Position numbers and translations under genes: made by a program. A DNA stretch of 64,000 nt. Source: Diadema setosum. Taxonomy: Eukaryota > Echinodermata > Echinoidea > Diadematoida > Diadematidae. The notes under the pieces were generated by a model. That model was not told the DNA's origin. It did not search any database and was given only the letters and a program-made list of their open reading frames with translations. The DNA is taken from NCBI RefSeq assembly GCF_964275005.1, contig NC_092705.1, positions 21,273,723 through 21,337,722 on the forward strand, in the 5' to 3' direction. This document shows positions 1 through 64,000 of this stretch, one piece after another (position 1 is the stretch's first letter; each line of letters opens with the position of its first letter).

Positions 1-296
1 TTCTGATATTTTTTTTAACAGAAAAAAAATAAAAAGTGCTACCTGTCACCTACTGTGCTGCATTAGTGTCTAAATTATGTACTCTAGTATTCTTAAGTCG
101 TCAGTCTTAAGTCACTAATGACAAAATAAACGGCAGTGAATATGATGACAGATCACGATAATTTCTTGTGTATTTTCACAATTCAATCGGAAAATTATCA
201 GAAATATCAGAAAAAAATGTTCGCAGACTTTGGCAATGGCTGTACATTGGAATTGATAGTATCTACCGGAAGATTTCTATTTTCTGAAAGTTAGTT

Positions 297-2420
297 AAAG
301 GGGCATTCCAGACGATTTTCATAACTTCACATAATGTAGTACATAAATTAGCAGCTCAGTCATGTCAATGTATAGATTTGTTAAATGTATTGAAGTCCTT
401 GAGCAGAGAAGTCAATACTCTGAAAAAACCCAAAAGACCTTAACATTGAACAAAGATGATGACAAAGAAGGTTCACTATATTTCAGAAATGTAGCAATAT
501 AATTCCTTGACAATATCTCGTGCTTAATGAGTTCACTTTTGTATAATTTATGCATGCTTTTTTCTGCTGTTATGCTTCCTTGAACCCCTACTCATGTATT
601 CTTATAGTGAGGCTGCCATGTCAACATCCTTGTTCATTGGGATTTGTTATAGATTTTGAAAACAATCGTATTCTTCGTCCGAGTCGCTATTAATTCTGAA
701 ACTCTTTACCCAGTATAACCAATTTATAGTTATTCAAGTGTTAAGGTCTGAAAAGGTCTCCTTTAAAAAGAAAAAAAAAAACTTCGTTATTCTGAAGGTT
801 CATTAATCCGTAATTCCGTAGCACACAAATTTCCTATACCTAGAGGTTCTGTAGAGGTTATTTAATCCGAACATTTAAGTGGCGTTATTCCGAAGGTTCG
901 TTTTTCCTGTGTTTCGTTAATCCGAGAATGAAATAAAGTTCGTTGTAACGAAGGTTCGTTCATCCGAAAGTGATTGAAGGCTCCTTATATCGAATGTTCG
1001 TTAATCCGCAAATGAATTTACGGTCGTCATTTTTTTTTATCCCGAAAATCAATTAAGATTTGTTATGAATAAGAAATAAGGTTCGTTAATTAGATTTGGG
1101 ATTTGAGTAGGATACTTGCTCAAAATCAAGGTTAGATGGCCATTACAGTACCTGGGTGCAATGTAAAGGTAAAACAGCCAAGTTTCAAACTGATTTATGA
1201 AATTTGCCAAATGATTAACAAACTTACAACTTTAAATGGTAAACTAGATGTAACACATTATAAGAAGTCACTTTTTAATGTTTTATGATAACGTAATAAA
1301 GGAGATTATCTAATTAATAATTCTAGTTTGATTGGTCAATACAAACGTGAACACTTTTTTTTTGGTCATAGTTTATAAGAATGGACAATAAGCATTCAAA
1401 TTTCGCTTGCAAAAGAGGCCACAGCATTTGCGTATCACAGTGGTCTTAAAGCTGAAAAAAAAAAACTACCTCGCCATGTTTCATTGTAGTTCATTGTTCA
1501 TGTACACGCAATTTTTCCAGAACTTAAGACTGACATACTTCCTTGAGTATTAACAAGCTGAAGAAAACTTACAAGCCATGCCAGCGGTTTGGTCGAAAAG
1601 GTTCTTTATGTTTTAGCTTTAGCCTTTTAATTTCATCTCTTTTGTCCTCCATTTTTCTTATATCTTTTCGCAGTGTTTCAAGCCACACTTTTGAACATGA
1701 ATGTTTTAGAGTGGCATGTATTTAGCAAAGGTGCACCACATAGGATCTACATTGGATCACACGAGGAGATACGAAGCGCCCGTTAAATATGCTATACCTT
1801 GGAAGTTTGTAAGTGTCTGTATAAATGTTGCCAGGGGTATGGTGAGGGATGCTATGGTGTCGATCCCAAATTATTAGTTTTGTACCGTCTCGCGGGAAAT
1901 ACCCACTTTTAAAGATATTCCGCACTTCCTGCCGCTCACATGCCTGTACCGCCCATTAAAGGAAACCTCCGGAGGACTTTTAGATTTTTACATTTGAACA
2001 ACTATAAACTTAGTTATACTGAGGACAGAGTTTCAGAATTTGTGATAATTTGGATGAAGAATAAGAATATTTTCGAAATCAGGATCAAGGATGATGACAT
2101 GGCAGTGTCATCATAAGAACAATAAAGAATGCATGAATTGGGGCTCAAGGAAGCAGAACAAAAGAAGAAGGCAGGCATACGTAGATTATACACAGGTGAA
2201 CTCGCAAGCAAGCAGGATTGTAATGGAATTACACTGCTACATTATCTTCTGAAATACGTGTACCTCCTATGTCATCATCCTTGTTCAGTGTAATTTGTTT
2301 AAGGTTTTTCAAAGTATTGTTTCTGTGCTCAAGAACCCCAGTAAATTCCGCAAATCATGGAGTTGTCGATTTATGTACTATATGATGTGAAATTATGAAA
2401 ATCGTCTAGAATGTCCCTTT
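297..2420. mobile_element. 2.1-kb element with about 70-bp imperfect terminal inverted repeats
   Basis: The left end (from 297) and the reverse complement of the right end (to 2420) match over about 70 bases; the shared core includes GACGATTTTCATAA and AGTACATAAAT. This is the layout of a non-autonomous DNA transposon. No transposase reading frame was recognised inside. Related segments containing GATGATGACA occur near both ends (about 450 and 2090). No convincing target-site duplication is visible, so the family is unassigned and the ends may be off by a few bases. Confidence 0.6.
783..1105. repeat. Degenerate tandem repeat of GGTTCGTTAATCCG-type units
   Basis: Short units of the type GAAGGTTCGTTAATCCG recur at irregular 30-50 base spacing, with substitutions, inside the 297-2420 element. 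No coding potential is seen. It is probably part of that element's internal sequence. Confidence 0.5.
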
Positions 2421-2690
2421 CATTTAAGTATGAACTCGCATACATCGTACCAATGGCTCAGCTAAAATCAGAGGGGATAATACACAGCAGCACAAAGAAT
2501 ATACATGTACAATATATAGGTTCCTCACTCCGTTTATCAGCCGCACAGTCTGTGAGTGATGCGTGTTATCTCACTTTCATAAATGCTCTCCTGATTCGTA
2601 ACAACTGTGCCGTGTCTCCCGGTCGAAAAGTTACACACGTAGAAATCCTTATCACCAGTAGCAAATTTTGCCATACTCCTAAATCGTATC

Positions 2691-2878
2691 CGGGCAATTA
2701 CCCCCAGAGGGCAATTAACCCCCTCCCCGGCTAAATACTGGTTATAGGTTAGGTAAGTGTAAAGATTAGGGTTAGGTTTAGGGTTAGGAGTTTGGGTTAG
2801 GGTTAGAATTAGGTTCAGGATTATGATTAGGATTATGGCCAGGGGAAGGGTGGGGGTAATTGCCCAGGGGGTAATTGT
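2691..2878. mobile_element. Short foldback repeat with GGGTAATTGCCC ends and TTAGGG-like core
   Basis: The left end has two copies of a GGGCAATTA-CCCC motif and the right end has the same motif twice in inverted orientation. The core is a run of degenerate GGTTAGG units. A partial copy starts at 27841. The inverted ends suggest a small non-autonomous transposon; the core resembles telomere repeat only superficially. Confidence 0.6.
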
Positions 2879-3701
2879 TATAGACCCTCCTAGATAACGA
2901 GGTGATAATGCCACCTACTATTATTAATGCCTATTTGTAATATTCAGTTTGCTATGTGTGCGCCTATCCGGGGATTTTGGGAATCACACGGAATCAACTC
3001 AAGTTGACCTTAGATAATAAACAAAGAGTCAAGGCGATAATAGGGTAGAGATTGTATTTCATTGATAGATATATTAGAAACGTTTTGGAAATTTCGTACG
3101 ACCTAAGATGATAATACAATATGTAGAGGTTGCTGCAACCACATGAACGCAAATTCCGTGTGTAGTAGTACCATTAGGTCCACTACCTCACAACTCTCCT
3201 ATCGATTCCTTCACAAAAATACCGTAAAGATATCATGTAGATAAAATCAATTTATGGCTAAATACACTAAATGTACTTTGTTACAAAACAACGATAAGAT
3301 ATTTTAACATTAAGCATTTAAGAAATACCTCTACCCCATTTCGATAACCACTTTCAAAGTGACGGATAAATCCATATACATAATCAATGATATCCAATTT
3401 TTGTTACCACAATGGTTATTAATTGCCGTATCAAACATCGAGTACCTCATTACAGTTTAATCATACACGTTATATTCCATTTAGCTTTAGAACAAAAGTT
3501 GTGACACTAGACAATAGGACAGCTCGTGCCGATGTTTTCTCATCTTCCTTTAAAATCGAATACAAGTTCATCGCGTGAGCAAGGGCACTAGTAGCTGTGC
3601 TTCCTGAGGTACAAAGTTCAATATGTGCGACAGCATTACATGACTGTATTCCTAAATGTTTCTTCCTCTAGGTGTATGTGTGAGGTTAGGTGACTAAACC
3701 A

Positions 3702-3734
<33 letters not shown>

Positions 3735-5939
3735 GTCATTTGCTGTATTTGGGTGTCTCACCTGGAGAAAAAAGGAGAAAGAATGACGATCATGTTGTGA
3801 TTAAATAGACAAGTTTAAATAATATGACTGTGTTGTCTGCTCGGATCGTACGCACGCAACGTTTCATACGAGCAATTTCTGACACCTTAAAGATTATCTA
3901 CTCTCGACATTTGCCAAATAGCATGAACGATGACGTGAGATTTTGTCACAGATATGAAAACAAGGACGGCTGTACCAGGGTGCGGAGAGAAGAGGTTGCA
4001 GGGTTTGTATAATAGCAGCTATAGGAAGTATAAATAACGATAGAATTAATGATGATAACGAACATGGACATTACCATTTTATCGTAATTTTCATAAGTGT
4101 GATGATCTTTGGATACACAGACCTCCTCCAACAAAATGTAAACAGATCATTGATCACAGCACAACTAGCGAGGGTTTTTATCTTTTTTTTTTTTCGGGGG
4201 GGGGGGGGAATAATTATTATACACTAAGTATAACTATTGAATACCATGAGTCACAATGACTATAGTCTATTGATTTACCTGAGATTTTCTTTTTTTTTAT
4301 GGGTCCTTTATCATTCAATGCTTACATAAATGGCATCTCAAAGTTTCCCAGCGCTTCTTCATTTCAAATTAAATTTTGTTGTTGATAAAGCCATTATAGT
4401 CCAGAATTGATAAATAATGATCCTTACGTATACTGATAGTTTTGAATTCATTATCTTAAATATAAATGGGTTTATCTGTCATAAATCATCATAGTGTATA
4501 TACAACTTGCTATATATCTTAGAGGAGCCAGCTCCAATAATTAATTTTTATATACAATAATGATAATCACTTTGTATGTTACCAGTCAATTCTCAACTAA
4601 GATGAAATGAATAAATACATTTCAAGAAAGGCCAGAATACTATACAAGATTACAAAGTTTCTTTATATTCAAAGTTTTCTTATTCGAAAGATCATTTGCG
4701 TACAAAACTTTGATGCTATCTAATATTTCGTAGTGCTATCAAGAAACTAAACTAGTTTCCCTTACGCTCAAAACGCCTTATCGACTTAATCTGCATAAAT
4801 ATAAAACGGAGAGGTTATGATTATTCGTTTGAACACATGACTCCAAGATATTTTTGTTTTATATACGTGGGTACACTCATTTACAAATACGTAAAGTCAG
4901 TTTTAGCTCATTGATCCATAAAATGTCTTACTTGAATTCGATTATCCACACTCGCCGTCAAACAGACTAACTTCGTAGCCCCACTCCCCCCCCCCAAAAA
5001 AAAAAAACTCTTAACTTAGTAGTCCATCAAAATAATTATCACTTACCCGACATTCTGAACGCGATACCCGATCACGTCAAATAGAATACTAAAAAGTATA
5101 AACCTGTATATCACCCATTGATTTCGAAAGATATGATCATTGCAAACTGTAAACCTTTCGCTATAGACTCAACTTTGACGCTTCCGGCGGGAGATCTCTC
5201 GCTTTCACGCCATTTTCTTTTCTTCTGTTTGAGTTTGAATTTTTCCCGCTCTAGCTGTGTGTCTCCCGTTTAAGATGTGTTTCTCCCGCCCAACTTTTTA
5301 TTTTTGTCACAGACACCCTTTTTTCGTTTAAGAATAATGTCACGCACCATGCAGAGAGTTTAATGCCGAGAGCACAGAGGTCATACAGCACATCGTGTTG
5401 TAGGTCGATCAATGCCTAGAGCTTGATTGATTGATTGATTGATCTTATTAATTTCCGCAAAATGAAATATGTACATTACCTCTTATTAAACAATACAAAG
5501 AAATTATCACGTATGTACGTGAAATTGAGGCTGGATGGCCCTACTCAGCTCCGCCCTCATGGTGGAGCTGTTCTACCGAGGGGTTCAGAAGAAAACACAC
5601 TCGTTATATTCGAAATCAACATGCAAATTTGTATCAACATAAACTACTCTACACAAAATCAAAATAATATCCAATATTACACTTTAGATGAACGCTATAA
5701 CCACAATGGAAATACTAGTAAGTCAAATCAATGAATTCAACAAACATCTACGCTTCAGAGAAAAAAGAAAACAAGAAAAAGGAAATAAAGTACATAGGCA
5801 AATATACTTAAATTGAAAATGTAATGCTATTACATAAACACGATCCTCTACAAAAGAATTTCTTAAATTACCCTAAACGCAATATTAATACAACATTTTT
5901 CGAAAGTCCCTAATTTCCCTCTGTTTTTTTTTTATGTTT
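2879..5939. other. 3.1-kb stretch with no recognised gene
   Basis: AT-rich sequence with a GT dinucleotide run (3702-3736), a T/G homopolymer near 4190 and a short TTGA repeat near 5426-5443. No conserved coding segment or splice-bounded exon was recognised on either strand. Confidence 0.5.
3702..3736. repeat. (GT)n microsatellite
   Basis: An almost pure GT dinucleotide tract with one TTT interruption. Confidence 0.9.
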
Positions 5940-5971
5940 TATGTTTTATTCGTGTCAACCGGACGACAAAG

Positions 5972-6727
5972 ATGTTGTACACATCCCTAAGAACAGTCAT
6001 GGCGCTTTTTGTGACATTTCTGGTCTTTGGAACTATGTTTATGACCACTTTGACCTTGGAATTGGATCCACAACCTGCCAGTCTGATATACACACGGACC
6101 GAGCTGCTTAACCTTCGCTGCGCTACGGCGGATAACCTACCTACTGGGTATAAGGACTTCCCGAGTGATATTAAACCACGTAAGCGAGGTAAGCGGGGCG
6201 GGATCAGGACACGGATCAGGAAAAGGGGTACAAAGACATCCCTTCCCACGATTATTCTTGGAAATGTACGTTCATTACCTAACAAGATGGAGGAACTTGA
6301 AACATTAACTAGGTATATGAATGAATATAGAGATTCTAGTCTCTTAGCTTTCACTGAAACTTGGTTGAACGATAGTATTCCTGACAGCGCCGTTGAAATC
6401 CCCCATTTCCACCTCGTGAGAGGGGATAGGACTGAAGAGTCAGGGAAAAAGAGAGGAGGGGGTGTGTGTTTGTACATCAACAAGAAATGGTGTCAAAATT
6501 GGTCATTGAAATATACTGTATGCACGCCAGATATTGAACTCATCACGGTAGGACTACGGCCCTTCTATCTCCCCCGTGAGTTTCCACAGATCTTTGTAAC
6601 AGTAGTGTACATACAACCACGAGCTGATGTTACTGTAGCGAGCGAATGCTTAGCAGAAAAAGTACAACAACTGGCATCTGGGTCCCCCGATGCCCCCATT
6701 CTCATCATGGGCGACTTCAATCAGTGA
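5972..6727 (+). pseudogene. LINE polyprotein, leader and endonuclease part
   Basis: This frame has a hydrophobic leader (residues 10-28), then TLELDPQP (residues 28-35) resembling a degraded 2A-type motif, then a basic stretch rich in RKRGKRGG (about 70-86). The endonuclease follows, with LGNVRSLPNKMEEL, the FTETWLND motif and GDFN near the end. The endonuclease should continue to an SDH-type motif, but the frame stops right after GDFNQ and resumes in another frame at a TDHL motif. By family expectation about 50 residues of the endonuclease C-terminus are missing. The endonuclease nicks target DNA to prime reverse transcription; this copy probably cannot. Confidence 0.8.
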
Positions 6728-6729
6728 TC

Positions 6730-7836
6730 ACTGATCATCTTAACGTACAACTATTGCCGACCTATAAACCGAGACTGAAACGCTGCAGACCGGTTACCAA
6801 GCAACGATATGCCTGGACAGATGATCCTACTGAGAAACTCCGTGCTTCGCTTGACTGCACGGATTGGGATATATTGTTCGATTCAGCCGATTCACTGGAA
6901 GAGGCCACGGACATAATCTCCAGCTACATTAAGTTCAACGTTGATGCCATCGTGCCCCGAAAGATTTTTAAGGTTTACCCAAATAATAAGCCCTGGGTAA
7001 CAAAGGAACTTAGGGACCTGTTAAAGGAAAAGAATGCTGCATTAACAGGAGGTGATAAAACACGTGTAAAGGTGCTGCAAAAAGATATAAAAAGACAGAT
7101 TGATAAGTGTAAGCTGTCATATAAAGAGAAGCTGGAAAGAAACTTCAGTGAAAATAACCCGGCTTCTGCATGGAGAACAATGGACATGATCACAGGGTAT
7201 AAACAGAAGTCGGCTACCGTCGACTTCGAGGTCACACAAACTTTTGTAGATGATTTAAATGATTTCTTTTGCAGATTTGAGGTGGACTTCACCCTGCAGA
7301 ATGAGGCTATTGTTTGTAGTTTAAGAAATGCACTAACTGAAATGGGTTCTGAAAACTATGTAAACCTCACTGAACACGAGGTTAGGGTTGTGCTTGGTTC
7401 AGTGCGTCTTAATAAGGCCCCTGGGCCTGATGGTATCAGCAACAAAATCCTTGCCCTATGTAAGAGTCAACTATCGGGTATCTTAACTAAGATATTCCAA
7501 TGTTCATTAGACCATGGATCTATTCCCCGCCTATGGAAGATGTCATTAATCAAACCCATCCCAAAGAAAAAGAAGGCATCGGAGTTAAATGACTTCAGAC
7601 CGATCTCACTTACCTGTAGTGTGATGAAGTGCTTTGAGAAGGTAGTACTAAAACATCTTCTTAACTACTCTTCCTCTCAAATCGATCCCATGCAGTTCGC
7701 ATACAGAGGTAAGAGGGGCGTCGAAGATGCAGTTTTAACATACTTGCACAAAATGTACTCCCACTTGGACAAAAGTAAGACGTATGTAAGATCTACCTTT
7801 GCTGACTTCTCTAGTGCATTTAACACTATATTGTAA
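6730..7836 (+). pseudogene. LINE polyprotein, linker and N-terminal reverse transcriptase
   Basis: The frame continues from TDHL through a lysine-rich linker (NNKPWVTKELRDLLKEK) into the reverse transcriptase fingers (KAPGPDGI, FRPISLT) and motif A (FADFSSAFNTI), which supplies the first catalytic aspartate. The frame closes directly after motif A, and the protein continues in a different frame at about 7845. That marks a 1-2 base frameshift near 7835 in a functional domain. Confidence 0.85.
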
Positions 7837-7844
7837 CTCACCTT

Positions 7845-8774
7845 TTGATACAAAAATTGATTTCTTTTAATGTGCCCCCTCAAATCATCCTTTGGATCCA
7901 AGATTTCCTCAGTAACCGACCTCAGAAGGTTATAATGGGTAATGTTCAATCTAGTATGAAAATTTTGAACACAGGAGCACCGCAAGGATGCGTCCTGTCC
8001 CCGGTACTTTTTTCATTGTACACCAGTGACTGTCGATGTTCCTCAAACCAGTGTAGCATCATAAAATACGCAGATGATACTGTCATCACAGGTTATCTTT
8101 CATCTGATGATATTGAAGCATACACCAGCACAGTTGAAAGTTTTGTAAAATGGTGTGATGATCATTTCCTACTGTTAAATGTGTCGAAAACAAAGGAGTT
8201 GATCATAGATCACAGACGTAATGCCACTGAGCATAGGGCAGTTACAATTCACGGGGTAGTAGTGGAACAAGTCCAGGAATACAAGTACTTGGGTACGACC
8301 ATAAGCAACTCACTAAACTGGTCAAAAAATATTGAATCATTGCAGAAAAAAGCAAATCAGAGGCTTTACTTCGTTAGGACCCTGAAAAAGCTCCATGTGG
8401 AAGACAGACTTGTTGCTCTATTCTACAACTCCATCATTGAGAGTGTTCTAACTTATAATATTGTGTGTTATTTTGCCCAAGCAACAAAATGTGATTTGAA
8501 GAAGCTAAATCGTCCCAGAAAAATAGTCCAACGCTTATTAGGGCTATACTTCCCATCCCTTGATGATGTCTATCAAGAGAGAGTTGCTTCCATACTGCGG
8601 AAGATTATGCAGGACCCCACCCACCCACTCAACGAAAACTTTACCTTCAACTGTTCAGGTATTCGCTTGTGTGTTCCACGTACTCAGAAAACCCGTTTCA
8701 GGCAATCGTTCATCCCTAACGCCATACATCTCTATAATGCGCAGGTCCGAAGGTCTGTGTCACACCCGTCATGA
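7845..8774 (+). pseudogene. LINE polyprotein, C-terminal reverse transcriptase
   Basis: The frame carries the reverse transcriptase palm motif GAPQGCVLSPVLFSLYTSD (about 7974-8030), motif C YADDTVI (about 8068) with the catalytic aspartate pair, and the following EYKYLGTTI and thumb/connection region. It ends near a C-terminal RRSVSHPS. With the preceding frame it makes a near-complete reverse transcriptase, interrupted only by the frameshift at the junction. Confidence 0.88.
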
Positions 8775-9027
8775 ATACCTTACCCAGATATCAATTGATT
8801 GTAATAATTATGGATAATCTCATTTTACTTTTGGTGTATCAGATGTAACATTGCTGTAACATTACATTGATGACGTAATTCTGAAATATTTGTGTGTAAG
8901 AAGAATCTACTCACACAGACACAGACACACACACGCGCACCCATACACACATACAAAATACATACCACCCTTACTCACACTATATCTCATATTACTCTCA
9001 AATGCTATTGCACACACATACATCTCA

Positions 9028-9030
<3 letters not shown>

Positions 9031-9080
<50 letters not shown>
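9031..9080. repeat. (TA)n microsatellite in LINE 3' region
   Basis: About 50 bases of pure TA alternation, preceded by CA-rich sequence from about 8910, inside the 3' non-coding part of the LINE. Confidence 0.9.
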
Positions 9081-9081
<1 letters not shown>

Positions 9082-9456
9082 GTAACTTAAACTCATATGT
9101 TGTAATTAAAGATCATTATATTTTTTTTTTCTTTAAACGAAAACATTATATGAACAATTATTGAAAGTTTTCTTTTTATGACTTATATGATACAGAACTT
9201 TTTGGCCAAAATTGATTTACAAGACAGTTGTATATTATCCATACTTGGTCTATTTCATATGCTATCCTTATGTATACATTGGGCAAGCAGAATTATATGT
9301 TATGCAATATGTACCTTTGAACTATGATGAATTTGTCAATTTGTAATATGTAATTGAAAATTTGTTTGTCTTGTTCATTATGTGGACTACATGTAAAAAA
9401 ACCAGTGAAAAGATAATTTCCTTTATGGACAATAAAGCAATTCATTCATTCATTCG

Positions 9457-11051
9457 TTATTGGGAAGTATATAAGTTTCGCTTCATAGGCCCTAGAGAAT
9501 ATATATCATGTTACACTAATGTGAACTTGTTCACAGCAACGTATGTGGAGCCCTTTATCATATCTGCCGATTGTCGCATATATAACTATCATGGCTTATA
9601 TAATAGTCATTTTAAGGCTTTATTGAATAGAGTTTAATATCTTTCTTCATTCTTAAACACAGTACGTGACATTCGAAGTACTTAATAATACCTGCTGCCA
9701 TTTTTTTTTAAGATGATTATTGAATGACTCTTGTCTTTTGTGTCATTTTTTTTTTCTTGGCCACCAAATTTCATTTTCGAGTCACCAAAATGATATTCGA
9801 TGATTAGTTTGCCACAAATATAGCCATCGTTAGTATCGAGCTTTGGATATATACATATAAAATATTCATATATTATCACTGGAAACTGCACTATACTGCC
9901 TGTTTTATAGGAAAGAACAACGAAACTAATTTTCCCTCCCCATATTGAGCAATGACAACCATGTAATCGTAAGACCTTTGACATATTGCATGTACATAGA
10001 TTGGCTAGAACTGAATTTGCGCAACACCCGAGCGAACCGGTGGGAGCCAGTTCATTATTTTCGCAGGATAGCAAGAAGGCAGGAATTGAAAAATTTTCGT
10101 CGAAGGAGTCAGTGACAACCTTGCCGAGTTTCATTATAGACGGTAAAGTATATAGCACTAACCTTACTACTTCACTGAAACCTTACATTACTTATTTTCA
10201 AACAACATCGTGAATCTCTGTTTGATGATCGCTATCGTTATATAGCTCGAACGTTAAGTAGCATAGGTTACTCGCAACTGCATTGGAAAGTGTTTCGATT
10301 CAACAAAAAGATTCACCGTCTATGGAGCCGCGTATATAGATGTTAATAATTGGCTTTAAAATATCGCCTTCCCACGGTCTACGACAAAAGGCAAGGATCA
10401 GCGTTTTAGTTTTCTGAAAAAAAATTATTGAGCTGACCCGTAGTTCAACTACAATATTTTTCTTTTTTTTTTTTTTTTGGGGGGGGGGGTTGACTTATAT
10501 GAATGATAATCGACATGACATGGTGTGATCAAGATATGGTCTAATATTATGCTGACTTTCTTTGTCGCATTGTTAGGTATGCTTCCTATGTACCAATGTT
10601 TATTTTATTCCCATATACAATACTGTACTTGGATATCGCCTTTGTAACTTGTAATGAATGACGGTTAAGTACGTCTATACGTTCCAAACGTAGCTCACCC
10701 TGGTAATTTAGAATATTTTATCAATACTCAATTCTGCGTAGCTGACACACAATGGTGTAACATCAGACATTGAGACAAATTTGAATATCCAAGATTATAT
10801 TGAGTATTATTGTAAATACTAGTCACCTGGTGATTTCAATTTCGCTCGATCTCAATCTCAAATTTATTCACCCCGCTTCTACTCAACACTTACTTTATCA
10901 TAACCACTTCAGTCTTTTTCATGCGTACACCAGAAGTCTTAAAAGGTCTCCGATGTCATGGAATTACTCATGTATCTCAGTAACTAACTATTTTTCATTT
11001 TTTTTAAACTAATGGACATAACAGAGACATGGCTTCATTCAAGTTTTGAAT
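9457..11051. other. 1.6-kb stretch without recognised gene
   Basis: AT-rich sequence with a poly-T/poly-G homopolymer near 10460-10490. Open frames here are short and show no family resemblance or codon bias. Confidence 0.5.
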
Positions 11052-12413
11052 CATTTTTTTTTATGCCTCCGCCACGAAGTGTCGCCGGAGGCATTATGTT
11101 TTCGGGTTGTCCGTCCTTCCGTCCGACCGTCCGTCCTTCCGTCCGTCCGTAATGAATTTTGTGGACAGCGTAACTAAAAAACCTTTTGAGGTATCCTAAT
11201 GAAACTTGGCATGTTTGTGTATTAGGGGGTGAAGTTGTGCCTATCAACTTTTTGGTGCACATGCTCAAGGTCGAAGGTCAAAAGGTCAAGGTCAGATGCT
11301 TAAAATTTCACTTTATTTCCCCCATATCTTTGCAATGCCTGAAGATATTTTCTTGAAACTTAGTGTATACATGTATTACCCAATTAAAATTATCTGGTAA
11401 AAGTTTGGGGTCATGAGGTCAAAGGTCAAATGTCAAAAGGTCAAGTTAAAATGTTAAAATTTCACTTTTTTTCTCCGTATCTTGGACGATGTTGGAAATA
11501 GTTCAAGGTATCTTCATGGAACATAGTATATATGCATGTAATGACTGACAGTGCTTATTTAGGGAATTTGGTGTTCATGGGGTCAAAGGTCGGGGGTCAA
11601 AGGCAAGGGCAATACTTCAAAATTGTACTATTTCCCTTATATCCAATAATAATGATAATAATAGTGGCTACTTATATAGCGCACAGGTCCACTTTTCAAT
11701 GCTCATGGCGCTTCAAAAATGAAAAGATATCATATATTTACATGCATATACATATTCAAACATTTCAACAAAGAAAAAAAAAACACTTGTTTTTTTTTTG
11801 TTTGTTTATTTATGCAATGCCAGCAGGATATTTATTTGTTTTTTAACTTGGTGTATGCATGAGTATAACCCAATAGAGATTCTCTGGGATTTTAATTTTT
11901 TGCCAAGAAGGTCTAAGGTCAAAAGGTCAAAGATCAAGTGAAAGTGCTGAACTTACTTCTTTCTCCATATCTCGGAAGTGGCTCAAGTTGTCTTGAAACT
12001 TAGTAGGGAGCCAACATATTCATGTATGTTCTGCCTGACAGTGATTCTCTTATACATGTAAATCTTAGGGTCAAAGGCCTGATGAAAATGATAAAAATTT
12101 ACTGCTCAATACAGAAATTGCACTTTTTCTCCATACCTTGAAAATTACTCAATGCATAAACTTATGAAAGGGTCAAAGTCGAGGTAAAGTTATTAAATCC
12201 TTAAATACATGCTCTCCTATATTCATCCAATTGAACATAGGTGCAGGAAGGTGAACATTCAACACATTTGGGACAAACATGTCATTTTAATATTTTGCGA
12301 ATTTTGTGAAAATGTAAACACACATTGTCCACATGTACTATAGACCTATAAGGAGAATCATGCATTATGGCGGAGGCATAGGGCCTACCAGTCGCCACAG
12401 CGACATTTCTAGT
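11052..12413. mobile_element. Dispersed repeat with GCCTCCGCCA inverted ends and AGGTCA arrays
   Basis: The left end begins ATGCCTCCGCCAC and the right end carries the inverse, near GGCGGAGGCAT (12369-12380). The left end itself folds into a hairpin (GCCTCCG/CGGAGGC). After it come short TCCGTCCG repeats and about six clusters of GGTCAAAGGTCA-type direct repeats. Inside, around 11645-11715, lies a segment of a second dispersed-repeat type (TTATATAGCGC). No transposase was seen. This is a non-autonomous repeat of unassigned family. Confidence 0.6.
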
Positions 12414-12540
12414 TTGTTTATGAAATTATAACTTCATGCACACCGTATATGGCAAAGGATGCGTAAGAATGTAGAATTGTTTGTGTATAAAACCAACACA
12501 GCTTTAAACCTAGCATTATTTGACATTATTATTGGATTAT

Positions 12541-13004
12541 GGGTGCGTTTATCAACTCTTTTTCTCGGCAGAAACAGGTTTTCCAAACAGCTTTCGAGGA
12601 ATTTTTACGAGTAGATAAACGCAAAGCTGTTTTGAAAGCCCTTTCGGAAAGCCTTTTCGAAAGCCGCAAATTTGTGGCTTTCCAAACAGGTTTCCTAAAC
12701 AGGTTTTCAGAAACCTGTTTGTAAAAGCCTTTTGAAGTTGATAAACGCAAAGCTGTTTTGAAACGGCTTTTGTAGTATTGTACTGCAGTTACGAACAATG
12801 CACGCCTGGGATGACCTCTTCTCCTCGGGTCGAATTGCGCAATGCAGCTGTGCAGTGACAGGCCAGATATCGTGTTCGCGAAGAGTTGATAAACGCAACT
12901 ATTTTGGAAGCCGTTTCTAAAGGGCTTTGGAAACGGCTTTCGAAAGGGCTTTGGAAACGGCTTTTGAAAGCCGTTTAAACAGGGGAAAGTTGATAAACGC
13001 AGCC
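12541..13004. mobile_element. 464-bp MITE with TAT target duplication
   Basis: The ends are inverted copies, GGNTGCGTTTATCAACT (16 of 17 matches), flanked by the direct repeat TAT at 12538-12540 and 13005-13007. The motif GTTGATAAACGC recurs inside at about 12612, 12738 and 12885, and short GAAAGC/GGCTTTC palindromes fill the interior. Protein-like frames here come from these repeats. The 3-bp duplication suggests a PIF/Harbinger-like relative, but this is only inference. Confidence 0.7.
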
Positions 13005-13936
13005 TATGACAGTGCCGACCGTGGATTACATAATGCATAATCAGCTGATAATGCCCTCTATACACACTCGCAATCAGCTGTATGAATTATCTCTTTACAG
13101 ACCTATCTTGATTAATAAACAGTGATATTAAAGTTTCTAAATAAGTGAATTAGGCCTACTCTGATTCGTTTACAGTGTCAAGAATATTGTTTCAATAAAC
13201 TCTAACAAAGAAGCGGGAACATTTTAGCAAACAATAAATGATCTTGAAAAAAAAAATCCCCGATGTTATCAAAAATGACGGCATAATTGATGTAAAAAAC
13301 CCATCGGAGAAGGTCATGTGGTCATGACGAAATAAGCGTAAATCTACATACACATTGAAGCTCCAAACAGAAGGTTGAATGGTCACATGAAAAACTTCGA
13401 GAAGTTTCAGTTGTGAGCTTTCAAACTGCACTAAACATCCCGGCAAATTTCCTTAGTTTGAGTGGGAAGTTTCGGGATGTTTCAGACCACATAGGCAACA
13501 TTCTAAGATCCTAAATGATTACGTTAACCCGCATCTGTATGTACATTGATAGGACCTACATGAAAATTGGTTACCTTTTCAGCTATATATTGTAGTATTA
13601 TCTCACAAATCTCGCAAAATGAAAGATACGACCCACGACAGAAAAATGGTACCTGGAAATCATTAAATTTCATCGACATGGCACTTTATATCCATTTCTA
13701 ATCTCAACAAAAAAAGAAGAAATATAAGATATCCTGATATAATATTGATAAGGATATCCTGACAACCTAAAAACACATAGGTGCCTACTATACGAATATA
13801 CGCACACATACAAATTTGTAGCTAAATCATCCTACGTATGCAGTATTACCATCTTAGATGTTCAACGTCAATCAATCAACCTTAATATCAGCTGCACGCA
13901 TGTCTCCACCATCCCCTCAACCGTCACCATCTTCAG
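13005..13936. other. Stretch before the RanBD gene, nothing recognised
   Basis: No convincing exon, promoter motif or repeat was recognised. Upstream exons of the RanBD gene could lie here or further left but could not be identified. Confidence 0.4.
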
Positions 13937-14260
13937 CGTCAAGCAAGCCCCTTCACTTTTTCCAATATCGGTGCACCAGTGCAGGGCAGCGCTGCCATCA
14001 GTGGACAAAGATATTCATGAAGAGGACGACCCCACAACGAACCAAAAATGGTTTCTCTACAGCACATCGACGACATGACTGCCAACGGCGAGGTACGTGA
14101 GGAGGTTGAGAAGGTGCTGTTCTGCCAACGTGCCAAACTCTTCCGCTTCGACCGCAACGCCAAGGTTTGGAAAGGTTGCGAAGTCGGTGACATCAAGATT
14201 GTGACGAACCCAAAGACCAACCATGCTCGCATCCTCATGAGAAGAGACCAGAACTTTGAG
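13937..14260 (+). CDS. RanBD 1, N-terminal half exon
   Basis: The frame from ATG 14048 reads into KLFRFDRNAKVWK, VGDIKIV and ILMRRDQNFE, the first half of a RanBD, and ends at a GTAATA donor after 14260 in phase 0. The canonical WKERGVGD is WKGCEVGD here. Upstream, the same frame holds a nucleoporin-like SPFTFSNIGAPVQGSAA (about 13949-13999). A neighbouring frame holds an acidic VDKDIHEEDDP (14001-14032), as expected just before a RanBD. The two do not join in one frame: a stop in the ATG frame at 14018-14020 separates them. An assembly error, an unseen intron or a real lesion could explain this. The ATG is probably internal. Confidence 0.75.
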
Positions 14261-17200
14261 GTAATAATTATGTATTTCTAATTTTCAAAGAGAAGGAAAT
14301 TCATCTGAATATTACATTCTGACTTCATAGACTGTCCAAACTTAAGATGTGTCTAATATTCCATGCGTGAGCAGTGACAATACAATAAACTGAAGGAAAA
14401 GTATGCATATTGCAGTTTGGCGTGATGTCTTTAAATACGAAACATCATTAAAAATAGACATAAGAAGACAGAGGTACATATTCGAAAAGCCAAGGTGTAG
14501 TGTGAAAAACAATGTGTAAGAGTCTGTTAAATTATCTATTATTATGACTTTCATCTAAACAGGATTGTATGGATAAGCAAACATTCAACAGAATGATGAC
14601 TAAACATTTATCCACCACTCATGCTAAACATTACAAGAATCTTATTGTGTCACTAGTTGCAATAGATGTGAAGTATGTGGGTGTGTACTGTATGGGTTGC
14701 GATACGTTTGAAAAGTAATCGTGTTATTGTAAATGATAAGCAGCCTGTCTAAAACTTAACCAGTTGCGGATCCAGAGGGGGCGCAACCGGCGCATGCCCC
14801 CCTTTATTTTTCGTTAAAAACAAAAGAAAAACAAAAGAAAAAAATTGAAATGAAACCCGGAAGTGGCACCAGAAATATTAGTCCCCCCCCCCCCCCCTTT
14901 ACAGAATTCCTGGATCCGCCCCTGTTTGCATTATGACATGTGGTGGTGCTGTGGTCAAGTGGGATGCGTATCACACTATAATACGGGAAGTATTTCCACA
15001 GTTAAAGCGCCCTCGCTTCCCTATCTCCTCATCAACATAACATTCCCGCCCACAGCTGTGTGTCAACCAACGCATAACAGCAGAGATGGTGTTGGAGCCC
15101 ATGTTGGCCTTGGAAACCGCTTGGGTGTGGACCGCCAGCGACTTCGGTGAGGATGAGTCCAGGTTGGAGCAGCTGGCTGTCAAATTCAAGCACGCCGACA
15201 CGGCGCGTCAGTTCAAGGAGATGTTCACCAAGGCGCAGGAGATGATCGCCGATAAGGAGCCTGAGGCAAGCCAAGATGTTACAAACAAGGTACAAACAAA
15301 CAAAAAATACAAAAAACATATCTGTATATTTTGTATGCGCGTTTCTGCATTTCATTGTGCCAATAGATCATTTATTTTATGTATATATATATATATATAT
15401 ATACATATATGAGATAAGAGGAAGAAAGGAGAAATCGGTGCGTAGCTTTGACATCATTATTCCTCTTACTGTTCCTCCTTTTCGGCAAAGCGCAAGAGTT
15501 GAAAAATTGGTCTCCACCGGGAATCGAACCCGGGTCTTTGGCATGGAACGCCAACGCCTTATATATATATATTTTTTTTTCCAGAAATAAAAAAGCAGTT
15601 TAAAGTGTTGTTTGGTCCGCAAAGTTGTGCAGGGTAGAATTATCCTTGCCAAAAGCCCTCCCACAAGGAATTGAAAACAAAAATGTTGATGCTCTTTATC
15701 CTTTGCAGCTGAGCCCGGATCCAACGGTGTTTCGCACTTTCCTCTTGGAGCAGAACCAGCGATTGGTGCAGAGGGAGGAGAAACTCCTGGAGTCCAACCA
15801 GGAGCTCATGAAACAAGTTCAGGGACTCATGAAACAAGTCCAGGAGCTCATGAAACAAGTTCTCCAGCTCACGGTATTTTGGTATCATTTCCATGGCAAC
15901 GGACTGCTGTTCTGCCTGTATGAGTGCAGTTGTTGCTGCCATGGTGGTGGTGATGACAATATTGTTTGCTGCTTGATCTTAATCTTCAACCTATGTGTTC
16001 TTTGAGCTGGCAGTCAATTGGGATGATGTTAATGTTTCTCAATGTTTGAATAACTGCCAAGTTATGAAAGAACATTTTGTGGAGGAAATACATGATTATG
16101 GTTGGTATGTTGAAATGAAGGTGTCGCTATGAAAATTTCATTCAATTAAAGTAATTCGAACGGATGTATCAAGACAATTCGCTTGCAACCCAGTAATTTA
16201 GAGTGGCTGTTAGCTGTTTAATTTGAAAGTTAAATCTGTTGCATTATTTAATCTACCTATGATGCCATGTCGTTTGACATGCGTTACCCTTTCTGAATCA
16301 CAGTGAACTTGATAACAAAACTGCCGAATTTTCAGTTTTGCAAACTTTTTGTTCTTGACAGTTATTGTTGTTGTTATTGTTGTCGTTTTTTAATACCAAT
16401 TGATGGTCAGATTATCCCTGACGACTGTTCATATAGTATTTACTTTTCATGGAAAGTTTGTTTTCGTTGTGTGACCAGAGAGACCTTCGGGAAATGAAAC
16501 TCCAGCAAGAAGTGATCGGCATGCGACTTCCAACCACGCCCATCGTCCCGCCCCAAAACCAGGGGGCTCCCCTATCTACCCAGCACACAACTCCAACCAC
16601 CCAGCCCACGAGTCAAGCCACCTCGCCTCCGACTCAGGCCGCTCAGCACACGACTCAAGCCACCCAGCACACGAATCAAACCACCCAGCACACATCTCCA
16701 GCCATCCAACCCACGATTCCGGCCACCCAGCCCACGACTCCAGGAACCCAGCCCACGATTCCAGCAACCCAGCCCTTGACTCCAGCCACCCAGCCCATGA
16801 CTCAAGCCACCCAGCCCATGACTTCAGCCATCCAGTCCATGACTCCAGCAACCCAGCCCATGACTCCAGCGACCCAGCCCATGACTCCAGGCACACAGCC
16901 CATGACTCCAGCTACCTGGCCAAAAACTCAAACCACCCAGCCCATGACTCCAGCCATCCAGTCCATGACTCCAGCAACCCAGCCCATGACTCCAGCGACC
17001 CAGCCCGTGACTCCAGGCACACAGCCCATGACTCCAGCTACCAGGCCAAAAACTCAAACCATCCAGCCCATGACTCCAGCCACACAGCCCATGACTCCAG
17101 CTACCTGGCCAAAAACTCAAACCAACCAGTCCACGACTCAAGCCACCAAGCCCATGACTCAAGCCACCCAGCACACGACTCAAGCCACCCACCCCATGAC

Positions 17201-20200
17201 TCCAACCACACAACCCTCGACTCCGGCCACACAACCCACGACTCAAGCCACACAGCCCAAGACTCCGCACCATCCACAGCAGCTTCTGTTGAATGAAAGT
17301 ATGGCAGAAGTAGAGCCAGATCTCAGATGTTAATTTCTTTACACTTTTGTTTCTAAATTGTTGTACCCATTTTTTTTTTAAATATTTCTAAGTATTCATA
17401 CAAGTGTACCCCATATACTTGTTTAAAATTAATGAAAGTACTATTGGTAAACAGTAACTGGAATCGTACTTTCAGATGCTTATGATTTCGATAGGAATTA
17501 AAAAAACAAAACCAACTAGACATTGCAACGATATTACAATCATAACTATTTTCTGATGGAAATAAGAAAATTTCTCTTCTGATTTGCTGCTCATGATGTG
17601 ACTCTGAGAATTTTGGCATTGCACCGAATCGTTGATTTGCGGACAGATGATTAATCCCGCTTTGCTTTCTTCATTTTCGAAATCACAGTTCAAAGGTTAA
17701 ATGAAATGAAAATAGAAATAAGATTTTAGATTCTTGCCAGGCTGCTGAGTTTTTCGCTGTGCAGGCTTTCACCCTATAATTGAGATGTGGCATAGAATTT
17801 ATTGGATGATATTTTCTTGTGTAGAACCGGTGTCACCTACCAGTGGAGGGAAGGTGAACCCAGAGAAGGACAGAGACGTCCACCCCATCGTTCAGCTCCC
17901 AGAGAAAGTTGACCTTGTTACTAGGGAGGAAGGGGAGGTTGCCGTCTTTTCGGCTCGTGGCAAACTCTACCGCTTCCACTCTGCCTCGCGTTCATGGAAG
18001 GAGCGCGGCGTCGGGGACATCAAGATTATGCACGCGCCGGAATCGGATGCCTACCGCGTGGTGATGCCCTGTAACCAGGTATACAAAGTCCGCGCCCACC
18101 AAAACACCACGGCCACGACGCTGCATCCCTTGTCCGACAACGACCGGTGGTGGGTCTGGCACGCCATAGATGCTGCTGACGGTGAGCCTGACTCCGAGCA
18201 AACGGCGATCCGCTTTAAGGAGAGCACCACGGCTACTTCCTTCAGGGAGGCCTTCGAGCGGGCGCAGGGAGCATTGCGGCAGAAGGCTGGTGATGCAGGT
18301 CAGGAAACGGTTACCACGTCTACGGCTGAAGGGGCCTCGGCGAGTAAGACGGTAGATGGTGCCATGGCAACTGACTCCAGCCAAGGTGCTTAATATGAGA
18401 AATTTATTGTCTGCACGTCTGGAAACCTTCATTCACATTTTTTTCCATTTTAATTGGAATTTAAAACAAAACAAGTAGAAATTGGGGCGATATTACAATC
18501 ATGAATATGAATATTTTCTGATAAGAATAAGAAGATTTCTCTTCTCATTTGCTGCTCATGTGACTCTGAGAAATTTTGGATTGAACGGAATCGTTAATAT
18601 GCGAACAGATGTTAACCCCGCTTTGCTTTCTTACATTTTCGAAATCATAATTCAGAGATTAATAATACGCAATCAGAAACTTAGATTAGATATTCTATTG
18701 CGTAGAACCGGTGTCTTCTACTGGTGGAAAGGAGATAAACCCAGAGGAGAGAGACAACCACTTCGACCCCATCGTTCAGCCGCCAGAGAAGGTCAACCTT
18801 GTTACCGGTGAGGAAGGGGAGGTTGCCGTCTTTTCGGCTCGTGGTAAACTCTACCGCTTCCACTCTGCTTCGCGTTGGTGGAAGGAGCGTGGCGTCGGGG
18901 ACATCAAGATAATGCACTCGCTGGAATCGGATGCCTACCGCGTAGTGATGCGCCGCGACCAGGTAAACACAGTCTGTGCCAACCACTACATCACCACGGC
19001 CATGACGCTGCAACCCATGTCGGGCAGCGACCGGGCGTGGGTGTGGCACGCCATGGATGTTGCTGACGGGGAGGCCGTCTCTAAGCAGCTGGCGATCCGC
19101 TTCAAGGAGAGCATCACGGCTGTTTCCTTCAAGGAGGCGTTCGAGCGGGCCCAGAAAGCATTGCGGCAGAAGGCTGGTGATGCAGGGCTGGAGACGATTA
19201 CCACGTCAACGGCTGAAGAAGCCTCGGCGAGTAAGACGGTAGATGGTGCCATGGCAACTGACTCCAGTCAAGGTGCTTAATTTGAGGAATTTATTGTCTG
19301 CACGTCTGGAAACCGTCATTCAGATGTTTTCCCCCATTTTAGTATGAATTAAAAACAAGACAGTGAAATTGGGGCAATATTACAATCATGAATAATGATT
19401 ATTTTCTGATAGAAATAAGACGATTTCTCTTCTTATTTGCTGCTCATGTGACTCTGAGAAAGTTTGGATTGAACGGAATCATTAATATGCGGACAGATGT
19501 TAATTTTGCGGACAGATGATAAGCTTGCTTTATTTTCTTACATTTTCGAAATCACAATTCAAAGATTACGCAATTAGAAACTTAGATTTTATATTCTTGC
19601 CAGGCTGCTGAGTTTTTTTGCTGTACAGGATTTCTTCCTATAACTGAGATGTGGCATAGAATGAACTAAACTGGATAATATTTTATTGTGTAGAACCGGT
19701 GTCATCTACTGGTGGAGAGGAGATAAACCCAGAGGAGAGAGACAACCACTTCGACCCCATCGTTCAGCCGCTAGAGAAGGTCGACCTTGTTACCGGTGAG
19801 GAAGGGGAGGTTGCCGTCTTTTCGGCTCGTGGCAGACTCTATCGCTTCCACTCTGCCTCGCGTTCGTGGAAGGAACGTGGCGTCGGGGATATCAAGATTA
19901 TGCACGCGCCGAAATCGGATGCCTACCGCGTGGTGATGCGCCGCGACCAGGTATACACAGTTTGTGCCAACCACTTCATCACCAAAGCCATGACGATGCT
20001 GCCCATGTCGGGCAGCGACCGGGAGTGGGTGTGGAACGCCATGGATGCTGCTGACGGGGAGGCCGTCTCCGAGCAACTGGCGATCCGCTTCAAGGAGAGC
20101 ACCACGGCTGCTTCCTTCAAGGAGGTCTTCGAGCGGGCCCAGGAAGCATTGCGGCAGAAGGCTGGTGATGCGGGGCAGGAGACGATTACCACGTCTACGG

Positions 20201-23200
20201 CTGAAGAAGCCTCGGCGAGTAAGACGGTAGATGGTGCCATGGCAACTGACTCTAGCCAAGGTGCTTAATATGAGGAATTTATTGTCTGCACGTCTGGAAA
20301 CCTTCATTCAGATTTGTTTTCCATTTTGATAGGAATTAAAAACAAAACAAGTAGAAATTGGGGCGATATTGCAATCATGAATATGAATATTTTCTGATAA
20401 AAATAAGAAGATTTCTCGTCTTATTTGCTGCTCATGTGACTCTGAGAAATTTTGGATTGAACGGAATCGTTAATATGCGAACAGATGTTAACCCCGCTTT
20501 GCTTTCTTACTTTTTCGAAATCATCAGATTAATAATACGCAATTAGAAACTTAGATTTTATATTCTTGCCAGGCTGCTGAGCTTTTCGCTGTTCAGGCTT
20601 TCTTCCAATAATTAAGATGTGTCATAGAATTAATTGGATGGTATTTTATTGTGTAGAACCGGTGTCATCTACTGGTGGAGAGGAGATAAACCCAGAGGAG
20701 AGAGACAACCACTTCGACCGCATCGTTCAGCCGCCAGAGAAGGTCGACCTTGTTACCGGTGAGGAAGGGGAGGTTGCCGTCTTTTCGGCTCGTGGCAGAC
20801 TCTATTACTTCCACTCTGCCTCGCGTTCGTGGAAGGAGCGTGGCGTCGGGGATATCAAGATTATGCACGCGCCGAAATCGGATGCCTACCGCGTGGTAAT
20901 GCGCCGCGACCAGGTAAACACAATCTGTGCCAACCACTACATCACCAAAGCCATGACGATGCTGCCCACGTTGGACAGCGACCGGGCGTGGGTGTGGCAC
21001 GCCATGGATACTTCTGACGGGGAGGGTGTCTCTGAGCAGCTGGCGATCCGCTTCGAGGAGAGCACCACGGCTGTTTCCTTCAAGGAGGCGTTCGAGCGGG
21101 CGCAGGAAGCGTTGCGGCAGAAGGCTGGTGATGCGGAGCAGGAAACGGCTACCACGTCTACGGCCGAAGGAGCCTCGACGAACATGGCGAGTAAGGCGGC
21201 AGATGGTGCAACGGCAACTGAATCCAGCCAAGGTGATATAAAAATATGAGGAATTTATTGTCTGCACGACCTTATACCTCTTTGTTCACCCCGGGAAAAA
21301 CAATAAGAATATTATCTATCCCGTAGCAACCTCCAAAAACTACTAGAGGGACTCTTGATCTATTTAACACAGTCCCCTGCGAGCATCTCAAACGTAGGAT
21401 GTAAAATTTTGTGCTTGAAAACATTACGTTCCTATTTCTTATTGTCATCGTGATGTTATCGGTTTCGCAGGAGATGATCCCAACACGCCAGAGGTTCGGT
21501 CATGTGACCCGATACCGACAAGTGGGCTTACAGATGCGCCTAGAGCTCTCTCCCCCACGAGAGAGGCAGCTGGGTCTCCATCGTCTGCCGAAGCAGGAGT
21601 AAACAAACCAGGTAAAATTATCTAACAAAGAGAGGAATAATGCTGCCGAGTAATCTTGAGTAAAAGAGCAATATGACATCCACCTGTCTCCCCCAGAAAT
21701 TCATACAAGTGCCATTTATTGGCCAGGTTGACACAAGTCTGAATAAAAAACGAGTTTTTGTCTTCAATAATAAGTACAAAAATTAGTTTGTGAAATATGT
21801 TTCCCTTACCAAGTATCGACCGGTACTTTTGAGAGACTTATTACAACAAGATATTGGTTATGTCCTCGAGACTGAAGAGCTTATCGTTGCACGGATGTGT
21901 AATTGAATTAATAGGATGAATTCGATTATTTAGGACCAGTCTCGTCTACTGGTGGAGGGGAGGTAAACCTGGAGCAGGAGAGATTCATCTACGTTATGCT
22001 TTGCCATGTATTATGTTTGTGGTGGCCTTCCATAGACGTTACCGTCTTGGCGTGGAAAATTTGACCCTCTGCATTCTAGCTTTCAACTTCAGTGGAACTG
22101 TTGATGTGTTTTTTTTTTTTAAACTTTGTGTCAGACAAGTCTCAACAAACTGTGAACAACAGAAGTTCTCAAGAATTTTAAAGCCATTTCCCACACAGCA
22201 TCATAACTATGACCGACGATTGCATAACAAGTTTTTGTTACCTCGGTTGAAGGCAGGAGCACATGTCCTCATTCTTGCATAATTAACTGCTTGTCCTCTA
22301 ACAAGTTACTTGCCTTGCAGTATCATGGGGAACCCAAAGTGGTGTGAGCGTTGTGTTTGAAGTCAAACGTTACTGTCAGGCTAAGAAAAACTTTGTTGAT
22401 GTCTTGTTGCTATCAAATACGTGTCAGTAAATATTTGCAACATGCCTACGCTTATCGTAAAGAGAAATGTGTAAAAATAGGGCGTTTACGGAATTAATCC
22501 AGTATGACCTTGTTTGACTTTTGTCTTTGTTTTTGAAAGATGCGAGAATGGCCACTGCTCAGTGCTTCTAGATTATCGGGTCCACTGTGTAGGTAATACC
22601 AAGGAGGTTTTATGCATGGAGTTCCAACTGGATGTAATTATTCAAACAGTTGTCAGATTTATATTGATGTACAAAAGAATTCCACCATTGCACTTGTGCC
22701 TTTGATGATCGATGTTCGACGCCGCTGTCTTGCTGAGCAATCTGAACATTCATTTTGATCGTTATAATGTTGGCCATATTTTGCTTATCTATTTATTAGA
22801 TGAAATGAAATTTCACTTAATGATAAAGCATATCTAAAACAAAAGTCCAGAAAGTCCAGAAATTTGTGCAACAGCGTAAATCAGAGCTATATCATGTAAA
22901 AATGTTTAAAACTGTACCATCCTGGGAAGCTGGATTTATCACTTTTCCGCTTTATTTCCACAAATGAAACTTATATGGAATAATCTTCAAGTATTAATTC
23001 TTTCTTGATAGATATATCAGATTAGTGCCCGGGTATGCCCAGTCGAGCAATTTTCATCTTTATTTCAGCATTTTTTTGCTCAATTTCTATTCGCGCATCC
23101 TCGTGTCTGTACCACCTACCTTTTTATAAGAAGGGATAGCGAAAAGTAATTACCATCACAAAGACATATCTTCCTTTGAAAGTGGCTGGTGATTATGCAA

Positions 23201-26200
23201 TGAGACACGAGTCAATTGTCTTCGTATCTGCGCGGCAGATCCTGTTTGGCACATGCTTCAAATATTTTTTAGCGGCGGTTTCGAACATCTAGCAAAGTAA
23301 TTAAGACGGTTGTGACTCCATTCCCCGCATTCTCTACAACCTCCTTGGTAATACAGTATGAGTAAGGTATTGACTGCAAGCGCGTACGTACAGTAGGTAT
23401 CGACTAGCTATGATTCTCACGCATGCAAGTACATTCGTTCCAACTAGGTGACTGCAGGGATGAAGGATATATCGCTCTCTCTTTCCTTTTTTAAGTTTGT
23501 AGGATTTTTTTTTAGATGAAAGTATGTAGTTATGTATGTATCTACGTCATTTTGATTTACTTACCTAGTCACTTAACATTTACCATTCTAATTAAGTCAT
23601 GACCAACTCCGCTAGCTTAGAAAGTTCTGTAAAACCTGGTTGCCCAGACAACCACTCCGAAGCCCCGTTTCCGTGCTGTACACATGTATGAGACCACACA
23701 CGTTTCCTCGTTCTTTTGCCGGTACTACGCGTTTCGGATCTCCCCATTAGTTCTTCGACAGCTGAGCAGTGGCCTGATATAACTTTTTTTTTTTCCGACT
23801 CCACTTTCCTGTCGCTTTTATGTCTTTTACAAAGTACAAAGTCTATTTTTAACCCTCGAAATTCGTACTGTCTATGTTCTCTCTCGAATTGCTGTCTGCG
23901 ATCGAATTATAAGCCCTTTTAAGGGCTCCGTTATCGGTAGTCATGTCTCCCAATGACAAGGTAACAAAGCAAGCAATTATAAGGCTGCCCTGACCATGCT
24001 ACCCTGGCACACAGAGTCCGAAGTACCATCCAATGGTTCTATTTAACACAGTCCCATGATGAGAGCATTCCAAACGTAGGATGTAAAATTTTGTGCTTGA
24101 AAACATTACGTTCCTATTTTTTATTTTGATCGTGATGTTACCGGTTTCGCAGGAGATGATCCCAACTCGCTAGAGGTTCGGTCATGTGACATGATATCGA
24201 CAAGTGGGCTTACAGATGCGCCTAGAGCTCTCTCCCCCACGAGAGAGGCAGCTGAGTCTCCATCGTCTGCCGAAGCAGGAGTCAACAAACCAGGTAAAAT
24301 TACACAACAAAGAGAGAAATAAAGTAATCACGAGAAAAAGAGCAATATGACTCCTACCTGTTACCCCTAGAAATAATTCATCCAAGTGTCATTGTTTGTG
24401 ATTTGGCAGGGTGCTCCGAACCTGCTGGCTCGTTTTTACGGGACTATTGCTGAAGCACTTCACCCCCTTTTACACTTTCACGGATTGCTTCACAGATGAC
24501 CACGGATCGTCATCCGTGATGTTCCGGCATGCAAAATATTGATTTTCCCCTCAATGCCGGCATGGTCGGTGGGAATACGATCCCAACTGGGTGTCTACCC
24601 GGACAAATACGGAGTCTACACGGTAAAGTAAGGTGCTAAGCCCCTGTCACACTTTGCTGGATAGACCCACCGTACTCAAACGGGCGATATTTTGCTCATC
24701 CGTTGTTCAAATCGTCAATCCGGTGGACAAAGTGCAAAGTTTCCGTTTTAGAGGAGCGTACGTGCACGGTATAGGCGCCGCACCGAACGAAGAAACAACG
24801 ACCCTGAGGCGATTGTGTACAGGACAGTTAAAAGTGCGCAAACGAAGCAGAAACGAATATGAACAGCTTGCCCACAGGACAAAACGCACGAGGAACAAAT
24901 AGGTGACGCATGAGATGTACATCGAACGTCAGATATCCATTGATGTGACTGCTATCGGGATATACAATTTGGAGCGTCCACCACTCGACCAGTTCTGCTT
25001 CTACTACCTGTACACTTCACTTCACATATCATAAATAATATCAGCTACCATCAATATGCCAAGGGATCGAAGGCCAAGACTTCTCAATATGTTGGCTACT
25101 TGTTGCTAGACTTTGACACCGCTTTCTTCATTTTGGTCCCAAATATCACGTACATGCAGATTTACCCAAAAGTTTCTCACTTTACACAAAATCACTTTCA
25201 TTCATGCCCAATGCTACTTCACAAATTTAACCTTCTCTATTTTTGTTTCTTATTGATTTTTTTTTTCAGATGTTCTTTATAACGATTAACAGCCGGATGA
25301 TTGTCTTGATTTTCTCAAGTAAAGGCACATAATATTCTTCATTGAACTCATCCATTGCATTTTAAGATCATGAAGTCATGATACACTATTTTGACATTCA
25401 GAATATCAATGTCAGCAATACATTTTTCAAATTTGGACATTGACTCAAGGTTTGAACCAGTCTCTATTTTCTCTCAAACAGCTCATTCTCAAGTCAAAAT
25501 TCACTCATAACTTGTAACCTGTGAATATCCAACAGTTTATCTCAGCCGAAGCCCAGTCATATCGAATATACTTCATTGCCCCATGATAGCAAATCTGATC
25601 AAGGCTGTCATTTTTGCTAGCAAAACCTAGTGTATTATAGGTGATGATAGTTATGATTGCTTCCATAAATTTGGTTCAGATCTCTGCAGTTCCTCAGTAT
25701 ATAGTAAACTGACTGGAAATCTTGCTTTTCTGGAAGACTTGTCGTCCTGTCACAGAGGGGTATGAAGTCCCCCCCCCCCACCCCCCAAGCAGATGATGGT
25801 CTTTCCGACCTTGAAACATATGGTGCATTTTGCTTTCTTTTTGATGTGTCTCTCACCTTTTTACCTGAACCACAACATTTGCTTGGTAAATTCGGGGAGA
25901 CTTAGCAAAAGTAGCTCGATTTTGTTTCGACTTTGTGTCTATGACAATTGGTCATACAAACCAAATTGCCTGTCTCTCTCAGGACCACTTTGCCACTTCT
26001 TGGACCGCATCTGCCTTCTCTGTTGCTTACTTTCCCTCCTCCATGCGCCAATATACTCCTGGAGTGCCATGTTGGCATTCTGCAGCAACGAACTCTACGG
26101 GAGGCCTAGCGGATCAAAACGAGAGGAAAGTGACGCGACAAAGTACAGTACAGATACAGGAGAAAACGTGCAACTATAGGACAAGGGTAGTATCGCGCTT

Positions 26201-29200
26201 TCCGTTTTTGGCGAGGAAAAACTTTGTGCATGCACAAAGTTTTTTGACCGCTCTGACGAACATCCCCGGAAGACAAACGTCCATCCAAAGGATAAAAAGG
26301 ACATCAAACGCATTTTAACGGATATCAACGGATGCCAAAAATCGACGTTCGGTTCCCATGCGTTTGCCTTATCCGGCAAAGTGTGACAGGGGCATAACAT
26401 ACAGACAAGGAATGATTGCGGACCACAGCGGAAAGGATGCGGAGCTAACACAGATATCAAGAAAGAGCACGGATGCAACTGGGTCCCTTCTCAGTCTTTA
26501 CACGGATATCCCCAAAATGTTGACAGATAACATTTGCTTTTGCTTTTGACACTTCATCACTCTCGGGTGACATGCCTCCACGAGTTAAATATAACAAGCA
26601 CACTATAGCAGCAGCCTACATACGCCTCTGCTTGTCGACATCATAAGGCAAATCTCTTTGTTGCGGGAACATCATGACAGAAGCAAAGCGAAACAAAACA
26701 AAACAAATCAAAACACAAACAACTGCAAGAGATATGTGTGGATCACTCAAGCTTCTCAGGCGACCACTATGCGAACAGTATGAGGGGTCGATGGCTGTAC
26801 TGATTGGGGAAGATGTGAACAAATCTCATGGACTTTATGAGCTTGTATTGGCAAAATACATTGTACATGAATTTTTCATCCCGGATGAAACCGATGCTGA
26901 TACGAACGTCCCGATGTCTTCGAATTCGCGGATTGTCCCGGAATGAGTACGGAGGCAACACGGAGTAGTCGGTGCCTACAAGGAAGTAATACGGAGGCAC
27001 CACAGAGTAGACGGTGCCAACAAGGAAGAGTTCGTATTGATTTTCATCTGTAATGTCCGGGATGAAAAATTAAGCAAGCTTAATTTTGTCCGCGGACATG
27101 CCGGATGATCAAGGATAATGCCGGATGACTTCACGGAGTCAACACGGTCATGCCGGAAACAGTACGGATGATCCAGGATCGAGGATCCGTGGTCAACCGT
27201 GATGCGATCCGTGGAAGTGTATTACCCATTTGACTCAAACAGGTCTACTTAACAGTAGACCTCCTCACCAAGATCGGTTTTCTAATAATCCACAGGAAGT
27301 CTCAGCTGCATCAAAACGGATCCAGAATTTTTAGGCGCAAAACTGGATCTGCAGCACCAACTAGCACGACCATTTCCACACAGGATACAAAGAGGAAGAC
27401 AAATGGCATTTGCTGGCTTGCTTACTTGCTTGTTTTCTTGTTTCATTTCCATATGGAAAGATGGCTGGATAGCCCATATTCAGCAGCAATAGCTGGTCTT
27501 CCATGGAGTCCAATAGGATGTTAGGCGAGACCGCTCTCCATTCTGACTAGCCAAACAAAATGCAACATCCCAACACTAGCTTCGGTTCTTGGGCCTCCTG
27601 GCAAGTCTCAACAAAGACACAGTTCCAGAATGCAGACGGAGACTGGAGAAAATTCAAATAGATCTCCTTAGGCAGTATCGTCCCCTCGGGAAGCCTATGG
27701 GTCTAATCAAAAGCATTATCAGTCTGACGAAAGCAAAAGGCAGAAGCCCTTCGTATACGGATCTACCGTCAATATCTTCAGGTCGGGAAGTCATTTTTGC
27801 AGCCAACACAATCTCTTACAGTGTTTTCAGACGGGTCTAGGGCAATTACCCCCTGGGCAATTACCCCAGACCCTTCCCCTGAGCCTAACCTAAATCCTGA
27901 ACCTAAACCTAACCCAAACTCTAATCTCTTTCTGCTTGTCATCCCCGCTGAAAATGTTTAAAGTTAGGTGGAGGGAGCAGCTAACTTGTGTACCTGTCAT
28001 TTTTTAGATCACGCTCCACCCGATGATGAAGACCACGGAGAAGAAGAAGAAAAAGAAGAAGAAGAAGAAGAGGAAGAAGAAGAAGAACGGGAGGAGGAGG
28101 AGGAAGGAGAGAAAGATGAGGCGGGAGATCATGAGGATGATGACGATGAGCATTACGAGGAGGTTGGCGATGATGAGGATGATGGTGAGTATGCCTACAA
28201 AGATGACGAAATGGATAACGACGACTAGCAAAAACTTATACCATTCATTTTGTTTCCACATTAAACACAACATATCAATCATGACGTGGGTTTTTACAAT
28301 GTTGTGGTATTAGGTTTCTAGCAATCATTGAAAAGAAAAGTGACTACAGGAAAGTCTAAAGAAGCTTAAATAATCAGTTAGAAAATTGATACCCTGCAAC
28401 TTTATCTTGTTTTGGCAGTAAAATAGTTTATATCCTTTCGTGTAGCTTCGTGCATTGAAGCAAACTTTCTTTGTCTTGTTGAAGGACTTTTATCATTTAG
28501 GGCCTAAGTTGCTTTTTTTTTTTTATCCTGTTTTGATGAGAACATCAAATTCGACTATGTTGAGTGCATTTCTCCAGAGAAAGATTGGGATTGAGGGATG
28601 TGCAGCCTAGCAAGTAAGATTTGAAAAGGATACCATGATAATGCATAGGCTAAGACTGCATAAATTTTCTAATTGCGCTGAATGTCTCGTGATACTGCAG
28701 AGAGAATCTGATTGCATTTAATGACTCCGATGAATAATGAAACTAATTGCATACAATCGGCATTTAATAAAAACCCGGACCGAGTTATATGTACAGGCGT
28801 ACAGTATAAGTCAAGTGATAAATGTACAGTAATATTGTATAAATTATGAACGCAAGTACTCGTTACAAGGTAATATATTGTATGAAACTCATGTGAAATC
28901 AGGAAATTAGAGTTGTTGATCCATCAAATAAATGGGTGGGGTGAGACTGCACGTTGGTAAGTGTCCTTGGAGGACCAGGGCGTGAGTATACCCTGTATAT
29001 CCATATCTTCCTCTTCGCTTTTTTTTTAATTCTACATCCTCAATTTGTCTTGAAAGTCTCTTTTTCTGCTTGTCATCATCCCCGCTGGGCTACCCGATAA
29101 AAAGGTTTCAGGTAAGGTGGAGGGGTCAGCTAACTCGTGCATTTGTCATTTTCTAGAACATGCTCAACCCGATTATGAAGACTACTACTACGAAGAAGAA

Positions 29201-29512
29201 GAGGAGGAAGGAGAGGAAGTTGAGGTGGAAGACGATGAGGATGATGACGACAACGGGTATGAGTACGAGGAGGATTGTGGTGGCCAGGAGGATAGTGACT
29301 TTGTCCTTGAAGATATCGAAGTGGACAGCAGTGACGATACTGGCGACGAAGACCATAAGAAACCTGGTCCATCCAAGTGGAATCGTATCGGCGATATATT
29401 TGCCAATTGGGGTAAGAGAGAAGATTCGGGATCATCACCACTATCTTCTCGAACATCATCACCACCATCTTCTCGGACATCATCGCCACCAAACTCGAGT
29501 AGTAGCAGCTAG
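13937..29512 (+). CDS. RanBP2-like protein with five Ran-binding domains (spliced gene, 5' end not found)
   Basis: Predicted exons: (13937?) 14048-14260, 15056-15289, 15709-15873, 16479-17298, 17825-18385, 18706-19272, 19694-20260, 20657-21232, 21471-21611, 24153-24293, 28008-28184 (or ending at the stop, 28228), 29157-29512. All have GT/AG ends and compatible phases, and total 4518 bases from ATG 14048 (1505 codons plus stop). RanBDs bind Ran-GTP and help RanGAP hydrolyse it during nuclear transport. Each RanBD shows the family hallmarks WKERGVGDIKI, VMRRDQV, CANHYIT and WVW. RanBP2/Nup358 also has several RanBDs, but no TPR, zinc-finger or cyclophilin segment was found here, so this could be a separate multi-RanBD paralogue or the 3' part of a larger gene. 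The exon model is a prediction without transcript support. Confidence 0.8.
14761..14924. mobile_element. 164-bp foldback repeat with GCGGATCCAG ends
   Basis: The left end CAGTTGCGGATCCAG and the inverse of the right end CAGGGGCGGATCCAG match at 13 of 15 positions. The interior contains A-rich and C-homopolymer stretches. It lies in the intron splitting RanBD 1. CAG ends recall hAT elements, but no 8-bp target duplication is evident. Confidence 0.55.
15056..15289 (+). CDS. RanBD 1, C-terminal half exon
   Basis: After a CCCACAG acceptor, 78 codons read LCVNQRITAEMVLEPM, then TAWVWTASDFGEDESRLEQL, AVKFKHADTARQFKEMF and KAQEMI, the second half of a RanBD with its conserved WVW and AxxF motifs. 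It ends at a GTACAA donor in phase 0. Joined to the exon ending at 14260 it gives one continuous domain. Splitting RanBD 1 by an intron contrasts with RanBDs 2-5, each in a single exon. Confidence 0.85.
15411..15558 (-). mobile_element. tRNA-derived SINE fragment (tRNA-Gly-like head)
   Basis: On the minus strand the sequence contains a perfect T-arm (CCGGG TTCGATT CCCGG) and an anticodon arm TTGGC-GTTCCAT-GCCAA with T33 and anticodon TCC (Gly). The D-arm and 5' acceptor strand are missing, replaced by a TA run. About 95 bases of unrelated body follow, ending in another TA repeat. This is the layout of a truncated tRNA-derived SINE, not a working tRNA gene. Confidence 0.65.
15709..15873 (+). 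CDS. Coiled-coil exon of RanBP2-like protein
   Basis: The exon follows a CTTTGCAG acceptor and has 55 codons, phase 0 at both ends. It reads FRTFLLEQNQRLVQREEKLL, then three near-identical copies of ELMKQVQ. The heptad-like hydrophobic spacing suggests a short coiled coil, possibly for oligomerisation (inference). The repeated 21-base DNA unit shows the segment grew by tandem duplication. The donor GTATTT is weak. Confidence 0.7.
16479..17298 (+). CDS. Thr/Pro/Gln-rich repeat exon
   Basis: The frame opens with RDLREMKLQQEVIGMRL, continuing the coiled coil, then becomes about 240 residues of seven-residue repeats of the type TQPMTPA. A 42-residue higher-order unit (126 bp, for example starting at 16828 and 16954) holds six such repeats and includes ATWPKTQT. 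Low-complexity Thr/Pro/Gln regions are probably disordered, and many Thr/Ser could be O-GlcNAc sites, as known for nucleoporins (inference). The donor GTATGG at 17299 gives phase 1, matching the next acceptor. Without splicing the frame runs to a stop at 17331. Confidence 0.7.
17825..18385 (+). CDS. RanBD 2 exon (divergent)
   Basis: A single 561-base exon, phase 1 at both ends (acceptor TTGTGTAG, donor after CCAAG). The domain shows KLYRFHSASRSWKERGVGD and RWWVWHAIDAADGE. The usual MRRDQVYTVCANHYIT segment is changed to VMPCNQVYKVRAHQN, losing the paired arginines and the CANH motif. These positions are highly conserved in RanBDs, so Ran binding may be weakened (inference). Its Ser/Thr-rich tail ends SSQ, like the other copies. 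Confidence 0.85.
18706..19272 (+). CDS. RanBD 3 exon
   Basis: A 567-base exon, phase 1-1. It begins (E)PVSSTGGKEINPEERDNHF and reads VFSARGKLYRFHSASRWWKE, VVMRRDQVNTVCANHYIT and DRAWVWHAMDVADGE, followed by AIRFKESITAVSFKEAFERA. All RanBD hallmark residues are present. The donor is AAG|GTGCTT, weaker than consensus; if it is unused, translation would stop two codons on at TAA. Confidence 0.88.
19694..20260 (+). CDS. RanBD 4 exon
   Basis: A 567-base exon, phase 1-1, nearly identical to RanBD 3 at DNA and protein level. It reads LYRFHSASRSWKERGVGDIK, VVMRRDQVYTVCANHFIT and DREWVWNAMDAADGE, with intact hallmark motifs. The donor is again AAG|GTGCTT with an in-frame TAA just beyond. Confidence 0.88.
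20657..21232 (+). CDS. RanBD 5 exon
   Basis: A 576-base exon, phase 1-1. It reads LYYFHSASRSWKERGVGDIK, VVMRRDQVNTICANHYIT and DRAWVWHAMDTSDGE. The usual LYRF is LYYF here, and the tail has a small insertion (TNMASKAAD). The donor is AAG|GTGATA, and the following intron no longer matches the other units, so this is the last whole member of the array. Confidence 0.88.
21471..21611 (+). CDS. Linker exon 1, Ser/Pro-rich, 47 codons
   Basis: The exon lies between TTTCGCAG and GTAAAA, phase 1-1. In the frame set by its neighbours it reads (G)DDPNTPEVRSCDPIPTSG, then LTDAPRALSPTREAAGSPSS and AEAGVNKPG. The phase and a near-identical second copy support it as coding. It is Ser/Pro/Ala-rich, probably a flexible linker; no domain was recognised. 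A different, unused frame begins at an ATG inside it. Confidence 0.75.
21934..21998 (+). pseudogene. Relic 5' part of a sixth RanBD exon
   Basis: After a TTTAG acceptor-like site, about 60 bases match the start of RanBD exons 2-5 (frame PVSSTGGGEVNLEQERF). The similarity then ends and no RanBD core follows. Its position between the two linker exons suggests that a block of RanBD plus linker was duplicated and this RanBD copy decayed. Confidence 0.7.
22000..24034. other. Intronic stretch, nothing further recognised
   Basis: About 2 kb inside the gene 1 intron between the linker exons, after the RanBD relic. No exon, RNA gene or inverted-repeat element was recognised. Confidence 0.45.
24153..24293 (+). 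CDS. Linker exon 2, near-identical to linker exon 1
   Basis: Same length (141 bases), phase 1-1 and splice sites (TTTCGCAG / GTAAAA) as linker exon 1. It reads (G)DDPNSLEVRSCDMISTSG, then LTDAPRALSPTREAAESPSS. At least 100 bases of both flanking introns are also duplicated (21350-21730 and 24035-24390). The few differences are substitutions that keep the frame open, supporting it as a real exon. Confidence 0.75.
24473..27219. mobile_element. 2.7-kb inverted-repeat element flanked by TA, host of a nested element
   Basis: The left end and the reverse complement of the right end share CACTTYCACGGAT, then TGACCACGGATC, CATCCGT and TTCCGGCATG in the same order over about 80 bases. TA flanks both ends (24471-24472, 27220-27221). 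CACT ends recall CACTA elements, and a TA duplication recalls Tc1/mariner; the family is unresolved. No transposase frame was seen. It sits in an intron of gene 1. Confidence 0.65.
24640..26394. mobile_element. 1.75-kb element nested in the 24473-27219 element
   Basis: The ends are GCCCCTGTCACACTTTGC followed by YGGATA, inverted at the right, with TAA at 24637-24639 and 26395-26397 as likely target duplication. The 3-bp TAA fits PIF/Harbinger-like elements (inference). No transposase was recognised. Its insertion inside the other element makes it the younger of the two. Confidence 0.7.
27841..27925. repeat. Partial copy of the GGGTAATTGCCC foldback repeat
   Basis: Starts with two GGGCAATTACCCC motifs, then degenerate CCTAACC units. 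It matches the right half of the 2691-2878 element in the opposite orientation. The other terminus is absent. Confidence 0.6.
28008..28228 (+). CDS. Acidic exon 1 (internal or alternative last exon)
   Basis: After a TTTTTAG acceptor (phase 1) the frame reads (D)HAPPDDEDHGEEEEKE, then an almost unbroken Glu run and Asp-rich DDDDEHYEEVGDDEDDG. It can stop at TAG 28226-28228 (ending KDDEMDNDD), making it a last exon with ATTAAA at about 28260. Alternatively a strong GTGAGT donor at 28185 in phase 1 lets it join acidic exon 2. Acidic tails like this are common in histone and nuclear-transport binding proteins; a function here is not shown. Confidence 0.72.
29157..29512 (+). CDS. Acidic exon 2, C-terminal exon
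   Basis: After TTTTCTAG (phase 1) it reads (E)HAQPDYEDYYYEEEEEEGEE, then a second acidic stretch. The C-terminus differs from exon 1: PGPSKWNRIGDIFANWGK followed by a Ser/Pro tail (SSRTSSPPSS repeated) and TAG. Its beginning parallels acidic exon 1 (HAPPDDED versus HAQPDYED). The conserved-looking WNRIGDIFANWGK could be a short binding peptide (inference). Candidate polyadenylation signals AATAAA lie at 30781, 31197 and 31763. Confidence 0.75.
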
Positions 29513-30010
29513 AAGTGTGAATATTATTTGGTAGAATTGAAAGAAGATGCAAACTGATTATATTGTTTATGTGCCTATCACATAGTGCATTAGACTACAA
29601 GTTTGCCTACAGTAAATATCGTATATACTGAATCATCTTCCCTCCACTGCCAGTGGTTGTCATGGCAATATTATATCAATTACTTTCAAGAGGAGCAGCT
29701 CGAAGATGGAATCTTGAAAGAAGTCCAGAGGAACTACAAATCATGGTAGGCTAAATGTGATCATTTGACTGCAAAACGTTGCATGGTACTGTCGTACTGG
29801 TACTATCCTATCTTTATCACAGTAAGCCCACTGATATTGATAATCTTAAGTCATTGGCCCGTGGTTTTAGAAACTAGAGTCAGGCCTTTTAAAGGAGAGA
29901 GGACATCATATCTCCAAGACGTCAAAGACACTTGTATGTTTTAGACTGCATTATGCCAAGTGATATGTTGTGAGTAAACCTCACCACAGCTGGTCAGCAG
30001 CCTTGGAATG

Positions 30011-30102
<92 letters not shown>

Positions 30103-31410
30103 GTATAATAACATTGATTTGTTTAGTTCGGAATTCAGAATTTGACTAAAACATATTTTCTTGAAATAACCTTGTCATGGCTAGAAGCCAGAGAGCGAAA
30201 TGTCAATGAAAAGCATGGTATTGATTGATGCTCAACAAAACAACCCCACAAAATCAAAAAGATAAATACATGTAGTACTATAATAGCTTAATAACAACTG
30301 CAGTTGTTGATACCATGCAGGCCCACCTGAAAATATTGTATCTTCCAACGTCCTAAAATCTTCACAATCACTGCGCCAACACACCTGCAGTCATGTGTCT
30401 GGAACATATTGCTTGCATATTTTTCAGTATGATTATTTTGCTTTCTCTTTTCAGAATGTCTCTCTCTCTCTCATTCTTTCACTATACATGTATATCTCAC
30501 TATATATCTGCTGCTGAATCACCGTTCCTCTGTCTCCTTACAATTTTTGTTTTCTACTCCAGGAAGATGGCTAAGAACATCAATCATGCTCTTGGTGCAT
30601 TTTGTATAGTTGGATATCAAAACCATTACAAGGCAAGAACATATTATAGCTTTCAGTGAATATTCTACATGGAAATGCAGCTTAATCAACACTGTAGTTC
30701 AATTTGATAAATCCATGGTGCTAAGAAGCGGGATATTTGAAAAAAACACACGATGATGGTTTGATGTGCTTCATATCTGAAATAAATAACATGAGATACA
30801 GGCAAGACAAAATGTTCATTTTCTTATTGGAGTATTTGACCATTTTAACGGAACCTGTTTTTATAGAAGATGTAACATTGACATTTTTGTGAATGCAGGA
30901 AAGCTTGTCAGTGCTACATGTACATTGTAAATTGTATTGGTCACTAGAGAATACTTGCAAATGACGAGGCAATCAGTCCAACAGGAATAAGAAGTGATGA
31001 TAGTATGATTTCATGTCGGAATTATACATAGGGATCGCCTGATTTATGTATAAGTTACCTTGATCTTAAGAAGTAAGGTTTGAGGTGGATACCATGATTA
31101 GCAAAGGATATGATTGTGTAAACGCTCAAATTGCCATGGAATGTATCTTGTGATGGTAAAAGGAAAACGTACTTGCATTTTATTGCTGTAATGAAAAATA
31201 AAACTACAAAACATAATGCAGTTCTATTATATACTGTATTACATACTAGCAAGTCCAATGATGATATAACATTGTATGATATACATGCATATCCTCAGAC
31301 ATGATAATATTTATGAAATTCATGTGAAATGAGGAAAATAGAGTTATGTTGATCCATCAAAGGTGGTGTTGATTCAGAATTGGAAAGTTAATGCATCCAT
31401 CATTATTACA
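29513..31410 (+). other. Downstream region of the RanBD gene, possible 3' UTR
   Basis: No coding sequence was recognised. It holds a CA/TA microsatellite (30013-30100), the second copy of the duplicated flank (31050-31360) and AATAAA candidates at 30781 and 31197. Confidence 0.4.
30013..30100. repeat. (CA)n(TA)n compound microsatellite
   Basis: About 30 bases of CA followed by about 57 bases of TA. Confidence 0.92.
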
Positions 31411-31643
<233 letters not shown>

Positions 31644-31854
31644 TAATGAGCTTCAGTCTATTTGTGAAGAAAGTCCAGTCTGTTTGCAATCACTGCATTA
31701 TGTATACATTCACGTCATTGTATTGTCAAGTATATTATTATGTCCACACAGAATTAATGCTCAATAAAGATTGGCAAGTTAAAGTGATGATCTTCTAATC
31801 TAAACTTTGCCTGATTTTTGTATGTGTGACTTATTAATTTCCAAGTTCAGCACA

Positions 31855-32060
31855 GTGTGCCTGGTTGATACCGTTTGCCGACTATTGCTAGTTGCCTGGG
31901 TGAACCATGAGGGGGCGGCATCACTTGTCACTTTTCTTGTGTGGGTGACTTCATTGGGTTGGCACCCTGCTCTTTGTGATGAATGAATGAAGTGGGATCT
32001 TTTACGTGCATGAGTTGTGACTCTCTCACACACGGGCCCTCCATTTTATGTCCTTTCCAA
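31855..32060. repeat. Candidate dispersed-repeat fragment
   Basis: The segment GGGATCTTTTACGTGCATGA, then CTCTCACACACGGGCCCTCC and ATTTTATGTCC, resembles a short conserved motif I recall as repeated in invertebrate genomes. No second copy is in this window, so this rests on recollection only. Confidence 0.3.
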
Positions 32061-35000
32061 GGTAAGGTTACCAAGCTTGACTGTTGTGCTGGGACTTTCA
32101 TGTGGCCACACCCACTGTCAACATGTTGAAATTGGAAAGAGTGGTGGAGAATGTCATTTGTAAAGGATTCTCACTCGCCAATATGTCTTCATGACATATG
32201 ATAATGAATTCACAAATACTGCAGGTGAGGAATAAGTGTTCTTACCATAATATTAGGATTCAATGATGGTATAACCTTATAGCAGAATGTTTCCTATCTC
32301 AAACCACTGTATTGATTATAGAGTCATAAAACTTTTCAGTAGGTCTCCAAGTAATAATTCACACACAATCCTGCTACTTGCACACATGGACACGCAACGC
32401 CACACAAAAGAACAAGTGCACATACTTCTGGCTTATGTAAGCGCCATAAGACGATATTTTTATTTTTCAATATCATACTATTAGACTGTAAGATATATTG
32501 GTATATTGTTTATTTTTTTTTCGTAAGGTTTGGCACGGAAAATGAAATGAGCACATTAATTTGATTTCCAATCACGATGAATGCATTTCGACTCATCTAG
32601 TCATACGTATTTGTCAAGTTTTGATGTGTTTTTTTTGTGAGCTTTTTTTTTCCTTCAACACATATTTGTTAGCATTTTTCCACGGACACGCACTTTGTTT
32701 TAAACCGTTCAGCTAGTATATATGATACACAGTACAATCAATCTAAAACTTTTCTACGTACCAAAGTATGGCCTTTTTTTTTTTTTTTAGCAGTCAACAA
32801 ATCAAAAAATGACATCCACGAAATAAGCAATATCTTCATAGATATATTCATATATATCTATATATATACTTTTTAAATTTGATTAAATATATGTTTTCGC
32901 ATTGACAATAAGGCATTGATAAATCAAAAAACAAAAGAATCCTCTTGCAAAAAATCACACCGTGGCCATTGTTACATTTTCTCCCTACAAGGTGTCAAGG
33001 CATTTTAACTGCAGATGCATCACCATCATACTAAACTTTACACGACCTCTCTTCAAAGTTTATCAACACCTAAAGCCAAATGGACAACAGATTTTTTTTT
33101 TTGTCTTCTAGCTTGAATACTGACCTGACTGTGATATATATATAGAGAAAAAAAAAATAACATTAAATATTTCTGATGTCTTCCATGTCTTCATCTTTCT
33201 ACATTTCTCACATTTTGTTCCGAGTCCCATCATGAGTGGCTTGACTTCCTTTGTGACTGGATCTTTCCAGGCACATTTTGATCACGAAACTAAATGAAAA
33301 GTGATGATTTTTCACGTTTTACCACACAGATTTCAACTTCGCACAAAACGGAAAGCCTGAACATGAATTGGCTAAGCAGCGTGCCTGTCCTACAAAGATG
33401 TTTTGGTGTACATGATAACAGATGTGACTTTCATCACAAACAAATGAAAAAAAAAAAGATAAACTGAATGAGAAATGAGAAAATGAAGTATTGTAAATAT
33501 ATAGATCATTCTTCGCTAAATTCTAACAAAACTGAGAAAAATAGAACTCTATCATTTCACCGATTTATCATCATACCTAGTTACACAAAAATAATATTCG
33601 AAATTGCATTACTGGAACATCAGAGAGGAAGCAGAATGGGGTAATTTCGACGGAAGCAAGTTCGAAAAATAAGAGAGAGGAACAAAAATACATCAAAACT
33701 CATTTTTTTTTTTCAGAGCAACACAACATTCACTTAAAGTTTACAACCTTTGCATTCACTTCTCAAGTCTTTCTGCAGGGCACTGCTTGCGTGATTTACA
33801 CCATCCACCGTGGATGTAAAAACACAAAAAACAAAACAAAAACAGAACACACAAAAAACAAAACAAAAACAGAACAAACAAAAAACAACAGATTTTACAC
33901 ACTGTCCCTTTCTTAATCGCATTCTCCGTTGTCCTTTCACCTCCCAGAGTACTATTTGTTCAAAAGAGGACTTATCCAGAGGAGACATTACTCTCATCTC
34001 GGTGTCGAGCAAATCGAAAATAATGCCTACTGACAACTTTCTTTCTTCTCTGAAGGTTTCACAGCAACTTTGGAGCTACAAGATGGGGTAAGGATGATTA
34101 GAGGCCGTTACCATCTTTCTCCATTACGAGAAAACTCTTAACTCTTCTACTGCTACCAGTTGAGAAACCTCACAAACAACAAATTTTGTCTTCTGTTTAT
34201 GGGAGATCAAATTCCATTTTGGTACTGACTTTCTCTCTCTCCCTTTCTCTGTGCAATCAAACAAGATTGTTTTTTTATTTTTCCCCCTTTGGCTTACACC
34301 ACCATCCTATGCATTCATTTAAACCTCAACGCTCCAAGCCTAAGTTGGCGAAATCATCATATTCTATCCAACAACTTAATGACAAATTAGTATTCTTAAA
34401 GAGAATGTGACATAACGGGAATAAAAGTGATTCCAAACAGACATAAAAATATTATACAAAGTGGGAGGTACATGACACTACACTCAAATATGTTTTTCAG
34501 TAGAGGCTAAGAATCGTCTGCAAACCTGAGATTTTTTTTAATGAATAAAAGACTCGAGAATGTTGGAGGAACGTGCACCAGAGTAACAGCTCCAGTTAAT
34601 TAAAGTTTGTCATATATCACATAACAGATTACACTTCTTCTTGACACATAATAAAGAAAGGGGTGAATAGCACTATGTAGTTGGAAGTGACGATTCACGC
34701 CGAGAGTGTTGCATTCTACATAATAGACTTCAGGGTCTTTCATACACCAAAGCACACATATATAACAAGCACATGCCATGTATAAGTAGTGTCTTGCATA
34801 TCTAGAACACATGTAAAGCATGACACAACTTATGTCTTTTCTCTCCTCTCTTGCATTTAGAAACAACCACTAAAAAGTAGGGGGAAAAAAAGAGATAGTG
34901 ACAAGAAATTCTCGGGCATCAATACGATGAAGTTTGAGGAATACCATATCACAATTGCAGCACAGAAGGATGAAACAATTAAAATTTGGAAAAACGGAAA

Positions 35001-35313
35001 TTGGTCTTGCTTCTCGTCACAAGATATTCATGTCATTTCAGAGTACAGTACCGGTATCGCGAATGAGACACGAGCCTAAACAATGAGCGCTACTCACTCA
35101 TTGTTGGGCATAGTGGTAAAACAGCAGCAACAGTGTGAAATTAATTCGGGTGTGCCCAAATGAACTAACTGACTGACAAAAAAGTTGAAAAAAAATCCTG
35201 AACATCTACCATCTGTCAGTGACCACACTCTATCAAATCAAGCAATATTGTAAATGACAACTGCCAACAAACAGAAAAATATCACAACATAGATGTGGGG
35301 AAATGAGGTACTA
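32061..35313. other. Intergenic stretch without recognised gene
   Basis: AT-rich sequence with A and T homopolymers and short tandem CAAAAACA-type repeats near 33820-33890. No conserved coding frame was seen. A long FNDC3 3' UTR reaching here on the minus strand cannot be excluded. Confidence 0.4.
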
Positions 35314-35558
35314 CTGTATACGCCATATATTTCGCGAGTCTAAATTTTCGGGAATCGGGAATTCCCAACGATTTTGTGAGTGGTTAAATTCGCGATCGTA
35401 GAGTCCTGTACTGAACGGAGAAATGTACACGCGTACGTCATATTCACATCGGGATCAGAGTCAATATTTTCGCGTGTCTTTTATTTCGCGAATAGCACCT
35501 GACTCGCGTCGCAAAATTCGAGAAAATAAAAGCCTCGCGAAATTTTCGGCATATACAG
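35314..35558. mobile_element. 245-bp palindromic MITE, CTGTATACGCC type, copy 1
   Basis: The ends CTGTATACGCC and GGCATATACAG are imperfect inverted repeats flanked by TA on both sides (35312-35313, 35559-35560). The interior is rich in TTCGCGA. The TA duplication suggests a Tc1/mariner-type non-autonomous element (inference). A second copy in inverse orientation lies at 43855. Confidence 0.7.
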
Positions 35559-35560
35559 TA

Positions 35561-38500
35561 TATTCAATGTCCAGAGTCCAGATGGATGGAATACATACAG
35601 AACTTGATTGGCCATCGATTTTGGTCAGTAAGACTTATGATTATCGGTTGTCTCCTGACAAATCTCTGCAAAATCACTTTAAAAAAGGACAAATGCGCTT
35701 TTACGGAGAAAATATTCAAGTGCAATTTTCAACAAAACAAAAACAGAAACAAACGGTTGGGAAAAAAAAGAAAAATCTCTCTCTTATGCTTCTTGCACTA
35801 GTCTTGCTTTCATGCCAGAACATGGGAACTACAAGTAGTGTTACACTAAATGGACACATGACAAAAAATGAAATCTCTGTACAAACACACAAATACTTGA
35901 GATCAAGGAAAAATAATACATATCGCACTCTACTCCTAAAGAATGCTAACAGGACTGAATGGCAGCCAAGATGCCACAGCTCTATAAGAAAGTAAGGATG
36001 GGTTGGTATTAATTTTCCCCATTCAAATGAAATATGATATTGAAGGTACAATCTACATTATAAATTCATTAGTACACTGTGCAATGACATGTTTGATATA
36101 CATATACATAAATGAATGCAAAATACAGTTTAAAAAGGAAACAGTAATATTGGTCCTATAGATAGTGTGACAAAGATAAAAATAATTTCTCTACATATGC
36201 TACAAAAAGGAAAAACTGAGTGCTGAGCATATAATATGAAGCAGAACTACTCACAATATTCAAAGATTTCAACGAGAAAAACTTGTGACGAAATAATTCT
36301 TTTCTCTTTACACTTCTGCTTAAATAATGCCAGAATTTGGTTACCAATATGTGGTATAAAACTTGTTTCGGAATGTTGTGTCTCGTGTGTTCTCATTCAA
36401 GTCACACAGTTTCTTCTAGGCGAAAATAGCAAACTGTCATGTTTCCTATACACACACATAAATGCACGAGTTGTATGCTCATAATTACATAATTCAAAAG
36501 GTTTGCAAAGTTAGCTTTCTTGTTCATGCTTTTCCAAATTGGGTGGTCTGTGACTGATCTGTAATTCACTTTTGCTTTCGCTTTGTTCAACAGACCAAGA
36601 ATACTCTGTTTTTCCACGTGTGTGTTTTTTGTTACAGCTTATAGATCAGGTGAACATGACTCAAACATGACTCAAGAAACAAATGCATACTTCTTTTCAT
36701 CTGCTTCCATCAAAAAAATATATAATAACTTGTCAACACCAACACTGAGTGTTATGTCCAACTTATACACACATCGCATAGAATGATCATTAAGGCGGCA
36801 TTTTGTATCAGGTCCTCTAGCACGTCTTGCTTGATTGGGCTACGCACTGACCAAACGACCCTGATATACTATTTAGAACTCATAAGAACACAAAGAGCGG
36901 CTACTTGCTGAACCGAATAAGTTAATAAATAATGGCAAAAATAGAGCGATCTGACAGTCACATGTTCTGAACATTCTGGTAGCTTTCCCCCTCTAAAGAG
37001 TAAAAGCCCTTGCATGAAGATTTTCGACTGGATGGTGGCATGCTGGCTTAAACAGAGAATGCTAACTAAAGCAGCCTGTGTCATTGGACAGCTGAGTACG
37101 TACTTTGCCAAACATTCTCACGCCACGTTTGGCGCACTGTAGAAGCAGCAGCGGTCATACTTGAATTGTCGTTCAGTCATCCTAGAGCTTTACTCTTTGA
37201 GACAACAGTACCATACTGAAACAATGATATGTATACATATATATATTATAGATAGATTTATATATATTTACTTTGATGTTAGTCTTAATACTTATCTGTT
37301 TTTCTCCATCACTTAAATGCAATATACACAAGAGCGTCACTGTACAAAGCACTTCATAAGAGTGTCAGCCATATGGTGACATTCGTTTACATAATACAGC
37401 ACTACGAGAAAGGAAAAAGCCTGACTTTCATACAATTTATAATATACCATATCTCAAAAAATAGATCTTTATGATGTAGTGGTTGATTTCTTTGTTTTCT
37501 ATGTAATTACACTATGTAAAGATGATTTAAGTTGAGATGTCATAAGAAACACAACAAAGGAAAAAAAAAAATGCACTGAAGTAATCAACCTAGACTTAGA
37601 ATACTCCTTGGACACCGTACATAGTTTTGAGCAGTGCCTGCAGTGCATGTGGTTCTCTTCATTCTCCTGTCTCCCCGAGACCACGGGAGAACACAAAAAA
37701 GTTTCTTCCTTTCCTTCATACATAGGCAAGCCAGACATTTAAAAAATAAAATGATGCATCAACAAACGAATATACGAGGAAAGGAGAGAGAAGCGCCTCG
37801 CATCGAGGTATTTGGTGTCCCTCTGGAACAGACAGCACATTCTAGGAAAGAGTCCATCGCTCTAATACTGACCGGCTTTGTGACCATCATATCCCCTCGC
37901 AAACCATCTCTCCTTACGGCCATTCTCTTGGTAAACCCTTGAGTAAAGAAAACAGCTCGATACGGATAGGACTCTTGGTTTCAGACCAACCTTCATGTGC
38001 CATTTCCAAGAACATTTCAGCTCCTATTCTTGCTTCTGTTGTTAACATCATAAAAATAACATCTTAATATGAATGGGTAGAACTACACAGTACATGGTAA
38101 CTATGTAAGTATTCCCTTCCATAGAGTTGAATAACATGGAGAATGCACAACCCCTATAACCATCGTCCCTGTAAACTAGAATTTGGCCCTGAATGAGTTC
38201 ATCAGAGGGAAACAAAAGGTAATGCAATAATGAATGCATCACAACATGTTAAGCACATTTCCAGACATTATCATATTTCCATTAGTCCTACTGATTGCTA
38301 AATAGCAGTGTTGTATTCCTCTCATAGCCTGAACAATGTTTTAGGCAAGACTAATACTGATACAATCATTACTTATTTTCAAACATTTTTATCTTCCTGA
38401 AATCAAATCAAAGTTTTTTCCCCCATGAAAATCATAGCAGAGCTCAAGAGAGAGAGAGCGAGGTAGCACCCTAGGTTAGGGAGCTCTGGAGTTAAGACTG

Positions 38501-39310
38501 CCTTCTTATCACAAACCCATGATGACCAAAACTCTCCATCACCCCTTATGTCATGTGACCTTTGGAAGATTCCCCCAGGTTCAGCCTTACCCCAAGTTTT
38601 GTGACATACAATCTGATGACTCCAAGTGCAGCATCAGTGTGTTTTTCTTCCTCTTCTTACTTTGACGGCAAGAAACAAATTTCCTCTTCTTACACGACGG
38701 CAAGAAACAAATGCAAACAACTGACAAGGAGACTACCAAGTTCTGAAAAAATCTCAGCTTCAGGAACACAAACAGGAATATAGAAGCTGTCAGAAACAGT
38801 ACATGCACAAGGAGTGACAGCGTTCTTAGGGTCGCATCTGTGCTGTCTTTGAATCGCTTTCCTTTCTCCAGATATGTTGCCAACAAACTCTGGTAATTCC
38901 AAGAAATTGTGTCTGGAAGCCCTCTAATTTCTACCATATTCTATAGACAGAACCTTAACACTGGAGATATCATATTCTCAATTCACATCACACTAAATAA
39001 GTGTTGAGGAATTTCAAAGAATTTTTGCATATTTGTTCTTATATCCTTTCAAATTCTTAGGCCTCCGACTGTATGGTTGGGGTGGTTTTCGTCTATTTCT
39101 GGTCACACCACAAAATAAAACTGCATCAAGTGACATCTTAGGCTTAGATTTACTCATTTGTCTTAATAAAGAGCCTTAAAAATAAAGATAAGATAAAGCT
39201 CACCCTAATCTTTGAAAGTCAGGACAAATCAAATGGCCTTGCACATACTATTCTCCATACTTGATGACTTCCACAAAATTAATTTCTTCCATAAATTTGT
39301 CCCCCCCCCC

Positions 39311-39344
<34 letters not shown>

Positions 39345-41927
39345 TATTATTATCTGAAATCCTTCTGGATTGGGATAACCACAAAAGAATTTATCTCTGC
39401 ATTCACAGGAATGCAGCCTGATAAAAATTACATTTCTGAACACATTTGTACCTCTGTCAGAGTGTCTGAAATCAGCTTTTTACTTGTCCAATGAAGGAGT
39501 TGGTAGGTGACACCAGAACTGAAAATGCACCAAAATTTGCCTCCTAAAAGATGCTAATGGCATTTCTCAAGGAATTGAATAATAGCTGAAATGAGAGATA
39601 GAATGAGAGGAACTTCTTTCTTTAGAGTTAATTCTTCACATTATGAATTTACACAAATACAACGAGATCACTTTCAGGAAGTCAACAGACCTCGTCAAAA
39701 CTGGCAGGTGATGAAGCAAATGACATTTAAGAAACAAACAAACCAATCATTGCTGGCATATTTGCCCTTGATTGTCCATTTTTCTGGGGTTCATAAAAAT
39801 ACAGCTCCATAAAAATGAAATCAGTTTCTTTGTGCTCGGGTAGATTTCCCTAATATGATAACAAGATGAATTTCAATTACTGTCCCAGCATTACCACTAT
39901 CATACAACTCAGCTTGGCCCAAGACAGCTTAACCACCTTTCATGTTCATCTTTCAACTTACATTGCTCTCACAAATTCTCTTTTGAGCAAAAAATTCCAA
40001 TTCATTGAATATAAATCTTACAATCTGTATCAACTTTGTGCTAGAAATATTTGATCCATGCCTTAATCATTTTAACCTCAAACTACATGTTGACCTTTAT
40101 CAATGAAATTTTCAAGGACGAGGATGACTTCCTCAAAAACTGTCAAGCGCAAGGGGTGCACCTGGCCATCGAGAAATTGGACAATTCATCAGAAATTGCA
40201 AAATACCATTGTTATTAAATGCATTAATGCAAATTGTCAGGAAATGACAATTGTGTATATATGACTACAATTTTGTATTGAATACTGAATTTCATTTTCA
40301 ATTTTGTAACCAGCAAAGTCTAGTAATCATTCACAGAACTGATATCAAATTTAAGATTTTGCTATAATTGAGACGAAATAAGAGGCCCGTCAAATCCCAG
40401 AGACAGTTACCGAGTCAGGGTACCCCCGATGAACAGCACTAACTCTCCTAAACATATCTTCCACCAAGGTAGAGCTTAAACTCAACTTTCTTGTGACCCT
40501 TTCTTGGACACGTGACCACTCAGGCGTACCACCACTGACGCCTGTTGTTCGCAGTCAGACTCTACTCAATAATAAATAAACATAGCAAGTAACTCTATCC
40601 CACACGAGCTAGACAACTACACAACCCTATTACACAGTGCCTTAAAGTCCCCCATTCGTCTGGGACGAAAAAATGATGTCACCAGTGCCGGTGGATTCTT
40701 CTTTTGTAGGAGGATAAGCTTTTTTATTGTGAGTTCTATTGCATCTCGGTGTAACTCCACCCTTCCCTAGAAAGCTTTGACAGAAGGGCTTGTGATACTA
40801 TCCCCTGAATGACTGAGGTCATCTTACATAGGAAGCCACCTACACAACAGGCAGGTCACTCGCCTTCTGTTTTATATAAGTCTTCATCACAAACTAGGCC
40901 ATCATCATGGCGATATCATCAGTCCCATTGTCACAGGTTTTCCACACAAAGGGCCAACTAATCATGTTGCTCTGTTCCCTTTCCACTGGAAATATGAGCA
41001 AAACTGCACCCACACGCTGAGATATAACGTCCTGTTTCATCAAGTTCGTATTATCAAAGGAGAAAATGAATAGATGCCTGGTCTTCGAGCAGCTGTCTGA
41101 GCAGCAACCGTTTACTTCGCTGTCGCACGAGAGACACTTACAATGACTGGCAGTGACAAATGATACATTTCGTGTTGAGGTTTATCATAGATGCAAGGGA
41201 TTCACTGCATCACTCCAAAGTATGAGAAGTGTTGCTGAATACCATGTAGACCAACCAAAAGAGAGGGAAATCCCCTAGCACTGCCTGAGACATGCTGCCT
41301 GCACACAGCAGTATGCTCCTTCACTCAAGACTTTGGATAATTATTGTGTGGCAACATGCAACTTCATTTCTCATACAGGTTTGTGGTCCCACTGTTAATT
41401 TACTCCAGGTGTAAATGAGCCCTGAGAAAGTTCCCAGCATGAAGGGGAAGAGACACTGCCTCTGGCACCCTTCATTGCAGAGGCATAAAAAAAGAGTTCC
41501 CTTGCATTCATTGCTTAGCAACAAATGACAATCAGGAACTGAAATAGAAATGCCTTCTTATTGACATCACACTACGTCCAAGCTTCACAGATCCCTTGGG
41601 ACCTAGCTAGCATACATTCATGGACTGAAAGTGGTTGAAGCAAATAATTTCAAACAAATATGACCAGCAGAACTCTTTTTTATATTTCTAGTTGTTTCTT
41701 CATTCGATAACAACCACATTTCGAGCATCTACGGAAAGAAAGAAAAAGAAAGGATAGCGATGTGACATTTTCTCTTTGCACTTCTTTCATTGGTCTCTCC
41801 GTTTGTTTGTATTTTAGAGTGTATGTCTGTGTGTATGTGTGTCGGTAGAAGGGCGTGGCAGCTATTTGGAGTGGAGCAAAAAGCACATCCTCAAGGACAA
41901 GTGCATGACTAGCCTTTGAGGGAGGTG
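35561..41927. other. Intergenic stretch and possible FNDC3 3' UTR
   Basis: No coding sequence was recognised. On the minus strand an AATAAA motif lies at 40723-40728, about 1.2 kb beyond the FNDC3 stop codon, and could end its transcript. A C/A homopolymer lies at 39301-39341. Confidence 0.4.
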
Positions 41928-42248
41928 TTACGAGCCCACATACCACTGCAGTAGCACAGCTATGAGGATCGCTATGACAAAGATGCAGAACATGATGATA
42001 CCGGCGAGCTGACTGTCCCCCCATGACTTCTTCTCTGTGTCCATCACCCCCTCGCCGTCCACCTCCGTCAGCGGCGCTTCTTCCTCTTCGTCCGGCGAGC
42101 TCGTCGTCCACGTGGTCCACGAGCTGTAGATGCCCTGGAGCTCGGGTGAGCCGTCGCTGGGCACGCGGATGGCCTGCACGCGGAAGCGGTGCTCCGTGTT
42201 CAGCTCAAGGTGGTCCACTTTGTAGCAGGTCTCGGAGCCCCGGTAGAT
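41928..42248 (-). CDS. FNDC3: FNDC3 last coding exon: end of FN3, acidic linker, membrane anchor
   Basis: After CATCCTAG it reads IYRGSETCYKVDHLELNTEH and FRVQAIRVPSDGSPELQG, the second half of the last FN3 domain, then TSSPDEEEEAPLTEVDGEG and the hydrophobic anchor before TAA at 41928-41930. The exon is clearly GC-richer than its surroundings. The anchor leaves only about five residues after it, as in a tail-anchored protein. Confidence 0.9.
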   Translation of the reverse strand: MYRGSETCYKVDHLELNTEHRFRVQAIRVPSDGSPELQGIYSSWTTWTTSSPDEEEEAPLTEVDGEGVMDTEKKSWGDSQLAGIIMFCIFVIAILIAVLLQWYVGS

Positions 42249-45200
42249 CTAGGATGAAAGCACATCATGCAGGGTTGTCATTCTCATTTCTCAATTTTCT
42301 GACAGTAACTCAGTATGAAAGGTAATCGTGTTTCTAACAAGGAAAAAATAAATTAAATAATAAGGTCATCTTGATAATCTTCTATAGCTCAGTAATGCCG
42401 TGACCCTGCATTACGGGAAGTGCACAATTCAACATCAAAAGTGTGACCTCGCTTGACCTCCGCGTGTTGCGCATGGGTGTGTAAGATCACCTCATTTAAT
42501 TGTAAGTAATGTATGGCCAGCTTATGGACCTAAATGCTAGTGATGAAATGTTAATGTTTAAATACATTGTATATGTGATAGGGAGGATTTGAGACTCTGG
42601 ACCTACCACTTTGGTATCCCCATCCCGGACTCGCTGGTACTGGCACTGGTAGATCATGAGATCGTCCTGCTGGTGCAGTGTGGCCTCAGACCATGATATT
42701 TGGCAAGAATCTTCGGACTCGGCTGGCTCCACCAATGGACCTGTGGTTGGTTGTACGTATTTGAGGCACAGAAAAAGGTATGAATATGTAGTGGTGCTGA
42801 AGATTTGACGGAGGACTGCCAACACTCATAAAAAACAACACAAAACAAAACAAAAACAATGAGGAAGGTTAAAAAAAAAAATCAGGGAGAATCTTGTGTG
42901 TTACATGCATCTCATTGGGCATAAAGGATTCCAAAATCAGGGATTCTTCCACACAGTCTCGTCAGGAGGAGAAGTGATAGCTAATTTTTCAGGGTGCCTC
43001 CTCCAAACTTACGGAGACTTGGCAAATCTGATGTGATGTGATGTGATGTGCAGTGGGGATGGTCAAGCCATTTGCTTACCCTCCTAAACAAAAAACTGAT
43101 TCTACATGTACATCCAATGCTTGTCTGTGATACTGATCCTCGGTCATCTTGTTAGATAGAGAACCAGTCACATAAAAGATTTGAGTCATGATAAAGGTAC
43201 TAATTCACCCAGTCTCTGGTGGCTGGTGTAATTCTCACTACCAATCGGATGATTTCTGCAAATTTCTTACCTCAGTCCATAAACATGAAACTGGGAAAGC
43301 ATAAAGGTCATAGTGAAGAATGATCTAAGGGTATATTCAAGATCGGCTCCCACATTCTACATTTCTAGCACCTGTCATACTTTGAAAAAAATTCCAAAAA
43401 GTCAGCATTCTAGGAGTGTCGGTAAACACAATACAAGCATGTTATCCTCCAAATCTCACAGCTTAAGACCTCTCTCTCTCTCTCTCTGTCTGTGACAGTC
43501 TGTCTCAATTAATTGACATGAATAGACATAGACTTGGAAAGAAAGATCAGCTCTGTCCAAACTTGTCAATTCGAAGTACATTTCATACCTTTGAGAGTGA
43601 CGGGAGGGGCTTTGGTTGTGACGAAGACAAACTCCTCAGAGTAGGGACCTGTGCCCGCCTCGTTGCTGGCAAGTATTCGAAACTTGTACGCCGTGCTTTC
43701 GCTCAACCGCGTCACTTTGTGACTCACGTTGATGCCAGAGTAGACCACGACAAACCTGAAAACCACGGAAACACAGGTCTAATGTCAGCATCCTCAATGA
43801 CTAGCTTGATTCAACATCATCTACAGTCAACTCCATGTTAGTCTATGGTGCATACTATATACGCCAAATATTTTGCGAGGTTTATGTTTTGCGAATTTCA
43901 CAAGTTGGATGCTATTCGCGAATTCAAAAACACGCAAAATTATCAACTCTGATCCTGACATGAATGTGACAAACACGCAGACATTTCTCCATTCCATACT
44001 GTGCTCTACATATCGCAAATTTAACCACTCGCGAAATTGTCAGGAAGTCCTGATTCACGAAAAATTGTAGACTTATGTCAAATAAGTGGCTAAAAGGCGA
44101 TGAAAATTAATGTCCCAATTTAAATTCATGGCCTAGTATGTTATTCCCATGTACCATAGTTATGGGTAAAGTCGGCCTAGTGGGTAAACTCGGCCAATTG
44201 TAATGAGGGCGCTAGTGGCCGAGTTTACCTGCAAGGCCGACTTTGCCCATAATTACCGTATTTGCAGAACACAAATATCGCCTAAGTTAATGTGTTTTGA
44301 TCAGTCCCATCAAGATTGACTTACGTAGAGTTGACTGAAAAGCTGACATGACTTTTTTTCCAATGTGGTACTGGATGTACACTGCCTACTGATTTGAAAG
44401 CCTTAAACAAAGACTATTTAAAGAATTTACCAAAATGGAAAAAGTGCCTCAGAAGTATATTTTTGCCAAGCAGCAGCACACAGTAATCAGTGATTTCACA
44501 TATAAGTTGAAAATGCTGAGGCATCGGATTACTAAGAAAGTTGTACACCTGTGATGGACTGACTTAGGATGTTTAGACCGAGATGAAGAAAAAAATCAAG
44601 AAACTTCGGCTGCTTACCGCCCTCGCTTGTCTTCCATCTCCAAGGTGAAGTTGAGTGACTTGGTATCACCCACCGCCCGATTGAGGTCCCCCCACTTCAG
44701 CTTGAGGGACTGGTGGCTGTAGAGGGCACACTCTAGGCGGGGCGGCGAGGGTGGGAGGGCCCTGGTAATTGCCTTCAGAACAGCACTGTACGGTCCCTCA
44801 CCGATGCTGTTAAGTGCCTGCACTCGTATTCTGAGGAAGAAGGCAAGAGTCCAACCAGTGAGGATTAGTTGTTATCAATGGAACACTCAAAGAAATAATA
44901 GATACAGCCATGTATACATTTTCTATGAAACTACTACCGAAGGCATAGGAAATCACAATGAGAATGCTGCTGATGCCACTAATGGTGATGATGATATGGC
45001 TACTACCTCTACTATTGCTGTTGCTTCTTCTAGTTTTACAGAGACACCAAAAGCAATACCAGTAAGACTCATGACTACAATTTATTCTCCTTTGTTTCCT
45101 ACCTTTCTACAAGAGTCTGAAAAAAATGTGTGTTATCTAGGGAGGGGAAGTCTGCAGCAGGTCCTGAAATAAATTCGAGTGTGTGTGGGGTCTGGGGAGC

Positions 45201-47224
45201 GGGCACGACATTCTAATGCATCAAGCCATGGGATAATTTTTGCTTCTTTATCATCTTGTCTTATATGAACTGGGCCCCGTTTTATCAAAGATACAATCGA
45301 TTTCAAATTTCCATACCACACAGGCTGCCATAGACTTACAGTTGAAATCAACTATATAATCAATTTTAACTCTTCACAAAACAGGGCCCTGGTAAATCAA
45401 ACTTTTGCTACATATCTTGTAATGAGGACAGTGATTTAGATGGATCTGGTTAGGGATTTATAAAAATTACCAATCTTAAGGTGAAACAAGAACGTTCGTC
45501 TTCTGCCATGTGTTATCACTTCAAAAATCAGTTATAAAAATTCTGCAATAACATGAGGACTTTTAAAGGTACTAGCCCACATTTGCAAACCCACGAAAAT
45601 CAAAACTGCATAAAACAGGTCCAATATGACTTCAAGTACAAGTTATAACAGTAACATACCTCACCTGTTGCTCTTTGTCTATACCATTTGATAAAAGAGA
45701 GAAAATCATCGTTTTAAAATCAATTTTCAAACCGGGTCAACCCGACCCAAAATCAAATTACGAGCGCGGGCTAGCTACACACATTAACTTACACATGTAT
45801 CGCATGCATGTAGTACGTGCGTGGACCGGAGCTAGCGAGCGTTTTTATTCGCATGCATACGGTGCATTTTCATTTATTTTTATGAAAGTAATGGACTAAT
45901 TGGAACGAAATTTTGCACAGGTGCTACTGCAATCATACCCAAACTCCATGCTAACTATGAGACCAATTGCTGCAGGTTTACAAATGTGGGCTAATACCTT
46001 TAAATTCAGCTACGGAAACAAATCATCATCTACAGGTTTTGTATAAACATAAGGTGTAAATGAATGAAACTTCTTTACTCTATCTTACAAAACACTCAGA
46101 AGGAGCAATGAAAATTAAAACACAAAGAGAGGCAGCATCAAACTAGACAGGTGGCTTCCAGGACCCGATGTAAAAGAATACAAGAATGCTATTAGAATCG
46201 AGTCAGGCAGGGGAAATGCGTACTTATATCTGGTGTCCGGCTCGAGCTGGTCTACACAGTACTGGGTGACGTTGCCCTCCACAAAGACGGGCTGGCCCTC
46301 TCCGATGTCCAGGTTGTAGGCGATGATCTCCGAGCCGCAGTCCTCGGGCTCCGCCCACTGGATCAGCAGCGAGTCCGACGTGGAGGAGACGACGCGCAGC
46401 GAGGGCACGGCCTCCGGCGACGACGGCAGCGTCTGGCATGTGGCCACCACACTGAAGGGCCCGTGGCCCGCCGAGTTCAGGGCCTGGACCCGAAGGTAGT
46501 AGTAAGTCGCTGGCTGAAGGGCCCGGATTTCACATGTCGTGGCAGAGCCACTGTACGCCTGGTGGTTTGAGACAAGAGATTGGTGGACAAAGACAAAGCA
46601 GAAATTTAGAGCTCACAAAGTTACATACAAATTTAAAAAACAAAATCAAAAGATATAATTCACAGTGATTGAAATAGTATGAGTATCTCACTCACAGCCT
46701 TCTGCACATTCTTTCTTTTTTCTTTTCCAATATTTACTGTCAAATTTGTGCTTGCTGACATGATCAAGAATGTTCCGGAAACAGCTAGTCTGACTAAGTT
46801 CTTCAAAATTTTCCTTTTCCAAAAAGAAAACAAACCACCCACCCACCCACACATACTTTATATAAAGCATTATATGCAACAGTAACTGAGAATAAGCTGT
46901 AAAAAAAAAAAATCATGTTCAAAACGTAATTCAAAGATTGGTTCATTCTTTGTTCACTCTTTAATCAAACAGCACACACATGAAAAAAAAAAAAAAAGCA
47001 GGAAAAAATGTAGAGTCAGCAAAACTCACTAATGAGAAAGTGCCGTTTTCCGACGCCTTCTCCACCCGATATTCGGTGATGTCTGCACCGTTGCAGCAGG
47101 GCTTCTGCCAGCTTAGTGTGACCACAGACGTCGTGACGCACGTTGCTGACAGGTCCGTGGGAGCGTCAGGTGGTCCTGCCCCCGTGCTGACTCGGAGTGG
47201 TTCAGAGTAGGGACCATACTGTCC

Positions 47225-47271
<47 letters not shown>

Positions 47272-47320
47272 GTGTAATGTATCAACCTTCACAATAATGA
47301 TGATGATGATGATGAGCAGC

Positions 47321-47367
<47 letters not shown>

Positions 47368-50163
47368 CGACAATAACAACAACGACAACAACACCAACAA
47401 CAACAACAACAACACCAACAACACCACCACCACCAACAACAACAACGTCTTCCTTAGCCAGGGTAGCCTCTTTAGTGTTGCCACTGTTCTACCAGAGGTC
47501 CCTGCTATTATTGCAGATATAAGAGCTCAATGTACAATATTTACTTGCAACTGAAATAAATTCTTCATTAAGTCAAACTTTTGACTTAAAACATTTTGCA
47601 AGTTTCTTGCACTGAGTTGTGCAGTTGACATTGTCTGAACATCAGAAAAAATATGAATTTAAAGAAAACAGCATTTCTGTAAGCAGCATGTTCAAGTTTT
47701 GGAATTAAAAGGGAAAATATCTTATTTCTGATTTCTTGTAATACTCAGTGGCACATGATTTCTGCTATTGAAGAAGAACAGTCATCATATACACTCAATT
47801 TCTGAAAAAAAATTCAAATTTACATGCACCAACACTGGTAATATGTTTACACAAGCACACCTTCCATCACAAAGTTTATTAGATCAAACTCAGCTGACAT
47901 TGAGCTGTTAGGTAGTAACAAAATCAAATTTAAAAAAAAAAACACACACACAAAAAAAAAAAATTGATACACAAAGATCCTAGGTTGACTCACTTTTCAG
48001 CCCAATCCAGTATGAAGACATTGCTTTGTTGTGCATCTCTATGATTATGACATTGTCTAACCCTGTGTGTATGCCTATGGCAAGTAAAAATATATCTTCT
48101 TTTTTTGTTCAGGAGCAAGGCAACTAAATGATGAGTGACATTGTGACTATAACTCCCTATCTTCCTCCTAGTTAACTCCATATTTAAGACATTATTCTCT
48201 TACAGCCAATGACTCAAGAAAATATCTTGGAAATATAAAGTGCAGTGTTGCCATGTGTTATGGACAGGACTTGTGGCTATACTTGTGTGTGCTCGAGCCA
48301 GGCAAGGGAATACAGTATGTTGTTTGAGATGAAATGGTAAATGTTTGTGAAAATATGCCAGCTGGAACTCTTTGCGGGCAGTCCCAGCAACGTCCCAGCA
48401 AAATTCCCCACGGATCGAGAGGTTGCTGTGAGGTAGGAAGTTTCAATAAATTAAGTCAGCGAGTGCATGGGGGACACCATCGCACCGATGCCAAGACAGG
48501 AACAAACAACTCTCCTTCGTTACAATAACACCCCGCTGGGTTTATCTTATGTCAGGCCAGTTCACCCCAACCCACCCCTCCCTTCCCCTCAACTCCTCTG
48601 AACAATGAAATGTTGGCACATTAGCCTCAATCTGTCCCACTGTGATCATAAAATCAGCTGACTGGAAACATGCAAAAACAGGAGGGGGAAAAAGAGAGGA
48701 AAAATTCCTTTCAAAATTTCACTATCAGTTCTTTTCCTATGTCATTATTTCACTTCTGTTACAGGAAGGTAGAAAAAGTTTTCTAAAATCCAAATGACAT
48801 CTGAATTAGACTCTAGAGAGGGTAGGTAGGTATAGCCAAGGCGATGGAAATCTTTATAGAGAAGAAATAATAGTGAATGCTATGGCTCTCTCATCATAAT
48901 CACAATATACTAAATGGATACATATTCAATGAAATAACTCCGCCCCCACACTCCAGAGTTGGCAAGCTGCCATCCCTTGCTACAATTTTACAAATTAAGA
49001 CACAAACACTTTTTTTTTTCAGGCACAAATATGCCAGCATAAGGGAAGGTGCCTCACCCTGCTCCCCATGGAAGAGAAAAAAAAAAAACAAAAGAATACT
49101 GCTGCTTGATTCCTACATCGCTCTCTTCGCCTTCTTTCAAAGAACCTGCAGGAATTTGCCATCCAAATGATCTGACTCGTTGTGGAAACCCAACATCCCT
49201 CCTTGATTTTCTTCTGTTGTTAAAATCCATGAAATGATTCACCCCGCTCAGAGCAACAAATGGCAGTTAATGGCTTCTATTGGCAATGCTTCTGACAGAA
49301 AAACAACTTCTGTTGTCATGGTGATCCCCTTACCTAAAGAGCTGCTTGAAATACTAATACGTTGATTCCTTGGTGACCTGTATATTACAAAAGTCTTGTG
49401 GTTGCATCATTTTGTCAAAACAAGGCCGGGACTTTGCCACTGGGGTCTTGGAATGCAGCGAGATTCTTCTGGCTTGTTCCAACTTTTTTCTTTCTTCATG
49501 TCTTGCAATTACCTCCCACTAACTGGAATTTAGAATGCATGAATTTTCCTGCTGTATTCTCATCTGTCAGAAGCAAGAACATACCACACCCTCTAGTCTT
49601 GTAATACTAGCATGTTTGCAATCGCCGGGTGGTATAACTATTTGTAGAAAAAAAATAAAGAAAATGGCAAATTTGTTTGGTCTTTTGGTTCAATAGTCTG
49701 ACACTATACGGCATGACGGAAAAATGTATCTGTGAATAAGTTATCAATATTTGGTCGTTATTTATATGACCACCTCTTGAGTCAGTATATCTGAACGCAC
49801 ATTCGGTTGTGTCGCTGTACCATTTTTCTGTGTGACACAGAGTAACCATGGAATTGACAGAGAAGTAACAGTGACATCAAATCGTAAGAGCTGACGGTCT
49901 GATGACACCCACTTCCACGCCATATGTTATGATGTCAAAATACTTCAACATTTTTTTTTTTCTTTTGGTCAGAATCCAACAATAAATAATCATGTATTCA
50001 AACATGGCATGAGTGAAAATGGAGGAATGGGGTCTGAAAGGTGACAACTAGTAGCAGGAGAAGGGAAATCCCCCTTTGAGGGACAGGAAATATGCGTGAC
50101 CTCCAGACATCATTAGCCCACGCTGGGGGCCCTCCTTCACCTCGCATTCCAACTGCTCTTTAC

Positions 50164-50194
<31 letters not shown>

Positions 50195-53100
50195 TACATA
50201 CATACAAGGGACATGGCAAACAGACGCGTCAAGTCCAATCACTCTTACCATTTTGTCTGTGAGGAAATGTAAACATGGTGCCTGGAGGGCATTCACTCTG
50301 AGCATTGTTTCTAACATTCTTCAAGTTGTACAAGAGGCAGTACGCTACAAGGCAGCCTTAGCTATCAAGTCTGCATTAACATGACTATACTTATCGTTCC
50401 ACACATCGGGGACGATTCAACAGGACTACCCAATTATGATCAAGGCAATGTGCTCAAACTTAGAAGATGAATGTTTCAGGTGTGCATGTCTTTCAACTCC
50501 AATACCAGAAATTATCACAGAACACAAATGAATTCTTGCTGCAGTGTTCCGAGTTATGGAGGGCTGTGCGTGATCTGTGTATATTTTGAGTGTAGAAGCA
50601 AAGGGGTATCTTCTGCATACACTCTTGAAATTATGCTTATTCTCACATAAATCTTTTTTACTTAAAAAAGATTTAATGATAACAGTCATTTACTAACTCA
50701 TAAAAATAAATATGAATTCATTTTCAATCTGCATTGCAAAATTGTGATACATGTGAGTAGTTGTTACTGGTGTTGATGTACCTTGATTTTTTTTTCCTTT
50801 CCACCAAGACTAAAAATAGAGTATTTAAGAAGACAGAGGATGTGGGGCAAAATTAGGGAGGGGGGAATTGTCCTTACCCCTACTCTGTTGCTTGACCGTA
50901 GCCGGAAGTCGTATACCCTTCCCGGCAGCAGTCCCCCGACTGGACACTCGGTGATCTCGGCCGAAGCCCGATGGACCTCCGTGGGCATACTGTCAGCTGC
51001 AGTCATTTCAATGGAAAACTCAGTGATGGGAGCGCCCCCATTGTAGTCTGGCATACCTGGGCCGATGGAAAAAAGAAGGCAGAGAAAAACTTCACTTGAC
51101 AGGAAATTTTAAAGCGGAAGTTCCCCCAACGACGAATGTGTATACATGGATTTATTACAATAAAAAAAATACAGATATTCAACAAATCTAATTCTCAACA
51201 CATTCCCTTGAGTTGTAAGGGAGATATGTTGAGGCAAGAAATCCCCATGCCTTCCAGAAGAACCATCATGTGATCTGGTCTGTTGATGTCCTTAGAAAAA
51301 TGAATTTTTGTCCAATTCCTTTCTACTTCCTTTGTATCTTTCTGCTCCTGTGACATCACAAATTGTTGCAAAGTTCTCATCAGAGGGTGACACATGGCAT
51401 GAACTTAGAGTTTTTGTATTACAGATTTTTAAACCAGTTTCCTTGTTTTCCCAAACTTTCGATGAAGGGTTCACTAGTCATTCTGCAGTCACTGAGTCCC
51501 AAATTATGTATGAGGAAACTTTCCCTTTAAATGCTATGGGAGAGGGGTGGTGTTTAGGGGTGGGTACTAATTCAGAAAGTAGAGGAAGGTGTTATATACT
51601 GTTGAGCAGCAGCAGCAACTACTCACAGAGAGACACGACCAGTTGGTAAAACCAAGCATTAAAGGGCAGCAACAGGTGACTCAGAAAATATCACAGAACT
51701 TTTCAAGTGATGGCTCTTCTTCTCCCAAATGGGGGAAAGGGGTGGGGGGGGGGGGGGGGGGGGAGGCTGTAGGGCAAAATGTCACTAATTACATCATCAC
51801 GACTTCATGACATAAAAAGCTTTTTTTTTTTTTTTTTTCCTCCTGTAAGTATGAACATGGGTAGTTCAATCTAGCACATTCAGCTAAATGAAATTTCTGC
51901 TCTTAAGTCTGAGAATACTAACACAGCATGATTTTTACTCACGAAAATCAACGAAAAGGCAACGCTCAAGAAAAAAGGACAATCAATTATAAAAACTTGG
52001 GGCCGTATTCTGAGAGCTAATTAAGTGTCTGATTAGCACTTAATTACCGAATTGGTATTCTGAGAGCATGATTAAGTAGGGGATATATTAACTACCATAG
52101 CAACAAGCGTTTTGGCGGGAAGGACCTACGCGTTTGCGCGTATCAATGCGCGTGCACCTCTGAGAGGACTTAATCACAGAGTTAATTACGAATCGGTATT
52201 CTGAGGGTGTGATTAAGTATGAAAGTTAATGGAAAACTTAATGATACCAAAGAGTGTCATTAACTACTCCGATATCACGCATTACATCGTGTTTTCTCTG
52301 CCACAACGATGCTTACCGTCTTCGGTAACCGAGGAGCGGTTGAATCTTGTTATCATGGTATCCGTAGAATTCAGAGAAAAAAAGAAATATAGCCGATCTT
52401 CGAGGAATTTTGTCATTTTATGTGAGCAAAGAGGTTGAGATCTTCGCGTGCGTAGGTGAGGGGTTGTAATCAAATACCGGAGTGTGCGCACGGAGCTCTT
52501 GGGTTGTAATTACAGGGGGCGTGCAGGAGCGCGCATTGAGGGCATATTTGCGCGTGTAATCATCATTTTGGCTTCTAACAACGCGTCTGATTGGATGGAA
52601 TAACAATTAGATGGGAGGGACCTAAGATAATTACAGGGGACTTAATCATACCTTAATTACGTCCTCAGAATACCGATTTTGCCCATGATTAAGGGCCTAT
52701 TAACTTCACGACTTAATCACGAAGTTAATTACAGACTTAATTACGACCTCAGAATACCACCCTTGTTAAATACCAGTGTTACCCCACCCCAAGAACTGCA
52801 CAACAGCTTGTGATGTCACAGTAGTGAGATAATGCAGAGAGAGAGAGAGAGAGAAAAAAAAAAGAATTTCACTAAAATTTGATTTTGGTAGGATGTCCAA
52901 AGGGCACTTAACCCAGTTTCTCCAAAACAAGTCAATGCTGAATGTTCTGGAGAGCTAAAAAAACATGACAGCCAATGCACTACGATTATGTCAAATGTCT
53001 TCCCTATGACATGCCGTGGTGGCTTCATTTTTGGGGTAAGACAGCTAGGATTTGGACTGGACACAACTTAACTGATTATCTGACCATTAATCCTTAAAAA

Positions 53101-56100
53101 TAATTTTCACCAAAATTTGATATACGAGGTCTTGTCACTCCAGCGATGATATACATGTTCAGGAAACTTCTTCTTGTAACGTGATGTCAGTGCGTACTCA
53201 CCCCATCTGAGATTCACTGATGTTGCCTTGGGCCTACCGTGGACCCTCGGCGGGTGGCTCTGACCAGGAACTATGGGAAGCGTTGTTATGCTCAGGACGT
53301 CGGAACTCTGAAAAGAGGGTAGACATGGTCGTGAGAAGAGGGGGTCAAAGCGACATCACCTTCATTCAGTCTCACATTGCTTTAATTCATACAGAAGTCC
53401 TTCTCCACAATTTTTCTCAAGACAGCCTACCATATTTCTGGAGTTAAGTTCTTTGATCCCCTTTGGTTCGTTTTGTTTTGTTTTGTTTTTTGGCTGTTCT
53501 GGTAAATGGCCAACTAAAGCACACTGCATAGTAAACCTAAGCATGCAATACACAAATTCTGGAAGTGAAAGAAGTGAGTGGAACCAATGGATCAGATTTT
53601 AAATGGTTGAATAAAAACTTCCCTCTCATTTTAGCTCTTATTTTCATCATTTAACATTTGTGTATTTAGGTTGCTGAAAATCAGAAGCTCTAAAAATTCC
53701 TAAATTTATGCCTGATTCATAAATTGGGAACATATTATTAGGTGACCATATTAAGCAATTTTTCAAATCCATTTTTCTGGTTTTGTGCACATTCAGAGTT
53801 GCCAATTTTATGAAACCATGACAATTTCTGCGACAGAACTACCTGTTGACCCGATGGATCAATTTAGAGACACATGAAGGAGTATCTTACCGGACTTGTG
53901 CCACCTTTACTTGAGCATGCGACTCGGAGATAGTACGTGCAGCCGGGCTTGAGGTTGTCAAACTGGTGTTCCCTCTCCAAGCCCCGGTATATCGGCGTAA
54001 ATGGACCGTCTGATTTTGGGTGAAGAGACAGGATTGGGAGGTAGATATTGTACGGAAGTAAGGGGTCAGAGGTCAGAAGTCAAAGATCAAAGGTCTCTCA
54101 GAACACATACCACAAAACAGAAGAGGGAACACATGTTAAAGTTCATCAACTCTTCACTACTGTCCACACCCAAATAATGGTCTCTTGTTACAATGCTACT
54201 TTATGATTGATCGAACACTGTAAGGGTATATCTCGCCGAATGTCTGCGAATGTAACAAATCTTAAGTTTCGTCAGGGTGCATAAACAGTTGAAAACAGTT
54301 TTCATAGTCGCAAACACTTTTTCTTGTCGCAACTTGTAACAAAAAATTTTGAACATGTTCAAAATTTCTTTGCAACAAGAATTTTTTTTTTTTTTTTTTT
54401 TTTTCGACAATGAAAGCTGTTGTTGAATGTGATTGCAACTGTTTACGAACCCTGCCGAATCCTAAAATTCGTTAAAATTTGCTACATTTGAAAACATTTG
54501 CTGCTCAGCGAGATGTATACCCCGTATTGTCAAGGAGATATGGATATGGACATTGAAGCGTCAAGTCTTGGCAGAAAATCTTGTAAAGTTTAAATATCCT
54601 ACGGGCAAGATGCTACATCCACTATGTCCAATGTCATAGAGAAGTTTTGATACTGATGGGTGAAGGACAGTTTGTATTTGATATAAATATGTATATTGAG
54701 TCTTGATATGACATCACTAGTTTCATAAAGAAATACTTTGATGAGATTGGGGATGGGAGATCTGTATTTCCTAAATCCTGGAAGATACTCACTTCTAACT
54801 TCAGCTTTTTCTAGTAGATACGACGTGATTTCTGAGCCTCCGCAATCCCTGGGTGGATCTGTGGGTAAAGATGAGAGGTAAGAAAACCCATGAAAGCAAA
54901 TTCAAAACAACTGCAGAGAAATAAGAACAGGAAAATCTGTGTGTACAGAGGAATACAGCACCTAGTGGGAATGTATCATCCACAATATTTGGCTGATGGG
55001 ATGACCCTAGAAATTATTTATAGCAGAGCTGCCAACCTTTGGAAGCACAAATTAGTACTCAGCAGCTCCAAAATTCGTATTTTTCCACCAGAATTCGTAT
55101 TTTTTCAATCTCCCTCTTTTTGATATTTTGAATTAAACTCGTCGACTTCTGAGGCCTACAGGCTCTAAACATAACGTTATGACACATGCCGAAGCATCGA
55201 GCTGGTCACCAGCACGATAAAGATGCCAAACTACGCAATGTTCAGCGTTGATTGATTGCTTTCTCCCAATGAATGTGTACAAGTGCAAGTACACCTGTAT
55301 GTAACTCCAAAAACATGCTGGGCTGATTATGGAAGTTTCCACTATCTAGCAGGGGACGGGGAATGCTTTCATCTTCTCAAGAGAGCTTCTGTGTGAGCGG
55401 ATGCAAAATTCTGTTCTGTGTTTCCAATTATTGTTTACTATTAAAACATAATCATGCGTTGTTTTCAGGCTTTTTTCTTTTTATTGGATTTTAAACATCA
55501 GTATTTTCCGAAGTATTCCAATTTCTTTTCCCCTGACTGGAATCGGAAAGTCTGCTATAACGATGATCGCAAAATGCAGCGCTGTGTGTGGAAGCGCCGA
55601 TGTGCAAACACGTGGCTTCACTTTCAAGTTTAAAGGAATGCGCCATGTGCTCCTGCCTATAAGAGGTTACTGCAAGTTCGATAGATCGAATGCGCCATAG
55701 CTGAGCTGAGCTGAATGGCTTGTTTACGGTAAACATGCAGTTTACGTTCGATACGAAGAAATCAGTACGTCTTTCACGAGGGAAAAACACACAAAACAAA
55801 CAAACAAAATACACCCACGAACGAATGTTGATAGCCAAAACTTTGAAATGTAATAAGCAGTTTTGATGAGCGTGAACTGAAACTAATTGTCATTTACACG
55901 TTGTATTTTGCTGTCTAACCAGGTGATGACTGCATCTCATTGGACCTACTCGTAGTGAATTTGTCTGGGCATACGAGACCTTTCATGTATTTCTGTGATT
56001 GCATTTTTAATTGACTGAATAATCAATCCTTTTATGATTGTTCAGGGAACATTAGATATTCGATCAAGTACACTATAATCGACTGTTCGATGTTTCCTAC

Positions 56101-59100
56101 TCTGCGCCAAAAGAAAGGCTTTAGAAATAGAATCATGATATCTTTGCAATGATTCCTTTAATCAACTAATGAGCTGGTTCTTCGATCGATTTTTCCAGGA
56201 TATTTGCACGCTGTTTATTCCAGTGCGCGCATTCTTTCGTCTGGCACGCACCTGGGTGTGGCACCTGCTTTTGTGTAAATTTCCACAAGGGAGAGTGGTG
56301 GGGTAGGGGTGTCAAGTTTCTTCGAGCCGAAGAGACTGCATACACAATCTCTTCGCTTTTATTTGTCATTCGTGTTTTCCCCTCATTCTTTGCTGATATT
56401 GAACATATATATTCAACTTTACGAAGGTTGCTATAGCACGTGGTTCTTTTTGTTGTGAGGTGTATGTAATTTCTTTTTTTTTATCATTCTTGAGAGGGGA
56501 AAGAAGAGTAAGGGGGAGAGAAGAGTTTAAAGAGGGAAAGGGAAATAAAACAAACGTCACGTACGCTCAGCATTCACAGGAAGCCGTCTTTTTACACCAG
56601 TCACCAGCATAGTTATCATCATCACCATCAGACATCACTCAAGATCATTTTAGCCTTTTCCTATCAACATTAAGAAACACGCATAATCCCTCGAGATAAA
56701 TACCTAGGAAAATAAATAACAAATACAAAGTATCAACACCTCCCAACAACACAAACATTTGGAAAATACAACAAACAGCACATCGAAGCGGCTGGGATCA
56801 AACTCCGTCGCTTTGATTCGAAAAAGTATTGCAGCGAAGCGGAGAAATCGCCGTTACGAAAATAACAGTGCGAGACACTCAAGAAAATTACGTTTATATA
56901 CTTCAAAGTATAAAGGGAACGGATAAAGTGATATAAAATGGAAGAAATCGTACCAAACGAGGTGTGAGAAACGACAGAAATAAAACGAAGTTCAGTAGTA
57001 AGCTTAGGCCCTAGCAAAAGTTTGCAGCACCGAAAGCTACGCGAAAATATATACACAGTGGAAACTTAATATTGCGACGAGATCCTTGGGATCGTCAATA
57101 AACGATACAAAACAAAGGAAATTAATTCATTTTGACCGGAAAACAGTTTGTTATAAGTATTCTGTTATATGAGATCTCCTTTAATAGGCCTAGAAATACA
57201 TCGAGTTTCCACGATACTCGGGAAAGAAAGTTCGAATGCTTTTCACCTGCACATACTGCAGTGCACATCAATACACGAACAGAAACTCACCTCGCGATCT
57301 TCCTTGCAGAAAATGATGCAATAACGTTATCAAAAAAAAAAACACACAACACTCTAAAAATCATTTCGTACTTGGGAGGCATGGAACAAGCGGATGAAGA
57401 AGAAGAGAAAAAGAAGCAGACATTGCACAACGGAACGCTTTCTACCCCGCCTCAAAACGAAATAGGGTACTGTAGTGGCAGCTTGCTACAGTGTGTAGCT
57501 ACTGCAGTATACGCACGCTCCCCAGCCGGCCACACATGGGGATACCACGGCGATCCATGTAAACATCCAGGGTCCGTAGGCGGCAGGGATTCACGCGCGC
57601 GAAGTTCTGTTCAGTGTACACAGTACGCAAGCAGTGATATGCGTGTGCGCACACTTTTCTATTCAGCGCTTTCCACATACGGTGCGTACGCGTTGCATCG
57701 ATATCCCAGCTGAGTACAGATAACATGGCACATGCGACGTGCGTTTGCCATTTTTTTTTACCCATTATTTTTTCCCACTGTGAATTCGTATATACTTTCT
57801 GAGGACGTTTTCGTATTTTCGTATTCCCTTCGATTTTTCGTAACAAATACGAATTTTTCGGAACGGTTGGCAGCTCTGTTATAGGCCTTAGACTTACGAC
57901 AGAATCAGCAAAATCTCTGCCCACAAAAATGGTCCATGTCCAGAGATGATCATCTTTGTGGGATTTCATAGCTAGCAAAAGTGTAAGAGGTAGTATGCCT
58001 GAATGTTACGTGGCGTGCCTGAACAATGTCCCAAAATCTGAGAGGCACAGAATTTTGAGCCAAATTTGAACTCTGACCGAGCCCCTGAGCGCTGCATGGG
58101 ATACTTGTTCAAGGGCCTGTATGACTGGTCAAACTAGACTACACTTTAACCCATTTAGGACGGACTGATTTCGTTATAACTGGCATTTCCCATAGACACC
58201 TGCCCGAGTATACTTGGGACTCCTCCTCAACGGCTTAACATGGAATGATGCCATTGGGACTAGTCACACCAGACTACACTCTAACGTGGAATTATGCCAT
58301 TGGGACTGTGTACACAGCAGAACTACTGTTTAAGCAAAGCAACAATAAGACCCATTGTAGCTGTACCCTCTTGTTGGGCTGGCCAACATTCAGGATTTTT
58401 TACGTAAAGATATGGATGAATGAAATAATCTTTGAAGATTTATTTTTTTTTCCATCCTAATCAATAGAAGGTTTTGTCCTTGAGGCTTGATTTACTGGCT
58501 ATCTAACCCACTTTGGTTTGTGATCACAAAATACACTTTACGATGTACAACTGCAAGAGCAATGGTGCTCCATCTACTGATGGATGTGTTATCACTTCTG
58601 TATTACCCATTATGCTGCCCTCTATTGACTTTGGATATATATAGTTTCAATACTGGACTATAAAACAACTGGCTTTTTGTGAGGGAGAATGTTCATTATG
58701 AAGCATGCTTACCTTGATTTGCCCTAAATTCGATGCAGGTCTCAGAAATAAATATATAACATGCTATGAGATCACGCTATACATTTTTCACTTGTAATTT
58801 CAGGCATCTCAATTACTGAAACAAATGTCATATACAAGTACTTAAATCTAGAGAAAAGTTAAGGGTACAGTTTATGCACCGATGAAGCAGCAATTTCCAC
58901 CATGATCTTGGAATAGTACACAGCATTTGAATTTGAATGGCAAAAAATGTCTATATTTTGTGGGCGCATGCTCAGCATACATTGCCTCCACTTGTTCCAG
59001 TGGGCATATGGACAAGGATCTTACTGTTGGACAGACCACATTCCATTCATTCACTTGCCTCGACCAACTTTCAGTTGCCCTTAGCTAGCAGGCATAGAAA

Positions 59101-62100
59101 TATGTATTACTACTGATTTTTAATGACATATGATCCTGAGACAATTGCTCCCATGAAATATGTGCACGCTACACCAAACATGAATTTTATACACACAAAC
59201 ATAACCCTAACCCTATTCCTAATCCTCATATCAAACTAAACGTAAAACCCTATGACAACCATAACCCTAAATCTAAGTCCTTGGAGAAAATAAACCAGAG
59301 CCGTTGTTGCAGGAGCAAATGCCATTACTACCACGCTGGTCACTGGTGACATAAAAACCATATGGTATAAGTGGTCAGTCAGTGGTCTGGTTTCATAAAC
59401 TTCAAGCTGCGAGGTGACAGATAACCTATCAACTAACTTTCACTTGCCCTTAGGCAAGCAGGCATATATGTATTACTACCATGCTGGTCACTGGTCACAT
59501 ATGGTACAAGTGGTCAGCCAGTGGTCCAGTTTCATAGACTTTGAGCTGCGAGGCGACAGATAATCTTTCATGGTTCTATGTATATCAGGTTTGTGGTCAC
59601 AAGTCATTTCTCTTAGTCCTGTGTATTGCCTTTCATGTTTGGCTTCACATCGAAGGTCTCAGATCGCAAGTCATTTGTCTTAGTCCTGTGTATTGCCCTT
59701 CATGTTTGGCTTTAAATCAAGAGAAGGTACTTGTAGCTACGTGTGCTGTCACATATTACACAATACTGATGACAGACAGTCAGACGGAGAGACAGACAAG
59801 GAAGATAGATGGAGAAAGAGATAAAGGAGAGAGAGATAGCGCGATAGATAGAAAGGAGATGGTGAGAGAAATACAATATGTAGACAGATAAGGAAAAAAA
59901 GAAAGAAATAGGAACAGAGGGAGGAAGTAGAGAGAGAAAAAGAGATTCCCCCCCCCCCCACACATGCCTGTATCAGTTTAAAGGTATTGTTTACCATTGG
60001 GAGTAGTGATCTTTAAAAAAATGTTTGAGTAATCACATTTGATGCATATGTGTAAATCAGTTGTATCACAAAAATCCTACCATATAAAAATTTGCAATTA
60101 AGCCTAAAATATAAGGAGATACACTGTATCACTATATATTTTTCTCAATAAACCACAAATGTAGATGGTTTATTGTAGAAACAATCTTTATCATTCACAT
60201 TTTGTATACTTAACAATACTTAACATTGATTATACTAAAACATTCTTACATTGATTGTTTCTATCCCTAACTTGCATTTTAGAACTTTTTTGAAGCACTA
60301 CAGCTGGGTTTATGTGTCATCTGCGAATGGTAAATGATGCCTTTAAACTGTACAAATGAAATGCAGGTCACTGGCACAAAAGTAGCAAATTATCTTGGCA
60401 CTGACAACCGAGGTTTGCTGCAGGAACCACAGTGGTCTGGGTGTTTAGTCAGATTTCTGGAAATGATAATTACCGCTCTGTCATTGCCGTTCGCAAACAA
60501 GGACTCCACAGAATATTTTTGCCTCATATGGTGTGTTTAGTATTTCTTACCTAATTATCATCGTCATCATAATCTTTTTACCAGGAATTCCCTAGTATTG
60601 ACTGTCGTAGAAGTTTCTCTTCAAATGACAGCACAAGGCATACAGTGGGTTTTTCTTTTTTTTTTCAATCATCAAAATATAATTTTGCCACAGTAATTGA
60701 ATTATTTCCCACAGAATGGCCCTACAGAGGAGTGATAAGTCAAAACCCTTTGGATGATGTCCTCTAAAGGGAAACCTCAGGAACCATTTCTGGGGGTACG
60801 AGAGTTCGACTTAGCCACGCTCATCTCCTGAACCATTTTGGAAATGACAGCAGCAGTGAATTTCCAACAGGAAACAGATTACGGAAAATCCAAACCCAGC
60901 TGGCTTTGCACATGCTACCGCTTACGTAATGTGGCGAGTTCTTGCTAGAACTCACAGTTTGAGGAGAATTGCACCAATTGAGAGAAATGTTTAATGTGAA
61001 AATAGTTGGGGGGGGGGGGGGATGGCAAGCTGAAACTAGAGGAAAACCAGACAAATATTTGTAAGTTGATTGATTTACTGTCCTTCATGCATCTAAAAAA
61101 AGCTGGCGAGGTCAAATGACTGTGTAATATAAACAGAGTACTTCAGTAACTCACACTTCTCTCCCCCCCCCTAAAAATATTAAATACATATTCTCAGCAT
61201 GACTGAGTCTGAGACACAGGTACTATGAAGCTAGAAATTTTAATGTACGTTTTTAATATATTAATATATTTTAATGCACACAAAAATTCTTGTCTATACT
61301 GTAATGCAATGGATGTCAGTGGCAATTCGCAAAAAAATTTCATGCCGTGAATACTTCTTGCTTGATGTTAATACATTACAGCAGACATCATTACATTTTC
61401 ACATTGACAATTGTGATATATTATGAAATACAATGTTTAACAGTACAATGACAAAAAACACACGAGTGACTGTCATTCTGACCTTCCGGTTTTCCTCAGG
61501 ATTTCATGGACAAGTGTCATTTGTTTGTTTGTTTGTTTGTTTTTTGCCCAATGGTTTTCTGTGAAGTATATTACCAACGTAATATTTATACTATACTTCA
61601 TTTTTCCATGACTGATTATATGGTAGTCCATAATAAGCTAAACTAAATTCATACAACTCTGTGTGCCATTAAATCCTCAGAGACCATCAGATATTATCTG
61701 ATTTCACTGGAGCATATCTCTACTATATTAGAGACAGGCTCTTCCAATCCATCTCCATGTACATTTCAATATAAAAGCAATGTCTACTTTAAATTTTGCT
61801 CACAGAACAATTCTCCACAAAGATAAGCTCTTAATTCATTGAGGATGGATAGATTTTGCTATTACACACATTTCCAATAGGCCCTTGCCCGAGTATACTC
61901 AGGGCTCATTCTCAACGAGTTAACGACAACCCTTTCCTTTAATCATTCTCTTTCTCTGCTCTGCCATGGATATCACGCTACCTGCTGCACCTTTAATCAC
62001 CTGCCCTTTAAATGACTTATACTCTTGAGCATTCATAGCTGCAAACTTGCTCAGCTGTTAGGTCTCCCCTCAACTAGACTGGTCTCTAGGTTAAAGAGAA

Positions 62101-63783
62101 AAACCTAATAGAGTGGAACATCTGCCACAAATCAACACAAACAAAGAGGCAAAGAGGATTATGAAATCCTCAATAAAATCATATTTAGTGTTGGGATGGC
62201 AATCTGTGAAGGTAGACAAAGTCAGCAACCCAGTGGATAAAGCAAAATGGCAAACCAAAGCTGATAGAGGGTACTCAAATCCTTTATGAACACAGGAGAC
62301 AGTCACCATGATGTACTTGAGACTCGAAAGAATATGAACTAGATCTGAATGGGATAATATCGCAGTTAATATTTCCCTGCAAAGAAATGTCTGGCTCATA
62401 AATGAAGTGAAACTTTGGTCGACTAGGATTTCTATCTCTTCTTAGGATATTCCTAGCAATTGGAAACATCATACAAAGTTGATCTTACCAAGGGATGAAA
62501 CTGCATTAATCCACGACAAAAACACAGGTATGGGTTTTAATATCCTGAATAGCAGTCACAAAATTTCTGTGTATGAAACGTTCTTTGATTAAAAGGCACA
62601 GACATACACAGGCAGTCTAAGCTAAACTGAAGAAACGCACACCTGAAGTCTAAGCTTGTTAGTGATATTCAAACATGCGCAAGTCACGTTGTGATATCAA
62701 GTAGCATGCATCGAACTTCATGACTAAACTTTTCCCCTTCTTTCAATTACAGAAAGTAACTGACATGGGTTCTTTCTCTAAAGTTGTCTCAAGTATGTGG
62801 TGGTGTCTGTACTGACAAGCAAGGAAGATTTCCGTACCCCATGTGATCTTGAAGCCGGTGGAGTGGAGTTTGCCCTTTAGGCTTGGCTTGGAAGGCGCTC
62901 GCGGTGCATCAGGCGTCGTGCGGAAGGCCACTGTGCTGCTCCACCCACTGTTTCCCTCGTCATTGAAGGCACGTAACTTTAGGGGGCAAGATCAAGGGGA
63001 GCAGCAAATGAGAAAATGCAGAACAGAGAGAAGAATGAATATGTAAAGAAAATTTGATGTATTGAATGTACTTGGGCAGAAACTTTTTTTTTTAATCAAT
63101 GGAACTTCTATCAGGAAAACTGCTACACTCAGCCATTTGATATCTATTTAAAGATTAAAAAGAACATAAACATGTCGTCAAGAGGTCTTTTTATGTAATA
63201 AGGAGGTAAAAGAAGAGGCTACTCCAAGGAACAAAGATGGCGTACGTTCGCATCGCACAAAATCTGACGGCATCCTCTACAATTTGTACATCAGACTGAT
63301 AGAAGAGGAAGTAATCTTTACACAAGGAACACAAAAAGAAAAAACAGCAACAGACAGAAAAATGGTAGAGAAAGCAAGAGAGGAAAATGATTAGGCAGAA
63401 TACATACTGTAAAAGTGGAAATTTTTGCAGAGTTGAAATTTTTGCGCATTTCACACAACCAGAAACTATTGTGAAACAAAAGCATGGAAACATTTTTGCT
63501 TCCCACATAAATATTTTTGCTTCCCATATGATGTTCCAGTAGTTGATGTCTTATATGCCAGGGACTTAAAAACACGCAAAACTTTTCTTACCCTGCCGAG
63601 TGTGAAAATTAGTCACTTGAAAACATCAATTCTTACAGCGATAGAAAACCAACATGTTTTGAGAAAGTGAAGTTTGTGTCACTCATGCATACTTACCCTA
63701 AACTTGTACTCTGAATTTCTGGCAAGATTTTTACAACAGTGGGTAGTCTCATCCCCTCTATACACAACCTGGAAGCCATAACG
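41928..63783 (-). CDS. FNDC3: FNDC3-type membrane-anchored fibronectin III protein, C-terminal 684 residues (5' end outside window)
   Basis: Twelve exons on the minus strand, in transcript order: 63783-63697, 62976-62838, 54858-54793, 54009-53891, 53307-53202, 51056-50878, 47218-47030, 46558-46224, 44830-44618, 43755-43589, 42740-42607, 42248-41928. Phases agree throughout and total 2055 bases. The product has one partial and six whole FN3 domains (about residues 1-50, 51-146, 147-244, 245-338, 339-430, 431-525, 526-629). A Glu-rich linker and a C-terminal hydrophobic segment (GIIMFCIFVIAILIAVLLQW, about 660-680) follow, ending YVGS. A series of FN3 domains with a tail anchor at the extreme C-terminus is typical of FNDC3A/FNDC3B, about 1200 residues with nine FN3 domains, so roughly the last 57% is seen. 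A or B cannot be told, and an invertebrate single ancestor is likely. The proteins are membrane-bound; exact role here is unknown. Confidence 0.88.
42607..42740 (-). CDS. FNDC3: FNDC3 exon, first half of last FN3 domain
   Basis: 134 bases, acceptor CCACAG, donor GTAGGT. It reads (G)PLVEPAESEDSCQISWSEA and LMIYQCQYQRVRDGDTKV. The central Trp (QISW) is the FN3 core residue. It enters in phase 1 and leaves in phase 0. Confidence 0.88.
43589..43755 (-). CDS. FNDC3: FNDC3 exon, second half of sixth whole-or-partial FN3
   Basis: 167 bases, acceptor TTTTCAG, donor GTATGA. It reads RFVVVYSGINVSHKVTRLSE and AYKFRILASNEAGTGPYSEE, with the FN3 Tyr and the NEAGTGP loop. It ends in phase 1 at VTLK. Confidence 0.9.
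43855..44066. mobile_element. CTGTATACGCC-type MITE, copy 2 (inverse orientation)
   Basis: The reverse complement aligns with copy 1 (35314-35558) over most of its length, sharing GAGTGGTTAAATT, GGAGAAATGT and TTCGCGAATAGCA. The left end is CTATATACGCC after TA; the right end is degraded. It sits in an FNDC3 intron. Confidence 0.65.
44160..44252. repeat. 93-bp near-perfect hairpin repeat
   Basis: TTATGGGTAAAGTCGGCC at the left and GGCCGACTTTGCCCATAA at the right are inverted with one mismatch. A second inverted pair, GGTAAACTCGGCC and GGCCGAGTTTACC, lies inside. The foldback could form a long stem in DNA or in the FNDC3 pre-mRNA. Confidence 0.75.
44618..44830 (-). CDS. FNDC3: FNDC3 exon spanning an FN3-FN3 junction
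   Basis: 213 bases, acceptor TTCCTCAG, donor GTAAGC. It reads IRVQALNSIGEGPYSAVLK, ending one FN3 domain, then LPPSPPRLECALYSHQSLKL and KWGDLNRA, starting the next. The hallmark NSIGEGPYS loop is clear. Confidence 0.92.
45272..45389. mobile_element. 118-bp foldback MITE with GGGCCC ends
   Basis: GGGCCCCGTTTTATCAAAGA at the left matches the inverse of the right end, GGGCCCTGTTTTGTGAAGAG. It lies in an FNDC3 intron. No clear target duplication. Confidence 0.6.
45567..45999. mobile_element. 433-bp piggyBac-like MITE with TTAA duplication
   Basis: TTAA flanks both ends (45563-45566, 46000-46003). The terminal inverted repeats AGGTAYTAGCCCACATTTG, extending to AAACC, differ at two positions in 26. 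The exact TTAA target duplication is the signature of piggyBac elements. It has no coding capacity and lies in an FNDC3 intron. Confidence 0.8.
46224..46558 (-). CDS. FNDC3: FNDC3 long exon covering the end of one FN3 and most of the next
   Basis: 335 bases, acceptor CCACCAG, donor GTACGC. It reads YYYLRVQALNSAGHGPFSVV, then LPSSPEAVPSLRVVSS, LLIQWAEPEDCGSEIIAYNL and YCVDQLEPDTRYK. It is the longest exon of the gene and distinctly GC-rich. It enters in phase 0 and leaves in phase 2. Confidence 0.93.
47030..47218 (-). CDS. FNDC3: FNDC3 exon spanning FN3 domains 3 and 4
   Basis: 189 bases, phase 0-0, acceptor GGACAG, donor GTGAGT. It reads YGPYSEPLRVSTGAGPPDAP, then VVTLSWQKPCCNGADITEYR and VEKASENGTFSL. 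Eight bases upstream of the acceptor region on the minus strand a CT dinucleotide tract begins and supplies the pyrimidine tract. Confidence 0.92.
47227..47269. repeat. (GA)n microsatellite abutting an FNDC3 splice acceptor
   Basis: About 43 bases of GA on the plus strand, read as (CT)n in the FNDC3 pre-mRNA, directly next to the acceptor of the 47030-47218 exon. Confidence 0.9.
47319..47450. repeat. (CAA)n microsatellite
   Basis: About 130 bases of CAA units with CGA, TAA and CCA interruptions, in the same FNDC3 intron. Asn or Leu homopolymer frames are artefacts. Confidence 0.9.
47451..50877. other. FNDC3 intron, nothing further recognised
   Basis: About 3.4 kb of intron with A/T homopolymers and a short GACA run near 50165-50195. 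No exon or transposon ends were identified. Confidence 0.45.
50878..51056 (-). CDS. FNDC3: FNDC3 exon, main part of third FN3 domain
   Basis: 179 bases, acceptor CCAG, donor GTAAGG. It reads (G)MPDYNGGAPITEFSIEMTA, then ITECPVGGLLPGRVYDFRLR and SSNRVG. NGGAPIT is the FN3 C-strand loop and LLPGRVYDFRLR the F-strand. Confidence 0.92.
51742..51763. repeat. Poly-G tract
   Basis: About 22 uninterrupted G bases apart from a nearby T; G-quadruplex-capable. In an FNDC3 intron. Confidence 0.85.
51999..52762. mobile_element. 0.76-kb MITE with repeated GGTATTCTGAG subterminal motifs
   Basis: The ends GGGGCCGTATTCTGAG and CTCAGAATACCACCC are inverted. The motif GGTATTCTGAG(A/G) followed by ATTAAGT recurs inside in direct orientation near 52052 and 52193, and in inverse orientation near 52660. 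This is the typical subterminal-repeat layout of a MITE. A CTT target duplication is possible but uncertain. Confidence 0.65.
53202..53307 (-). CDS. FNDC3: FNDC3 exon, junction of second and third FN3 domains
   Basis: 106 bases, acceptor TTTTCAG, donor GTGAGT. It reads SSDVLSITTLPIVPGQSHPP, then RVHGRPKATSVNLRW, where the last Trp is the FN3 core residue. Phase 0 in, phase 1 out. Confidence 0.88.
53891..54009 (-). CDS. FNDC3: FNDC3 exon, second half of second FN3 domain
   Basis: 119 bases, acceptor AATCAG, donor GTAAGA. It reads (N)GPFTPIYRGLEREHQFDNL and KPGCTYYLRVACSSKGGTSP. LKPGCTYYLRV is a clear FN3 F-strand. Confidence 0.9.
54793..54858 (-). CDS. FNDC3: FNDC3 short exon within second FN3 domain
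   Basis: 66 bases, acceptor CCACAG, donor GTGAGT, phase 1-1. It reads (D)PPRDCGGSEITSYLLEKAEVR. The pattern P-x-D-C-G-G-S-E-I-T matches the same position in two other FN3 domains of this protein (EDCGSEIIAY, PCCNGADITEY), confirming this short exon. Confidence 0.85.
55024..57878. mobile_element. 2.86-kb element with CAGAGCTGCCAACC inverted ends and 6-bp target duplication
   Basis: CAGAGCTGCCAACC at the left and GGTTGGCAGCTCTG at the right are perfect inverted repeats, flanked exactly by TTATAG on both sides (55018-55023, 57879-57884). AAATTCGTATTT-type motifs recur just inside both ends. CAG termini recall hAT elements, which normally make 8-bp duplications; the 6-bp duplication is atypical. 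No transposase was recognised; an open frame at 57132-57713 has no recognisable domain. It sits in the 8-kb FNDC3 intron. Confidence 0.75.
58195..58233. repeat. Dispersed repeat, first of two copies
   Basis: The segment around TGCCCGAGTATACTTGGGACT, then CTCAACGGCTTAA, recurs with substitutions at about 61880-61920. Origin unknown. Confidence 0.4.
59315..59720. repeat. Two tandem duplications in an FNDC3 intron
   Basis: First pair: 59315-59430 and 59458-59570 share CTGGTCACTGGT, AAGTGGTCAG and GCTGCGAGGYGACAGATAA. Second pair: 59598-59652 and 59665-59719 share CTTAGTCCTGTGTATTGC and TTCATGTTTGGCTT at about 67-base spacing. No coding role is seen. Confidence 0.75.
59982..60342. mobile_element. 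361-bp piggyBac-like MITE with TTAA duplication
   Basis: TTAA at 59978-59981 and 60343-60346 flanks inverted ends AGGTATTGTTTACCATT and AATGGTAAATGATGCCT (14 of 17 matches). The AGGTA start is shared with the 45567-45999 element. It has no coding capacity and lies in the 8-kb FNDC3 intron. Confidence 0.75.
60347..62837. other. FNDC3 intron, nothing further recognised
   Basis: AT-rich intron with a poly-G tract near 61008-61020 and a TTTG repeat near 61520-61545. Apart from the second dispersed-repeat copy near 61880, nothing was recognised. Confidence 0.45.
62838..62976 (-). CDS. FNDC3: FNDC3 exon, junction of first (partial) and second FN3 domains
   Basis: 139 bases, acceptor CTAAAG, donor GTACGG. 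It reads LRAFNDEGNSGWSSTVAFRT, then PDAPRAPSKPSLKGKLHST and GFKITW. NDEGNSGWS is the FN3 end loop. It leaves in phase 1 and is completed by the 54793-54858 exon as W-D-P-P, across an intron of about 8 kb. Confidence 0.88.
63407..63638. repeat. Candidate small MITE with CTGTAA ends
   Basis: CTGTAAAAGTGGAAATTTTTGC at the left loosely mirrors the inverse of the right end near 63638 (CTGTAAGAATTG). AAATTTTTGC-type motifs recur inside. Inverted-end match is weak. Confidence 0.35.
63697..63783 (-). CDS. FNDC3: FNDC3 exon, most upstream one visible
   Basis: 87 bases, phase 0-0, acceptor TCTCCAG, donor GTAAGT. It reads RYGFQVVYRGDETTHCCKNL and ARNSEYKFR. VVYRG and SEYKFR are typical FN3 E/F-strand pieces, matching the equivalents in the other domains (VVVYSG, TAYKFR). 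Earlier exons lie beyond base 64000. Confidence 0.88.
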
Positions 63784-64000
63784 CTGGAGAGGATGGAGAT
63801 AAAGAGAGAAATACAATGTTTGGGTCAAAGGTCAAAGCATGTAAAAGACAAGCATCACAGCTCTAACTTCTCTTTTAGAATCTTCTCTTGCTGGGGATCC
63901 TTTTCTACTTGGAATTGTAAGCCTTCAAGAGTGTTTGATAAGTGTACATGTTTACATAAGCCTTCTGTGATGTTTTGTTTCATTTCTCTACCCTCCCCCC

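Follow-up and report, generated by a model that had tools for sequence, protein, structure and literature searches.

The RanBDs of RanBP2 release cargo from Crm1 complexes (PMC4866044). RanBP2 has also given rise to the RGPD family, which was multiplied by segmental duplication and which PMC6920530 describes as eight dispersed copies on human chromosome 2. The same paper places the ape RGPD expansion after the split from the Old World monkeys, reports that RGPD exons are under positive selection, and regards an arms race with viruses as possible. Tandem exon duplication and RGPD-like families are kinds of change that are already known. Among the literature matches listed, titles and the beginnings of abstracts mention neither an array of RanBD exons nor a RanBP2 cluster outside the apes.

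The window analysed here is a stretch of 64,000 nucleotides from the echinoid Diadema setosum (contig NC_092705.1). At 17825-21232 it contains four intact RanBD exons, E1 to E4, all of them open, each with an AG on its 5' side and a GT on its 3' side, and each starting and ending in phase 1. The first-pass annotation had described four whole RanBD exons of 561-576 nt with phase 1 at both ends, which the coordinates below and the Pfam matches bear out. The features of the array and of the gene modelled around it (the window gene) are as follows; the sister is a second gene of the same form, 133 kb from the window gene.

14048-14260, + strand: X0a, 5' half of a split RanBD (E0); donor in phase 0 (human RanBD tblastn, gene model)
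15056-15289, + strand: X0b, second half of the split RanBD (Pfam Ran_BP1 3.7e-15, human RanBD tblastn, gene model)
15709-15873, + strand: X1, coiled-coil-like stretch, labelled by eye; identical in the sister (gene model)
16479-17298, + strand: X2, Thr/Pro-rich exon of 21-bp (7-residue) repeats, ending in phase 1 (21-bp repeat family)
17458-17824, + strand: 3' part of intron I0, native upstream portion of the duplicated unit; homology to the inter-exon introns starts here
17825-18385, + strand: E1, RanBD exon 1, diverged, 561 nt, phase 1-1 (Pfam, alignment, gene model, core residues)
18386-18705, + strand: I1, hybrid intron (intron alignment, gene model)
18706-19272, + strand: E2, RanBD exon 2, 567 nt, phase 1-1 (Pfam, alignment, gene model)
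19273-19693, + strand: I2, hybrid intron (intron alignment, gene model)
19694-20260, + strand: E3, RanBD exon 3, 567 nt, phase 1-1 (RanBP2 match, Pfam, gene model)
20261-20656, + strand: I3, hybrid intron (intron alignment, gene model)
20657-21232, + strand: E4, RanBD exon 4, 576 nt, phase 1-1 (Pfam, alignment, gene model)
21233-21470, + strand: I4, native downstream intron, of which the first 36 nt reappear (as 32 nt) where I1-I3 begin
21471-21611, + strand: G1, 141-nt exon, phase 1-1 (self-comparison, gene model)
21894-21983, + strand: relic of one more RanBD exon copy, an intron end and the opening ~50 nt, after which the copy breaks off (79% to the array)
24153-24293, + strand: G2, phase 1-1, duplicate of G1 (364 aligned columns around G2, 87.9%)
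28008-28184, + strand: A1, acidic exon with a GTGAGT donor, or running on to a stop (TAG) (gene model)
29157-29512, + strand: A2, terminal acidic exon that contains the stop; duplicate of A1 (72.9% over 177 columns)

The split domain at 14048-15289 is a fifth RanBD upstream of the array (RanBD0 or E0). The ATG that starts X0a is also present in the sister gene, and it lies in a good Kozak context. With splicing as modelled, the predicted protein has 1505 residues and five RanBDs. X2 is 820 nt long in the window and 778 nt in the sister, a difference of exactly two 21-bp units, and the relic at 21894-21983 is found in the sister too. Beyond the array, two further exon types are duplicated, G (G1/G2) and A (A1/A2). 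No tRNA was found in the window.

All four exons of the array match Pfam Ran_BP1 (PF00638) with E-values of 2.6e-32 to 1.4e-44 and scores of 112-152 bits (cut-off 23.2), the matches covering model positions 1-2 to 120-121 of 122. Human RanBDs match all four in tblastn, and E3 matches RanBP2 of human and Xenopus; chance open frames are therefore ruled out, by the Pfam E-values and by the RanBP2 matches. Since each unit of the array is phase 1-1, units can be added or spliced without a change of frame. Identity is 84.7-93.1% among the exons and 87.8-93.6% among introns I1-I3, and the Jukes-Cantor (JC) distances of the introns (0.067-0.133) lie close to the exon dS (0.107-0.161, E2-E4), so that the earlier description of the introns as being as alike as the exons holds.

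One hybrid junction is common to I1, I2 and I3, and the same junction is present in I2 and I3 of the sister gene; this shared junction is the mark of one founding tandem duplication. Elsewhere in the cluster, four genes (L001-L004) have a full RanBD exon, and in each of them it is single. In all four the upstream intron matches I0 by BLAST; for the downstream intron a match to I4 beginning at base 37 is seen by BLAST in L004 and by eye in L001 and L003. Growth of the array by tandem duplication of phase 1-1 units, as first proposed, is strongly supported by the shared junction and by these single-copy relatives with matching flanking introns. A max-chi2 statistic for exchange inside the array was reached in 2 of 2000 permutations, the exchange involving introns I1 and I3. 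The sequence points to an ancestor in which a single RanBD exon, itself uninterrupted, was flanked on either side by phase-1 introns. One tandem duplication, whose breakpoints lay ~36 nt inside the downstream intron and ~367 nt ahead of the exon, created the hybrid intron, and later unequal exchange between units brought the number to four; the order of these steps is our reconstruction. The whole gene was then duplicated together with its array.

The sister gene has exactly four copies of the RanBD exon. In a tree, E1-E4 each pair with the sister's positional counterpart (support 90/92 for the E3 pair and at least 98/96 for the others), and because they pair by position the array predates the duplication that separated the window gene from its sister. 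The array is therefore not private to the window gene, the same four exons being present in the sister, and the positional pairs rule out full concerted evolution since the gene duplication. Copy number may differ between individuals, as first proposed; between the two genes the number of RanBD exons has stayed the same since their split, whereas the 21-bp repeat of X2 differs. The claim that the duplication was recent stands only in a relative sense, since the array was already in place when the sister gene arose.

In the host assembly, 44 of the 46 RanBD matches fall in a cluster of ~400 kb on one contig (C22, 20.89-21.29 Mb). The two remaining matches, on C4, may be a RanBP1 gene. Six RanBP2-like genes were mapped in the cluster, in which duplicated blocks of at least 2.5 kb are 91-99% identical. 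In four of the six (R1-R4) an IR1-M motif and a zinc finger are accompanied by two split RanBDs (a and b) and a single RanBD exon; the window gene and its sister lack the motif, the finger and both of these split domains, and have four copies of the RanBD exon instead. The IR1-M motif of R1-R4 has a Pfam E-value of 0.0015 and a score of 18.8, below the cut-off of 25, and the RanBP2-type zinc finger (E 3.7e-8) is whole in R1, R2 and R3, with part of one in R4. Exon G precedes E in R1-R4 and follows the array in the window gene and its sister. Pattern searches for relatives returned 144 stretches in a genome-contig collection and 4 in a viral one, none of them confirmed; these collections cover bacteria, archaea and viruses, where none was expected.

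Taken together, it is likely that the window gene is a member of a RanBP2/Nup358-like cluster whose array arose by tandem duplication and whose serial RanBDs make its product a multivalent Ran-GTP binder. The four E exons would be spliced in series into one protein, if the gene is expressed as modelled, in the predicted order RanBD0, coiled-coil-like part, Thr/Pro repeat stalk, four RanBDs and acidic tail. By analogy with the RanBD family, this protein could bind several Ran-GTP at once and help to strip Ran from transport receptors, and it would do so with neither the IR1-M nor the zinc-finger parts that neighbouring genes of the cluster have.

Against the serial reading, the donors of E1-E3 (AAG|GTGCTT) score only 5.3, the other modelled donors scoring 4.1-9.9, on a generic matrix by which ~93% of all + strand GTs score below 5. 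A second phase-1 GT (CGA|GTAAGA/G, score 5.7-5.9) lies 42 nt upstream of the donor in all four exons, and because of this competing GT the E exons have two candidate 3' edges, either of which keeps phase 1. Both sites are conserved, the donor GT being kept in 12 of 12 copies of the RanBD exon. We consider it rather unlikely that E1-E4 are alternatives to each other, mutually exclusive or cassette, giving a protein with one or few RanBDs. Mutually exclusive splicing has been linked to tandem duplicated exons in other genes, and here the exons are all frame-neutral and the copies differ in protein sequence; but frame-neutral exons do not enforce exclusion, and introns of 320-421 nt should leave room for ordinary splicing.

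Less probable still is that the gene is a decaying pseudogene, or that the assembly is wrong in some of the cluster, with haplotype copies placed end to end; collapsed copies would be a further possible fault of the assembly. The identity of the duplicated blocks could be an allelic distance in a variable species, but the copies occupy separate positions on a single contig and have different architectures. One cluster gene, L004, has a stop in its RanBD exon and another in its acidic exon, and its RanBD exon differs from that of L001 by 29 synonymous and 13 nonsynonymous codons and 1 stop. Between the window gene and its sister, by contrast, the frame is kept in all ten exons compared (of 12 modelled), with 41 synonymous and 53 nonsynonymous differences and a pN/pS of 0.39 (p 1.2e-5), and the two coding sequences thus indicate purifying selection. 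A reading in which every RanBD exon serves as an alternative 3' end, its modest GT unused and its frame ending at the nearby stop (after two codons in E1-E3, five in E4 and two in the flanking sequence of the single-copy cluster exons), is very improbable, as AATAAA is found in none of I1-I3 (ATTAAA in two of the three), the GT is retained in every copy, and exons G and A accompany the RanBD exon or exons in 5/6 and 6/6 mapped genes, in the order E then A.

Returning to serial RanBDs in the window gene, selection was also examined exon by exon. For E1 alone, 4 of 14 differences between window and sister are nonsynonymous (p 1.9e-4), which rules out E1 as a freely drifting exon; for E2 (13/20, p 0.16) and E4 (8/12, p 0.29), each on its own, neutrality is not rejected, and in X0a 6 of 7 differences are nonsynonymous. 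Of the six exon pairs inside the window, two (E1-E4 and E3-E4) have a 95% interval of dN-dS that spans zero. Of 44 core residues invariant in eight human and Xenopus RanBDs, E2 keeps 38, E3 37, E4 35, E1 33 and E0 30, compared with 40 in the single-copy exon of R1 and 41 in split domain a of R1; E1 has thus lost 11 and RanBD0 14. E1 has probably lost normal Ran binding yet been kept by selection, judging from these substitutions. An AlphaFold model of E1 (mean pLDDT 33, ten close sequences) was useless. It is plausible that the exon copies provide more working Ran-binding sites, but because E1 has lost 11 of the 44 core residues, the count of RanBD exons need not equal the count of sites.

A wider proposal, which we offer tentatively and think somewhat less probable than its opposite, is that the cluster is a second RGPD-like radiation, independent of that in apes, with one branch that gained a repeated RanBD exon in exchange for its SUMO-ligase motif, zinc finger and two split RanBDs. 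Its product would be a multivalent binder of Ran-GTP independent of the pore, and E1 would be kept by selection for some task besides Ran binding. If so, a separate cluster would offer a natural test of what RanBDs do when neither the pore nor the SUMO-ligase parts are involved, as well as a clean example of globular-domain repeats gained through phase-1 exon duplication.

The window gene resembles RanBP2/Nup358 in having several RanBDs of one family (five predicted), and R1-R4 resemble it in carrying RanBP2-type zinc fingers and IR1-M. Neither scans nor tblastn found IR1-M in the window, and there was no match to the zinc finger; TPR and cyclophilin domains were not found in the + strand frames of window 1-39 kb and of C22 20.87-20.90 Mb, where short exons can be missed, and + strand scans of window 1-39 kb gave no GRIP domain. 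E1-E4 follow one another as copies free of introns; the four human RanBP2 RanBDs, by contrast, are spread over residues 1159-3046 with long spacers. RanBP1 shares the RanBD fold but has a single RanBD, unlike the window gene. As in tandem exon duplication elsewhere, a whole exon and intron were copied head to tail with the frame unchanged, a shared junction and single-copy relatives; several abstracts on such duplications centre on mutually exclusive exons, while the unit here is a globular Ran-binding module, maybe read in series. The six mapped genes are like the RGPD family in being RanBP2-derived copies made by segmental duplication, and because the ape expansion postdates the Old World monkey split, the cluster in this 0.9-Gb genome should be a separate event. 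The RGPD copies of apes are dispersed, whereas the copies here lie in one cluster, and one branch has multiplied the RanBD exon inside the gene.

The first-pass annotation had placed four whole RanBD exons in the window, and its coordinates, sizes and phases were right: E1 to E4 are open exons of 561, 567, 567 and 576 nt within 17825-21232. Each is phase 1-1, starting after an AG at codon base 2 and ending before a GT at codon base 1. Pfam identifies the translation of each as a RanBP1-type Ran-binding domain (112-152 bits, where the cut-off is 23.2), and for E3 the top matches among solved structures are human and Xenopus RanBP2/Nup358. The analysis is based on one assembly and on DNA sequence alone. 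Around the array we modelled a gene with the following parts:

14048-14260 and 15056-15289: E0, a fifth RanBD, halved by a phase-0 intron (X0a, X0b)
15709-15873: X1, a coiled-coil-like exon between E0 and the array
16479-17298: X2, a Thr/Pro exon of 21-bp repeats between E0 and the array
21471-21611 and 24153-24293: two copies of G, a 141-nt exon, after the array
21894-21983: remnant of the beginning of a RanBD exon, lying between the two G copies
28008-28228 and 29157-29512: two copies of the acidic exon A (A1, A2), after the array

All modelled junctions are phase 1 from the end of X2 onward. The chained model runs from ATG to stop over 1505 residues; since exon edges were picked to fit the frame, this shows that the model is self-consistent but does not prove it. 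A1 may end at its own stop instead of splicing, because the likeness between A1 and A2 continues through the proposed A1 donor. Elsewhere in the window, a LINE-type element (5867-8774, + strand) shows reverse transcriptase matches and, under the cut-off, endonuclease-like ones, spread over more than one frame, with an ALKBH8_N match at its end. Open frames at about 41680-54901 (- strand) resemble fibronectin type III repeats and have a membrane segment at the C-terminal end, their translations looking FNDC3-like by eye.

A RanBD search of the host assembly (912.7 Mb, 102 contigs; split halves counted apart) placed 44 of 46 matches on contig C22 at 20.8947-21.2948 Mb, all on the same strand within about 400 kb. 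The other two, a pair of halves at C4:17289769-17291755 (- strand), are perhaps RanBP1. None of 14 control genomes gave a RanBD match, which has little weight as these are taken to be prokaryotes. Six genes were mapped, by order of domain matches alone, in C22 20.87-21.08 Mb, 21.152-21.170 Mb and the window; further RanBD matches at 21.08-21.152 and 21.170-21.274 Mb lie outside this map. Four of the genes, R1 to R4, have a single E exon in the order [RanBD0] - cc (coiled-coil-like) - X2 start - IR1-M - RanBD a - zinc finger - RanBD b - G - E - A, RanBD0 being absent from R1 in the domain-match map. The SUMO-ligase motif IR1-M (Pfam E 0.0015, under the cut-off), which recurs four times, and the recurrent zinc finger (E 3.7e-8) mark the cluster as related to RanBP2. 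The window gene and its sister (21154268-21169406) instead read RanBD0 - cc - X2 - E1 E2 E3 E4 - G - G - A - A, and in neither did we find IR1-M, the zinc finger or RanBDs a and b. G and A are also tandem in the window gene (E-G-G-A-A, with the E relic between the G copies), as against G-E-A in R1 to R4. R3 could be two separate parts, because about 32 kb separates its IR1-M from RanBD a. R4 is likely a pseudogene, with an extra RanBD b, a partial zinc finger, and in-frame stops in its single-copy RanBD exon (L004:1409-1978; C22:21073050-21073619) and its acidic exon match. The single-copy exons L001 and L002 lie 72 kb from each other and do not differ across 570 bp.

That the array grew by tandem duplication of phase 1-1 units, as first proposed, is borne out by the single exon of these four genes and by one hybrid junction in the introns. 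I0 is the intron that precedes E1, and I4 the one that follows E4. Each of the introns between the array exons, I1 to I3, opens with 32 nt that align to the initial 36 nt of I4, then carries on like I0 from position 17458. The common junction marks one founding duplication, after which further units would have been added by exchange. In all four other genes the intron upstream of the single exon is similar to the final 82-88 bases of I0 (79-81%). The intron behind the exon aligns with I4 from its base 37 onward in three of them, as found by BLAST in L004 and by visual comparison in L001 and L003. The native flanks are thus preserved upstream of E1 and downstream of E4. The order of events was read from dS, which is 0.27-0.36 between the window copies and the single-copy exons (L001-L003, without L004), 0.24-0.26 between E1 and E2-E4, 0.11-0.16 among E2, E3 and E4, and 0.03-0.08 between window and sister. 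E1 is the most distant exon copy within the array, but I1 is closest to I3 (JC 0.067), and the relationship switches at about the exon end (alignment column 562 of 996; a signal as strong arose in 2 of 2000 permutations), a mismatch that suggests unequal exchange or gene conversion. The TQPMTPA-like heptad repeat of X2 is exactly two 21-bp units shorter in the sister (C22:21156686-21157463; L029:4686-5463), so after the genes were duplicated the unit count shifted in this repeat and not in the RanBD array.

The window gene and its sister, 133 kb apart, are 95.0% identical over window 13518-22599 and 96.3% over 23918-30024, and their coding sequence is constrained. Across 10 of the 12 modelled exons (A1 and A2 left out) neither gene has a stop, and of the differences between them 41 are synonymous and 53 non-synonymous (pN/pS 0.39, p 1.2e-5). 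Non-synonymous changes make up 4 of 14 in E1 (p 1.9e-4), 4 of 10 in E3 (p 0.013), 13 of 20 in E2 (p 0.16) and 8 of 12 in E4 (p 0.29), with p 3.5e-5 for the four pooled. X0a runs opposite to this trend (6 of 7), and X0b and X1 show no differences between the genes. Comparing the window copies with one another gives a dN/dS of 0.34-0.62, the dN-dS interval spanning zero in two of six pairs. In the sister the junction stretch has been lost from I1, and this intron has diverged by 8%, against 0.8-2.5% for the other four introns.

Measured on 44 columns invariant across eight vertebrate RanBDs, E2 keeps 38 residues, E3 37, E4 35, E1 33 and E0 30; in R1 the single-copy exon keeps 40 and RanBD a 41. 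Of the 11 residues lost from E1, four belong to the MRR-Q and CANH stretches. Since E1 is constrained between both genes despite its lost core residues, the sequences suggest another use for it, or another kind of binding. In the protein tree the E exons cluster with RanBD b (96/94), and no clear vertebrate RanBD counterpart of them appears there.

Alongside the duplication, phase symmetry, constraint and domain order established here, we infer that E1 to E4 would be spliced serially into a protein carrying as many as five RanBDs, which would be soluble or loosely placed and would have a role in binding Ran-GTP. The RanBDs of RanBP2 are described as freeing cargo from Crm1 export complexes (PMC4866044). 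Neither a RanBD exon array nor a RanBP2 cluster outside apes was found among the literature matches listed, which covered few subscription papers, and both may tentatively be regarded as new. Tandem exon duplication itself is a known process, and so are RanBP2-derived families: RGPD in apes has eight dispersed copies on human chromosome 2 and has been under positive selection (PMC6920530).
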